Positions 1 to 49,316 of a DNA stretch of 49,316 bases are shown here, piece after piece (the stretch's first letter is position 1; each line of letters opens with the position of its first letter). The position numbers and the translations under genes were made by a program. This DNA is from Thermoanaerobaculia bacterium (GTDB taxonomy: Bacteria; Acidobacteriota; Thermoanaerobaculia; Thermoanaerobaculales; Sulfomarinibacteraceae): assembly GCA_027061805.1 (NCBI GenBank), contig JAMOWA010000045.1, forward strand, positions 1-49,316, in the 5' to 3' direction. The notes under the pieces are model-generated. The model searched no databases, had not been told where the DNA came from, and saw nothing but the letters and a program-made list of their open reading frames with translations.

Positions 1-277
1 AGATCCTCGCGTAGTACGACAAGACAAACCGCTCCCTGCTAACATCCTCCATACTGGAACTTGGCGAAACGTCCTGTCAAAGTCGGGATCCCACTGTCCG
101 CACTTGTTATTTCCGTGTTCTAAAGGCAGTGGCGTCAGCACATGATGGATTTCTGAACCGAGCTGGCGTGGTTGGTCCATTGGGAGCCTGTGGTGAGGCC
201 AATTCGCGTGGTGCAGGGGGCAGTAGCTTTCGTGGCGATTGAGATACCGGGCTAGGCAGCTCCTGTCTTGGCGATCA
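1..277. other. Left-edge stretch, no supported gene
   Basis: This stretch is visibly less GC-rich than the rest of the window. One minus-strand frame is open from about 321 to the left edge without a stop. It has an in-frame ATG at 180, but I see no Shine-Dalgarno sequence before it, and its third codon positions are far less GC-rich than in the neighbouring genes. The conceptual peptide holds a C-x2-H and a later His-His, loosely like an HNH nuclease. It may be the 5' part or a remnant of a gene that continues to the left. I do not call it as a gene. Confidence 0.3.
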
Positions 278-1549
278 TCAGAGGCCCAGCAGCCAGCGCC
301 AGAGGGGGATGTGGCGAATCGTTACCCCGTCGACCTTCTCTTCGCCGGTGTGGTCGGCGGTGATGATGATGCCGGATTTCAGGCCGAGCTCCCTGGCGGC
401 GGCGAGCAGGCCCCGTTGCTCCCGATCCCTGCCCTCGGGATCGACGGAGACCTGGATGGCCTCTGTGATTCTGTCACCGCGCTTGACGACGAAGTCGCAC
501 TCGCCCCGGTCCTCGAAGAAGAAGGGCTCGTCACCGCGGCGAATCAACTCGAGGAGGACGGCGTTCTCGTAGAACGCACCGAGGTCCCTGCTGAAGTTGA
601 GGCCTGCCACCGTCTTGAAGGCGGGATCTGCGATGTAGTACTTGCTCGGGGTGTTGCCGCGCCGGAGGGAGTAGCTGAACTTCCGGACGGGAAAGAGGAA
701 GCCACAGTCCTCGAGCAGACCCGTGTACTGGTGCACCGTGTTCTTGGAGGCTCGCTCGGCGAGCGTGCGGCTGAGCCGGAGCAGGCTGGCCTTGCGCGTG
801 GTGTTCGTGACGAAGTACCGGATGAGGCGTTTCATCAGGTCGACGTTCTTGATGCCGTACCGCTCGACGATGTCCTTGTAGATGACGAGGTCGAGGTAGG
901 TCTGAACGATACGGCGCCGCTCCTCGTCGGTGCCAGCATCCTGGACCTCGAAGAAACCACCCCAGCGCAGGTAGTCATCGAGAAGGTGGATCACCTTGAA
1001 GCGTTCCTGCGAGTAGGCGAGCCGGGACTGGAGGTCGATACCGCGGTATTCGACGAGCTCTCGGAAGCTCATGGGGAAGAGCCTCGTCGCGATGCTCCGT
1101 CCTCGAAGGGCCGTGGCCAGCTCCTTCGAGAGGAGCTTCGATGAGGAGCCGGTCACCACGATCCGGTAGCGTTTCTCCTCGAAGAGGCGTGTCACGAACC
1201 GCTCCCACCCTGGCACCGCCTGGATCTCGTCGAAGAAGAGGCGAAGCTCGCCCCTCTGCTCGGGGTAGAGCTCGCGATAGGCGTCGAGAACCAGGCCGAG
1301 CTGCTCCGCGCCCAGGGACGCGAGGCGCTCGTCCTCGAAGTTGATGAGGAGGATCCGCTCCTTTTCCAACCCGCGTTCGAGGAGCTCGTTGATGATCTGA
1401 TAGAGGAAGAAGGTCTTGCCGACCCGGCGCAGGCCAATGATGGCGTGGATCTGCCGGGTGTCCACCAGCGTCGGCGTGTGGCGAGGGAAGAGCTGGAATG
1501 GCATCCGCTCCTGGTTCTCATGGATGATCCCCTTCAAGGTCTCCTTCAT
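278..1549 (-). CDS. AAA-type ATPase with DUF4143-like C-terminus
   Basis: 423-residue P-loop ATPase. Near residue 40 there is a Walker A (GLRRVGKT) preceded by the typical N-terminal segment, and a Walker B (LRLFFDEIQ) about 75 residues later. A GSSSKLL stretch (sensor-like) follows, then a C-terminal half typical of DUF4143, with FYENAVLLEL and a PD-(D/E)XK-like pattern (FFFEDRGECDFVVK). This family (ATP-binding protein with DUF4143) is common, often in mobile or accessory DNA, and its cellular role is not established. The start at 1549 is chosen because GGAGG lies 6 nt upstream. A longer frame to 1660 and an ATG at 1579 lack such a site. It is monocistronic and preceded by a hairpin in its leader. 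Confidence 0.85.
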   Translation of the reverse strand: MKETLKGIIHENQERMPFQLFPRHTPTLVDTRQIHAIIGLRRVGKTFFLYQIINELLERGLEKERILLINFEDERLASLGAEQLGLVLDAYRELYPEQRGELRLFFDEIQAVPGWERFVTRLFEEKRYRIVVTGSSSKLLSKELATALRGRSIATRLFPMSFRELVEYRGIDLQSRLAYSQERFKVIHLLDDYLRWGGFFEVQDAGTDEERRRIVQTYLDLVIYKDIVERYGIKNVDLMKRLIRYFVTNTTRKASLLRLSRTLAERASKNTVHQYTGLLEDCGFLFPVRKFSYSLRRGNTPSKYYIADPAFKTVAGLNFSRDLGAFYENAVLLELIRRGDEPFFFEDRGECDFVVKRGDRITEAIQVSVDPEGRDREQRGLLAAARELGLKSGIIITADHTGEEKVDGVTIRHIPLWRWLLGL

Positions 1550-1596
1550 GCTGGCCTCCACCTGCGATCGAGTATACATTGGTTTCCCTGTCCGGA

Positions 1597-1622
1597 GGGA
1601 CACTTTACTCTGGATGTGTCCC
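1597..1622. repeat. Leader hairpin upstream of the ATPase gene
   Basis: Perfect inverted repeat GGGACAC / GTGTCCC (7-bp arms, 12-nt loop), starting 48 bp upstream of the chosen ATPase start. TCCCTG also occurs twice nearby (1585-1590 and 1619-1624). It could be an operator or an RNA hairpin in the leader. The sequence alone does not decide. Confidence 0.5.
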
Positions 1623-1668
1623 TGTTGGGAGAGCCAGTTGGTCGTGCGACGTCCGCCCACCCGTTCGC

Positions 1669-1690
1669 GAAACGTTAAACGTGAAACGAA
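1669..1690. repeat. Heptamer-type dispersed repeat (reverse orientation)
   Basis: On the minus strand this reads as three decayed copies of the heptamer CGTTTCA/CGTTTAA. It belongs to the same family as 15263-15293, 18790-18812 and 24756-24780. All four copies are intergenic. Confidence 0.6.
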
Positions 1691-1696
1691 GGAGAG

Positions 1697-1736
1697 TCAG
1701 GGAGTTAGAGCGTTACGAAGTCAGAAAGCGAGACGT
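1697..1736. repeat. Degenerate 8-bp-period tandem repeat
   Basis: Five successive octamers can be laid out: TCAGGGAG, TTAGAGCG, TTACGAAG, TCAGAAAG, CGAGACGT. The rest of the gap between the ATPase gene and the four-helix gene (to 1945) is GC-rich and low in complexity. I see no gene, RNA or terminator in it. Confidence 0.5.
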
Positions 1737-1945
1737 CGGGGGGCGATCCGCCGGACCGAGCGGGGGCGGATGGCGGCTTCGGAGATCGGGATCGGCGGCG
1801 GATAGCGGCGGCGGGAGATGGCGACCGCGCCCGGTGGTCTTCCTGGACGGGTCCCGGTTCGATCCGGCTGCTGAAGCGGGCCCGGCCGGGGTTTTCTCCC
1901 CCTCGCCCCTGCTCCACAGGGTGAGAGGGGGCCGTCTTCACTTCC

Positions 1946-2305
1946 TCACCGGGTGGACGGGTGGAGGAGCCTCCAGGTGGTGGCGCGGGAGCGGTCGAGG
2001 AGGGTGAGGGCGGTCTTGGCTCGTTCGGGGTCCACTGCACCGGCGCCGAGGAGGAGTCGTAGATGGATATCGGCTTCCTTCGCTGAGCCGTAGGCGATGC
2101 GCCAGTGGTGGAGCCTGTCGCGGCCGGTGCGGCCGTGGCCCTCGGCGAGGTTGGCGGGGACGGAGCTTACCGAGCGGATCAACTGGTCGGCCACGGGCCG
2201 CAGCGGTGCAGGCACCCTGCGAGCCAGCGCCAGTGCGATGGAAGCGGCTTCCATGGCGAGGTTGACGGCGTGGAGAGGGTGGCTGGGTTGACGGGTGTCG
2301 GGCAT
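1946..2305 (-). CDS. Four helix bundle protein (23S rRNA IVS-type / TIGR02436-like)
   Basis: 119-residue, all-helical small protein. The segment SVSSVPANLAEGHGR followed by GSAKEADIHLRLLL is the hallmark of the four-helix-bundle family first found as ORFs inside 23S rRNA intervening sequences and later as free-standing genes. Its biochemical role is unknown. The start at 2305 is preferred over the ATG at 2326 because GGAGGTGACC precedes it at good spacing. That ribosome-binding sequence lies inside the left outer arm of the large inverted repeat 2306-2446, so the same sequence occurs again in opposite orientation upstream. Confidence 0.75.
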   Translation of the reverse strand: MPDTRQPSHPLHAVNLAMEAASIALALARRVPAPLRPVADQLIRSVSSVPANLAEGHGRTGRDRLHHWRIAYGSAKEADIHLRLLLGAGAVDPERAKTALTLLDRSRATTWRLLHPSTR

Positions 2306-2446
2306 GGTCACCTCCGGGTCGTTCATGAAGGCGCTCCAGCTTCCGGGCGCCCCGGAGTCAAGGGCCGCGCAGCGGCCGGAGGTTCACCCTTGACGCCGGG
2401 GCGCCCGGAAGCTAGATCTTCGTGACAGAACGACCCGGAGGTGACC
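2306..2446. repeat. Large two-step inverted repeat
   Basis: Outer arms 2306-2324 and 2428-2446 are perfect 19-bp reverse complements. Inner arms 2338-2355 and 2396-2413 are perfect 18-bp reverse complements, extended after one mismatch by GTCAAGGG / CCCTTGAC. The segments between outer and inner arms do not match. The centre holds a small hairpin (GGCCGC-gca-GCGGCC). The whole could fold as a long cruciform or RNA hairpin. It resembles a paired REP/BIME-like or MITE-like unit, but I do not recognise the family. Confidence 0.8.
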
Positions 2447-2521
2447 GCCGCACCCCGCCGCCGCACCCCGCCGCCGCACCCCGCCGCCGCACCCCGCCGC
2501 CGCACCCCGCCGCCGCACCCC
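2447..2521. repeat. 13-bp tandem repeat, six copies
   Basis: The core GCCGCACCCC recurs at 2447, 2460, 2473, 2486, 2499 and 2512, each separated by GCC, giving an exact 13-bp period. Copies are essentially perfect. The array ends 8 bp before the extended -10 box of serS, so its last copies occupy the -35 region of that promoter. Confidence 0.9.
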
Positions 2522-2526
2522 GCTTC

Positions 2527-2535
2527 TGCTACCAT
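2527..2535 (+). promoter_or_regulatory. Extended -10 box of serS
   Basis: TGCTACCAT fits the extended -10 pattern TGnTAnnnT, 20 bp before the serS start codon. No -35 hexamer is visible because the tandem repeat occupies that position. Confidence 0.45.
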
Positions 2536-2555
2536 CCCGCCCCGGAGGAGGGGCC

Positions 2556-3836
2556 ATGCTGCCGCGAGAGCTTTTCAGGAAGGAACCCGAGCGGATCCGG
2601 GAGATGCTCCGGGCCCGCCACACGGAGGCGGACCTGGACCGGCTGCTGGAGGTGGACGCGGCCTGGCGCGAGGTGCTGGTCCGGGTGGAGGAGCTGAAGG
2701 CCCGGCGGAACGCGGGGTCCAAGGAGATCGGGAAGCTCTTCGCCGCGGGGCAGCGCGAGGAGGCCGAGGCCCGGAAGGCCGAGATGGGGGCGCTGGGCGA
2801 GGAGATCAAGGCGCTGGAGGCCCGGGCGAGGGAGCTCGAGGCCGAGCTCGCGGCCCTGGAGCTCACCATCCCCAACCTCTTCCACGAGTCGGTGCCCCTG
2901 GGGGCCTCCGAGGAGGACAACCGGGTGGAGCGCAGCTGGGGCGAGCCCCCCGACTTCGGCTTCGAGCCCAGGGCCCACTGGGACCTTGGGCCGGCGCTGG
3001 GGATCCTGGACTTCGAGCGGGCGGCCAAGGTGGCCGGGGCGCGCTTCGCCGTGCTCCGCGGGGCGGGAGCGGCCCTCGAGCGGGCGCTGATCACCTGGAT
3101 GCTGGACCTCCACGTGCGCGAGCACGGCTACACCGAGGTGCTGGTTCCCTACCTGGTCAACAGCGCCTCGCTGGAGGGCACGGGCCAGCTGCCCAAGTTC
3201 GCGGACGACCTCTTCAAGGTGGAGGGGCACGATCTCTACCTGGTACCCACGGCCGAGGTCCCGGTGACCAACCTCCACCGGGAGGAGGTGCTGGCCGGGG
3301 AGGAGCTGCCGCTCCGCTACTGCGCCTTCACCCCCTGCTTCCGGGCGGAGGCGGGCTCCTACGGCAAGGACGTGCGGGGCCTGATCCGCCAGCACCAGTT
3401 CCACAAGGTGGAGCTGGTGCAGATCGCCCATCCGGAGGCCTCCTGGGAACTTCTGGAGGAGCTCACCGGCCACGCCGAGGCGGTGCTCCAGGGGCTGGGG
3501 CTGCCCTACCGGGTGGTGAGCCTGTGCAGCGGGGACCTGGGCTTCTCCGCGGCCAGGACCTACGACCTGGAGGTCTGGCTCCCCGGCCAGCAGCGCTACC
3601 GGGAGATCTCCTCCTGCTCCAACTTCGCCGACTTCCAGGCCCGGAGGGCCCGGATCCGGTTCAAGTCCGCCGACGGCGGCAAGGCCCGTCTGGTCCACAC
3701 CCTCAACGGCTCGGGCCTGGCCATCGGGCGCACCCTGGTGGCGGTGCTGGAGAACTACCAGCAGCGGGACGGTTCCGTGGTGGTGCCCGAGGTGCTGCGG
3801 CCCCACATGGGTGGGCTGGAGGTCATCGAGCCGTAG
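2556..3836 (+). CDS. serS: Serine--tRNA ligase
   Basis: 426 residues, full length for SerRS. It charges tRNA-Ser with serine in the cytoplasm. Residues about 30-100 form the charged, helical tRNA-binding arm. Class II motif 2 is seen in [15 protein letters not shown], followed by the family block [31 protein letters not shown] and the class II motif 3 region ([17 protein letters not shown]) are near the C-terminus. A strong GGAGGAGGGG site precedes the ATG. It is followed by a 170-bp gap before gltX on the opposite strand. Two serine tRNA genes lie 1.7 kb downstream. Confidence 0.97.
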
Positions 3837-3855
3837 CCGCTCCGCCCGCCCGCCC

Positions 3856-3887
3856 GGTGAGGGGGTGAGGAGGTGAGGGCGTGAGAG
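3856..3887. repeat. 8-bp-period tandem repeat after serS
   Basis: Four consecutive octamers: GGTGAGGG, GGTGAGGA, GGTGAGGG, CGTGAGAG. It lies in the serS/gltX convergent gap, where no clear intrinsic terminator is visible. Confidence 0.6.
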
Positions 3888-4006
3888 TCACGGTGTGGTG
3901 CCCCCACTCACGCACGGTCTTCGAGACCACGGACGTAATCGGGCTGCCACACCGCTCCCCGCAACCGTCTCCCGCCACCGCTCGCCGCTGCCGAGGCGGC
4001 GGCGCC

Positions 4007-5461
4007 CTACTTCATCCCGCGGAGCGTCTCCATGGCCCGGCGGATCCGGCTGCGGCAGACCTCCTTGCCCAGCACCGCCATGGTCTCGAAGAGCGGCGGC
4101 GTGGCCGCCCGGCCCGTGACCGCCACCCGGACCGGCATGAAGAGCTCGCCCGGCCTGATCTCCCGGGCCTCGCAGAAGCCGCGCAGCGCCGCCTCGAGCG
4201 TTCCGGCGTCCCACTCCATGAGGGGGTCCAGCACCTCCTCCAGCAGCTTCCGGAGCAGCTTCGCGCTCTGGGGCGGGGTGAGCCCCTTGAGCACCAGCTT
4301 CTTCCGGGCGGCCTCGTCGTAATCCACCTCGTTGGTGAAGAAGAAGGCCGCATACTCCATGAAGTCTCCCAGGCGGTCGATGCGCTCCTGCACCAGGGGG
4401 ATCACCCGGTCCAGATAGGCGTCCGAGAGGAGCTCCGTCCGGAGGCGCTCCCGGAGCTCCCCGGTCTCCAGCGACCGCAGGTACCGCCCGTTGAGCCAGG
4501 TGAGCTTCTCCAGGTCGAAGACCGGCCCGCCCAGGGAGATCTTCGCGGGGTCGAAGACCTCGATGAGCTCCTCCAGCGTGAACTCGTCCCGCTCGTCCGG
4601 CATGGCCCAGCCCATGAGCGCCAGGTAGTTGAGCAGCGCCTCGGGCAGGAAGCCCGCCCTCCGGTACCAGTTCAGGCTCACCGGGTTCTTGCGCTTGGAG
4701 ATCTTGGAGCGGTCGGCGTTGCGCAGCAGCGGCAGGTGGCAGAACACCGGCTGCTCCCAGCCGAAGGCCTCGTACAGGCGCACGTGCTTGGGCAGCGAGG
4801 AGATCCACTCCTCGGCCCGGATCACGTGGGTGATCTCCATCAGGTGGTCGTCCACCACGTTGGCCAGGTGGTAGGTGGGGAAACCGTCGCTCTTGAGCAG
4901 CACCTGGTCGTCGATCTGGGCCGCGGCGAAGGTGATCTCGCCGCGCAGCAGGTCCCGGACCGTGATCTCGCCCTCCCGTGGCATGGCCAGCCGGATCACG
5001 TGGGGCTCGCCCGCGGCGCGCCGCCGCGCGGCCTCCCCTGGCGGGATGGTGCGGCAGTGGCCGTCGTAGCCCAGGTGGGCCGCCTTCGCCTTCCGCTGCT
5101 CCTCCCGGAGGGCGTCCAGGCGCTCCTTCGTGCAGAAGCAGGGGTAGGCGTCGCCCTGCGCCACCAGGCGCTCGGCGTGCTCCCGGTAGATCTCCGAGCG
5201 CTCCGACTGCCGGTAGGGCCCGAAGGGGCCGCCCACGTCGGGCCCCTCGTCCCACTGGAGCCCCAGCCAGGAAAGCGCCTCGAAGATCATCCGCTCCGAG
5301 GCCTCGTTGGAGCGCACCCGGTCCGTGTCCTCGATGCGCAGCACGAAGGCCCCGCCCGTGCGGCGGGCCAGCGCCATGTTGAACAGGGCCACGTAGGCGG
5401 TCCCCACGTGGGGGTCGCCCGTGGGCGAGGGGGCGATGCGGGTCCTGGCGGGTCGGGTCAT
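4007..5461 (-). CDS. gltX: Glutamate--tRNA ligase
   Basis: 484 residues, normal length for bacterial GluRS. It attaches glutamate to tRNA-Glu. The class I HIGH motif is in APSPTGDPHVGTA (residues about 11-23). The KMSKS equivalent is KISKRKN near residue 255. RIEDTDR and the LKSDGFPTYHLANVVDDH block confirm the family. The start at 5461 has GGGAGG 4 nt upstream. The coding region begins 11 bp downstream of an intrinsic terminator that follows the tRNA-Ser(GCU) gene on the same strand, so read-through from the tRNA promoter may feed gltX. Whether it is discriminating or also charges tRNA-Gln cannot be told from the sequence. Confidence 0.97.
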   Translation of the reverse strand: MTRPARTRIAPSPTGDPHVGTAYVALFNMALARRTGGAFVLRIEDTDRVRSNEASERMIFEALSWLGLQWDEGPDVGGPFGPYRQSERSEIYREHAERLVAQGDAYPCFCTKERLDALREEQRKAKAAHLGYDGHCRTIPPGEAARRRAAGEPHVIRLAMPREGEITVRDLLRGEITFAAAQIDDQVLLKSDGFPTYHLANVVDDHLMEITHVIRAEEWISSLPKHVRLYEAFGWEQPVFCHLPLLRNADRSKISKRKNPVSLNWYRRAGFLPEALLNYLALMGWAMPDERDEFTLEELIEVFDPAKISLGGPVFDLEKLTWLNGRYLRSLETGELRERLRTELLSDAYLDRVIPLVQERIDRLGDFMEYAAFFFTNEVDYDEAARKKLVLKGLTPPQSAKLLRKLLEEVLDPLMEWDAGTLEAALRGFCEAREIRPGELFMPVRVAVTGRAATPPLFETMAVLGKEVCRSRIRRAMETLRGMK

Positions 5462-5472
5462 GCGGCCTCCCG

Positions 5473-5496
5473 AAAAAGGCCGCCCCGGGGGCGGCC
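5473..5496 (-). terminator. Intrinsic terminator between tRNA-Ser(GCU) and gltX
   Basis: On the minus strand GGCCGCCCC and GGGGCGGCC pair around a single base and are followed by TTTTT. It terminates the tRNA transcript, and it also lies in what would be the gltX leader. Confidence 0.85.
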
Positions 5497-5508
5497 GACA
5501 ATCCGTGG

Positions 5509-5601
<93 letters not shown>

Positions 5602-5615
5602 GCACCGGGAGGGGT

Positions 5616-5646
5616 ATTGTACGCAGACGCCCCGTGGCTGTAAAGT
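5616..5646. promoter_or_regulatory. Overlapping divergent promoters of the two tRNA-Ser genes
   Basis: For the minus tRNA: -35 TTTACA (5644-5639), 17-bp spacer, -10 TACAAT (5621-5616), 15 bp before the tRNA. For the plus tRNA: -35 TTGTAC (5617-5622), 18-bp spacer, -10 TAAAGT (5641-5646), 11 bp before the tRNA. Each -35 box overlaps the -10 box of the opposite promoter. Confidence 0.7.
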
Positions 5647-5656
5647 TGCAGCCCCC

Positions 5657-5744
5657 GGAGGGGTGGCCGAGTGGTCGAAGGCGGCGGTCTTGAAAACCGC
5701 TGAGGCGCAAGCCTCCATGGGTTCGAATCCCATCCCCTCCGCCA
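5657..5744 (+). tRNA. tRNA-Ser (anticodon UGA), integration target
   Basis: Acceptor GGAGGGG pairs with CCCCTCC. The D arm starts TGGCCGAGTGG. The anticodon loop CTTGAAA gives TGA. A long variable arm and T-arm GGTTCGAATCC follow, then discriminator G and encoded CCA (5742-5744). Its last 14 bases (5731-5744) are repeated at 13961-13974, marking it as the attachment site of the integrative element to its right. The gene remains intact. Confidence 0.95.
5731..5744 (+). other. attL: tRNA 3' end copy of the 14-bp att core
   Basis: The 14-mer CATCCCCTCCGCCA ends exactly at the encoded CCA of tRNA-Ser(UGA). CCCTAGTAGACA at 5759-5770 is close to CCCCTAGACA at the other end (13875-13884). CTAGT (5761-5765) and ACTAG (5773-5777) form an inverted pair here. 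These are candidate integrase arm sites. The rest of 5745-5946 shows only a weak possible promoter (TTACGA, 16 bp, TATCCC) for the cargo operon. Confidence 0.8.
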
Positions 5745-5946
5745 GAGAATCCTTCCAACCCTAGTAGACACAACTAGTTACGATCACCCCAGAAAGACAT
5801 ATCCCACACACGGTCCCACAGCCCGCGCGTGGTATGGAGGCCATTTCGGCGCCCGTCCTCCGCCCCACCTGCCCCCCGGTACACACCGCTCGGGGCAGGA
5901 ACAGGGGCCGCCCCGGGGCAGGAAGCACCCCTCGGAGGACATGGAC

Positions 5947-6309
5947 ATGACAACAGCAGCACAGGACAACACGGAGATCATCGTCAAGCGGGACGGGGAC
6001 CGGGACCTTGAGTTCCAGGGAGTCCTCCTCGGTTCCGGGGCCATGAAGAACGGGACCGGGCGTGGGACGGACGTGAGCATCTACCGCACCGCCGCCGGCC
6101 GGTACGTCATGGCGGTGCGCGCCTGGACCCAGTGGCAGGGCGAGCACGATTCCCACCGCGCCACGGTGTGCGACACCCCGGAAGAGGTGCTCGCGTGGCT
6201 CCGCCAGGATGCCGGCGGCGCCCTGGGCCCGGCCTCGAAGGAGGCCCTCGAGGAAGCGGCAGGCGCGGACACGGGCCTCGCCGCCGTGCTCACCGAGCGG
6301 ATCGGGTGA
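5947..6309 (+). CDS. Hypothetical protein, first gene of element cargo operon
   Basis: 120-residue protein of unknown function. It has the pattern KRDGDRDLEFQGVLLG followed by IYRTAAGRYVMAV and a region ending PEEVLAWL. That layout (a strand with F-x-G-x-L-L, then Y-R-T-x-x-G-x-Y) resembles small EXLDI-type proteins of actinobacteria, but this is a weak likeness from memory. The start at 5947 is preferred to the in-frame ATG at 5941 because the GGAGG at 5934-5938 is 8 nt away rather than 2. It heads four tightly packed genes and ends 10 bp before the next. No signal peptide or membrane segment is seen. Confidence 0.65.
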   Translation: MTTAAQDNTEIIVKRDGDRDLEFQGVLLGSGAMKNGTGRGTDVSIYRTAAGRYVMAVRAWTQWQGEHDSHRATVCDTPEEVLAWLRQDAGGALGPASKEALEEAAGADTGLAAVLTERIG

Positions 6310-6319
6310 GGAGGGCGCC

Positions 6320-6646
6320 ATGAACACCAAGCCCATCGAGTCGCTCATCCAGGAGCTGGAGGTCTGGCGCCTGAAAGCCCTCAACGTCGCCCGCAAGCTC
6401 GAGGCGGAAGCCTCGGCCGCTGAGCCCGTCGCCGTGGTCGCCGACACCAGGTACACCCTCGAGCGCTGGGCGGCGGATTCCATCCGCCATGTTGCGGGCG
6501 AAAGGGACGGCATCCCGTACCTGCTCGACTACCTCCGGGAGCTTCTCGACCTGGAAGAGCGCAGACGGGTGGTTCTCGAGGCCGCCAGGTACGACGCAAC
6601 CATCATCGCCGAACGGATCGAGGGTGAGGGGAGGGCGCCATGTTGA
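6320..6646 (+). CDS. Hypothetical helical protein, cargo operon
   Basis: 108-residue, mostly helical and charged protein (IESLIQELEVWRLKALNVARKLEAE near the N-terminus). No recognised domain. It starts at an ATG preceded by GGAGGG. An in-frame extension upstream to 6209 is a shadow of the previous gene. Its last codons overlap the start of the next gene (ATGTTGA), suggesting translational coupling. It could be a partner protein of one of its neighbours. I do not assign a function. Confidence 0.6.
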   Translation: MNTKPIESLIQELEVWRLKALNVARKLEAEASAAEPVAVVADTRYTLERWAADSIRHVAGERDGIPYLLDYLRELLDLEERRRVVLEAARYDATIIAERIEGEGRAPC

Positions 6647-6852
6647 TTCAGCTGTGGAACGGCGAGATCATCGGCGCCTCGATCACCACGGACCATGCGG
6701 CAAGCTCACACGGGCAGCCCGTCCTCGTTCTCGAGGACGGTTCCGCCCTGGGGCCCGGCGACGCGGAGGGGCTCGGGATCATCGAGGCGACCCTCGAAGA
6801 GCTCCGGGACCTCGCCGCCGGGGGATACTCTCTCCAGGGAGATGAAGGATGA
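6640..6852 (+). CDS. Small hypothetical protein, cargo operon
   Basis: 70 residues. The sequence looks like a compact beta fold: LWNGEIIGASITTDHAASSHG, then PVLVLEDGSALGPGD, then IIEATLEELRDLAAGGY. Proteins with the PVLVLxDG and EATxEE pattern seem familiar as small ORFs on plasmids and integrated elements, but I know no function. It overlaps the preceding gene by 7 bp and the following one by 4 bp (ATGA), so it is translated as part of a coupled operon. Confidence 0.6.
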   Translation: MLIQLWNGEIIGASITTDHAASSHGQPVLVLEDGSALGPGDAEGLGIIEATLEELRDLAAGGYSLQGDEG

Positions 6853-7082
6853 AGGGAGCCGTGATGTGTTCCGCGTGCAAGCACGACCACCTGGTGCAGG
6901 GGCGTCCAGTGGACTGGGATTCTCCTCCAACGTGCGATGCATTCCCTACGGGGATCCCGGACGTGATGGGTGACGGAGGCGACCACCGCGAGCCCATCGA
7001 GGGAGATCACGGGATTCGCTTCGAGCCGGTCGATGACGAGGCCGCGGCCTGGGCCGAGATGGTCTGGGGGAAAAAGCCGTGA
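6849..7082 (+). CDS. Small Cys-His protein with TCDAFPxGIP motif, cargo operon
   Basis: 77 residues. It has CSACKHDH near the N-terminus, then TCDAFPTGIPDVM, then GGDHREPIEGDHGIRFEPVDD. The order CxxCKH, TCxAFPxGIP, DHRxPxxGDxGIxFE is one I recall from a widespread family of short uncharacterised proteins. The Cys and His residues could bind a metal. The start overlaps the previous stop (ATGA). A second start at 6864 with GGGAG before it would drop five residues. The operon ends here, 24 bp before a strong terminator. Confidence 0.65.
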   Translation: MKGAVMCSACKHDHLVQGRPVDWDSPPTCDAFPTGIPDVMGDGGDHREPIEGDHGIRFEPVDDEAAAWAEMVWGKKP

Positions 7083-7106
7083 GAAGCATCACCAACGGGT
7101 AACACC

Positions 7107-7137
7107 GGGGCCGGAGGGAATGTTGCCCTCCGGCCCC
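7107..7137. terminator. Bidirectional intrinsic terminator
   Basis: Perfect 12-bp stem GGGGCCGGAGGG / CCCTCCGGCCCC around a 7-nt loop, followed on the plus strand by TTCTT. It sits between the convergent cargo operon and the minus-strand element genes. Confidence 0.9.
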
Positions 7138-7171
7138 TTCTTCGTGGTCACGCAGGTCAAGCCTTCCCCGA

Positions 7172-7729
7172 TCAGTCCAGCAGCCGCGCCCGCCGCATCG
7201 CCGCCTGGAATGCTGCGGCCCGCTTCTCGCCCTCCGCAAGCCGTTCGACGGCCACATCCAACTCCAGGGACTCGAGCTCATCAACAAGCCGGTGGAAGAC
7301 ATTCGAGGCCATGTCGGGCGGTTTCGTGGCCAGGCAGGCCGTGAACAGCTCCTCCGTGTCCGGGATCCCGAGCCTTGCGCGGAGCCCCTCCAGCTTTCGC
7401 TCCAGGCGCGCATGATGTGTAACCCGGGTGGTCTGGTACACAAGGCCCAGGCAGGTCCGGCACCCAAGGGCACCATCAACGGTGTGAAGCCGATACCGCC
7501 CGGCACCGCACCGGGGGCAGATGAAGGACGGAAAGGAACCGCCTCCAGCGCATGGGTGCCACCGGACGAACACCACGTGCTCCACATCATCCCCGACGAT
7601 CACCCGGACCAACCCACAGCCGTCAGGGATGGCACCAGTACGGCGCCACTCCCGAATGTCAACGGCAGGTGTGCCGTCCACGGTTCGTCGCCCTGGCGCG
7701 ACATGCCGCCCCGACCCCACCCCGCCCAC
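7172..7729 (-). CDS. MGGxGSGR-type zinc-ribbon protein of mobile elements
   Basis: 185 residues, GTG start. The N-terminus MGGVGSGRHVAPGRRTVDG matches a family of small proteins (MGGxGSGR) often seen in prophages and integrated elements. The centre has a zinc ribbon, CPRCGAGRYRLHTVDGALGCRTC, with two C-x2-C knuckles, followed by LVYQT. The C-terminal 80 residues are helical and charged. The role is unknown; DNA or RNA binding is plausible. It is the last gene of the minus-strand unit, 7 bp after the preceding stop. Confidence 0.7.
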   Translation of the reverse strand: MGGVGSGRHVAPGRRTVDGTPAVDIREWRRTGAIPDGCGLVRVIVGDDVEHVVFVRWHPCAGGGSFPSFICPRCGAGRYRLHTVDGALGCRTCLGLVYQTTRVTHHARLERKLEGLRARLGIPDTEELFTACLATKPPDMASNVFHRLVDELESLELDVAVERLAEGEKRAAAFQAAMRRARLLD

Positions 7730-7736
7730 AGCCCGG

Positions 7737-7979
7737 TCACTCCCCCCCAGCGTTCACTCGCGCATGACGCTCGATCAGCGCGAAGAGCTCGGGTAGCCGA
7801 ACCGACACATCAATACCGTCCAGCGCCAGCTCGGCCTCGATGCCGATTGCCTCGAGTAGCTCCTTGAGTGGGCAGAGAACCACCCACGCGCGTCCATCCG
7901 CCGGCCGCCAGCGGTACCGCCGTACCGCAGACCACAGCCGCTCGTGTGCCCCGGCCATCGCCTCGTGTTCGTCATTCAT
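7737..7979 (-). CDS. Small hypothetical protein in element
   Basis: 80 residues, no recognised domain. It contains an aromatic and basic N-terminal part (LWSAVRRYRWRPADGRAWVVL) and a helical C-terminus. GAGAGGAG precedes the ATG at 7979 at good spacing. A longer open frame upstream is a shadow of the next gene. It lies 7 bp from the zinc-ribbon gene and about 70 bp from the gene upstream. Confidence 0.6.
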   Translation of the reverse strand: MNDEHEAMAGAHERLWSAVRRYRWRPADGRAWVVLCPLKELLEAIGIEAELALDGIDVSVRLPELFALIERHARVNAGGE

Positions 7980-8049
7980 GGAACGCTCCTCTCTGGATTC
8001 TGGAGGCGCCCGGGGGTCGGACCCGGGCCGCCTGGAGATTTCGGAAAAA

Positions 8050-8730
8050 TCAGTCGCCGATGTCCAGCGGGTCCGGATCGTGCCCGGCCTCCTTCTGGAA
8101 CAGCGCCTCGAGGTTGGCGAGAGCCTTGCGCACGACCTCCACCCCGCGGCGAAGCTGTTCGAGCTCCTTCGCGGCGGCGGGGTCGAGCCCGGCCCACAGG
8201 GCAGCCTCCACCTCCGGCCGGACGCCCTCGGGCACCAGGCCGAACACAGCGGGCCCGTCGAGGGTAGCGGCCAGGGTCTCGGTGTCCCCAGCCCTCGCGG
8301 CCCGACGCAGCACCCCCTCGACCTCGAGCGGGTCGATGGATCGGAGGTGGCTCCGGATCTCCGCAGCCCGGAGCTCCGCCCGAACGTCCCCGAGCTTCTG
8401 GGCGGGGTCCACGGCCTTCCGGAAGTCGGCCTCGATGGCGGCGATGCGGTCGAGGGCATTCTGGAGCGCTCTGCTCCGCAAGCCTTCGACCTTCCCGAGG
8501 GCCTCCCCGGCGAGCCGGACCCGCAGCTTCGCCAGGCCGTGCCCCGAGAGCTCGCCGGCGGCGGCGGCATCCTGGATCTTCCGGTTGAAGACCTCGAGGA
8601 TCCCCACGGCGCTCAGGTAGGCCGCCTTGAGGAGCCCGAGCGGATCGAGCTTCTTCTCCGGAACGAGATCCGAGGGCCAGATCCCGAGCAGGGCGGTGGT
8701 TTCGAGGTCAGTCACTGGTGCATTCGGCAT
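8050..8730 (-). CDS. Hypothetical helical protein in element
   Basis: 226 residues, strongly helical, rich in Ala, Leu, Glu and Arg. No motif is recognised. The C-terminal third (LEQLRRGVEVVRKALANLEALFQKE) could form a coiled coil, and the tail is acidic (DPDPLDIGD). The start at 8730 is chosen for the GAGGAGAAG site just upstream; the frame extends to 8823 without such support. It overlaps the small upstream ORF by 23 bp. It could be a replication accessory or a scaffold-like protein, but nothing in the sequence proves either. Confidence 0.65.
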   Translation of the reverse strand: MPNAPVTDLETTALLGIWPSDLVPEKKLDPLGLLKAAYLSAVGILEVFNRKIQDAAAAGELSGHGLAKLRVRLAGEALGKVEGLRSRALQNALDRIAAIEADFRKAVDPAQKLGDVRAELRAAEIRSHLRSIDPLEVEGVLRRAARAGDTETLAATLDGPAVFGLVPEGVRPEVEAALWAGLDPAAAKELEQLRRGVEVVRKALANLEALFQKEAGHDPDPLDIGD

Positions 8731-8911
8731 TGTTCTTCTCCTCTTGGTCCGTGCCCGCGGTGGCGGGCGGTTGATCGTCGGGCGTCCCGCCCTGGGCGTT
8801 GGGTCGAAGGGCAGGCATCCCACCCGCCGGGTTTACATAATCAAGGTTATCGGCCAGCCGTCGGCGCCGACGCCGTAACACCATTCGTTTCAACACCTTG
8901 GAAATGGTCAC
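8708..8911 (-). CDS. Possible small basic/acidic ORF in element
   Basis: 67 residues from a GTG at 8911, with GGGGGTG upstream. It begins with a basic patch (RMVLRRRRRRLADN), then has an acidic, low-complexity tail. Its 3' end overlaps the next gene by 23 bp. It fills most of an otherwise empty gap below the primase-helicase gene. No family is recognised, and coding status is uncertain. Confidence 0.35.
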   Translation of the reverse strand: MTISKVLKRMVLRRRRRRLADNLDYVNPAGGMPALRPNAQGGTPDDQPPATAGTDQEEKNNAECTSD

Positions 8912-9038
8912 GTCGGCACCCCCTGGGGCAGTCCGTGGCTCACGGTTTCGCAGTGGGCCACCGCTTTCTGAGAACACCCCTGGCACCACAGGCTGGTTCC
9001 TTGCGCTTCCTCGTGCTTTCTGGTGCAACGTCGCAAGA

Positions 9039-11417
9039 TCACCCCTCCTCTCTCGGTAACCCACGGATGGCCTTCTCCCGCCCTGCCCGCCCGATTTCTC
9101 TAGCAGCGGCCGCGATGGCCTCGGCAGAACCGCGGACCCCAGCCTCCCACGCGGAGCGCACCTGGGATTGAGCGGTCGTTCGGTCTGTTCCAGATCGTTC
9201 GAGTTCTGCGGCGGCATACCGAGCTTCGGCTGGCCAGGACTTCGGCTCGCCGAGCTTCTCCATACCCTTCGCCGTCCCGCCGTCCCACGCCGTCCCATCA
9301 CCGTCCCGGACGGGCGAGACGGGGTCCCGCGTCAAGCGGCAGGACGCCGTCCCGCCGTCCCGGGGGGTATAGGGGGGGTGTGTCACACACACCTCGGTCG
9401 AATCGGCGGCCGAGTACACGGTCCGGCGTGAGTTGCCCGTCCGGACGGCCAAGCCCCGGGAAATGGCCACATCGAGCGCTGTCCGCCCCCGCGCGGCCCG
9501 CAGCCCGGCAGCTCGCGCCACGGCGTCCTTCGATCCGAGCGGACCCTCTCGCCGGAGCGCGTCCACCACCGCCCGCACGTCGGCATCGAGGGCTTCGGCC
9601 ACCGCCGCCTGCTCGGCCGATTTCTCCGCGTCCAGGTCCTCCTCGGTCTGGGCGACGAGAAGGTGATCCCTCCACACGAGCCGAACCGGGTCCAGCTTGA
9701 GGGAATAGTTCGATTTCGCCTGCTCGAACACAACGGCCCCATTCTTTTCGGCGAGCAGCGTCCCAACCCACCGAGCAGCGTCCGTGATGCCAGACACACC
9801 GCGAACGTCCGCGCTCCCAAGCCGGCGGGAGAGCTTCGAAGAATGGGCGGCCACCAGAACCGTCGGCCCCCCAGGTGCGCCCGTGAGCGTCTCAACAGCC
9901 TGCAAGAATCGAGTCGCGTGATAGTTGTCGGCCTCGGCTCCCTCCTGGGCAAACCGCGAAAACGGGTCGATTCCAACAAAGCCCCACGGCCCGCCAGATC
10001 CGAGCAGCTCCACCAGGTCCCGATAAAACTGCGTCTCCAGAACCTCGCCGCGCGCGGTCGTTTCCAGCAAACCCACCGGACACCCGGCAAGCGGGACAAC
10101 GGTCAGCCGGTCCGCGATCAACTCCCGTTCTGCCTCGGAAAGCTGTAGAGCGGTCGCGATTGTCCAGAGGCGCCGGTGCACCTCCTCGAGCTCTTCCTCG
10201 CCCAGGAGGAGCGCGGCTCTTTCGCCAACCGCATCGTCGTCCGGCGGGAAGCACCCGAACCACGGCCTCCCGGCGATCACAGAAACGGCCAGGTAGAGCA
10301 GGGACAAGGTCTTGCCCGCACCACCTTCACCAGCCAGGACACCGGCCCTGCCGCGGGGGAGCAGCCCCTTGCCGTCCGAACGTCGCAGAAGCCAGCGGCG
10401 GGCCGGTGGGGGCGTCGTCAAAAAGGCGAGTCCAACGGGCTTCCAGAGGTCGCAGAGGATGCCGTGGCCGCTCGGTGAGTCCTCGGCCGTAATCTGGGGC
10501 GCGGTCTCGACCAGCTCCCGCAGCTGTTCGACGGTCCACCCTTCCGGCGGATCGTCCGCGACATCCCACGAAGCCGGGAAATCGCCAGGGACACGCACGA
10601 CCCGAACGTCAGAGGCTCCGGCCTCCCGGGCCGCCTGGGCCACGCTTTCGGCGTACGTTCGCCCCGGATCGTCAGCGTCCGGCCAGATGACCACCCGCCG
10701 GCCCTCGAGCGGGCGCCAGTCGGTCTTCTGCGCCGCGGAACTTCCCCCGCTCGACGTGACGGCCACGTAGCCCGGGAACAGCTCGCCCGCAGCATCGGCG
10801 GTTTTCTCACCTTCGACGATCAACACCAGGGCCTCGGGTCTCTCGGCCAGGCGGTCGAGCCCGTACAGTGGCCTCGGGGCCGGCGGAGCCTTCGAGATCC
10901 ACCGGCGGGCCGCGCGGTCGAAGCACCACGGTCGGATGGCCTTGCCAACATCGCCGGTCTCGTAGCGTGCGACCAGGAAGAGGGGCCAGCCGTCCTGGTC
11001 CCGGTACGTCCACACACGGGCGGGCGCGCCAAGGCCATTCCGAAGGAGGCCAGGCGTCGGCTCGGGGGCATCCTCTGGCACCCGCAGCCCGGACCAAGCA
11101 TCTACCCTGTGAGGCTCTCCGGCTGAACGTGCATACCTGCCGCCGCTGGGAGGCGCCTCAGGGCCGGGGAACAGGTCTGCCGGAGCCAAGCCGAGAGCGC
11201 CGAGCACGTCATCAAGCGAGCACCCAGCATGGCAGGTCAGCAGCGCGCGGCCGTCATCACCCTCCTCGAGGTGGAGCGCAGGGCTCCGACGGTTCCCGTT
11301 CTCGTGACGCCGAGAAGGGCAGCGCGCACGCCAGCCGGACCCCTCGGGCCTCGGATGGCAGTCGGCGGATTCAAGCCGCTCGAGCACCAGGTCAACGGGC
11401 CGAGCCGCCGCACTCAT
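9039..11417 (-). CDS. Primase-helicase fusion (CHC2-like zinc finger, TOPRIM-like, RepA/RecA-like ATPase)
   Basis: 792 residues. The N-terminal zinc finger resembles a DnaG-type CHC2 motif, with likely ligands C33, H38, C62 and C66 (ARCPSRRHEN and LTCHAGCS). A TOPRIM-like segment follows around residues 195-250, with VLIVEGEKTADAA (conserved Glu) and VVIWPDADDPGR (DxD). Near residue 365 there is a Walker A, GEGGAGKT, and further on a Walker B, GFVGIDPFSRF, then AHSSKLSRR and VSGITDAARWV as in RepA/RecA-like hexameric helicases. It probably starts replication of the excised element. GGGGGTGAGAG precedes the ATG. Its 3' region contains a cluster of CCGTCCC repeats that may serve as origin iterons. 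Confidence 0.85.
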   Translation of the reverse strand: MSAAARPVDLVLERLESADCHPRPEGSGWRARCPSRRHENGNRRSPALHLEEGDDGRALLTCHAGCSLDDVLGALGLAPADLFPGPEAPPSGGRYARSAGEPHRVDAWSGLRVPEDAPEPTPGLLRNGLGAPARVWTYRDQDGWPLFLVARYETGDVGKAIRPWCFDRAARRWISKAPPAPRPLYGLDRLAERPEALVLIVEGEKTADAAGELFPGYVAVTSSGGSSAAQKTDWRPLEGRRVVIWPDADDPGRTYAESVAQAAREAGASDVRVVRVPGDFPASWDVADDPPEGWTVEQLRELVETAPQITAEDSPSGHGILCDLWKPVGLAFLTTPPPARRWLLRRSDGKGLLPRGRAGVLAGEGGAGKTLSLLYLAVSVIAGRPWFGCFPPDDDAVGERAALLLGEEELEEVHRRLWTIATALQLSEAERELIADRLTVVPLAGCPVGLLETTARGEVLETQFYRDLVELLGSGGPWGFVGIDPFSRFAQEGAEADNYHATRFLQAVETLTGAPGGPTVLVAAHSSKLSRRLGSADVRGVSGITDAARWVGTLLAEKNGAVVFEQAKSNYSLKLDPVRLVWRDHLLVAQTEEDLDAEKSAEQAAVAEALDADVRAVVDALRREGPLGSKDAVARAAGLRAARGRTALDVAISRGLAVRTGNSRRTVYSAADSTEVCVTHPPYTPRDGGTASCRLTRDPVSPVRDGDGTAWDGGTAKGMEKLGEPKSWPAEARYAAAELERSGTDRTTAQSQVRSAWEAGVRGSAEAIAAAAREIGRAGREKAIRGLPREEG
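9272..9361. repeat. Cluster of six CCGTCCC repeats inside the primase-helicase gene
   Basis: CCGTCCC occurs at 9272, 9280, 9290, 9301, 9347 and 9355. The copy at 9301 forms a palindrome with GGACGG (9301-9313). GTGTGT-C-ACACAC lies about 15 bp further on. The encoded protein segment is low in complexity (repeated DGGTA/DGTA). The arrangement resembles replication iterons, but it could simply be the coding repeat. Confidence 0.5.
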
Positions 11418-11476
11418 CTCTCACCCCCGGGTCGTCGCCTCCCGGCGAGTGGAACAGGGTGGACAAATGGTGTAAA

Positions 11477-11547
11477 CTGGCATTGCCAGCCGGCCAGCAC
11501 ACCAGGCCGGTTCCGGCACCACCCGTCGCCCCGCCACCAGGCGGGGC
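11477..11547. promoter_or_regulatory. Inverted repeats in the alpA/primase gap
   Basis: Two structures lie in this 153-bp gap. CTGGCA-T-TGCCAG at 11477-11489 is a perfect inverted repeat, 60 bp upstream of the primase-helicase start. GCCCCGCC-acca-GGCGGGGC at 11528-11547 is a stable hairpin just after the alpA stop. The first is a candidate operator. The second may be a weak terminator, but it has no T-run on the minus strand. Confidence 0.45.
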
Positions 11548-11570
11548 GGCCCCTTTCAGAGCCGCGCATG

Positions 11571-11759
11571 TCAGCGCTCCGTGGTGCGGCGCCGGGATTC
11601 GATCCACTCCTGAACCTCGCTCGCGCGCCAGGCGACGGCACGTTCGGAAATCCGAAGGGGAACGGGAAACTCTCGCCGCTCGAGCAACCTGTACACGGTC
11701 GCGCGGGAGAGCCCTGTCAACTCAGTGACGGTCTGGATCCGGAGAAGACGTTCGTTCAT
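11571..11759 (-). CDS. AlpA-like helix-turn-helix regulator / excisionase
   Basis: 62 residues. The sequence LLRIQTVTELTGLSRATVYRLLER, followed by FPVPLRIS and AVAWRASEVQEWIESR, is the standard winged-HTH (MerR-like) AlpA/excisionase pattern. In P4-like elements AlpA activates the integrase or acts as excisionase. AGGAGG lies 7 nt before the ATG at 11759, which excludes the longer frame to 11795. It lies between the integrase pair upstream and the primase-helicase downstream on the same strand, with its own AT-rich leader. Confidence 0.85.
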   Translation of the reverse strand: MNERLLRIQTVTELTGLSRATVYRLLERREFPVPLRISERAVAWRASEVQEWIESRRRTTER

Positions 11760-11776
11760 GTGGTCCTCCTGGTGGC

Positions 11777-11875
11777 TGCATGCCATTCCATGCATCCACA
11801 GTGAACCGCATAAAACATTATTTCAACAGGACTTACAGGATTTGTCAGGACATTTCAGGGGCAGAAGATGCCCCG
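11777..11875. promoter_or_regulatory. AT-rich leader of alpA with operator-like repeats
   Basis: TGCATG-ccattc-CATGCA (11777-11794) is a perfect inverted repeat between the likely promoter and the ribosome site of alpA. From about 11828 the motif CAGGA(C/T)TT recurs roughly every 10 bp (CAGGACTTA, CAGGATTTGT, CAGGACATTT, CAGG). GGGGCA-gaaga-TGCCCC (11859-11875) is a small hairpin downstream of the next gene's stop. The stretch is distinctly AT-rich for this window. Confidence 0.5.
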
Positions 11876-11905
11876 CAAGTGTCCGGATGCTAGGCGGTGA
11901 TGCGA

Positions 11906-12583
11906 CTACCGGAGCGGAAACTCGAGCTCCTGCGCGAGCCGTTTCGCAGCCTTGCGGACACCATCCGCCCCCATGGCGCCGTCCCTGCGGGCGACCTGCT
12001 CCCAGCTCCACCCGTCGATGTTCCTGTGGAGAAGCCAGCGGAGGCGCCTGTCATCCCCGAAGCTCCGCCTTTCGGGCGTGGCCGAGTTCTCCGCGATCCA
12101 CTCGAGGTACTGGTCCACGGCAGCATGGAGCTCCTTCCGCGCGTGCTCCCTCGGTCCGCCAACCTGCAACCTCCATGCGGCCTCCGTTCCCTCCAGACGG
12201 ACCCCCTCAGAGGTCGCCTCCGTGCGTTTCCTGGCCTGAAGCTCCGGAGCTCCGGCGCGGCCCTCCGCCTGGGGGTCCCATCCCAGGCAGAGCTCGACCG
12301 GCACCAGCGGGAGCCCGCTTGCTTCCTCCAACAGTCGAGACCATTCGTCTGTTGCGCTCCGCCTGGTGGTGTGGCACGCCGTGATGACCGCCCCGGCATG
12401 GCCGACGATCCACGGACAATCGAGACCCCAGCGCGCGGCCCACTCTTTCGCTCCACCGACGATGGGCCTCCCCTCGAGGTCCGCGACCACGTGCGGCCAT
12501 TCGTCCACGATCAGCTCGAGCAGCCGATGGCTGAGCGCGTCCCGTTGCCGAACCGCACCCGTGGGGTCAACGGGCCTTGTCAT
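11906..12583 (-). CDS. Hypothetical element protein coupled to integrase
   Basis: 225 residues, starting at an ATG that overlaps the integrase stop (ATGA at 12583-12580), so it is very likely co-translated with the integrase. The middle contains WIVGHAGAVITACHTTRRSATDEWSRLL and VELCLGWDP. The C-terminus has LRWLLHRNIDGWSWEQVARRDG, which looks like a helix-turn-helix, then VRKAAKRLAQELEFPLR. I recognise no named family. The coupling suggests a role in recombination control or DNA binding. The frame continues upstream to 12775, but only as a shadow of the integrase gene. Confidence 0.7.
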   Translation of the reverse strand: MTRPVDPTGAVRQRDALSHRLLELIVDEWPHVVADLEGRPIVGGAKEWAARWGLDCPWIVGHAGAVITACHTTRRSATDEWSRLLEEASGLPLVPVELCLGWDPQAEGRAGAPELQARKRTEATSEGVRLEGTEAAWRLQVGGPREHARKELHAAVDQYLEWIAENSATPERRSFGDDRRLRWLLHRNIDGWSWEQVARRDGAMGADGVRKAAKRLAQELEFPLR

Positions 12584-13803
12584 CGTTCGCCCCGAATCGG
12601 CACCACTTCCCCGGCCGGCCTGGGCGTGGTGCAGAAGGTCCCCCATTCCCGCATGAGCTGGCACCGTTTCTCGAAGAGGTCCCCTCTTCGGTACGCGGCC
12701 TCCACCTGGTTCCGCACCACATGGGCCAGGGCGGCCTCCGCGACATCCGAGGGATAGGCCGTGGTCTCCGCGCACCAGTCCCGGAACGAGCTTCGGAAGC
12801 CGTGAACCGTCACCGAGACGCCCATGTCCCGGAGCACCTTGGTGAGCGACATGTCCGAGAGCTGGCGCCCGGTCATCGGGGAGGGGAACACGAGCTCCGT
12901 TCCCTCCAGTAACGGGAGGGCCTTGAGGAGGCGCACGGCCTCATCGGAAAGCGGCACCCGGTGCTCCCGCTTCGACTTCATCCGTTCTGCCGGGATGGTC
13001 CAGACCTTCGCCTCGAGGTCGATCTCGTCCCACGTTGCGCCGCGCACCTCCCCGGAGCGGGCGGCGGTCAGGATCGCGAACTCGAGCGCCCGGGCCGCCA
13101 TGCCCTGCTTTTCCCGGAGCCCCACCACGAACTCCGGCACCTGGGCCCACGGCATCGCGCGGAAGTGCGCACGTCTTCCCCTCGCCGGCAGGAGCGCCTG
13201 GAGGTTACCCTTCCATCGTGCCGGGTTCGGCCCGTCCCGGAGCCCGAGCACAGTGCACCAGTCCAGGACCCGCTCGATCCTCCCCCGGACCCGGGATGCT
13301 GTCTCGGCTTTCTCTTCCCAGATGGGGCGCAGCGCCCGGAGCACATCGTCAACACCGATCTCGTCAACCCGGAGTGACCCGATGGCAGGGTAGGCGTAGG
13401 TCTTGAGGGTCGAGGCCCACTGTGCCCGGTGCTTGTGGTTCGACCAGCGGGAGGCGTGAGCCTTGACGTAGTCCTCCGCCGCCTCCCTGAAGGTCGGCAC
13501 ATGGCGCTCCCCTGCTCGGCGCTCCGCGATGGGGTCTCTCCCTTCGTGAAGCACGCGCAGCCAGTCGAGCGCCAGTTCCCGGGCGCGCTTCAACGTGATG
13601 ATGGGCCAGGGTCCGAGTCCCATGTCACGGCGCCGCCCGTGGTAGACGTATCGGAGCACCCAGCTCCGCCGGCCGTTCGGCCGCACGTGCAGGTAGAGGT
13701 TTCGGCCGTCGGCGTAGCGGCCCGGTGGAGCCACCGCCACCCATCGAGCGGAGAGCCTGTTCACGCCCCGGCGGCGGGTCTCCTTCTTGTCCTGGTCCCT
13801 CAT
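12580..13803 (-). CDS. int: Tyrosine recombinase / P4-type integrase
   Basis: 407 residues. The N-terminal arm-binding part has LYLHVRPNGRRSWVLRYVYHGRRRDMGLG, as in DUF4102 P4-type integrases, then a SAM-like core-binding domain around residues 100-190. The catalytic set is complete: Arg in ILTAARSGEVRG (about 250), Lys in MKSKREHRVPLS, HGFRSSFRDW (His-x2-Arg), His in AALAHVV, and Tyr in AAYRRGDLF (about 367). It integrates the element at tRNA-Ser(UGA). It lies 157 bp inside attR, transcribed inward, with a good promoter (TTGTCT, 17 bp, TATACT). Confidence 0.95.
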   Translation of the reverse strand: MRDQDKKETRRRGVNRLSARWVAVAPPGRYADGRNLYLHVRPNGRRSWVLRYVYHGRRRDMGLGPWPIITLKRARELALDWLRVLHEGRDPIAERRAGERHVPTFREAAEDYVKAHASRWSNHKHRAQWASTLKTYAYPAIGSLRVDEIGVDDVLRALRPIWEEKAETASRVRGRIERVLDWCTVLGLRDGPNPARWKGNLQALLPARGRRAHFRAMPWAQVPEFVVGLREKQGMAARALEFAILTAARSGEVRGATWDEIDLEAKVWTIPAERMKSKREHRVPLSDEAVRLLKALPLLEGTELVFPSPMTGRQLSDMSLTKVLRDMGVSVTVHGFRSSFRDWCAETTAYPSDVAEAALAHVVRNQVEAAYRRGDLFEKRCQLMREWGTFCTTPRPAGEVVPIRGER

Positions 13804-13856
13804 TTTTCACCGCCTTCCCGGGCCATAATCCGGTCCCTCATTCGGCCCGCGATTGC

Positions 13857-13908
13857 AGTATATCCCATGAGACGCCCCTAGACAAAAGAGCCCCTAATGT
13901 GTTACATT
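13857..13908 (-). promoter_or_regulatory. Integrase promoter with overlapping candidate arm site
   Basis: On the minus strand: -35 TTGTCT (13885-13880), 17-bp spacer, -10 TATACT (13862-13857). CCCCTAGACA (13875-13884) overlaps the -35 and resembles CCCTAGTAGACA near attL. GCCCCTA also recurs 16 bp away (13890). AATGT-gtt-ACATT (13896-13908) is an inverted repeat just upstream of the -35. Confidence 0.6.
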
Positions 13909-13960
13909 TCAGGAGATGCGAGAGACCCGACGAAACGGCCTGAGACGTGGGTTTGGCGGA

Positions 13961-13974
13961 CATCCCCTCCGCCA
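13961..13974 (+). other. attR: distal copy of the 14-bp att core
   Basis: Exact copy of CATCCCCTCCGCCA found at the end of tRNA-Ser(UGA). Flanking bases differ on both sides. Confidence 0.85.
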
Positions 13975-14005
13975 CGGAAACCCTCCCCCGAAACCACTCT
14001 GGCGG

Positions 14006-14998
14006 TCAGATCGCCTCCCGGAATCTCTCGTAGCGCCACCTGAGGCGGTCGGGATCCGGGCGTCGGTTCCGGGACCTCGGAAGGTAGAGCCGGATCCGAT
14101 GGATTCCCTGAAGGCCGTGCCGGAGCATGGGGCCGTCCCGCTCTTCCAGGATCTTCGGGTGGACCTCCACGATGTAGTCCGGGCGGATGCCCACCAGCTT
14201 CGCGTCGAAGGCCGCATGGTGGAGCTTGCACAGGGCGAGCCCGTTCACCACAACGGGCTCCCCTCCATCCTCTCCGTCGGGAACGATGTGAGCGGCGTCC
14301 AGGAGCTCCCGATGCCTCAGGCGACAGAGCGCGCAGTGCTCCCGGTAGGCCTCCAGCACCCTTTCCCGAAACCCTCGCTGGTGCAGGCGCTGCCGTACCG
14401 CGCTGGTGATGTAGTGCCTCCGGGCATCATCTTCCGCGGTATCTGCGGCATCCGGCTCCGGCACGGGTTGCGGATAGGTCCCGGAATCCGTTGAGCTCGT
14501 CTCCTTTCCCACGAGGGACACCAGGCTCCTTTCGCCAAGACGCCAGTCGTCCGCAGCAACCGTGAACGTCAGGCTCCCCGGGTCATCCCCCACGATGTAG
14601 ACGGGCCATACCGCGAGATAGAGTCCCTTGACCACGCCATGGAAGTAGACCAGAGGCACCCTCGATCGCATGGCCTTTCTCAGGCCCACGTTGTCCCGGT
14701 GCGCTGGATCCGTACCCCTGTAGGCGTACCGCAGCAGGTCGTCCCCTCCAAAATGATCGTCGTAGGGACCCGCCGCCGAGGTCCGGATGGACAGGGGAAT
14801 CTCCGGCAGGATGGCCGGCTTGAAGATTCCCTGCTGGGACAGGAGTGGAACACGCTGCCCCTCGAAGGTGAAACCACGGAGAAGGAGGGACCACGGAAGG
14901 ACATCACCGAGCACGTTCACCTGCTCTTCCAGCCACCGGAAGGCCGCCAGGCGTACCCGGGCATCCCAACGCTGTTCCGAGAGGTCCACGACATCCAT
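14006..14998 (-). CDS. HNH endonuclease, predicted restriction-type (COG3440-like)
   Basis: 330 residues. The N-terminal 170 residues match the predicted-restriction-endonuclease pattern: AAFRWLEEQ, LPWSLLLRGFTFEGQRVPLL, QGIFKPAILPEIPLSIRT, LLRYAYRGTDPAHRDN, PLVYFHGVVKGLY. The C-terminal HNH domain has HCALCRLRHRELLDAAHIVPD and NGLALCKLHHAAFD, with two C-x2-C/H knuckles for zinc. No methylase is nearby, so a modification-dependent (type IV-like) role in phage defence is plausible but unproven. GGGAGG precedes the ATG at 14998; the frame to 15271 lacks support. It lies 31 bp outside attR. Confidence 0.8.
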   Translation of the reverse strand: MDVVDLSEQRWDARVRLAAFRWLEEQVNVLGDVLPWSLLLRGFTFEGQRVPLLSQQGIFKPAILPEIPLSIRTSAAGPYDDHFGGDDLLRYAYRGTDPAHRDNVGLRKAMRSRVPLVYFHGVVKGLYLAVWPVYIVGDDPGSLTFTVAADDWRLGERSLVSLVGKETSSTDSGTYPQPVPEPDAADTAEDDARRHYITSAVRQRLHQRGFRERVLEAYREHCALCRLRHRELLDAAHIVPDGEDGGEPVVVNGLALCKLHHAAFDAKLVGIRPDYIVEVHPKILEERDGPMLRHGLQGIHRIRLYLPRSRNRRPDPDRLRWRYERFREAI

Positions 14999-15313
14999 GG
15001 TACGCCCTCCCCGGTTCGGGAATAGCGGATGGGAGCCGGGCGGCGGCGGCGACAGCATCCGGCGGCAGCGGCGGGCAGCGTCGGCGTCGGCGACAGTATC
15101 CGGCAGCGGCGGACGGCGACGGCCGGATAACGGGGCGGTCACGTGACCCCTGCCCCCCCTCTCCCCTGTACCTTCGCGCGGACAGACACGAACGACCTGT
15201 CCAAATCCGTCCAATTCCTCAGAATCCGTGGTTCTCCTCCCCCCGGGCGGGCGGGGGCTCCTTCGTTTCACGTTTCACGTTTTACGTTTCACGACCTGCC
15301 ATGCGTCCGCCCC
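14999..15313. other. Repeat-rich intergenic stretch
   Basis: This gap holds a GC-rich low-complexity block (15020-15140, decayed CGGCGGCGACAG-like units), then CCTGTCC / AATCCGT / AGAATCCGTGG repeat sequence (15197-15235), then the heptamer repeat. No gene or RNA is seen. Confidence 0.5.
15263..15293. repeat. Heptamer dispersed repeat CGTTTCA, four units
   Basis: CGTTTCA, CGTTTCA, CGTTTTA, CGTTTCA, CG. It is the longest copy of the family in this window and lies between lptD and the HNH nuclease gene. Confidence 0.8.
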
Positions 15314-17425
15314 TCAGAACGACTCCAGGCCGCTCTTGATCTCCAGCAGCTTGCCGAGGCCCTTGAAGTCGATGGCGATGCGGATGTCGCGGTTGGAGGT
15401 GCCGGCGGTGAAGTCCAGATCGCGGTACTCGGTGGTGATGCCCCAGCAGGAGCCGCCGTAGCGGACCACGAGGCGCTGCTGCTGGAAGCGGTTCTCCTTC
15501 ACGTCGTAGGCCGCATGGACCGCGATGTCCCAGGGGGAGTCGGGGCTGCGCCAGCCCAGGGCGGCCCGGATCTGGGAGGAGGTTGTGGTGCCGGTCTCGG
15601 GGATGAATCCCTGGTACCAGGTCAGGTTGGCGAAGCGCCCCTTGCCGGAGAGGTTCGCGGAGAGGGAGGTGCTCTGGAGGGAGTGGAAGAGGGTGTCCCA
15701 GGCGGCCCGGCCATCGATGTAGACGCCCCGGGTGGGGGTGAGCCGGAGGGCCACGCCCAGGGCCCCGAACCTGGACTCCTTGCCGCCGCTCCCCACGGTG
15801 AGGGGGTCGCCGAAGGAATAGTCCCCGAAGATGTCGAAGGATCCCAGCTCACGGGCGCTCGCGGCCTCGCGTTCCTTGCCGTAGAGCCGGTTGGAAAGCA
15901 GAAGGCGGACGCGGTTGGTGACGAGGGTCTGGTCCACCTCGTCGAAACGGGGGATCCTGCGGATGTTGCCCGGGTCGGAGACGTAGCGGTACTCCAGCCG
16001 GGGCTCCACCAGGTGCTTGAGCTTGAGAAAGTGCCCCTTCGCCTTGGGGTAGATACGACTGATGGAAGGGCCCACCATGTCCAGGGCGGCCTCCAGGAAC
16101 GACCGGTCGATGCCCTCGTTCACGAAGGCGGTCTGGGTCCTGTTGTACCTCGCGGTGTAGTAGGTACCCCGGACGGCCACCTTGGGGGTGACGGTGAGCC
16201 AGGGAGGACCGGGCAGGGTGTAGGCCAGCTGGGGGTAGACGTCCACCCGGCCGTAGGTGGTGGCCAGGTCGCCGCCCCGGTCCACGTTGAAGAGGTTGGC
16301 CGAAGAGATCAGCGACCAGTAGAGGGATGTTCTCCCCACTCGCGTGGACCGGACGCGCAGCTCCACCTCGGGCAGCTGCTGGAGGACCACGTCGGTGGCG
16401 CTGAAGTAGGTGATCCGGCGATCCAGGCGCAGGTTGAGGGTGGCGGGCCCGCGGGTCTTCGTCAGGAAGACATAGGAGTACAGGGAACGGAGCGTGTTCC
16501 GGTCGAAGGTGTGCTCGAACTCGCGGAAGAAGTCCACGTCGGACATGTGGTGGACCTCGGCCAGGAGCCGGAAGCCCAGCACGTCCCGATGCTCGTGGGC
16601 TCCGTCCACCTTCCACTCCCATGTCCCACCGTCCTTGTTCCGGATGGTGTAGCCGGTGATCCACCCCCGGGCGCCCTCCGCCGGGGCCCAACGGATCTGG
16701 TTGCCCAGGCCCAGGTACCCTCTGGAGTAGAGGTCCAGGTAGACGGTGGTGTCCCAGCTGCGTCCTCCCACGATGTAGAGGGCGTTCCCCAGGTAGAAGC
16801 CGCGCTGGTTCGAGTAGCCGAAGGTGGGCACCAGCAGGCCCGTGGTCCGTTCGGTCTTCACCGGCCACAGCAGGTAGGGCAGGTAGAAGACGGGAACGCC
16901 CTTGACCTGAACCGTGAGGCCCTTGAACCGGCCGTAGCCCTCCTCCTCCACCAGGGCACTCGACACCCCGAAACGCCACGGGGGCCTCGGCTCGGGCTCG
17001 CAGGAGGTGAAGGTGGCCTTCTTGAGGCGGAAGTGGGTCTCGTCCAGGCGCTCCACCTCCTCGCCGGTGAAGTAGTAGAAGGGGTCCACCTGGCCGGTGG
17101 CGTTGGTGAACGAGCCCGTCTTGGTCCGGAGGTTGTAGGTGAGCTCGTCGGCGGTGAAGCGCCGCGGCCCCTGGTCCATGATCACGTTGCCCCTCGCGGT
17201 GAGCTCCATGGTCTCGGTGTCCAGGGAGATCTCATCGCAGGTGATCTTCACGTCCTGGTAGAGGATCTGCACGTTGCCCGTACCGATCCAGAGGCTCCTG
17301 TTCACCCACTCCTGGCGGTCGGCCCGGAGGGTCACCGCCCCCTCCGCGGTCTCATCCGCCGCCCCCGCGGTCCCGGCGAGCGCCAGGAGCAGCAGGACGG
17401 CGGCAACCAGGAGTCTTGAGCGCAC
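15314..17425 (-). CDS. lptD: LPS-assembly protein LptD
   Basis: 703 residues from a GTG at 17425. The N-terminal signal peptide is RLLVAAVLLLLALAGTAGA. Residues about 25-120 form the OstA/LptA-like beta-jellyroll (LRADRQEWVNRSLWIGTGNVQI, ARGNVIMDQGPRRFTADE). KGVPVFYLPYLLWPVKTERTTGLLVPTFGYSNQRGFYLGNALY is the classic LptD block at the start of the 26-stranded barrel, which fills the rest. It inserts LPS into the outer membrane. It starts 11 bp after the thiolase stop and is probably co-transcribed with it. The frame extends to 17758 only as a shadow of the thiolase. Confidence 0.92.
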   Translation of the reverse strand: MRSRLLVAAVLLLLALAGTAGAADETAEGAVTLRADRQEWVNRSLWIGTGNVQILYQDVKITCDEISLDTETMELTARGNVIMDQGPRRFTADELTYNLRTKTGSFTNATGQVDPFYYFTGEEVERLDETHFRLKKATFTSCEPEPRPPWRFGVSSALVEEEGYGRFKGLTVQVKGVPVFYLPYLLWPVKTERTTGLLVPTFGYSNQRGFYLGNALYIVGGRSWDTTVYLDLYSRGYLGLGNQIRWAPAEGARGWITGYTIRNKDGGTWEWKVDGAHEHRDVLGFRLLAEVHHMSDVDFFREFEHTFDRNTLRSLYSYVFLTKTRGPATLNLRLDRRITYFSATDVVLQQLPEVELRVRSTRVGRTSLYWSLISSANLFNVDRGGDLATTYGRVDVYPQLAYTLPGPPWLTVTPKVAVRGTYYTARYNRTQTAFVNEGIDRSFLEAALDMVGPSISRIYPKAKGHFLKLKHLVEPRLEYRYVSDPGNIRRIPRFDEVDQTLVTNRVRLLLSNRLYGKEREAASARELGSFDIFGDYSFGDPLTVGSGGKESRFGALGVALRLTPTRGVYIDGRAAWDTLFHSLQSTSLSANLSGKGRFANLTWYQGFIPETGTTTSSQIRAALGWRSPDSPWDIAVHAAYDVKENRFQQQRLVVRYGGSCWGITTEYRDLDFTAGTSNRDIRIAIDFKGLGKLLEIKSGLESF

Positions 17426-17436
17426 GGAGCCTGCCG

Positions 17437-18624
17437 TTACAGGCGTTCCACGACGGCCGCCACGGCCTCGCCGCCACCGTTGCAGATGGCCACACAGCCG
17501 AACCGGTCGCCCCTGAGCTCGAGGGCCCGCAGGAGGGTGGTCAGGATGCGGGCACCGGAGGCACCGATGGGATGTCCCATGGCCACCGCACCGCCATGGA
17601 CGTTGACCCTGTCCGGCCCGATCTCCAGTTCCTTCATGGCGGCCATGACCACCACGGCGAAGGCCTCGTTGATCTCGAAGAGGTCGATGTCGTCCACGCC
17701 GAGCCCGGCCCGGTCCAGCGCCTTCCGGACGGCACCCACCGGGGCCGTGGTGAACCACTCGGGCTCCTGGGAGTGGGTGGCGTGGGCCACGATGCGGGCC
17801 ACCGGCCTGAGCCCCAGCTCGTCCGCCCTGCCGTGGGCGGCCACCACCACGGCGGCGGCGCCGTCGTTGATCTTGGAGGCGTTGGCGGCGGTGACGGTGC
17901 CCTCCCGGTCGAAGGCGGGCCGCAGCTTCGGCATCCTCGCGAGGTCCGCCTTGAAGGGTTCCTCGTCCTTCTCCACGAGGGTCACCTGCCCCTTGCGGCC
18001 CGGCACCTCCACCGGGGCGATCTCCGCGGCGAAGGTTCCGTCCTCCGCTGCCGCCCGGGCGCGCTCGTACGACCTGAGGGCGAACTCGTCCTGCTCCTCC
18101 CGGGTGAAGCCGTAGTGCCTGGCACAGGTCTCCGCACAGTTGCCCATGTGCTTGTCACCGTACGGATCCCACAGGCCATCGAAGACCGCGTGGTCGATGA
18201 TCTCGCCGTTGCCCAGCCGGTACCCCTTCCGGGCCTTCGGCAGGAGGTAGGGGGCCAGCGACATGTTCTCCTGGCCACCCGCCACCGCGACGCCGTAGTC
18301 CCCCGCGGCGATGTCGTTGGCGGCCACCAGGACGGCCTTCAGGCCCGAGGCGCAGACCTTGTGGACGGTCAGCGCACCCGCCTCGTAGGGAATGCCGGCG
18401 AAGATCCCTGCCTGCCGCGCGGGGGCCTGGCCCACGCCCGCCTGCAGAACGTTGCCCATGACCACCTGCTCCACCTGTGCGGGCTCCACGCCCGCGCGCT
18501 CGAGGGCGGCCTTCACCGCCACGGCACCCAGCCGGGGGGCCGGTACCGGGGACAGCGAACCCAGAAAGGATCCGATGGGGGTTCTCGCGGCGGAAAGGAT
18601 CACGGTCTCGTCAGTGCTGCACAT
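17437..18624 (-). CDS. Acetyl-CoA C-acetyltransferase (thiolase)
   Basis: 395 residues, full length for a bacterial thiolase II. The acylated nucleophile is the Cys in VHKVCASGLKAV (about residue 90). The other signatures are EINEAFA, GGAVAMGHPIGASGAR (catalytic His) and AICNGGGEA (second Cys). It condenses or cleaves acetoacetyl-CoA. GGAGGAG lies 7 nt before the ATG at 18624. A TACAAT box (plus-strand ATTGTA) lies about 55 bp upstream. Pairing with lptD downstream is odd functionally and may be only positional. Confidence 0.93.
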   Translation of the reverse strand: MCSTDETVILSAARTPIGSFLGSLSPVPAPRLGAVAVKAALERAGVEPAQVEQVVMGNVLQAGVGQAPARQAGIFAGIPYEAGALTVHKVCASGLKAVLVAANDIAAGDYGVAVAGGQENMSLAPYLLPKARKGYRLGNGEIIDHAVFDGLWDPYGDKHMGNCAETCARHYGFTREEQDEFALRSYERARAAAEDGTFAAEIAPVEVPGRKGQVTLVEKDEEPFKADLARMPKLRPAFDREGTVTAANASKINDGAAAVVVAAHGRADELGLRPVARIVAHATHSQEPEWFTTAPVGAVRKALDRAGLGVDDIDLFEINEAFAVVVMAAMKELEIGPDRVNVHGGAVAMGHPIGASGARILTTLLRALELRGDRFGCVAICNGGGEAVAAVVERL

Positions 18625-18789
18625 GCCATCTCCTCCCTCGGTTGCGTGGTGCGGACCGGCCCCGCCCGGCCCCGGGGGGTATTGTAGCCCGCCGCCCGCC
18701 GGAGCGCAGCGGAGAGGTTGCGACCGGAGGGCCCAGGCCCGGGGTATTCCGCAGAACCGCAATGGACCCGATTCCGCAAACCGTTCATT

Positions 18790-18812
18790 CGTTTCACGTT
18801 TCACGTTTCACG
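18790..18812. repeat. Heptamer dispersed repeat CGTTTCA, three units
   Basis: Three perfect CGTTTCA units plus CG, immediately followed by a CGGCCGGGCGGGG run. It lies between the divergent thiolase and ruvX genes. Confidence 0.8.
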
Positions 18813-18851
18813 CCCGGCCGGGCGGGGACGCTCTTCCTGTACCATGTCCGG

Positions 18852-19262
18852 GTGCGATACCTCGGCGTGGATCCCGGTGGCCGGCGCATGGGCCTGGCGG
18901 TGGGCGACGATGCCACGGGAACGGTGGTGCCCCTGGAGGTCCTGCCCTACCACGGAGCGGCGGAGGCGGCGCGGATGCTGGCCCGCAGGGCGGAGGAGCT
19001 CGAGGCACGGGCCATCGTCCTCGGGCTGCCCCTCGGCGCGGACGGCGAGCCCACCCCGGCCTGCGCCAGGAGCCACGCCCTGGCCCGCGAGCTCGAGGGC
19101 CTGGGGCTCACCGTGATGCTCCAGGGGGAGTACCTCACCACCAATGAGGCCCGCCGCAGGGCCCGGGAGGCTGGCCTCCCGGCCCGGGAACCGGTGGACC
19201 ACCTGGCGGCCCAGGTCCTCCTGGAGGAGTACATGGAGCGGCAGCGGTGCGGCGGCTCCTGA
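18852..19262 (+). CDS. ruvX: Holliday junction resolvase-like RuvX / YqgF
   Basis: 136 residues from a GTG at 18852. RYLGVDPGGRRMGLAVGDD is the RNase H-fold N-terminal motif with the first catalytic Asp. AIVLGLPLGADGEPTPA is the second conserved block. Near the end, YLTTNEARRR and PVDHLAAQVLLEEYM carry the remaining acidic residues. The family acts in pre-16S rRNA 5' end processing and was earlier proposed as a Holliday-junction nuclease. There is no Shine-Dalgarno sequence; TACCAT ends 6 bp before the GTG, so the transcript may be leaderless. It overlaps mltG by 16 bp, a common ruvX-mltG pairing. Confidence 0.88.
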   Translation: MRYLGVDPGGRRMGLAVGDDATGTVVPLEVLPYHGAAEAARMLARRAEELEARAIVLGLPLGADGEPTPACARSHALARELEGLGLTVMLQGEYLTTNEARRRAREAGLPAREPVDHLAAQVLLEEYMERQRCGGS

Positions 19263-20242
19263 CCCTCCTGCTGGTGGCGGTCCTGGCCGCTGCGGGCGCC
19301 GCGGCGTGGGCGCTGCTCAGGCCCGGACCCGAACGGGAGGTGGTCCTCCGCGTGGAGCGCGGGGCCCCGCTGGTGCAGGTCCTGGAGGAGGCCCGCCGGG
19401 AGGGCCTGCTCCCCTCCACCCTGGTGGCCCGGGCCTGGCTGGCCGTCCAGGAAAAGGACCGGCATGTCCGCTGGGGCCGCTACAGGGTTCCACCCCGCAG
19501 CCGGCCCGTGGACGTGCTGCGCCAGCTCCTCGAGGGCCGGGTGGCCATGGTGGTCGTCACCGTGCCCGAGGGACTCACGCTGGCGGAGGTGTCGGAGCTC
19601 ATGGTGAAGGCCGGGATCGGCACGGCCGGCGAGTGGCGGAAGGTCACCCGCACCCCGGAGTGGATCGCCGACCTCGCGCCCGGGGCCCGGGACCTGGAGG
19701 GCTTCCTCTTCCCCGACACCTACCGCTTTGCCGAGGGCACCACGGCGGCCTCCGCCGCACACCACATGGTGGACCGCTTCCGGGCGGTGTGGGCCTCGAT
19801 CGTGGCGGAGGGGCCCTGTTCCTGGGACGCCACCCCGTTCGAGGTGGTCACACTGGCCTCGCTGGTGGAGGCCGAGACGTCTCTTCCCGAGGAGCGGCCC
19901 ACCGTGGCGGGCGTGTACCTCAACAGGCTCCGCCGGGGCATGCTCCTGCAGTGCGACCCCACGGTGGTGTTCGTCCTGAAGCGGGAGGGGCGCTGGACGG
20001 GCAGGCTCCTTCGCAAGGACCTGGAGATGGACGACCCCTACAACACCTATCGGTACCCCGGTCTGCCCCCGGGACCCATCAACTCCCCCGGCCGGGCCGC
20101 CCTGGAGGCCGCCTGCCGCCCCGCCACCGTGCCCCACCTCTATTTCGTGGCGAGCCCTGGCGGTGGCCACCGGTTCTCCCGGACCCTGTCCGAGCACAAC
20201 AGGGCGGTGGCACGCTGGCGGCGGTCACGGAGGGGGAGGTAG
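19247..20242 (+). CDS. mltG: Endolytic murein transglycosylase MltG
   Basis: 331 residues from a GTG inside the end of ruvX. One N-terminal membrane segment (LLTLLLVAVLAAAGAAAWALL) anchors it in the inner membrane. The YceG domain shows VPEGLTLAEVSELM, LEGFLFPDTYRF, VTLASLVEAET (catalytic Glu), VAGVYLNRLRRGMLLQCDPTV, and YNTYRYPGLPPGPINSPG. It cleaves nascent glycan strands and terminates their growth. A GGAG lies about 12 nt upstream of the GTG. Translational coupling to ruvX is likely. Confidence 0.92.
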   Translation: MRRLLTLLLVAVLAAAGAAAWALLRPGPEREVVLRVERGAPLVQVLEEARREGLLPSTLVARAWLAVQEKDRHVRWGRYRVPPRSRPVDVLRQLLEGRVAMVVVTVPEGLTLAEVSELMVKAGIGTAGEWRKVTRTPEWIADLAPGARDLEGFLFPDTYRFAEGTTAASAAHHMVDRFRAVWASIVAEGPCSWDATPFEVVTLASLVEAETSLPEERPTVAGVYLNRLRRGMLLQCDPTVVFVLKREGRWTGRLLRKDLEMDDPYNTYRYPGLPPGPINSPGRAALEAACRPATVPHLYFVASPGGGHRFSRTLSEHNRAVARWRRSRRGR

Positions 20243-20426
20243 CGCCGGCCGGGGGTCGGGACACCACCCTCCGCCGCCCGGTGACCCTCTCCCGCCCTCC
20301 CGTGCGCCCCCCTTCCCCCGACCACGCAGGGGAAGACGGTTCCCCGTCGCCGTTGCTGTTCGCGACCACTGATCCCGTTCGCCGTGCACCGACCTCTTCA
20401 CCGGGACTGCAACCCGGCCTCCCCCA

Positions 20427-20456
20427 TTGACCCCCTGGCCCGACCGCTGATAACGT
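20427..20456 (+). promoter_or_regulatory. Promoter of the pseudokinase-TonB gene
   Basis: TTGACC (20427-20432), 18-bp spacer, TAACGT (20451-20456), 18 bp before the ATG with GGAGGG in between. The preceding 180 bp after mltG holds no gene. Confidence 0.5.
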
Positions 20457-20474
20457 AGGCCGTTGGAGGGAACC

Positions 20475-22352
20475 ATGGCGGCGACGTACGGCACCTTCGG
20501 CTCGTTCATCCTCTTCAAGCTCCTCACCGAGTCCGACCTGGGACATCTCTACCGTGCGGGAAAGCTGAGCAAGGCAGGGCTCGAGAAGACCACATGGCTC
20601 CACGTGTTCGACGGGCCAGCCGTGCCCTCCGCGGACCTGGCGGCAGCCGTGGACGACGTGAACCGGATCGGGGAGATCCTCACGGCGGTCAACGTGGCCA
20701 GCGGTGTCGAGGCCGTGGTGGAGGATGGCACCGTGGGGCTCTCCTGGAACCATGCCCCGGGACAACCGCTGGCCAATGTCTTCACCAAGGTCCAGGAGGA
20801 GGGGTTCCCCATCGCGGTGGACAACGCTCTCCTGATCATGGAAAAGCTCTCGCTGGCACTGTCCGCAGCCCTGGCCGTGGATGTCCGGGGGAGCTCCCTC
20901 GTCCACGGGTTCCTCCACCCCTCGCTGATCACCGTCACCAACGACGGCGAGGTGATCGTGGCAGGGTTCGGTCTGGGTGACGTGCTCCTCGGAGTGCTGG
21001 ACGACGCCGGGGCCCGCGAACGGTGTGCACCCTACGTGGCACCCGAGGTCCTGGACTCACGGACCGCAACCAAGAGAGGTGATGTCTACTCGCTGGGTGC
21101 CATCCTCTTCCACCTGCTGACGGGCAAGCTCCTCCCGGCAGCCCCGGCCGATCGGAAGGCGGCGGTGGCCTCGGCCCAGCTGGCCTTCGAGGAGGACCCG
21201 GTTCCCCAGGATGTGATGGCGGTGCTGTCCCGGGCACTCGCGGACCGGCCCGAGGACCGGTTCAGCTCGGCGGCGGATTTCAAGAAGGAGCTGGACAAGC
21301 TGCTGTACGGAGGGGCCTACAGTCCCACCACCTTCAACCTCGCCCTCTTCATGGACCGCCTGTTCCGGGCGGAGATCGAGACCGAGGAGAAGGAACGCCT
21401 CGAGGAGTCCCAGGTGGACGTGGAGGCCTACCTGCGTCCGCAGCCGGAACCCGAGCCGGTGGTGCTTCCCGACAGTGGAGAGTTTGCCACACCGCCCGCC
21501 CGCGGCGGGGGGAGCAAGCTTTCCCTCATCCTCGGTGGGGCCGCTGCGATCGTGGTTGCAGCCCTTGCGGGCTTCTTCTTCCTCCGTGGCCCCTCCGGCC
21601 CTCCAGCCATGCCGACACCCACGCCCGAGGAGGTCGCGGCACGGAAGGAGGCCCAGCAGAAGCAGGTGGAGGCGCTGGTCCAGGAGCAGGTGGCGCTGCT
21701 CATGAAGGAGCGCGAGGAACAGATCCGGCAGGAGCTCCTGAACCGGCAATCCGAGATCGAGAAGCTCCAGAAGCAGCTGCAACGGGTCAAGAAGACGGAG
21801 ACCAGCGATGCCGAGGCTGCCCGGAAGAAGCGGGAGATCGAGCAGCAGATCGCCGCGGCGGAGGAGGCCAAGCGCAAGCAGGAGCAGGCCCTCGCCGAGG
21901 AGCGAAGAAGGGCGGAGGAGAAGGCCCGCCAGGCCCTGGCAACCCCCGCGCCTGAACCCACCGACACACCGGTGCCCGCGGCTGCTGCACCGCCCACGCC
22001 CACGCCGGTACCGCCCACGCCCACGCCTTCGGGAGTCCAGGAGAACCAGTTCGTTCCCGCCACCGATGTGGACACCCGTCCCGAGATCCTCAAGCGGGTG
22101 CCCGTGACGTGGCCCAGGGTGGCCCTCCACTCGCGGCGGCGCGGCGTGGTGATCCTGAGCGCCACGGTGGACGCCAGGGGCCGCGTGGTGGACGTGGAGG
22201 TCCTCCGGTCGGACGAGGACGGGTTCGGGATCCCGCAGGCCGCCATGGACGCGGTGCAGAAGTACGTCTTCAAGCCGGCCACCAAGGATGGCGTGAAGGT
22301 CAAGAGCACGGCGACGGTGACGATCCCGTACTCCTTCCGCCAGCTGCGGTAG
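20475..22352 (+). CDS. Pseudokinase - coiled coil - TonB C-terminal fusion protein
   Basis: 625 residues. Residues about 80-290 follow a Ser/Thr kinase C-lobe, but key residues are degenerate. The catalytic loop is HGFLHPSLI (no Asp), the DFG position reads GFG, while APEVLD and KRGDVYSLGAILFHLLTGK are conserved. A single membrane helix lies at about 350-372 (LILGGAAAIVVAALAGFFFL). A Glu/Lys/Gln-rich coiled coil follows (390-485), then a Pro/Thr linker (TPTPVPPTPTP), and a TonB C-terminal domain (about 530-625: RGVVILSATVDARGRVVDVEVLRS). The likely topology is a cytoplasmic pseudokinase with a periplasmic TonB tail. The ATG at 20475 is preceded by TGGAGGG. Confidence 0.85.
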   Translation: MAATYGTFGSFILFKLLTESDLGHLYRAGKLSKAGLEKTTWLHVFDGPAVPSADLAAAVDDVNRIGEILTAVNVASGVEAVVEDGTVGLSWNHAPGQPLANVFTKVQEEGFPIAVDNALLIMEKLSLALSAALAVDVRGSSLVHGFLHPSLITVTNDGEVIVAGFGLGDVLLGVLDDAGARERCAPYVAPEVLDSRTATKRGDVYSLGAILFHLLTGKLLPAAPADRKAAVASAQLAFEEDPVPQDVMAVLSRALADRPEDRFSSAADFKKELDKLLYGGAYSPTTFNLALFMDRLFRAEIETEEKERLEESQVDVEAYLRPQPEPEPVVLPDSGEFATPPARGGGSKLSLILGGAAAIVVAALAGFFFLRGPSGPPAMPTPTPEEVAARKEAQQKQVEALVQEQVALLMKEREEQIRQELLNRQSEIEKLQKQLQRVKKTETSDAEAARKKREIEQQIAAAEEAKRKQEQALAEERRRAEEKARQALATPAPEPTDTPVPAAAAPPTPTPVPPTPTPSGVQENQFVPATDVDTRPEILKRVPVTWPRVALHSRRRGVVILSATVDARGRVVDVEVLRSDEDGFGIPQAAMDAVQKYVFKPATKDGVKVKSTATVTIPYSFRQLR

Positions 22353-22761
22353 GCGGCCCCACCACACCGGGCGGGCCGGTCCGCTCCCGTGTCCGCGGGT
22401 GGCGACGGGGACGGGACCGCCCTCCGTCATGCCGGCTGGATGTCATCCGAACCTGGTGCACGGGTCCTGGCTCGACCCCGGCTTTCGCGGTATCGGTCCC
22501 CACCCGGGAACACGAGCCGCGGATTCTGAGGATTCTACAGGTTGGAAACACGACAAAGAAAACCGGAATGTACTTTCTGGGCCCGGCCGAACTGGAGAGC
22601 ACGCCCCCCCCCGGGGGGTCCTGCACGTGGCTCGCATGCCTCCACAAAGCCAGCGGCCGGACCCAGATGGCCCGGCCACCGATCGTTCCTGGCCCGGGGA
22701 AACCCGGCCATGCCGGAACGGGTTCATCCCGAGATGGCGACGTCCCGGGAATCCGTCCTGC
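22353..22761. other. Intergenic stretch of 409 bp, no gene seen
   Basis: Small open frames on both strands lack ribosome sites and family resemblance. At 22512-22540 the sequence GCGGATTCTGAGGATTCTACAGG is (in reverse) a relative of the CCTGT / AGAATCCG repeat at 15197-15235. A C-rich run lies around 22605. No clear terminator is seen after the TonB gene. Confidence 0.5.
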
Positions 22762-23055
22762 CTACTTCTCGACGCGCTCGCGGAGCGTCTTCCCGGCCTT
22801 GAAGTACACGTAGTGCCGCTTCGGGATCACGATGGTCTCCCCCGTGGCGGGGTTGCGGCCCTTGCGCTCGCCTCGCTGGCGGGTGGCGAAGGTCCCGAAG
22901 CCGGGGATGGTCACCTTGCGGCCGGCATCCAGCTCCGTGGCGATGATGCCCTTGCCAGGTTGCGCGGAGAAGATCACATCGAGAACCTCCGCCGCCTTGC
23001 CCTGGCTCAGACCGGTCTTCTTCGCGAGCTTCACGGCCATCTCGGTCTTGTTCAT
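22762..23055 (-). CDS. hup: HU-family DNA-binding protein
   Basis: 97 residues. It starts MNKTEMAVKLAKKTGLSQGKAAEVLDVIF, has the usual GRKVTIPGFGTFATRQR saddle, and the DNA-binding arm RKGRNPATGETIVIPKRHYVYFKAGKTLRERV with the conserved NPxTG and the Pro at the arm tip. It is a nucleoid-structuring protein. AAAGGAGGAAGG precedes the ATG at 23055, and a near-consensus promoter lies upstream. The gene is divergent from fabL. Confidence 0.95.
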   Translation of the reverse strand: MNKTEMAVKLAKKTGLSQGKAAEVLDVIFSAQPGKGIIATELDAGRKVTIPGFGTFATRQRGERKGRNPATGETIVIPKRHYVYFKAGKTLRERVEK

Positions 23056-23092
23056 ACCTTCCTCCTTTAGGTGGTTTCGAACGTGCCATTGT

Positions 23093-23122
23093 ATTATCAA
23101 GCGGCTTTTCCATCGCTGTCAA
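23093..23122 (-). promoter_or_regulatory. Strong promoter of the HU gene
   Basis: On the minus strand: TTGACA (23122-23117), 18-bp spacer, GATAAT (23098-23093). It is the best sigma-70-type match in the window and fits high HU expression. Confidence 0.75.
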
Positions 23123-23140
23123 GGTTTTTCCCCGGAGAGA

Positions 23141-23169
23141 TTGTGCGGGGCGCCACGAAACGCTAGGCT
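23141..23169 (+). promoter_or_regulatory. Promoter of fabL
   Basis: TTGTGC (23141-23146), 17-bp spacer, TAGGCT (23164-23169), 20 bp before the fabL ATG. Confidence 0.5.
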
Positions 23170-23189
23170 TGGGCGCGCAGGAGGTGAGG

Positions 23190-23948
23190 ATGGATCTCAG
23201 GCTTCGTGGAAGGAAGGCCCTGGTCACGGGATCGTCGCGGGGGATCGGACGGGCCATCGCCCTGTCCCTGGCGGACTTCAAGGTGGACGTGGCCATCAAC
23301 TATCTTCGTCATCGTGAGCGGGCCGAGGAGACAGCCCGGGAGATCGAGGCCAGGGGGGCCCGGGCACTGGTTCTCAAGGGCAACGTGGCCCGTCCCGAAC
23401 ACGTCCACCGGATGTTCGAGACCATCGCCGCGGAGTGGGGAGAGCTGGACATCCTCGTGTCCAACGCTGCCTCGGGTGTGCTGCGGCCCGCCACCGAGCT
23501 CAGCCTCCACCACTTCCACTGGACGATGGACATCAACGCCGCGGCGCTCCTGCCCCTGATCCAGGAGATGGTCCGGCTCCCCTCGAAGGAGGAGAAGGTC
23601 GTGGTGGCCGTCTCCTCGCTGGGAGCGATCCGCGCCATCCCCAACTACACGGCGGTGGGCGCCTCCAAGGCCGCCCTGGAGTCCATGGTGCGCCACCTGG
23701 CGCTGGAGCTGGCCCCGAATGGGGTCCGGGTGAACGCTGTCTCCGCCGGCACCGTGGACACCGACGCCCTCACCCATTTCCCCAACCGGGAGGACATCCT
23801 GGAGACGGCACGGAATCGAACGCCGGCCGGACGGCTCCTGGATCCCCAGGACGTGGCCAACGTGGTGATCTTCCTCTGCACGGAGTTCGCCTCCATGATC
23901 CACGGCCAGACCCTGGTGGTGGACGGGGGGTACTCCATCAGGGGGTAG
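23190..23948 (+). CDS. fabL: Enoyl-[acyl-carrier-protein] reductase, FabL type
   Basis: 252-residue short-chain dehydrogenase. The NADPH-binding loop is ALVTGSSRGIGRAIA. The active-site region is VSSLGAIRAIPNYTAVGASKAALE, with Tyr and Lys separated by six residues as in enoyl reductases, not the Tyr-x3-Lys of ordinary SDRs. RVNAVSAGTVDTDALTHFPNREDIL and MIHGQTLVVDGGYSI closely follow the pattern of Bacillus FabL. It would reduce enoyl-ACP in fatty-acid elongation. AGGAGG precedes the ATG at 23190; the frame's earlier start at 23169 overlaps the -10 box. Confidence 0.85.
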   Translation: MDLRLRGRKALVTGSSRGIGRAIALSLADFKVDVAINYLRHRERAEETAREIEARGARALVLKGNVARPEHVHRMFETIAAEWGELDILVSNAASGVLRPATELSLHHFHWTMDINAAALLPLIQEMVRLPSKEEKVVVAVSSLGAIRAIPNYTAVGASKAALESMVRHLALELAPNGVRVNAVSAGTVDTDALTHFPNREDILETARNRTPAGRLLDPQDVANVVIFLCTEFASMIHGQTLVVDGGYSIRG

Positions 23949-23968
23949 GGCCGCCCGCCCCGGGCGGG

Positions 23969-24005
23969 AGCGGAGGAGCAGAGGAGCAGGGGCGAGGGGG
24001 CGAGC
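23969..24005. repeat. 8-bp-period repeat after fabL
   Basis: Octamers GAGCGGAG, GAGCAGAG, GAGCAGGG, GCGAGGGG, GCGAG follow each other. Just before them CCCGCCCCGGGCGGG could fold as a weak hairpin without a T-run. Confidence 0.55.
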
Positions 24006-24280
24006 CGCCCGCCCGGGGGTGAAGGGTGGAGAGCCTCCCCCGGGTGCGACGGCCGCCCCACCGTCCCGTGCGATGCCCGGCCGCCGTTCCCTGCCGCTCC
24101 CGCCGCCGCAACCGTCCACCGTCCACCGTCCCCGCCTGTCGGCGACGGTCCACTCCACGGAGAAGGGCGCGCCGAGCGACGTGTGCCGTGTGGGCGGGGA
24201 GACGGTGGCGGACATTGCGATGCGTCTGGGCCTTGCGAAGCGGATGCTGGGCCGGTGGTTACGGCGGGAGCGGGTAGAGG

Positions 24281-24486
24281 CGGCGGAGCGGATGCTGCGG
24301 GGCGTGTTGGTGGGACGGAAGAACCATCACGGATCGAGATCGAGGCGAGGCACCGAGGTGGCGGCGCTCTACTACACCCTGCTCGGGACCGCCAGACTCG
24401 GCGGGGTGGATCCGAGGACCTGCCTCCGGGAGGCTGCCGTCCGGGCCATCACGGAACCCTGAACCGTGATCCTCCCCAAGGACCTG
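24281..24486 (+). pseudogene. Remnant of an IS66-family transposase C-terminus
   Basis: The conceptual peptide has GRKNHHGSRSRRGTEVAAL, then YYTLLGTARLGGVDP, then CLREAAVRAITEP. This is the C-terminal signature of IS66 transposases. An in-frame TGA (24460) interrupts it where the family has Gly, and TVILPKDL, the usual IS66 tail, continues in the same frame afterwards. Nothing of the catalytic DDE core or of the accessory IS66 genes is present, and I see no terminal inverted repeats. It is a decayed fragment. Sequence upstream (24019-24280) shows no recognisable continuation. Confidence 0.75.
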
Positions 24487-24547
24487 ACCTGCCAGGACCT
24501 GGATTTCAAGCACACAGCGTGTGCCAGGCGTCAGGACGGGGTCGGGC

Positions 24548-24650
24548 GAGGATGTACGCCGTGATCGTGACCGTGATCTTGTCCCCGATCTTGATCCTGT
24601 CCGTGCTCCTGACCCTGACCCCGACCCCGATCCTGACCTTGCCCCCGGCT
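24548..24650. repeat. Degenerate hexamer tandem repeat
   Basis: About 17 units of the type (C/T)TGATC, (C/G)TGACC, CCGATC, CCGACC in tandem. It is open in several frames and would encode alternating dipeptides, but there is no ribosome site. It lies between the IS66 remnant and hsp20. ATCCGTGGTTC (24678-24688) follows shortly after. Confidence 0.7.
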
Positions 24651-24755
24651 CCCTCCGAATCCCGCCAGTCCCCGGGATCCGTGGTTCATTTTTCCGGGTG
24701 GGTGGGGGCCGATGCCGCAGGAATCCACCTTGATCCAGGACTCTTGCAACAGGCT

Positions 24756-24780
24756 CACGTTTCACCGTTCACGTTTCACG
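24756..24780. repeat. Heptamer dispersed repeat CGTTTCA (one unit imperfect)
   Basis: ACGTTTCAC, CGTTCA, CGTTTCACG, followed by a GGGCGGGCGG run, as at the other copies. Confidence 0.7.
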
Positions 24781-24795
24781 ATCGGGCGGGCGGCC

Positions 24796-24821
24796 AAAAG
24801 AAAGGCCCCCGTGCGGGGGCC
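24796..24821 (-). terminator. Intrinsic terminator of hsp20
   Basis: On the minus strand GGCCCCCG-ca-CGGGGGCC is followed by TTTCTTTT. It lies 23 bp after the hsp20 stop. Confidence 0.9.
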
Positions 24822-24844
24822 ATCCCGATGATCCGGCGTCGAGC

Positions 24845-25309
24845 CTACGTGCTCTCCACCTGGATCTTGACCGGCTTGGGCTTCGCCTCCTCGCGCTTGG
24901 GCATGTGGAGGATCAGCAGGCCGTTCTTGTAGCGGGCCTCGATGTGCTCCGCATCCACGGTGCTGGGCAGCGCGAAGCTCCGTTCGAAGGTGCCGTAGAC
25001 GCGCTCCACACGGTGGTAGGACTCGCCCTCGGTGGCCTTCTCGAACTGGCGCTCGCCGCGGATGGTGAGCATTCCGTTCTCCACGGTCACCTCCACATCC
25101 TTGGGGTCCACGCCGGGGAGCTCCGCGGTCACCTGCAGGCCGTCACGGGTCTCCAGGATGTCCACCGCGGGGACCCAGGCACCGGCGAGGAAGTCCTCCT
25201 CGGCAGTTCGCCGGACCGGCCGTCCCCAGAGCTCGTCGAAGAGACGATTCATCCGGTCGGTGAGGGTTGCCACCTCGCGAATCGGTTCCCAACGTGCCAG
25301 CTGCGTCAT
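24845..25309 (-). CDS. Small heat shock protein, Hsp20 / alpha-crystallin family
   Basis: 154 residues. The alpha-crystallin domain (about residues 45-145) shows WVPAVDILETRDGLQVTAELPGVDPKDVEVTVENGMLTIRGER, then RVERVYGTFERSFALP and the signature YKNGLLILHMPKRE. The C-terminal tail carries the VKIQV motif for oligomer contacts. It is an ATP-independent holdase. Starts at GTG 25318, ATG 25315 and ATG 25309 are all in frame; 25309 is preferred because the AAAGGAGG site is 8 nt away. It is monocistronic with its own promoter, operator-like repeat and terminator. Confidence 0.93.
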   Translation of the reverse strand: MTQLARWEPIREVATLTDRMNRLFDELWGRPVRRTAEEDFLAGAWVPAVDILETRDGLQVTAELPGVDPKDVEVTVENGMLTIRGERQFEKATEGESYHRVERVYGTFERSFALPSTVDAEHIEARYKNGLLILHMPKREEAKPKPVKIQVEST

Positions 25310-25338
25310 CGCCATCACCTCCTTTCTTCATCTCTTCC

Positions 25339-25374
25339 GTTCCAGAATATGGAACCTGAGCCCATTAGTGTCAA
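25339..25374 (-). promoter_or_regulatory. hsp20 promoter with overlapping inverted repeat
   Basis: Minus strand: TTGACA (25374-25369), 17-bp spacer, CATATT (25351-25346). The text CTTGACA ... CCATATT also loosely fits a heat-shock sigma promoter. The perfect inverted repeat GTTCCA-gaata-TGGAAC (25339-25355) overlaps the -10 and is a good operator candidate. Confidence 0.6.
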
Positions 25375-25463
25375 GTCCTGGCTCTCGGAGATTCAGGATC
25401 TGATTGCGTGGAAGTCGGATCATTTCGGCTGGAGGAGCGGACGGGGTGCTCTACAATGCGCCC

Positions 25464-25625
25464 ATGGAACCCCGATCTCTGGCCGTCACCTTCGACGCCG
25501 ACACGCTGCTGGCCGCCGACCCCCCGCCCGAGGCGCTCTACGCCGCCACGCTCAGCCGGCATGGCACGCCGGTCATGCCGGACCTCGCCGCCATCCCCGC
25601 CCTCCTGGGGCTGGAGGGCCCGTGA
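25464..25625 (+). CDS. Possible small leaderless ORF upstream of manC
   Basis: 53 residues, MEPRSLAVTFDADTLLAADP..., no recognised family. A TACAAT box (25452-25457) ends 6 bp before the ATG, so a leaderless transcript starting at the ATG is plausible. It ends 31 bp before the manC start. It may be a genuine small protein or simply the 5' part of the manC transcript. Confidence 0.4.
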   Translation: MEPRSLAVTFDADTLLAADPPPEALYAATLSRHGTPVMPDLAAIPALLGLEGP

Positions 25626-25656
25626 GCGCCCGGTGGAGGCCCGGAGGGAGGACGTG

Positions 25657-26730
25657 ATGCTCCATGCGGTGATCATGGCGGGGGGCGCGGGCACCCGGTT
25701 CTGGCCGGCCTCCCGGCGCGACCGTCCCAAGCAGTTCCTGGAGCTGGCCGGCACCGGGCCGCTGCTCCGGGCCACCTTCGACCGCGTGGTCCCGCTGGTG
25801 GGGGCCGCGAGAACGTGGGTGGTCACCTCCCGGTCCATGGTGGCCCGGACGCGGGAGCTCCTGCCGGAGCTGCCGGGGGAGAACGTCCTGGGCGAGCCTG
25901 CGGGCCGGGACACGGCCGCGTGCGCCGGGTGGGCCGCGGCGGTCCTCGGTGCCCGGGATTCCGGGGCCGTGTGCCTCCTGCTGCCGGCGGACCACGTGGT
26001 GGGCGACGAGGAGGCCTTCCGCCGGGCCCTGGCGGCCGGGGGCGCCCACGTCTCCGGCGAGGGGGGGCTCCTCACCTTCGGGATCCGGCCCACCCGGCCC
26101 GAGACGGGCTTCGGCTACCTGAAGCTGGGCCCCCGGGAGGCCACCGTGGACGGCCTCGCCGTGCACCGGCTGGAACGCTTCGTGGAGAAGCCGGAACCGG
26201 ACCGCGCGCGGCGCTACGTGGAGGGTGGAGACTTCCTCTGGAACTCCGGGATGTTCGCCTGGCGGACGGCCGACCTCCTGGAGGAGATCCGGCGGCAGCT
26301 GCCGCGGCTGGCCGAGGGACTGGACCGGATCGCCGCCGCGGCCGGGACGGCCCGGGAGGCGGAGGTGCTCGACGAGGTCTACCCCACTCTGCCGCGCACC
26401 TCCGTGGACCACGGCATCATGGAGGGCGCCCGCAGGACCTGGACGATCCCCGTGGACTTCCCCTGGTCCGACGTGGGATCGTGGCCCGCGCTCGGCGAGG
26501 TGCTCGACGCGGATCCGGCGGGGAACGTGCGCCGTGGCCGGGTCCTGGCCGAGGACACCACCGGGAGCATCCTGGTGGGCGAGGGCCCCGTGGTGGTCAC
26601 CGTGGGCCTCGAGGGTTACGTGGTGGTGGCCACCCCCGACGCCGTCCTGGTGGTTCCCGCGGACCGGGCCCAGGAGGTGAAGGGGCTCGTGGGACGCCTT
26701 GCCGATCTCGGCTGGGACGACGTGCTCTGA
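25657..26730 (+). CDS. manC: Mannose-1-phosphate guanylyltransferase
   Basis: 357 residues, guanylyltransferase domain only, without the C-terminal isomerase found in bifunctional enzymes. The N-terminal pyrophosphorylase signature is MAGGAGTRFWPASRRDRPKQFL. CLLLPADHVV holds the metal-binding Asp, and RPETGFGYL and RFVEKPEPDRARRYVEGGDFLWNSGMFAWR follow, then SVDHGIMEGA and DFPWSDVGSW. It makes GDP-mannose from mannose-1-phosphate and GTP for surface polysaccharide. GGAGGGAGGA precedes the ATG. The ROK sugar kinase gene follows on the same strand. Confidence 0.9.
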   Translation: MLHAVIMAGGAGTRFWPASRRDRPKQFLELAGTGPLLRATFDRVVPLVGAARTWVVTSRSMVARTRELLPELPGENVLGEPAGRDTAACAGWAAAVLGARDSGAVCLLLPADHVVGDEEAFRRALAAGGAHVSGEGGLLTFGIRPTRPETGFGYLKLGPREATVDGLAVHRLERFVEKPEPDRARRYVEGGDFLWNSGMFAWRTADLLEEIRRQLPRLAEGLDRIAAAAGTAREAEVLDEVYPTLPRTSVDHGIMEGARRTWTIPVDFPWSDVGSWPALGEVLDADPAGNVRRGRVLAEDTTGSILVGEGPVVVTVGLEGYVVVATPDAVLVVPADRAQEVKGLVGRLADLGWDDVL

Positions 26731-26782
26731 GGGGGCGGCCGGCGGGGCCCGGCCGATGGGGAAGGAGTGCTACCCTTCGGCC

Positions 26783-27679
26783 ATGGGCTGGAGCGCCGTG
26801 GGTGTGGACGTGGGAGGCACCAAGATCCGGGCGGCCCGGGTCGTGGACGGCCGGGTGGTGGGGGAGACCTTCCGGGCCACGCCGCCGGACGACCCCACCA
26901 TGGTGATGGGGGCCATCACCGATGCCGCTGCCGGTGTCCATGACGGCCGGTGCCCCATCGGTGTGGGCACGGCGGGCCAGGTGGACCGCCACCACGGTGT
27001 GGTGCTGACCTCGCCGAACCTGCCCGGGCGCAACGTCCCGCTGGGTGCCGCCCTGGAGGAGGCCTTCTCCGTCCCCGTGGTGGTGGACAACGACGTCCGG
27101 CTGGCCGCGGTGGGCGAGTGGCTCGCCCTGGGGGGAGAGCCGGGGGTCCTGGTGGCCCTGTACGTGGGGACGGGCGTGGGCGCCGGCGTGGTGCTGGGGG
27201 GACGGGTCCTGGCGGGGGTGAACAACCTGGCCACCGAGGCGGGCCACGCCACCTTCCGGTCGGGGGGCGAGCTCTGCGGCTGCGGCCGGAGGGGCTGCTT
27301 CGAGGCGTACGCGGGGGGCCGCCCGGTGGTGGAACGGCTGGCACGGCGGATCGGTTCCGGGCAGGAGGCTCCGGTCCACGTGGGGGGGGTCGTGGAGCTC
27401 GCGGAGCGGGGAGATCCCGCGGCCCGGGAGGTCTGGGAGGAGGCGGTGGAGGCGATCCGGACGCTGGCCTGGAACCTGGTTGTCCTGTACGATCCCGCCG
27501 CACTGGTGCTGGGAGGTGGCGTGGTCCGGGGGGTCCCGGAGCTCGCCGGCACGATCCGGGAGCACGTGGCCGCCCAGGTGTGGTCGGGGTTCCTCCAGCC
27601 CCGTGTGGTGGTGGGAAGCCCCGATGCGGCGGTGACCGGGGCGGCGTACACCGCCTGGAAGGAGCACGAGCGTGGATGA
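26783..27679 (+). CDS. ROK-family sugar kinase (glucokinase-like)
   Basis: 298 residues. The N-terminal phosphate loop is GVDVGGTKIRAARV. The ROK signature with its zinc-binding set is TEAGHATFRSGGELCGCGRRGCFEAYAGG, where His and three Cys (CxCGxxGCxE) coordinate zinc. VVDNDVRLAAVGEW holds the catalytic Asp. EAGH-type motifs are typical of glucose or mannose kinases, but substrate is not proven. There is no Shine-Dalgarno sequence. TGCTACCCT, an extended -10, ends 6 bp before the ATG, suggesting a leaderless transcript. It overlaps the next gene by 8 bp. Confidence 0.88.
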   Translation: MGWSAVGVDVGGTKIRAARVVDGRVVGETFRATPPDDPTMVMGAITDAAAGVHDGRCPIGVGTAGQVDRHHGVVLTSPNLPGRNVPLGAALEEAFSVPVVVDNDVRLAAVGEWLALGGEPGVLVALYVGTGVGAGVVLGGRVLAGVNNLATEAGHATFRSGGELCGCGRRGCFEAYAGGRPVVERLARRIGSGQEAPVHVGGVVELAERGDPAAREVWEEAVEAIRTLAWNLVVLYDPAALVLGGGVVRGVPELAGTIREHVAAQVWSGFLQPRVVVGSPDAAVTGAAYTAWKEHERG

Positions 27680-28559
27680 ACGGTGTCCGGAGTGCGGCGA
27701 GGCCCTCGGTGGATCGGGCCTGTGCCCGTCCTGCGGCTGGGATCCGGCCCTGGCCCACCGCAGGGCACGGCGGGTGCGCCCGGCGGCGGTGGCCGGGCGT
27801 GTGGTCCTGTGGGGCGGCCTGGCGGCGCTCCTGGCCCTGGCGGGGTGGCGGTGGATGCTCTTCGGGCCGGGCCCGGATCTCGAGACCACCCTGCGATGGC
27901 TCGTCCTGGGCGACGGGGGGCGCTCCGCCACCCTCGTGACGCTGCACCGCGCCAACGAGATCGCGGCGGCCGGGGCGCGCTGGGCCGTCCGGAACCTGGA
28001 GTCGCCCCCCTTCGAAGGGGAATGGGCGGAGGAGCTCGCTCCGTACTCCACCATGGCGGTCCGCGGATGGATCCCCCTCCTGTTCTCCGCGGCGGACGCC
28101 GAGCTCGCGCCGGAACCGGTGAAGGTCTTCTACGAGGTGCGGCCCACCGATGGGTGGGGACGCCCGTGGCGCGTCCGGACCAGGCGCCTCCCCCGGGGCT
28201 TCGATGCGGCGGCCGACCCGGAGGTGTCCGCCGACCTGGAGGCCGGGCTGAATGCGAACTTCTTCGCCGCGGGGCGCCCGGACTTCGAAGCCTTCGGGTA
28301 CCTCCGGCTCGAGCTGGTCTCCGCGGGGCCCGACGGACGCTCCGACACCGGTGACGACATCACCTTCGTCAGCTACATCCCCACCGACCTCACCTTCCGG
28401 GTGGGCGGCGACCGGGCGGCCATCCAGCGGCGCATGGAGGCGGCCTTCGTGACCGGGCGCCACCTCTTCCGCTTCACCGGGTCCCCGTGGGACCTCATCG
28501 ACGCCCGCCTCCTGGCGGAGCACCGGCTGGATACACTGCTCTTCTCCGGAGGCGCCTGA
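27672..28559 (+). CDS. Zinc-ribbon membrane protein with pseudopilin-like C-terminal region
   Basis: 295 residues from a GTG overlapping the ROK stop. Residues 5-22 form a short zinc ribbon (CPECGEALGGSGLCPSC). A single membrane helix follows at about 42-63 (VVLWGGLAALLALAGWRWMLF). The rest would be outside the cytoplasm. It includes PTDGWGRPWRVRTRR and LRLELVSAGPDGRSDTGDDITFVSY, a spacing like the DPWGxPYxY ... SxGxDGxxGTxDD region of major pseudopilins (GspG). It has no prepilin cleavage site, so it is not itself a pilin. The function is unknown. Operon context with the ROK kinase is given by the overlap. Confidence 0.7.
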   Translation: MDERCPECGEALGGSGLCPSCGWDPALAHRRARRVRPAAVAGRVVLWGGLAALLALAGWRWMLFGPGPDLETTLRWLVLGDGGRSATLVTLHRANEIAAAGARWAVRNLESPPFEGEWAEELAPYSTMAVRGWIPLLFSAADAELAPEPVKVFYEVRPTDGWGRPWRVRTRRLPRGFDAAADPEVSADLEAGLNANFFAAGRPDFEAFGYLRLELVSAGPDGRSDTGDDITFVSYIPTDLTFRVGGDRAAIQRRMEAAFVTGRHLFRFTGSPWDLIDARLLAEHRLDTLLFSGGA

Positions 28560-28590
28560 TGGGGGTCCCCTCCGAACCCAGGGAGATTCC

Positions 28591-28811
28591 ATGAACCGCA
28601 TTCCGTGTCTCGCGCTGACCCTCGCCACCGCCCCGTGCAGCCTCCTCCCCGCCCGGCCCGCTCCCGCCGGGGTGCCGGGGACGGCGCCGGGGGGACCCCC
28701 TCCCCTCAGGTCCGGGGCGTGGTCCTCTTCATCGGCGACGGCATGGGGATCGGCCGGCTGAGCACGGCCGTCTCGCTCGGACTGGCGCCGGGCGGCGGCC
28801 CCTCCCGCTAG
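28591..28811 (+). pseudogene. Truncated, frameshifted alkaline phosphatase remnant
   Basis: From 28591, after an AGGGAG site, an ORF encodes a signal peptide-like start (MNRIPCLALTLATAPCSLLPARPAPA). In another frame further on (28605 frame) the peptide VRGVVLFIGDGMGIGRLSTA matches the N-terminal metal site of PhoA-type alkaline phosphatases (LFIGDGMG, Asp for zinc). The two halves are out of frame and the remaining 400 or so residues are missing; the reading frame stops where the convergent tlyA begins. This is a dead fragment. A sequencing error cannot explain the missing body. Confidence 0.7.
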
Positions 28812-29569
28812 CGGGAGGCGGCCGGGTCCGGTTTCCTGAGGACCGCCAGCTCCTCGAGGTTGCCCTTCTGGCCACGGATGGGGGAGGGCACCACGCCCAC
28901 GAGCTCGAGGCCGAGCGCCGCCAGGCCCGAGACCGTGGCGTCGACGACCCGCCTCCGGACCGCCTCGTCGCGGACGATGCCCCCCTTGCCCACCTGGTCG
29001 CGCCCCGCCTCGAACTGCGGCTTGACCAGGCAGACCAGGTGGCCGCCCGGCAGGATGGCCGGCAGGATGGGCGGCACCACCAGGCGGAGCGAGATGAAGG
29101 ACACGTCCACCACGGCCAGGTGGACGGGGAAGGGCAGGTCCGCGGCCGCGAGGTGCCGGGCGTTGACGCCCTCCATCACCACCACGCGGGGGTCGTTCCG
29201 CAGCTTCCAGTCCAGCTGGCCGCGGCCCACGTCCAGGGCGACGACCCGCGCGGCACCCCGCTGGAGGAGCAGGTCGGTGAATCCCCCGGTGGAGGCCCCC
29301 ACGTCCAGGCAGTCCCACCCCGAGGGATCGAGGCCGAAGGTGTCCAGGGCGGCTTCCAGCTTGAGGGCCCCGCGCGAGACGTAGGGGTGGTCGGGGACGG
29401 CCACCTCCACGGGGAGCCCCGGGTCCACCGGTGTCCCGGCCTTGGTCACCACCCGTCCCGCCACGGTGACCCGGCCCGCCAGGATGAGCGCCTGGGCCCT
29501 GGCCCGTGACGGGGCCAGGCCCAGCTCCACCAGGCGGACGTCCAGGCGGGGGCGGTCCCTGCGGCTCAT
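28808..29569 (-). CDS. tlyA: TlyA-family rRNA 2'-O-methyltransferase (hemolysin A family)
   Basis: 253 residues. The S4 RNA-binding domain is at the N-terminus (RLDVRLVELGLAPSRARAQALILAGRVTV). The FtsJ-type methyltransferase domain starts at YVSRGALKLEAALDTFG and includes the SAM site DCLDVGASTGGFTDLLLQRGA, LAVVDVSFISLRLVVP, LVKPQFEAGRDQVGKGGIVRD and SPIRGQKGNLEELAVL. TlyA methylates cytidines of 16S and 23S rRNA in known cases. The start overlaps the stop of the giant membrane protein gene (ATGA), so the two are translationally coupled. The 3' end overlaps the phosphatase remnant by 4 bp. Confidence 0.92.
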   Translation of the reverse strand: MSRRDRPRLDVRLVELGLAPSRARAQALILAGRVTVAGRVVTKAGTPVDPGLPVEVAVPDHPYVSRGALKLEAALDTFGLDPSGWDCLDVGASTGGFTDLLLQRGAARVVALDVGRGQLDWKLRNDPRVVVMEGVNARHLAAADLPFPVHLAVVDVSFISLRLVVPPILPAILPGGHLVCLVKPQFEAGRDQVGKGGIVRDEAVRRRVVDATVSGLAALGLELVGVVPSPIRGQKGNLEELAVLRKPDPAASR

Positions 29570-32500
29570 GGGAGGTGGAGGCGTTCGAGCCGGTGCTCCC
29601 AGGTGATGGAGGCCAGGAGGGTGCCGTCCGGCAGGAGCGCCATGGCCGTCAGGCCGTGGCGCCCCTCCACCACCCGGCGCGCAGGCCGCTCGCCCGACGG
29701 GTCCAGCTCCCAGATCTCGCCGGGCATGGGTGCCGAGGCCAGGAGCGCACCGGAGGGCAGCACGAGGAGGCGCCCCTCCTGCTGGGTTCCCCCGGCCCAG
29801 CCGGGGACGTCCAGCCACCGCCGCACCACGCCGCCGGCCGGGTCCACCAGGGCCACGCGGCCCGCCGAGGGCACCGCCACGGCCAGCGTGCCGTCCATCC
29901 ACGCGAGGCCCGCCACCGGGCCTGGCAGGATCGCCACCTCCCGGAGCTGCCACTCCGGTCCCACGGCCCGCAGCACCCGGCGGTTGCCCGTGTCGGCCAC
30001 CCAGAGCGAGCCGTCCGGCGCGAAGAGCAGGTCCCGGGGACCGAAGAGGTCGGCGCCCACCACCCGCACGGTGCCGCCGGGCTCGAGGAGCTGCACGCGG
30101 CCGTTCCAGGTGTCGGCGACCGCCAGCGTGCCGTCGGGGGCCAGTGCGACGCCGGAGGGCTCCCGGAACTGGCCCGCGGCGGTGCCCTCCCCGCCGAAGG
30201 TCCCGAGGCAGATGCCGCCGGTGGTGAAGAACTGCACCCGGTCGTTCATGGTGTCGGCCACCACGAACCATCCCGCGGGTGAGACCGCGAGGCCGCGGGG
30301 CTCCGCCAGCCGTCCGGGAAGATCCGAGCGCCCCCCGTTCCAGGGAGAGGCGCAGACGCGCCGGGGAACCTCCAGCAGGCGCCCGTCGTCGAGCACGACC
30401 CAGAGGTCACCTGCCCGGCCGGACATGGCCGCCACGGAGGCACCGGGAAGCGCCGGGAGCCATCCCACGATCCCTCCAGCGCTCCGGAGGAGCCCGTGGT
30501 CCGTGAGGGCCCAGAGGTCGGTCCCCTGCCAGGCCAGGGCCCGGACCCGCCCGGCGGGGGCGGGCATGGGCTCGCGCCGCGTCTTCCAGGCCCGCCACAC
30601 CGCGCCGTCCACGGCCCACGCCACCCGGGAGCCGTCGGCGGCCGCGGCCGCGACCGGAACCCGGACCGTCCGCTCCCACCGGACGCCGTCGCGGCTGCGC
30701 CACAGTCCGGCCGGTCCCCAGGTCCAGAGGTCGTCGCCCGCCGTCAGGCCCGTCAGCTCTCCGACCCGGGCCGACTCGGTCCAGCGCGTCACGTGGACGA
30801 GGATGCGCCCGTCGCCGCAGGCCGCCCACAGCCGGCCCGACCACAGGGCCGCACCGGAGGGGGCGCAGGGGGGGGCCGGCACCGCCCGGATGGGGATGCC
30901 GTCGCCGTCGAGCCGGATCACCGAGCCCGCGGAGAGCACCACCACGCCACCGTCACCGGACAGCGTCAGGGAGCGCACCCGCGGTGCGGGCTCCTCGGGT
31001 AGGGTGGCGAGGACGCGGGTTCCCTCCGGGACGGGCGCCGGCTCCCCGGGGGCGGTCCCCCGGGCGGTTGCGGGGAGCACCCGGTAGACCCGCATGCCCT
31101 CCCGGGAGGCCACCTGGACCACGCCGGGAACGCCGCGGAAGGGATCGCCGCCCCGGAGGCCGTAGCGCTCCGTCTCCACCCGGCCCAGCACGATCCACGC
31201 CACCCGGTACCGGTCCAGGATCCTGCGCCGCGCGGTGGGGTCGCCGCCGGCGTAGAGGGTCTCCAGGTCCCGGTTCCTGGCGGCGATCTCCATCCGGTCC
31301 TGGCCGCGCTGCTGGAGGTGCCACTCCCATCCCACCACCGTGGGCTGGCCCGTGTGCATCGCGATCCGGGAGAACTCCCGGTAGGCGGGGCCCGCCGCCT
31401 CGGCCACCACCTCGCCCGGCCGTGCCGTCGCGGCGAGCACCCGGACGGCGAACCATGTCTGCGGGTCCGTCTCCGCGAGGAACGCCTGGCCGTCCAGGGT
31501 CGGACGGGGGGAGACCGCCTTGGGCTGGGCCCATCCCTGGTGGATCCCCAGGGGCAGGTTGACGAGCCCCAGGAGCTCCAGGGGGACCCACAGGAGCACC
31601 GCGGTCCGCCGCACCCGGGGCGCCCCGCGCAGGATCACCAGCGCCAGCGCCACGGCCAGCAGCACCCAGGCGCCGTTGTAGGTCTTGAACAGCGTGTTCA
31701 TGCGGTCGATGAGGGTGAACCGCTCCACACTGGCCACGGCCACCATGGCCAGGGCCGCTAGGGCCCATGCCAGGCGCAGGAGCCCGTCTTCGGCGCGGGC
31801 GGCCGTCACCGCCAGGAAGCCCGCGAGCCCCAGGGCCAGGGCGGCCGCGGAGGAGTGGAGGGTCACGCCCGCCACGGCGCCGAGCACGCCCAGGACCACG
31901 GCGGCCGGAGCCCAGGTCCCCGCGGCGGGGACCGCCGCGGCGGCCACCGGGACCAGGAACACCCCGAAGTGCCGGATCACGGCCCACCAGGGGGCGAAAT
32001 CCTGCCGGTTGAGGGAGACGCCGCCCCCACCCACCCCCGACTGCAGCCAGGCGGCGAGCTCCACCAGGAACGGCGCCGCCGCCACGAGGCTCACCCCGGC
32101 CGCCAGGGCCAGCCGGGCCAGCGCCGGGACGGCCGGGCGCCGCGCCGCCAGGACGCCGGTTCCCAGGGCCGCCGTGAGGACCAGGATGTCCCAGGGGTTG
32201 GTGGCCGCCAGCACGGCCACGCTCACACCGGTGAGCGCCGCGGCCGCGCCCCAGCGCCGGAGGCCGCCCAGCTGCACCGTCACCATCCCCCAGGCCAGGG
32301 CCGCCAGCATCACGGGGAGGGCGATGAAGTGCGCGTGAAGGTCCGCGAACAGGGCGGTCCAGAGCGGGTACTCGTCGATGGCGAAGCCGGGCACCACCCG
32401 GGAGGTGGCCCACCACATGTCGAACCACCGGCCCGCACGGGCCAGGGGCAGCAGCCAGGGCCAGGCCAGGTTGCCGGTCAGGAGCACCAGCAGCGGGAGC

Positions 32501-34992
32501 AGCCAGGCGGCCGCCGCGCGGCGGCGGCGGGCCACCGCCAGGCCGAAGGAGGCCAGCAGGGCCGCCGAGAGGGCGGGGACGGTGGCCGCCATGAGGTTGT
32601 AGCCCACGGCCGCCGTGCAGCCCGCCAGCAGGATGGGGAAGGAGGCCAGCACCTCGCCGAAGTAGTAGTAGTGCAGCGGCAGCCCCGCCATCCACGGCTC
32701 GCCCGGCGGCCAGGACGGCCCCCGCAGGAACGCGTTGAGGAAGGAGAAGTCCATGGGCTTCTCCCCCCAGAAGATGGCCGGGTTGAAGGCCCGGACCACC
32801 AGGAACAGCAGGCCCACCGCGGCCGTCACCCCGGCCACGGTGAGGATGGCCCTCCGCGACCGGCGCCACAGGGCCACCACCTCCCGCGGCCTGGAGGCCG
32901 CCCGCCACGCCCCCGCGGCCACCAGGGCCAGCCAGATCCACGTGGCGGTGGCCGGGGAGACCCGGAGGACCCCGGCCTCGGAGCCCAGCCAGAGGATCCA
33001 CGGCGGGACGATCCACGAGGTGACCAGGGCCGGGCCGAAACCGGCGTCGGGCCAGGACCTGAGCAGGGGGAGCAGCAGGACCCACGCCGCGAGGCCGCCG
33101 GCCAGGAAGGTCAGCACCCACAGGGCCAGGTCCACGAGCTGCCGCACGGTCCCGGGCCGCGCGGGCATGGAGGGGAGCGGGTCCACGAGCCGCCGCTCCA
33201 CGGCGCCCGGACCGAGCCCCTCCAGGAAGGGCAGGGGGCGCTCCACCCTCCGGGACAGGTCGTCGGCGGAGACGGGCTCCACCCGCCTCAGGATCACCAC
33301 CTGGGGGAAGTCGTAGTTGAGGAAGCTCTCGTCTGCCATCTGGACGGGGGACCGGAGGCCCAGGATCCCGGGCTCGCGGTGGACCCGGGTGAGGGGCTCG
33401 AAGCCGGCCTCGCCGGCCAGCAGCAGCCGGTAGAGCCGCCCCGTCCGGGGGTAGCGCTCCGGGTTCGCCAGGATCGAGCGCCGCACCCGGTTCGAGGTGA
33501 GGACCACCCAGTCCGCCCGCTCCAGCCTCCGGCACCACTCCTCCACCTTGGAGCGGTCGTCCGGGAGCTCGTAGGAGGGCAGCTCCACCTGCTCGCAGCG
33601 CACCTCGAGGCGGACGTGCTCGTCCCAGTGTTCCCAGGCCACGGTCTGGCCGGGCTGCACCACCTGTTCGAGCCAGCGGGAGGCCGTGAGGTGGGGGTGG
33701 GGGGTGGCGAAGGCCGCCACGTAGGCCAGACCCCAGACGGCGGTCAGTCCCACCACGGCCGTCCGGAAACGGCGGCCGGGCCGCAGGCGGGTGAGGCCCC
33801 AGGCCGCCACCAGCACGAAGGGCACCACCAGGGGCTCCCAGTAGCGGAGGTACTTCACCTGGAGGGTGGCCAGGCGGGCCGCCATGGGGACGATCCAGGC
33901 GAGCAGCACCAGGAGGAGGGCCGCACCGGGGGACCACCGTCCCTCGAGCCACCGGCGCCACCGGCGGGCCGCGAGCCACAGGCCCGCCGCCGTGCCCAGG
34001 AGGACCGCGGCCAGGAGTGCGGGACCGAGCCCCCAGAGCGCCAGCTCGCGGAGGGGATAGAGGACCGGGAGGGTGTGGCGGTAGACCCTCACGTAGGGCA
34101 GGTCGGCCCGGCCGGCCACCATGGCCACCTGCTGGCCCACGCCCTGGAGCCAGGCCGGGTTCAGGAGGCCCGGGAGGACGGCGAGGCCGCCGGCGCCGGC
34201 CGCCAGGCCCGCCACGGCGGCGGCCGCCCGGCGGAACCCCTCCAGCCGCCCGGCCAGATGGCCGGCGAGGCCCGCCAGCACGAGGCCCGCCAGGGGAAGC
34301 AGGGGAGGACGGCCCCCGGCGAAGGCCCAGGGCTGGCCGAGCCAGAAGGACGCCAGGGCGGCGGTGGCGGCCACCGCGCCCAGGTGGAGGCCGGCGGTCC
34401 AGCCCCGCCGCCGGGCCGCCATCAGGATCCCGGCCGCCAGGGGAACCACGAGGCCCAGTGACGAGACCTTGACCGCCAGGGAGAGGCCCAGCGCGGCGCC
34501 CGCCACCAGGGCCGCGGGCCAGGTGGCGGCCACGGCCAGCCACCAGCAGCTCGCCAGGGCCCCCATGACCCAGCCGGCGTGGTGGGCCTCCACGGTGGCG
34601 TAGTGGGCCTGCTGGAGGTCCAGGGGCACGAAGGCGCCCAGGAGCAGGACGAGGCGGGCCGTCCGGTCCCCCCACGCCCGCCGGGCCATCCACCAGCCCA
34701 GGAGGAGCGCGGCGAGCACCGCGGCCACGGAGAGGATCCTCCCGGCGCGGAGGACCCCGGCGTAGCGCGTGCCGAGCCCCAGTACCGTGGCCACGGCGCG
34801 GATGGCGTGGAAGTGGAGGCTCCCGTAGGCGTAGAAGCCCGGGTCGGCGAACCATCCCCCGGCGTCCTGGGAGACGAAGGCCACCTGGCGCTCGTCGGGG
34901 TGGGGTGACAGCAGGCCCGAGTCCCACCCCAGGGTCACCACCCGGAGGACCAGGATCAGCGCCACCAGCAGCCAGGTTCTCGGCCGTCGCAT
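29566..34992 (-). CDS. Giant membrane protein: GT39-like + DUF2298 (YYY) + NHL beta-propeller
   Basis: 1808 residues. Residues about 1-560 are a polytopic GT-C glycosyltransferase-like module. It starts MRRPRTWLLVALILVLRVVTLGW, has the early acidic SPHPDERQ loop, then many helices and a soluble tail. Residues about 615-1290 match DUF2298 (Chlor_Arch_YYY): FNPAIFWGEKPMDFSFLNAFLRG, GLPLHYYYFGEVLASFP, further helices, and a soluble region ending RYRVAWIVLGRVETERYGL. Residues about 1320-1808 form a beta-propeller with NHL units (RGLAVSPAGWFVVADTMNDRVQFF, SGVALAPDGTLAVADTWNGRVQLL). No Shine-Dalgarno site; TACCCT ends 8 bp before the ATG. A role in lipid-linked sugar transfer or surface glycan work is inference. 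In-frame sequence beyond 34992 is a topA shadow. Confidence 0.85.
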   Translation of the reverse strand: MRRPRTWLLVALILVLRVVTLGWDSGLLSPHPDERQVAFVSQDAGGWFADPGFYAYGSLHFHAIRAVATVLGLGTRYAGVLRAGRILSVAAVLAALLLGWWMARRAWGDRTARLVLLLGAFVPLDLQQAHYATVEAHHAGWVMGALASCWWLAVAATWPAALVAGAALGLSLAVKVSSLGLVVPLAAGILMAARRRGWTAGLHLGAVAATAALASFWLGQPWAFAGGRPPLLPLAGLVLAGLAGHLAGRLEGFRRAAAAVAGLAAGAGGLAVLPGLLNPAWLQGVGQQVAMVAGRADLPYVRVYRHTLPVLYPLRELALWGLGPALLAAVLLGTAAGLWLAARRWRRWLEGRWSPGAALLLVLLAWIVPMAARLATLQVKYLRYWEPLVVPFVLVAAWGLTRLRPGRRFRTAVVGLTAVWGLAYVAAFATPHPHLTASRWLEQVVQPGQTVAWEHWDEHVRLEVRCEQVELPSYELPDDRSKVEEWCRRLERADWVVLTSNRVRRSILANPERYPRTGRLYRLLLAGEAGFEPLTRVHREPGILGLRSPVQMADESFLNYDFPQVVILRRVEPVSADDLSRRVERPLPFLEGLGPGAVERRLVDPLPSMPARPGTVRQLVDLALWVLTFLAGGLAAWVLLLPLLRSWPDAGFGPALVTSWIVPPWILWLGSEAGVLRVSPATATWIWLALVAAGAWRAASRPREVVALWRRSRRAILTVAGVTAAVGLLFLVVRAFNPAIFWGEKPMDFSFLNAFLRGPSWPPGEPWMAGLPLHYYYFGEVLASFPILLAGCTAAVGYNLMAATVPALSAALLASFGLAVARRRRAAAAWLLPLLVLLTGNLAWPWLLPLARAGRWFDMWWATSRVVPGFAIDEYPLWTALFADLHAHFIALPVMLAALAWGMVTVQLGGLRRWGAAAALTGVSVAVLAATNPWDILVLTAALGTGVLAARRPAVPALARLALAAGVSLVAAAPFLVELAAWLQSGVGGGGVSLNRQDFAPWWAVIRHFGVFLVPVAAAAVPAAGTWAPAAVVLGVLGAVAGVTLHSSAAALALGLAGFLAVTAARAEDGLLRLAWALAALAMVAVASVERFTLIDRMNTLFKTYNGAWVLLAVALALVILRGAPRVRRTAVLLWVPLELLGLVNLPLGIHQGWAQPKAVSPRPTLDGQAFLAETDPQTWFAVRVLAATARPGEVVAEAAGPAYREFSRIAMHTGQPTVVGWEWHLQQRGQDRMEIAARNRDLETLYAGGDPTARRRILDRYRVAWIVLGRVETERYGLRGGDPFRGVPGVVQVASREGMRVYRVLPATARGTAPGEPAPVPEGTRVLATLPEEPAPRVRSLTLSGDGGVVVLSAGSVIRLDGDGIPIRAVPAPPCAPSGAALWSGRLWAACGDGRILVHVTRWTESARVGELTGLTAGDDLWTWGPAGLWRSRDGVRWERTVRVPVAAAAADGSRVAWAVDGAVWRAWKTRREPMPAPAGRVRALAWQGTDLWALTDHGLLRSAGGIVGWLPALPGASVAAMSGRAGDLWVVLDDGRLLEVPRRVCASPWNGGRSDLPGRLAEPRGLAVSPAGWFVVADTMNDRVQFFTTGGICLGTFGGEGTAAGQFREPSGVALAPDGTLAVADTWNGRVQLLEPGGTVRVVGADLFGPRDLLFAPDGSLWVADTGNRRVLRAVGPEWQLREVAILPGPVAGLAWMDGTLAVAVPSAGRVALVDPAGGVVRRWLDVPGWAGGTQQEGRLLVLPSGALLASAPMPGEIWELDPSGERPARRVVEGRHGLTAMALLPDGTLLASITWEHRLERLHLP

Positions 34993-35107
34993 CGCCAACG
35001 AGGGTATCGGAACCGGCGGGCCGGTTCCAGGGCCTGTCCATGCCCTGCAGGGGGGACGGCGGGGCCGGAGGGTGGTGCCGGCCGGCGGCCCCCCGCTTGA
35101 CAGCGTG

Positions 35108-35116
35108 TGGTACGGT
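35108..35116 (+). promoter_or_regulatory. Extended -10 box of the topA operon
   Basis: TGGTACGGT fits TGnTAnnnT and lies 20 bp before the topA ATG. TTGACA at 35099 is too close to serve as its -35. A TopA-like strong Shine-Dalgarno (GGAGGAAGG) follows. Confidence 0.4.
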
Positions 35117-35136
35117 GACCGCTCTGGAGGAAGGCC

Positions 35137-37416
35137 ATGGCGTCCAAGCTCCTGATCGTCGAGTCGCCTGCCAAGGCGCGAACCATCGGCAACTACCTGG
35201 GTGACGAGTTCGCCGTGAAGGCGTCCGTGGGCCACGTGCGCGACCTTCCCAAGTCGAAGCTCGGCGTGGACGAGGAGCATGGCTTCGAGCCCCAGTACGT
35301 GGTTCCCGACGCCAAGAAGAAGGTGGTGGAGGAGCTGCGGAAGGCGGCACGCTCGGCCGAGGAGATCTACCTGGCCACCGATCCGGACCGGGAGGGGGAG
35401 GCCATCTCCTGGCACCTGGCCGAGCTGCTGAAGGACCTGAACCACCCCATCCGCAGGGTGGAGTTCCACCAGATCACGAAGCAGGCCGTGCAGGAGGCGG
35501 TGTCCGAGCCCCGGGAGCTGGACATGCCCCGGGTGGACGCCCAGCAGGCCCGGCGCATCGTGGACCGCCTCATGGGCTACCGGATCTCGCCCCTGCTGTG
35601 GCGGGTGGTACGGACGGGGCTCTCGGCGGGCCGGGTCCAGTCGGTGGCCCTGAAGATGATCTGCGACCGGGAGGCGGAGATCGAGGCCTTCGTCCCCGAG
35701 GAGTACTGGCTCGTGGACGCCACGGTCCGCGGGCCCGCCCCACCCCCCTTCAAGGTCCGCCTGGCCAGGCGCAGCGGGAAGAAGTGGCGCCCCACCTCGG
35801 CGGAGGAGGCGGGGGCGGTGAAGGCCGCGCTGGAGGCCGGCCCGCTCACCGTGGCGAAGGTGACCCGCCGGAAGGGGACCCAGAGGCCGCGCCCGCCCTT
35901 CATCACCTCCCACCTCCAGCAGGAGGCCTCCCGGCGCCTGGGCCTGCCCGTGCGCCGGACCATGCAGATCGCCCAGGCCCTCTACGAGGGCGTGGACCTG
36001 GGCTCCCTGGGGCGCTTCGGCCTCATCACCTACATGAGAACGGACTCCGTGCGCGTGGCGCCCGAGGCCGTGGCTGCCGCCCGGTCGCTCATCGCCGCCA
36101 CCTGGGGCGAGGGGGCGCTCCCCGAGAAGCCCAACCACTACACCAACAAGAACGCCTCCCAGGACGCCCACGAGGCCATCCGGCCCACGGACCCCACGCT
36201 GACCCCGGAGAAGGTGGCCCGCTTCCTCAAGCGGGACGAGCTCAGGCTCTACACCCTGATCTGGGAGCGCTTCGTGGCCTCCCAGATGCGGCCGGCCACC
36301 TTCGACGTGACGAAGGTGGAGGTGGCCGCGGGTCCCTACACCCTGGCGGTGGAGGGGAGGATCCTGCTGGACCCCGGCTTCCTCAGGCTGTGGAAGGACA
36401 GCGGGGAGAAGGAGGAGGCCGTGAAGCTCCCCGAGGGCCTCGCCGAGGGGCAGGAGCTCGCCCTGGAGGGGGTGAAGCTCGAGCAGAAGTTCACCCAGCC
36501 CCCCCCCCGTTACACGGAGGCCACCCTGGTGAAGACCCTGGAGGAGAACGGGATCGGCCGCCCGTCCACCTACGCCTCCATCCTCGCCACCATCTCCAGC
36601 CGGGACTACGTCACCAAGGAGAAGAAGACCTTCCGGCCCACGGAGCTGGGGCGGCTGGTCAACGCCCTCCTCACGGACGCCTTTCCCGACATCATCGACG
36701 AGGGCTACACCGCCCGCCTGGAGGAGGAGCTGGACCGGGTGGCAGCGGGCGAGGAGTCGTGGCGGGACCTGGTGGCCCGTTTCCACGAGGCCTTCAGCAG
36801 GGACCTGGAGAAGGCCCGCGAGCGGATGAAGGAGCACCGCCGGGAGCTGGTGGCCACCTCGGAGGCCTGCCCCCAGTGCGGCAAGCCCCTGGTGAAGCGC
36901 TTCTCGAAGTTCGGCGCCTTCCTGGGCTGCTCGGGCTACCCGGACTGCGACTACAAGCGGGACCTGGCCGCGGACCCGGAGGAGCAGGAGTCGGCGGAGG
37001 GCGAGCCCGAGGAGGTCCCCGCCTGCCCCGAGTGCGGGGCACCCATGGTGAAGCGGCGCTCGCGCCGGGGGCCCTTCTGGGGGTGCTCGAAGTACCCGGA
37101 GTGCCGGGGAACGCGGACCCTGGACGGCACGGCCCGTGAGAAGCCGAAGTCCACGGGCGTGCCCTGCCCCATGGAGGGCTGCGAGGGCGAGCTCCTGGCC
37201 AAGCGGTCCCGCTACGGCAAGGTGTTCTACTCCTGCTCCACCTATCCGAAGTGCCGCTTCGCCATGAACGACGAGCCCGTCCAGACCCCCTGCCCGGCCT
37301 GCGGCTTCCCCGTCATGGGGCTCAAGGTCACCAAGCGGTGGGGCCGCCAGCTGGTCTGCCCGGTGAAGGAGTGCGGTCACCGGGAACCCGCGCCGGAGGA
37401 GGCGGACGGGGCGTGA
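35137..37416 (+). CDS. topA: DNA topoisomerase I (type IA)
   Basis: 759 residues. It begins with a TOPRIM domain (LLIVESPAKARTIGNYLG and the DxDxE set in YLATDPDREGEAISWHLAELL). The active-site Tyr is in LITYMRTDSVRVAPEAV. NGIGRPSTYASILATI is the second core signature. The C-terminus carries four zinc-ribbon-like topoisomerase repeats: CPQCGKPLVKRFSKFGAFLGCSGYPDC, CPECGAPMVKRRSRRGPFWGCSKYPEC, a variant CPMEGCEGELLAKRSRYGKVFYSCSTYPKC, and a last CPACG...CPVKECGH. It relaxes negative supercoils. It heads a seven-gene operon; trmFO starts within its stop (GTGA). Confidence 0.96.
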   Translation: MASKLLIVESPAKARTIGNYLGDEFAVKASVGHVRDLPKSKLGVDEEHGFEPQYVVPDAKKKVVEELRKAARSAEEIYLATDPDREGEAISWHLAELLKDLNHPIRRVEFHQITKQAVQEAVSEPRELDMPRVDAQQARRIVDRLMGYRISPLLWRVVRTGLSAGRVQSVALKMICDREAEIEAFVPEEYWLVDATVRGPAPPPFKVRLARRSGKKWRPTSAEEAGAVKAALEAGPLTVAKVTRRKGTQRPRPPFITSHLQQEASRRLGLPVRRTMQIAQALYEGVDLGSLGRFGLITYMRTDSVRVAPEAVAAARSLIAATWGEGALPEKPNHYTNKNASQDAHEAIRPTDPTLTPEKVARFLKRDELRLYTLIWERFVASQMRPATFDVTKVEVAAGPYTLAVEGRILLDPGFLRLWKDSGEKEEAVKLPEGLAEGQELALEGVKLEQKFTQPPPRYTEATLVKTLEENGIGRPSTYASILATISSRDYVTKEKKTFRPTELGRLVNALLTDAFPDIIDEGYTARLEEELDRVAAGEESWRDLVARFHEAFSRDLEKARERMKEHRRELVATSEACPQCGKPLVKRFSKFGAFLGCSGYPDCDYKRDLAADPEEQESAEGEPEEVPACPECGAPMVKRRSRRGPFWGCSKYPECRGTRTLDGTAREKPKSTGVPCPMEGCEGELLAKRSRYGKVFYSCSTYPKCRFAMNDEPVQTPCPACGFPVMGLKVTKRWGRQLVCPVKECGHREPAPEEADGA

Positions 37417-38741
37417 GCGCCGGCCCGGTCCTCGTGGTGGGGGCCGGCCTCGCGGGGAGCGAGGCGGCGTGGCAGCTGGCGGAGGCGGGAGTCGAGGTCC
37501 TGCTGGTGGAGATGCGGCCCGTGCGGCCCACGCCGGTCCACGCCACGGACCGCTTCGCCGAGCTGGTCTGCTCCAACTCGCTCAGGGGGGACGCGCTCAC
37601 CAACGCCGTGGGCCTGCTCAAGCGCGAGATGGAGTCGCTGGGCTCGGTGGTGCTGCGGGCGGCACGGGAGTCCGCGGTGCCCGCGGGGGGCGCCCTGGCC
37701 GTGGACCGCGAGCGCTTCGCCGCCACGGTCACGGAGCTCGTGACGGGGCACCCCCGGATCACCGTGGAACGCCGGGAGGTGACCGCCCTGCCGGAGCCCC
37801 CGGCCATCCTGGCCACCGGACCCCTGACCGCCGAGCCCCTGCACCGCGCGCTGGAGGAGCTGCTCGGCGAGGGAAGCCTGGCCTTCTTCGACGCCGTGGC
37901 ACCCATCGTGGCGGCCGACTCCCTGGACATGGACCGCCTGTTCCGCGCCTCCCGGTGGGGCCGGGGCGGGGGGGACGACTACCTCAACGCCCCCATGGAC
38001 CGGGAGGCGTACGAGCGCTTCGTCCGCGAGCTCCTGGAGGCGGAGAAGGTGCCGTTCCGGGACTTCGAGGCGGAGGCGGCCTGCTACTTCGAGGGCTGCC
38101 TGCCCATCGAGGTGATGGCCGAGCGTGGTCCCGACACCCTCCGCCACGGACCCATGAAGCCCGTGGGCCTCACCGACCCCCGGACCGGCCGGAGGCCGTG
38201 GGCCGTGGTCCAGCTCCGCCAGGACGACCTGGCCGCCGAGCACTGGAACCTTGTGGGCTTCCAGACCAAGCTCACGCGGCCCGAGCAGCGCCGGGTCTTC
38301 CGCATGATCCCCGGCCTCGAGGAGGCCCGCTTCGTCCGGTACGGCATGATCCACCGGAACACCTTCGTCAACGCCCCCGCCCACCTCGACCCCTTCCTCA
38401 GGATCCGGAAGGCCCCGGGCCTCCGGCTGGCGGGCCAGATCACGGGGGTGGAGGGCTACGTGGAGTCGGCGGCCACCGGCCTGCTGGCGGGACGCCTGCT
38501 GGCCGCGGAGCTCCGTGGACGGCACCAGGCGCCGCCCCCCCCGGGGACGGCCCTGGGCGCCCTGGTCCGGCACCTCACCGCCCGCCGTCCGGAGGGCTTC
38601 CAGCCCGCCAACGTCTCCTGGGGGCTGATCCGCTGCCCCCTGGAGCTGATCCACATCCGCGACCGCAACCGGCGGCGGCTGGCCCAGGCGGCGGCCGCGC
38701 TGGAGGCCATCCGGGAGTGGGCGAGGCGGCTCGAGCGGTGA
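37413..38741 (+). CDS. trmFO: Methylenetetrahydrofolate-tRNA (uracil-5-)-methyltransferase TrmFO
   Basis: 442 residues from a GTG overlapping the topA stop. The FAD-binding N-terminus is [38 protein letters not shown], followed by [25 protein letters not shown], the classical TrmFO/Gid block. [16 protein letters not shown] holds the second conserved Cys, and [35 protein letters not shown] and PANVSWGLI confirm the family. It makes m5U54 in tRNA from methylene-THF. Its place between topA and hslV is a known gene order in several phyla. Confidence 0.95.
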
Positions 38742-38748
38742 GGCCGGC

Positions 38749-38777
38749 TTGCGCCCCGGCCCCGTCCGGGCCACAAT
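38749..38777 (+). promoter_or_regulatory. Possible internal promoter for hslVU
   Basis: TTGCGC (38749-38754), 17-bp spacer, CACAAT (38772-38777), 16 bp before the hslV ATG. It could give hslVU and downstream genes independent (e.g. stress) expression. Confidence 0.4.
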
Positions 38778-38793
38778 CGCGCGGGAGGTGCGC

Positions 38794-39333
38794 ATGAACG
38801 AGTGGCACCACACGACGGTGATCGCCGTCCGGCGCGACGGCGCGGTGGCCCTGGGCTCCGACGGCCAGGTCACCCTGGGCACCACGGTGCTCAAGTCGGG
38901 GGCCTCCAAGGTGCGCCGGCTGGCCGGGGGAAAGGTCCTGGCGGGCTTCGCGGGCTCGGTGGCCGACGCCCTGGCGCTCTTCGCGCGCTTCGAGGCCAGG
39001 CTGGAGGCCTTCGGCCACAACCTGGAGCGGGCCGCCGTGGAGCTGGCCCGCGAGTGGCGGACGGACCGGGCCCTCCGACACCTGGAGGCCATGCTCGTCA
39101 CCGCGGACGCCTCCACCACGCTGCTGGTCTCCGGGACCGGAGAGGTCCTCTCCCCGGACGACGACGTGGTGGCCGTGGGATCGGGTGCGGGCTACGCCCT
39201 GGCCGCCGCCCGTGCCCTCATGCACCACACGCAGCTCGGCGCGGCGGAGGTGGCCCGCGAGGCGCTCCTCATCGCCGCCGGCATCGACATCTACACCAAC
39301 GACCACATCACACTCGAGGAGCTGGGGCCGTGA
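38794..39333 (+). CDS. hslV: ATP-dependent protease subunit HslV (ClpQ)
   Basis: 179 residues. [37 protein letters not shown] aligns directly with E. coli HslV. The catalytic N-terminal Thr would be Thr7, so MNEWHH must be removed, as in HslV forms with a short propeptide. [17 protein letters not shown] and [32 protein letters not shown] complete the proteasome-like fold. It forms the peptidase double ring with HslU. GGGAGGTG precedes the ATG, and hslU starts within its stop (GTGA). Confidence 0.95.
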
Positions 39334-40658
39334 AGAGGCTGGACAACCTGACGCCCAGGGAGATCGTCTCCGAGCTGGACCGGTTCATCGTGGGCCAGAC
39401 CGCCGCCAAGAAGGCCGTGGCCGTGGCCCTCCGCAACCGCTGGCGGCGCCAGCAGCTCGATCCGGAGCTCCGGGACGAGGTGGCCCCCAAGAACATCATC
39501 ATGATCGGTCCCACCGGCGTGGGGAAGACCGAGATCGCCCGCCGCCTGGCCCGCCTGACGGGCTCCCCCTTCCTCAAGGTGGAGGCCTCCAAGTTCACCG
39601 AGGTGGGCTACGTGGGCCGGGACGTGGAGTCCATCGTTCGGGATCTGGTGGAGGCCGCCATCCAGCTGGTGCGGGCGGAGCAGGCGGCGGAGGTGAAGGT
39701 GCGGGCCGAGCGGGCCGCCGAGGACCGCCTCCTGGACCTGCTCATCCCCCACCATCCGGGTTCCCCGGACGCCTCGTGGGAGGAGAACCGCCGGGCGGTC
39801 AGGCGGCTGCTCCGGGAGCGGCAGCTGGAGGATCGCGAGGTGGAGGTGGAGGTCTCCGAGCAGCGGATGCCCACCCTGGAGCTGTTCACGCCCCAGGGGA
39901 TGGAGTCCATGGGCATCGACTTCAAGGACATGTTCTCGGGGATGTTCGGGAAGAAGTCCCGCAAGAAGATGAAGGTGGCCGACGCCCGCCGGATCCTGGT
40001 GGCCGAGGAGGAGGAGCGGCTCATCGACCGCTCCCAGGTGGAGTCGGAGGCCCTCCGGAGGGTGGAGGAGCAGGGGATCGTGTTCCTGGACGAGATCGAC
40101 AAGATCGCCTCGCGGGAGGAGGGGGGCCGTGGCCCGGACGTCTCGCGCGAGGGGGTCCAGCGGGACCTGCTCCCCATCGTGGAGGGCACCACGGTGAACA
40201 CCAGGTACGGAGCGGTGTGCACCGACCACGTCCTGTTCATCGCCGCGGGCGCCTTCCACGTGTCCCGGCCCTCGGATCTCATCCCCGAGCTCCAGGGGCG
40301 GTTTCCCATCCGCGTGGAGCTTCACGCCCTGGACACGGCGGACTTCGTCCGGATCCTCACCGAGCCGGAAAACTCCCTCATCCGGCAGTACACGGCACTG
40401 CTGGCCACCGAGGGGGTCACGCTCGAGTTCGAGCCCGAGGCCGTGGAGACCATCGCGGACATGGCCGCCCGGATCAACGCCGCCGCCGAGAACATCGGCG
40501 CCCGCCGCCTCCACACGGTCATGGAGCACCTGCTGGAGGAGATCTCCTTCGAGGCCCCGGAACATGCGGGCAAGGTCCACCGGGTGACCGCCGCCGCCGT
40601 GCGGGAGCGCCTGGAGCCGCTGGTCTCGGACAGCGACCTGGCGCGCTACATCCTCTGA
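39330..40658 (+). CDS. hslU: ATP-dependent protease ATPase subunit HslU (ClpY)
   Basis: 442 residues from a GTG overlapping the hslV stop. [37 protein letters not shown] is the HslU N-terminus. The Walker A is [17 protein letters not shown], the pore motif is in GYVGRD, and the Walker B is [12 protein letters not shown]. The I-domain lies between (about residues 110-230). GRFPIRVEL is sensor-like, and the C-terminus [22 protein letters not shown] ends in DSDLARYIL, the tail that docks on HslV. It unfolds substrates for HslV. Confidence 0.96.
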
Positions 40659-40670
40659 GGAGATCCTGCC

Positions 40671-41744
40671 ATGGACCGCCGTCCCCTCGTGCTGCTTCTC
40701 CTCCTGCCGGTCCTGGCGGGTGCGGTCTCGTGCGGGAGGAAGGGCAACCCCCTGCCCCCGGTGGTCCGGGTGGCCGACCGGACCCGGGACCTCGCCGTGG
40801 TCCAGGAGAACGGCCAGGCGGTGCTCACGTGGAGCTACCCCTCCATGACGCGGGACGGGGGTCCCTTGCCGGACCTGGAGGCGGTGGAGGTCTGGAGGGC
40901 CGTGCTCCCCAGGGCCCAGGAGCCGCAGGCCAGGGGGGCGCGGAAGCGGACCCTGGAGGCGCAGATCCTGGAGGGCAAGGGGGAACGGATCGCCGTGCTC
41001 GATACCGAGGTCCTGGAGCGCGCCACCCGCGGGCCGACCCTGGTCTTCCGGGACGACCTGGCCGCCCTGCCCCGGGTGGAGGAGGACCAGGGCCCGGTGG
41101 TGATCTGGTACGCGGTGCGGTCGATCTGCTGCCGGGGCCGGGTGTCGGAGTTCTCCAACGTGGCCCGGCTGGTGCCCCAGGAGCCGCCCGCCCCGCCCGG
41201 AGATCTCCATGCGGAGACGGCCCCGGACGCCATCGTCCTGTCCTGGACGCCGGCCGGCGACCTGCCGGTGCTGGTGGAGCGCGCCCCCGTGGAGGGTGCC
41301 TGGCGGCGGATCGTGGCGGAGCCCGTGGCGGCTCCGCCCTGGAGGGACACCACCGCCCGCCAGGGCACCACGTGGCGGTACCGGTTGCGGTCGGTGGCCA
41401 CGGCGGGTGGGACGCGGATCATCGGCGAACCCACCCCGGTCCTCGAGGTGGCCTACCCGGACATCTATCCGCCCGATGCCCCGGGGGAGCTGGTGTGCCT
41501 GCCCGAGGAGGGATCGGTGCGGCTGCGGTGGGAGGCGGCCTCGGGCGCGGCCAGCTACTCGATCCTCCGGAAGACCGGCGTCGACGGGGCGTGGACCATC
41601 CTCGTGGAGGGGGTCACCGACCTCACCTACCACGACCGCGAGGCACCGGCGGGCGCGCTGACCTACGCCGTGAGGGCGGTGGATGCCGCCGGCAACGGCT
41701 CGGAGCCGGCCCGGTGCGAGACGGTCATGGGCCGGGCACCGTGA
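40671..41744 (+). CDS. Lipoprotein with fibronectin type III-like domains
   Basis: 357 residues. An N-terminal lipoprotein signal peptide (LVLLLLLPVLAGAVSC) is followed by CGRKGNPLPP, a C-G-x-K-G-x-x-x-P motif seen in small outer-membrane lipoproteins. Three FN3-like segments follow. The last two show PPAPPGDLHAETAPDAIVLSWTP and PPDAPGELVCLPEEGSVRLRWEAASGAASYSILRK. The first is interrupted by a charged insert (about residues 80-120). It probably faces the periplasm or surface. The function is unknown. It begins 12 bp after hslU and overlaps dapF, so it is embedded in a housekeeping operon. Confidence 0.8.
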   Translation: MDRRPLVLLLLLPVLAGAVSCGRKGNPLPPVVRVADRTRDLAVVQENGQAVLTWSYPSMTRDGGPLPDLEAVEVWRAVLPRAQEPQARGARKRTLEAQILEGKGERIAVLDTEVLERATRGPTLVFRDDLAALPRVEEDQGPVVIWYAVRSICCRGRVSEFSNVARLVPQEPPAPPGDLHAETAPDAIVLSWTPAGDLPVLVERAPVEGAWRRIVAEPVAAPPWRDTTARQGTTWRYRLRSVATAGGTRIIGEPTPVLEVAYPDIYPPDAPGELVCLPEEGSVRLRWEAASGAASYSILRKTGVDGAWTILVEGVTDLTYHDREAPAGALTYAVRAVDAAGNGSEPARCETVMGRAP

Positions 41745-42547
41745 GGGATCACCTCCTCAAGGTGGAGGGGGCCGGCAACGACTTCCTCCTGGGGACCGGC
41801 GGGTGGGCGGACCGGCTCACCCGGGACCCGGGGCTCGTGGCCCGGCTGTGCCGGCGCCACCGGGGTGTGGGGGCCGACGGGGCGCTGGCGGTGGTGGCCG
41901 CGGGGGAGCGGGAGGTGCGGCTCCACTACCGCAACGCCGACGGCTCCGAGGCCGCGTTCTGCGCCAACGGCACCCGGTGCGCCGCCCGGGCCGCCGTGGA
42001 GCTGCTGGGGATGCCCCCGCGGCCCACCATCCTCACCGCCTGGGCGCCCATCCCGGCCGTGGTGGAGGGCGAGGCCGTGACGCTGGAGCTCCCGCCGCCG
42101 GGGGGTGCACCGCGCCCCGTGGAGCTCGAGGCGGGGGGCCGGACCTGGGCCGGATGGCTCCTGGAGGTGGGCGTGCCCCACCTGGTGCTGCCGGTGCAGG
42201 ACCTGGGCCGGATCGACCTCGCCACGGCGGGCCCGGCCCTGCGCGGCCACCCGGACCTGGGCGCCGGGGGAGCCAACGTCAACCTGGTGGAACCCGCCGG
42301 ACCGGGCCTCCTGGCCATCCGGTCCTTCGAGCGGGGCGTGGAGGCCGAGACCCTCTCCTGCGGCTCCGGCGTGGTGGCCGCCGCCCTGTGCTGGCTGGCC
42401 GACGGGCACCGGAAGCGGCTCGCCTTCGCCACCCGCTCGGGCGACGAGCTCGTGGTGGAGGTTCCCGGGGATCCCGTGACCGGCCCGGCCCGCCTCACGG
42501 GCCCCGCCCGCTTCGTGGCGGAGATCCGTCCCCTGGAGGAGCGATGA
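41741..42547 (+). CDS. dapF: Diaminopimelate epimerase
   Basis: 268 residues from a GTG overlapping the lipoprotein stop. LLKVEGAGNDFLL is the DapF N-terminus. RHRGVGADGALAV and YRNADGSEAAFCANGTRCAAR carry the first catalytic Cys (in FCANG), and ETLSCGSGVVAAAL carries the second. GANVNLVEP lies between. It interconverts LL- and meso-diaminopimelate for lysine and peptidoglycan. The thioesterase gene overlaps its stop (ATGA). Confidence 0.93.
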   Translation: MRDHLLKVEGAGNDFLLGTGGWADRLTRDPGLVARLCRRHRGVGADGALAVVAAGEREVRLHYRNADGSEAAFCANGTRCAARAAVELLGMPPRPTILTAWAPIPAVVEGEAVTLELPPPGGAPRPVELEAGGRTWAGWLLEVGVPHLVLPVQDLGRIDLATAGPALRGHPDLGAGGANVNLVEPAGPGLLAIRSFERGVEAETLSCGSGVVAAALCWLADGHRKRLAFATRSGDELVVEVPGDPVTGPARLTGPARFVAEIRPLEER

Positions 42548-42960
42548 CGGCGAGCTGGCCCCACCACGTGGAGATCGCCGTGCGGTGGCGCGACCTGGAC
42601 GCCTTCGGGCACGTGAACAACGCCGTGTACCTCAGCTACCTGGAGGTGGCCCGGGTGGCGCTGTGGCGGAGCGGGATGGGCGGCCGGGACGCCCGGGACA
42701 TCCCCTTCGTGGTGGCCCGGGTGGAGATCGACTACCGGAGCGCCATCGAGCTCGGTGAGACCGTCCGGGTGGAGCTGGCGTGCGAGTCGGTGGGCCGGAG
42801 GAGCTTCACGCTCGTCTACCGGATCCTGGCGGGGGGGCGGCTCGCGGCGGAGGCCCGCTCGGTCCAGGTGTGCGTGGACCGGAACGGCGCCACCATCCCC
42901 GTTCCGGAGGCGCTGCGGGCCGTGCTGGAGCAGGTGGCGGGGCCCCCGGCCGCACGGTGA
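42544..42960 (+). CDS. Acyl-CoA thioesterase, YbgC/FadM-like hotdog fold
   Basis: 138 residues. VRWRDLDAFGHVNNAVYLSYLEVARVALW is the 4-hydroxybenzoyl-CoA thioesterase-type motif with the catalytic Asp. PFVVARVEIDYRSAIELGETVRVEL and a C-terminal strand set finish the hotdog fold. The substrate is likely an acyl-CoA, not further defined. It is the last gene of the topA operon. GCAC-CGGGG and CCCCG-CGTGC segments in the 51-bp gap after it could form an imperfect terminator. Confidence 0.85.
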   Translation: MTASWPHHVEIAVRWRDLDAFGHVNNAVYLSYLEVARVALWRSGMGGRDARDIPFVVARVEIDYRSAIELGETVRVELACESVGRRSFTLVYRILAGGRLAAEARSVQVCVDRNGATIPVPEALRAVLEQVAGPPAAR

Positions 42961-43011
42961 GCACCACGGGGTGACCCGGGCGCCTCTCCCCGTCCTCGTG
43001 CCGTTCCCCGG

Positions 43012-44784
43012 TCAGTCCGCCAGCTGGAGCCAGTGGAACCAGGTGGGGTGCTTCTCCTTGTACCAGTGGAGCACCTCGCGGATGAGGGCCTTCTTGTCGG
43101 GGGCCAGCACGGCGTCGTCCACGCGGTCCAGGTGGACCCGGATGCTGTCGTCGGGCAGGTACTCCAGGGCCTCCGAGGCCAGGGTCTGGAGCTCGTTGCG
43201 GATCCTCCCCGAGTCCGAGATCTTCACCGGCCGGGTCCGGTAGTCCTGCCCCGCGTAGAACCGGTCCAGGAGCGGCGAGAACACCAGCCGCATCTCCTCG
43301 AAGGGCTCCATGAGCCGGAGGGTGAAGGTGGCCTGGAGGACCCCCTTCCGGGTGGCCGCGCGGGAGGTCACCCTGTAGACCCCGGGCTCCACCTGCTCCA
43401 CACCGTCCATGCCCGTGTAGGGGTCGGGCAGCATGGCCCCGGCCAGGGCCAGGACCCGCCACTCCTTGTTGGGGAAGAAGTCGTCCACGTGCATGGTCCG
43501 CTCGCCCACGGGCATGCCCGCGTCCCGGGCGTTCCGGATGATGGCCCGGTACTCTGCGGCCTCGTTCTCGTCCACCTCCCGGCCGAGGATCTCCCCGAGG
43601 CGCGCCGCGAGGTCGGGAGCGTCCGGGTCCAGCAGCATGACGAACCGCTCCCGGTCCCAGGGGGCCTTGAACTTCGACGAGAAGAGGCACATGGAGGTCC
43701 GGAGGCCGAGCACGGGGTCCAGGCTGGCGGCCTGCTGGGCCTCCGCCGACGCGGCGTAGCCGTCCACCAGGAAGAGGTGCTGCTCGCCGTTCTCGTCCGT
43801 GAACGGCCCCACGCAGTAGGACGGGGCGTAGGTCCCCGACTCGGTGAACACGGGAAGGCCCGTCCGGGGAAGGGGCCAGCCGTCCTCCACCAGGTGCGCG
43901 CCCAGGTCCCGCCACTGCTGCCACAGGGTCCCGATGCGGTGCTCCCGGGACGAGCCGCCCAGTGTCCACACATGCACGTTCCCGGCCTTGATGCCGGGCC
44001 AGGTGGCCTGGATGGCCTCCATCACCAGGGGCCTGGGCGTCAGGTAGTCGATGAGCACGGACCGCTCGGCGGCCTGCCGGACCACCTCCTCGGGGAGGAC
44101 CAGGGTCCCCATGTACCCCTCGTAGGGGCGGGCGATCTTCAGGGGCTGGTCGAAGAGGTGGAGCACCGCCAGGGGCCCGGTCTCGGCGCCCTTGGCGAAA
44201 CGCGAGGTGTTCTCCAGCGTGTCCACGGCGGCACCCCACACGGTGATGCCGGCCGCCTGGACCTCCCGCCAGAACTCGGGCCATTCGTAGCCCGGCTCGT
44301 TGATGAGCCGGTGGACGCGGCGGTCCAGGAAGCGGGCCACCTGGGGCCGGGCGTAGACCCGGCCGAACCCGAGAAGGGGGTTGGAGCCCATCTCGGGGGT
44401 CTCGCCTGCCTTGGGCATCAGGCCCTCGCCGAGGCTCACCATGACGGCGTGGTTCTCGGGGAGGTCCCGGGTGAGGTACCAGAGCGCCTCCGACAGGGCG
44501 TACGCCGACATGGCGTCGGCGTCCTTCTTCACCCGGTTGATCTCCGCCTTCTCCCTGCCCCTCCCCTCCCCGTACCGCCCGAAGAGGCGGGTTCCCAGGG
44601 CCGTGACCGCCACGCTCATGAGAAAGGCCTTCTCCAGGGAGGAGCCCACGAAGGACAGCCCGTCGGGGAGGTGCCCCTGGACGCAGCACTCCTCCACGTC
44701 CTCCAGCCACAGGTGGAAGCGCCCGAGGATCGAGCGCGTGTCGAAGACCCACTGGGCCACCCGGTTCCTGCGGTCCATGTCCAT
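43012..44784 (-). CDS. Conserved-looking protein of unknown family, 590 residues
   Basis: 590 residues, no family recognised. It is soluble-looking: no signal peptide or membrane helix. It is rich in Trp, Tyr and acidic residues. Notable segments are FHLWLEDVEECCVQGHLPDGLSFVGSSLEKAF near the N-terminus, GEGLMPKAGETPEMGSNPLLGFGRVYARPQVARFLDRRVHRLI, then VWTLGGSSREHRIGTLWQQW, and a C-terminal third with VDDFFPNKEWRVLALAGAMLPDPYTGMD and LRLVFSPLLDRFYAGQDYRTRPVKISDSG. AGGAGG lies 6 nt before the ATG at 44784; the longer frame to 45945 is a shadow of the next gene. Base composition fits the chromosome. It is monocistronic and divergent from the next gene. Confidence 0.85.
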   Translation of the reverse strand: MDMDRRNRVAQWVFDTRSILGRFHLWLEDVEECCVQGHLPDGLSFVGSSLEKAFLMSVAVTALGTRLFGRYGEGRGREKAEINRVKKDADAMSAYALSEALWYLTRDLPENHAVMVSLGEGLMPKAGETPEMGSNPLLGFGRVYARPQVARFLDRRVHRLINEPGYEWPEFWREVQAAGITVWGAAVDTLENTSRFAKGAETGPLAVLHLFDQPLKIARPYEGYMGTLVLPEEVVRQAAERSVLIDYLTPRPLVMEAIQATWPGIKAGNVHVWTLGGSSREHRIGTLWQQWRDLGAHLVEDGWPLPRTGLPVFTESGTYAPSYCVGPFTDENGEQHLFLVDGYAASAEAQQAASLDPVLGLRTSMCLFSSKFKAPWDRERFVMLLDPDAPDLAARLGEILGREVDENEAAEYRAIIRNARDAGMPVGERTMHVDDFFPNKEWRVLALAGAMLPDPYTGMDGVEQVEPGVYRVTSRAATRKGVLQATFTLRLMEPFEEMRLVFSPLLDRFYAGQDYRTRPVKISDSGRIRNELQTLASEALEYLPDDSIRVHLDRVDDAVLAPDKKALIREVLHWYKEKHPTWFHWLQLAD

Positions 44785-44871
44785 GGCGCACCTCCTGCCG
44801 GAACTGTGCCACGGACGGGGTCGGTTCTCAAGGGGACGGTATGTGTGGGGGGATCCACGGGGAAACCGTGG

Positions 44872-44877
44872 TAGCAT
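44872..44877 (+). promoter_or_regulatory. -10 box 6 bp before a start codon
   Basis: TAGCAT, preceded by TGG (extended -10 TGGTAGCAT), ends 6 bp before the ATG at 44884. This implies a leaderless transcript. Confidence 0.45.
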
Positions 44878-44883
44878 GCCTCG

Positions 44884-45549
44884 ATGATCCGGGCATGCGA
44901 GACGACGCCGGGCCGGCTGCTGGTGGTGGTGTGGGCCGTGACGGTCACGCTCGTCCTGGTGGCGCTGCCCCTCGCGGCGGGCCCCCGCGTGGCCGCGCCG
45001 CACGCCGGCACGGGGCTGGTGCCCGGAGAGGTTGTGGAGGTGGTGTGGGACCCCGTGGAGGGTCCCGTGGAGGAGCTCGAGCTCCTCCTGATCCTCGACG
45101 GCTCGGGGCGGCAGACGGTGCGTCTCACGCGGAGCCTGCCCCCGGCCACCACCGTGTGGCGGTGGCGGGTCCCCGCCATTCCCGCCCGGACGGCCCGGCT
45201 GGTGCTGCGGGTGGGCCGTGACGGGCGCGAGGTGGAGGGGGAGCCCGGGCCCCCCTTCCGCATCAGGGCCACGGACGGTCCCTGCGCCCCGGTGGCCTGG
45301 AGGCGGGGAGAGCTCTGGCTCGGCGGCACCGGCGGAGCGCCCCCCGTCCGCTCCGGGGGACTCGCCCCCCGGGCGGCGGCCTCCTGGCCCGCGGGAAGGA
45401 CCGGGCACGCCGTGGAGACGGGACCCCGGGGCGTGATCTCTCCCCGGCTGCGACCGGAAGCCGGAGCCACCGCCTTCACCGCCTGGACCCCCCCTGCACC
45501 GCCGGACGGCCCCGGTCGGACACCGGCCGGCCTTCCACTCCTGGAATGA
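44884..45549 (+). CDS. Secreted or anchored hypothetical protein
   Basis: 221 residues. An N-terminal hydrophobic segment (LLVVVWAVTVTLVLVALPLAAGPRVAA) is a signal peptide or anchor. Residues about 40-130 look like a beta-sandwich: TGLVPGEVVEVVWDPVEGPVEELELLLILDG, ATTVWRWRVPAIPARTARLVLRVG and PFRIRATDG, reminiscent of the KRE9/KNH-like Ser-Thr-rich domain. The rest is Pro/Gly/Ala-rich and probably disordered. The function is unknown. No Shine-Dalgarno site is present. Confidence 0.7.
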   Translation: MIRACETTPGRLLVVVWAVTVTLVLVALPLAAGPRVAAPHAGTGLVPGEVVEVVWDPVEGPVEELELLLILDGSGRQTVRLTRSLPPATTVWRWRVPAIPARTARLVLRVGRDGREVEGEPGPPFRIRATDGPCAPVAWRRGELWLGGTGGAPPVRSGGLAPRAAASWPAGRTGHAVETGPRGVISPRLRPEAGATAFTAWTPPAPPDGPGRTPAGLPLLE

Positions 45550-45590
45550 TCCCCTCTCCCGATCCCTGAACGACAGCGTACGAGGGTGAA

Positions 45591-45605
45591 TCCGGGGACC
45601 CCGGA
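45591..45605. promoter_or_regulatory. Perfect inverted repeat upstream of the TonB receptor gene
   Basis: TCCGGGG-A-CCCCGGA, 7-bp arms around one base, 32 bp before the receptor ATG and 42 bp after the preceding stop. It is an operator candidate, or a terminator stem lacking a T-run. Confidence 0.45.
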
Positions 45606-45637
45606 CAGGCGGGGTCTTACAGAGAGGGAGGAATATC

Positions 45638-47800
45638 ATGAGACGGATTGTGCTGTGTGTCCTTGTGGCGGCGGTCCTGCCGGGCCTCGCCGCAGCGTTC
45701 GAGGGTATTGTTGTGGGAGTGGATGGCAGGCCCCTGGCGGGGGCGCGGATCTCGGTGGCGGGGCAGGCCGGCACCACGCTGGCCGACGGCGACGGAAGGT
45801 TCCGGCTGGAGCCGGACCCGGAGCCCCCCTTCGTCCTGCTGGTCGCGCGGCCCGACGGGGTGGCCTTCAGGCCCGTGACCGTGGTGGAGCTGCCCGCGGG
45901 AGGCCCCCTGGAGGTCCGGGTGGAGCCGCTGGGCGAGACGGTCACGGTGGTGAGCGGCGCCGCCCCGGACCTGGAGCTGCCCCCGGCGGCGGCGGTGACG
46001 GTGCTGGGCCGGAGCGAGCTCGAGCAGCGTCAGCCCGAACACCTGGCCGACGCCATCAGGGAGGTGGCCGGCGCCTCGGCCAGCGGCGTGGGGCCGGCGT
46101 CGGTGCCCGCGGTCCGGGGCCTGCCCAAGGGGCGGACGCTGCTGATCCTGGATCACGGCAGGGTCACCACCGAGCGCCGCGCCGGCGCCTCGGCCACATT
46201 CGTGGACATGGAGACCATCGACGAGGTGGAGGTCATCCGTGGCCCGGGATCCGTGGCCTACGGCTCCGACGCCTTCGGGGGCGTGATCCGCATGAGGTCG
46301 CGGATGCCCGAGGCGGGCGGTCCCCTGGAGGTCCGGGGTGGTGCCGGGTACGCCACGGGCATCCGGGACCGGTCGGTGTGGGGCGAGGTGAGCGGCAGCG
46401 GACTGCTGGCGGGGCTGTCCTGGAGGAAGCAGGACGACTACGAGAGCCCCGAGGGGACGGTCCCCTCCACGGGGGCCGAGACCCGGAGCCTCCGCCTTGG
46501 CTGGCAGCAGGAGCTGGGGGGCGGAGTGCTCAGGCTGGGCTGGCGGACGGACCTGGGCCGGGACATCGGCAAGCCCAAGCCGAACCCGGCCAAGAGGTAC
46601 TCCTACCCCGAGGAGAACTCCCACCGTCTGGACGTGGCCTGGGACCGGCCCCTGGCCGGGGCCTGGAGGCGGCTGGGGGTGAGCCTGGCCTGGGACAGCT
46701 ACCAGCTGATCCTCAACAAGGACAGGCTGGATGACGCCGCGTTCGTGAAGTCCAGGAAACAGTCCGACACCGACGCCCGGGACTACGACCTCCGGGTGGA
46801 GGTGGAGCGTGGCCTGGGCGACGCACGACTCCTCCTCGGCCTGGACGTGGCGGGCCGGTACGGGCTGCACGCGGTGAACCGTGCCTGGACCGGAGACGGC
46901 ATGGGGGGGCTCCTGCCGGTGACCTCCGAGGTCTCCATCGACGATGCCAGGAGGATGGATGCGGGCCTGTTCGCGGGCCTCTCGGGCAACCTGGGGAGGG
47001 TCTCGCTCTCGGGCGGGCTGCGCTTCGACACGGTCAGGTCCGAGAACCGGCGCGGGTACTTCGGCGACACCACGGTGGACAACAGCTCCCCCTCGGGGTT
47101 CGCTGCCGCCGGCATCGACCTGGGCCGGGGCGTGCTGCTGGACCTCCAGGTGGCGGCGGGGTTCCGGGACGCCCGGCTCTCCGACAGGTTCTACCGGGGG
47201 GAGACGGGACGGGGTTTCATCACGGGGAACCCGGACCTGGAACCCGAGACCAGCCGGCAGCTGGACGTGGCCCTGCGCTGGAACCGCGGCGTGACCCAGC
47301 TGGCGGCCTACGCCTACCTCTACCGCATCCGGGACCTCATCGAGCGCTACAAGGAGGACGGAAACTACTTCTTCCGCAATCGCGGGAAGGCCGAGCTCCA
47401 CGGCTTCGAGCTCGAGGCCACCTTCGAGGTGGGGCCCCGGACCGTGCTCCGGGCCGGGGCCTGGTGGGAGCGGGGCGAGGTGGTGGGCCCCGGCGACCCG
47501 GTGGACGACATTCCCGCCCCGGGGATCTCCCTCTCCCTGCGCCGGACCACGGGCGGCGGGCTCTCCTGGTTCGTGCGGGGCATGGCCATGGCGCGCAAGA
47601 CCAGGCCGGGGCCCAGCGAGCGGGAGGAGCCGGGGTACGCCGTCCTGGACGCAGGCCTGGGCCTTCCCCTGGGCCGGGGCCTCGAGCTGCGGGTGCTGGG
47701 GCGGAACCTGCTGGACCGGGCGTACCTGGCGTCCACGGACGAGGACGCGGTCCTCGCCCCGGGCCGCTCGCTGGGGGTGATGGTGCGAATGCGCCTGTGA
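45638..47800 (+). CDS. TonB-dependent outer-membrane receptor
   Basis: 720 residues. The signal peptide is RRIVLCVLVAAVLPGLAAA. A carboxypeptidase-regulatory-like domain follows (about 22-95: GIVVGVDGRPLAGARISVAG). The plug domain (about 100-215) contains LADAIREVAGASASGVGPASVPAVRGLPKGRTLLILDHGR and VDMETIDEVEVIRGPGSVAYGSDAFGGVI. The 22-stranded barrel shows FRDARLSDRFYRGETGRGFITGNPDLEPETSRQLDV and ends VMVRMRL with the LRVLGRNLLDRAYL segment. It imports a scarce ligand (siderophore, cobalamin or sugar), not identified. GGGAGGAATATC precedes the ATG. A TonB-type protein is encoded at 20475. Confidence 0.92.
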   Translation: MRRIVLCVLVAAVLPGLAAAFEGIVVGVDGRPLAGARISVAGQAGTTLADGDGRFRLEPDPEPPFVLLVARPDGVAFRPVTVVELPAGGPLEVRVEPLGETVTVVSGAAPDLELPPAAAVTVLGRSELEQRQPEHLADAIREVAGASASGVGPASVPAVRGLPKGRTLLILDHGRVTTERRAGASATFVDMETIDEVEVIRGPGSVAYGSDAFGGVIRMRSRMPEAGGPLEVRGGAGYATGIRDRSVWGEVSGSGLLAGLSWRKQDDYESPEGTVPSTGAETRSLRLGWQQELGGGVLRLGWRTDLGRDIGKPKPNPAKRYSYPEENSHRLDVAWDRPLAGAWRRLGVSLAWDSYQLILNKDRLDDAAFVKSRKQSDTDARDYDLRVEVERGLGDARLLLGLDVAGRYGLHAVNRAWTGDGMGGLLPVTSEVSIDDARRMDAGLFAGLSGNLGRVSLSGGLRFDTVRSENRRGYFGDTTVDNSSPSGFAAAGIDLGRGVLLDLQVAAGFRDARLSDRFYRGETGRGFITGNPDLEPETSRQLDVALRWNRGVTQLAAYAYLYRIRDLIERYKEDGNYFFRNRGKAELHGFELEATFEVGPRTVLRAGAWWERGEVVGPGDPVDDIPAPGISLSLRRTTGGGLSWFVRGMAMARKTRPGPSEREEPGYAVLDAGLGLPLGRGLELRVLGRNLLDRAYLASTDEDAVLAPGRSLGVMVRMRL

Positions 47801-47807
47801 TCCGGGG

Positions 47808-47827
47808 CCGGAGGGCTACTCCTCCGG
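47808..47827. terminator. Hairpin between convergent receptor and rph genes
   Basis: CCGGAGG-gctact-CCTCCGG, a 7-bp stem covering the rph stop codon. There is no T-run on either side, so it is probably a weak bidirectional terminator. Confidence 0.5.
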
Positions 47828-48577
47828 GGTGGGCAGGGGCGGCAGGTCGAGCCGCTCGAGGACGGGCGTCACGGCCTCCGCCTGGTGTTCCATGATCCGG
47901 CGGGCGCCGCCCCACCCGGCGGTGACCATGGCGTCGAGGTCGGCCCTGGCAAAGGGCCGGCCCTCGGCGGTGCCCTGGATCTCCACCAGCCGGCCGTCGG
48001 CGGTGAACACGAGGTTGAGGTCCACGTCGCAGTCGTAGTCCTCGCCGTAGTCGAGGTCCACCAGGGGCTCGCCCCCGAGGAGGCCCACCGAGACCGCCGC
48101 CACCTGGTGCAGCAGCGGCCACCGGGGCAGCATGCCCTGCTCCCACAGGCGGGCCAGGGCCAGGACGAGTGCCACCCAGGTGCCGGAGATGGCGGCGGTC
48201 CTGGTGGAGCCGTCGGCCTGGAGCACGTCACAGTCGGCCTGGAGGGTGCGCTCGCCCAGGAGACCGCGGTTCACTGCCATGCGGAGGGCCCGGCCGATGA
48301 GGCGCTGGATCTCCTGGCTCCGCCCCGACGGGCGGCCCCGCGTCACCTCCCGGTCGGAGCGGTCCTCCGTGGCCCGGGGAAGCATGGCGTACTCGGCCGT
48401 GATCCACCCCTCGCCGGTGCCCCGCAGGAAGGGCGCCGTCCGGTCCAGCACCGAGACGTTGCACAGCACCACGGTGTCCCCGGCACGGTAGAGGACGCTG
48501 CCCTCGGGGTAGCGGATGAACCCGGTCTCGATGGTGATGGGACGGACCTCGTCGGGTCCCCTGCCGTCCGGTCGCAT
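47816..48577 (-). CDS. rph: Ribonuclease PH
   Basis: 253 residues. RPDGRGPDEVRPITIETGFIRYPEGSVLYRAGDTVVLCNVSV is the RNase PH start. GEGWITAEYAMLPRAT, RPSGRSQEIQRLIGRALRMAV, LQADCDVLQADGSTRTAAISGTWVAL and LDYGEDYDCDVDLNLVFT contain the phosphate- and RNA-binding residues. It trims tRNA 3' ends phosphorolytically. AGGAGG precedes the ATG at 48577. It is downstream of murI on the same strand with a 64-bp gap containing TATACT. Confidence 0.95.
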   Translation of the reverse strand: MRPDGRGPDEVRPITIETGFIRYPEGSVLYRAGDTVVLCNVSVLDRTAPFLRGTGEGWITAEYAMLPRATEDRSDREVTRGRPSGRSQEIQRLIGRALRMAVNRGLLGERTLQADCDVLQADGSTRTAAISGTWVALVLALARLWEQGMLPRWPLLHQVAAVSVGLLGGEPLVDLDYGEDYDCDVDLNLVFTADGRLVEIQGTAEGRPFARADLDAMVTAGWGGARRIMEHQAEAVTPVLERLDLPPLPTPEE

Positions 48578-48641
48578 GGCAACCTCCTGGACCCCGCCGG
48601 TGGGAGCCGGAGGGGCGCCCAGTATACCCGTGCGCCGACGG

Positions 48642-49316
48642 TCAACCCTCGCCCAGGTGGACCACCTCGAGGTGGCGCGGGGGACCGTCCAGGATCATGC
48701 GGGCCACCCGCAGGAAGTGGTCGGAGGCGTCGGTGAGGTGGATGTAGACCTCGCCAGCCCCGGACCCGGAGGTGGACGGGGCGGCGGCCTCCGGGATCCG
48801 GGCCACGGCCTCGGCCACGGCCGAGGCGGAGTCCACCAGCTCGACCCCCGGCCCGGCCACCCGCTCCAGGGAGGGCCGGAGCAGGGGGTAGTGGGTGCAC
48901 CCCAGGATGAGCGCGCCGGCGCCCCACTGGAGGAGGGGCTCCAGGTAGTGGCGCGCCACCTGGTCGGTGACCGGGTGGTCTCCCCAGCCCTCCTCGGCCA
49001 GGGGCACGAAGAGGGGGCAGGCGGCGGCCCGGACGGAGACCCCCTCGCCCAGCCGTGCGATGGCCGACTGGTAGGAGCCCGAGCGGATGGTCCCCTCGGT
49101 GCCGATCACCCCGATGCGCGACGCCCCGAGCCGGAGCGCCGCACGGACCCCCGGCTCCACAACGCCCACCACGGGGATGGGGCAGGCGGCGGCCAGCTCG
49201 GGAAGCGCCGAGGAGCTCGCCGTGTTGCAGGCCACCACGAGGAGGCGGACCCCGTGGTCCACCAGGTGGCGGGCCGCGTTGAGGGCGTAGCGCTGCACGG
49301 TTCCCGGGGACTTGGT
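48642..49316 (-). CDS. murI: Glutamate racemase, 5' end beyond the window
   Basis: About 225 residues are visible; the N-terminal part (roughly 45-60 residues, including the first catalytic Asp-Ser motif) is off the right edge. The frame is open to 49316, starting TKSPGTVQRYALN. LLVVACNTASSSALPEL carries one catalytic Cys and ALILGCTHYPLLRPSL the other. It supplies D-glutamate for peptidoglycan. The GTG at 49298 lies within the family's conserved KSPxTVxRY block, so it is not the true start. Confidence 0.93.
   Translation of the reverse strand, partial: TKSPGTVQRYALNAARHLVDHGVRLLVVACNTASSSALPELAAACPIPVVGVVEPGVRAALRLGASRIGVIGTEGTIRSGSYQSAIARLGEGVSVRAAACPLFVPLAEEGWGDHPVTDQVARHYLEPLLQWGAGALILGCTHYPLLRPSLERVAGPGVELVDSASAVAEAVARIPEAAAPSTSGSGAGEVYIHLTDASDHFLRVARMILDGPPRHLEVVHLGEG

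Follow-up and report, generated by a model that had tools for sequence, protein, structure and literature searches.

Boundaries and gene content of the element

The window (the whole stretch of 49,316 nucleotides that was analysed) contains a tRNA-Ser(TGA) gene on the plus strand (5657–5744; ARAGORN, CCA encoded), which is the integration target and whose last 14 bases, CATCCCCTCCGCCA, form the left att core copy (5731–5744). The repeat search placed the right copy of CATCCCCTCCGCCA, also on the plus strand, at the integrase end (13961–13974), and the two copies of the tRNA 3' end delimit 8,244 bp of the window (5731–13974), in agreement with a preliminary description that had reported a 14-bp direct repeat around 8.2 kb in tRNA-Ser(UGA). 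When both strands of the whole 3,097,420-base host assembly were searched, the 14-mer was found twice, both times at the ends of the element, and the number of chance copies expected from composition was about 1.4e-4 per 10 kb, or 0.09 per genome. A chance origin of the repeat, named earlier as a possible refutation, is therefore ruled out. Together with its element-side arm, the right core (GGCGGA-CATCCCC-TCCGCCA) forms an inverted repeat around 7 central bp, as in many of the sister elements described below.

In four relatives (G005, G010, G017, and G019), lptD follows tRNA-Ser(TGA) after approximately 50–175 bp, representing the empty site. Since the same distance in the window is approximately 9.6 kb, the insertion at tRNA-Ser(TGA) is real. 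These empty sites also dispose of a second suggested refutation, that the inner genes would always be present at the locus without the integrase; this did not occur. The tRNA–lptD insert of the window consists of the 8.24 kb between the repeats and 1.34 kb (13975–15313) outside them. The outer segment, which reaches from the right repeat towards lptD and lies beyond the repeat-bounded element, contains an HNH endonuclease gene (14006–14998; PF13391) and is missing from several relatives. In G007, 4.5 kb of other genes are located between tRNA-Ser(TGA) and lptD, and this finding together with the HNH segment makes the interval look like a hot spot. A short run of TTTCACGTTTCACGTTTTACG-type repeats (15260–15292) immediately precedes lptD in the window. 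In G009 (L059:14550–15173), a small helical ORF is followed by an ORF that resembles a reverse transcriptase by eye; the latter runs into the tRNA-Ser(TGA) end, where it appears truncated, and the fragment had no match in Pfam.

The codon-model caller predicted eleven genes inside the element, and the starts of the primase gene and orf185 were extended to the longer ORF. The order on the minus strand is int, orf225, AlpA, primase-helicase, orf226, orf80, and orf185, and on the plus strand orf120, orf108, orf70, and orf77. Eight of the eleven genes are uncharacterised, a count slightly below the 'nine or so' given previously. The tyrosine integrase (12580–13803, minus strand; 407 aa) has Arm-DNA-bind_3, Phage_int_M, and Phage_integrase domains; it is full length, with all catalytic residues present (R249, K276, H334, R337, H361, and Y371), and is placed at the end distant from the tRNA, pointing inward. 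Overlapping int by 4 nt (ATGA) is orf225 (11906–12583, minus strand), for which no family was matched in PHROGs, NCBIfam, or Pfam and no homology to the same-position genes of other elements was detectable. By its position, orf225 is a candidate excision accessory comparable to iolg of the PICMI elements discussed below.

The next gene encodes a 62-aa AlpA-like excisionase/regulator (11571–11759, minus strand; PF05930, 1.5e-19; phrog_2790). It is followed by the primase-helicase (9039–11417, minus strand), in which a CHC2-like zinc finger (CPSRRH...CHAGC), a Toprim domain (EGEK...DADD), and an AAA_25 domain (Walker A GEGGAGKT) are combined in one ORF of 792 aa. The complete integrase, AlpA-like regulator, and primase-helicase fusion of the preliminary description were thus all verified. 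Searching phages and plasmids with the primase by tblastn gave partial matches only, at less than 60% identity, and single-sequence scans of viral contigs with the primase and orf225 found nothing. A related primase is present in L017, a locus holding terminase-like genes.

Among the remaining genes on the minus strand, orf226 (8050–8730) encodes an all-helical protein with homologues in G013 and G446, orf80 (7737–7979; codon model) has no assigned function, and orf185 (7172–7729) encodes a zinc-ribbon-like protein with a homologue within sister element L074 and no Pfam match. On the plus strand, orf120 (5947–6309) shows a weak similarity to the EXLDI family that stays below the cut-off (NCBIfam TIGR04342: 4e-7, 30.4 bits; cut-off 32), orf108 (6320–6646) and orf70 (6640–6852), both predicted by the codon model, have no assigned function, and orf77 (6849–7082; codon model) matched phrog_33375, a family without assigned function, at 5e-4.

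In Pfam, PHROGs, and NCBIfam, the element proteins matched none of the capsid, terminase, portal, tail, relaxase, and T4SS families, and neither a cos/pac site nor a terminase was found in the element. The earlier statement that structural, packaging, and transfer genes are lacking was accordingly upheld, and the hidden capsid or packaging genes that might have overturned it were not recognised in these searches. PADLOC detected no defence system inside the element, its one weak match being to a DnaG-like domain in the primase.

Sister elements and helper search

Five related integrases were aligned and used in one scan of genome contigs, and the best 79 loci, a sample of the nearest integrases only, were examined. 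All of these were from Pseudomonadota, with integrases 47–57% identical. The results showed that in 28 of the 79 best loci a 14–17-bp repeat of a tRNA-Ser 3' end on the int side bounded an element. The isoacceptors used were CGA, TGA, GCT, and GGA, and int was located at the end away from the tRNA in 27 of the 28 elements, as in the window, with the orientation reversed in L080. The preliminary description can therefore be extended by the observation that the nearest integrases share a site type, 14–17 bp of the tRNA-Ser 3' end, with int nearly always at the far end. The int-side copy was mostly 100–200 bp from int. The elements measured 5.3–11.3 kb (median 9.1 kb, the window element counted), a range cut off from above, since only 10-kb flanks were searched and longer elements could not be bounded. 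The window element has the features that define this tRNA-Ser group, namely a related integrase and a 14–17-bp tRNA-Ser 3'-end repeat with about 5–12 kb between.

In the aligned int-side copies, a GCGGA-like arm often precedes the core, and the site then resembles an inverted repeat (GGCGGA-N7-TCCGCC); the arm is not invariant among the sister elements. Known sites escaped a stricter core pattern. With the looser half-site pattern used in its place, for which some chance matches are expected, an att site was found near int in 73 of 100 integrases. On a quick integrase tree, the att-site label was clustered (12 changes vs 23.9 in shuffles), and the window integrase fell among the tRNA-Ser integrases, pairing with that of Glycocaulis L084 with moderate support (86). 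Integrase relatives from the host's own phylum were mostly placed in another clade and lacked the full site, which is present in G211 and G299.

Comparison of 32 elements (the 28 bounded elements, the window element, L015, L016, and L021) showed int throughout; 22 of them have AlpA, and 13 encode AAA helicases that form one cluster of relatives. In 12–13 of the 29 tRNA-Ser elements, int and the next gene overlap by −4 or −1. L021 (G042; 955–8268) is a 7.3-kb int-plus-primase element, and the 21-bp repeat that bounds it derives from the anticodon region of a tRNA-Leu(TAA) gene. In Sphingomonas sp. AR_OL41 (L089:4571–15924), two int-containing units are repeated with a 6,773-bp period, and exact identity begins at the att core (4571) and continues for 4,581 bp, as far as the examined stretch reaches. 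Tandem insertion is a possible explanation, to which assembly effects could contribute.

Isolated phage terminase, capsid, or tape-measure genes were present in 10 of the 28 bounded sister elements. TerL was identified in L076 and L093 by PHROGs and in L130 and L147 by homology, and TerS in L088, L142, and L147 by PHROGs. A capsid or capsid-protease gene was matched in L088 and L137 (PHROGs), with a capsid-like match in L080 (homology), and a tape-measure gene in L076, L084, and L110 (PHROGs). A long protein of L081 looks like a tape measure by eye only and had no PHROGs match. Most sister elements had no particle gene in the screens run. Among IMG/VR relatives, capsid-like or terminase matches occurred in 14 of 34 loci.

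The host itself has a second intact element of 5.9 kb on contig C18 (L015:8150–14043), located in tRNA-Leu(GAG) with a 17-bp repeat. Its layout, int, orf215, AlpA, and a DnaB-N/AAA_25 helicase, is similar to that of the window element. In a relative, G004 (L037), a broken-looking integrase and an AlpA occur at the same tRNA-Leu(GAG). In G020 (L016:1561–13935), tRNA-Leu(CAA) is occupied by an element of 12.3 kb, which has a 30-bp repeat, encodes a helicase 51% identical to the window primase-helicase over the AAA part, and also carries a lone tail tape-measure gene (5080–7200).

Helper prophages in the same genome, which the preliminary description had advised to look for, were sought with portal and TerL profiles. 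None was recognised in the host assembly of 68 contigs, a result that does not prove absence. The portal family PF04860 had no match in the assembly, and the TerL profile phrog_2 gave one match (3.9e-6) to the ATP-binding part of an ORF of approximately 358 aa. We judged this protein to be a host ATPase, similar matches being present in relatives.

Homologues of orf226 were found in G013 (51%), behind a replication-initiator-like gene, and in G446 (L200; 30%, E 7.6e-9), where TerS (1e-10) and TerL (1.8e-20) precede the homologue with one small gene in between. The L200 segment with these three genes (6551–12743) is likely a satellite or prophage fragment, with any integrase off the contig. An iterated orf226 profile also reached L076, in which the homologue directly follows TerL, as well as L082, L089, and L116. 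The link between orf226 and TerL is thin, with 30% identity in L200 and L076 reached by the iterated profile only, and since profile iteration on few sequences can drift, we regard it as suggestive only. The predicted fold of orf226 is all-helical (pLDDT 83), and a fold search gave no structural match below E 0.1. Neither orf226 nor orf225 matched PHROGs, and no homologue of orf226 or orf185 was found in phage records. Comparison of orf226 with the post-TerL proteins of L093 and L130 gave no support for a relationship, and with proteins of L119, L140, L148, and L082 a weak match was obtained (probability 30%) and rejected.

Comparison with known satellites

PICMIs are phage-inducible chromosomal minimalist islands of Vibrionaceae with a DUF3987/DUF5906 primase and integration at fis, and in Vibrio their gene order is int, a gene overlapping int by ATGA, alpA, and primase (PMC10803314). 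PICMI excision is abolished when int, alpA, or the int-overlapping gene is deleted, and copy number falls in the absence of the primase; a gene overlaps int by 1, 4, or 13 nt in 21 of 35 PICMI subfamilies, and no complete PICMI was found outside Vibrio by the authors of that study (PMC10803314). The window element likewise has colocalised int, alpA, and primase genes in the same order and with the same ATGA overlap, and both kinds of element have a size of about 6–8 kb, no capsid-remodelling genes, and a direct repeat upstream of int. They differ in that the window element uses the 3' end of tRNA-Ser(TGA) instead of fis, has a zinc finger/Toprim/AAA_25 primase instead of DUF3987/DUF5906, and contains more accessory genes. 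Lacking the fis site and the DUF3987/DUF5906 primase, it is not a PICMI by definition.

The published definition of P4-like satellites includes Psu, delta, epsilon, and alpha (PF07455, PF04606, PF10554, and PF03288; PMC8628076), none of which had a Pfam match among the eleven called proteins. For a capsid-size protein such as Sid, the observation is confined to PHROGs, where orf226 and orf225 had no match. Although the window element resembles P4-like satellites in its tRNA insertion, P4-type integrase (PF00589; 31% identity to P4 Int over 93%), AlpA (PF05930), and primase-helicase, it has a different target tRNA and a different primase type, and without Psu, delta, epsilon, and alpha a P4-like assignment in the strict sense is not supported. 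Its gene order is closer to that of PICMI than to that of P4. The preliminary description of a P4-like satellite or minimal integrative replicon thus holds for an integrative, self-replicating, satellite-like element, whereas its P4-like part is confined to the integrase type and AlpA.

The int-AlpA-replication module is also shared with PICI and cfPICI. These have TerS and/or a capsid module, whereas the window element has neither TerS nor a capsid gene; some sister elements add TerS and a capsid/protease gene to the module, as in PICI and cfPICI. Neither the relaxase or T4SS families expected of a mobilizable or conjugative integrative element (Pfam/NCBIfam) nor the head, tail, or terminase genes of a temperate phage (Pfam and PHROGs) were matched. 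VEIMEs and tycheposons are small integrated marine satellite-like elements, and their travel in virions or vesicles has been proposed. The window element, likened to them by description only, is also small and integrated; both groups are named in PMC10803314 and PMC11389934.

Nature of the element and alternatives

Taken together, we consider the 8.24-kb element likely to be a minimal phage satellite in its integrated state, which can probably excise and copy itself and whose spread seems to depend on a phage. Its integrase alone is no proof of this, since relatives serve full-size phages (47.5% identity in Acidovorax phage Acica and 45% in Caulobacter phage DMCA; temperate phages with related integrases are 37–52 kb) and also occur in plasmid records. 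The satellite reading is supported by the sister elements, which on sequence comparison combine the same integrase type and att site with stray phage genes. Since the gene order and the ATGA overlap are those of PICMI, we propose by analogy that, in the presence of an active helper phage, Int would act with AlpA as excisionase and with the int-overlapping orf225 to release the element as a circle, in which 13974 is joined to 5745, and to restore the tRNA, and that the 792-aa primase-helicase would start replication. The terminase and capsid of the helper phage would then package the element DNA, as we infer from the sister elements. Two other elements have a distant homologue of orf226 closely following their terminase genes, for which reason the orf226 product may act at the packaging step.

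The same genes could belong to a small phage-independent integrative replicon (an integrative plasmid or cryptic mobilizable island) that, once excised, would replicate and reach new cells through conjugative mobilization or natural uptake. The lack of a particle or packaging gene, the plasmid records among the integrase relatives, and the eight uncharacterised genes would suit such a replicon, but the protein scans revealed no relaxase or T4SS family. Against it also stand the phage genes (terminase, capsid, or tape measure) of sister elements that share its att site and int-AlpA arrangement, and the location of orf226 homologues beside terminase genes. We find this explanation rather unlikely. 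A decayed prophage, in which a temperate phage has lost its late genes and kept the end for integration and replication, would agree with the related integrases of 37–52-kb temperate phages and with the related primase near terminase-like genes in L017. Such decay is hard to reconcile with predicted genes that are all intact, with a size in the range seen for many sister elements that inserted independently, and with a complete int-orf225-AlpA-primase block between precise att repeats at the two ends. The other intact element of the host (5.9 kb, in tRNA-Leu), with its similar layout, speaks against decay as well, and we hold this explanation to be quite improbable.

Defence genes are frequent in phage satellites and islands, and the HNH gene just outside the element matches a PADLOC HNH model, which could point to an anti-phage or cargo island reusing a satellite-type integration module. 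Since PADLOC recognises no defence system inside and there is little room for cargo, there is very little to be said for this possibility.

With a minimal phage satellite as the preferred reading, the window element may belong to an undescribed family, which we put forward tentatively. It would comprise 5–12-kb elements of Pseudomonadota and the host's group whose integrases recognise serine tRNA 3' ends and in which an int-AlpA-replication core is accompanied by one borrowed phage gene, which differs between members (terminase, capsid-protease, or tape measure), or by none; the part of the phage particle that is taken over may thus vary from member to member. In the literature covered, which included few of the subscription journals, no description of a tRNA-Ser-specific satellite family was found, and the family is at most a candidate for a new one.

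As a minimal satellite, the window element would extend PICMI-like elements beyond Vibrio. The integrase type together with the 14-bp tRNA-Ser 3'-end repeat provides a search handle, which gave 28 bounded elements from one database scan. Elements with a common integration module and differing phage genes would lend themselves, as a series, to the question of which step of particle formation a satellite must control, and would offer a route to helper phages in lineages without cultured phages.
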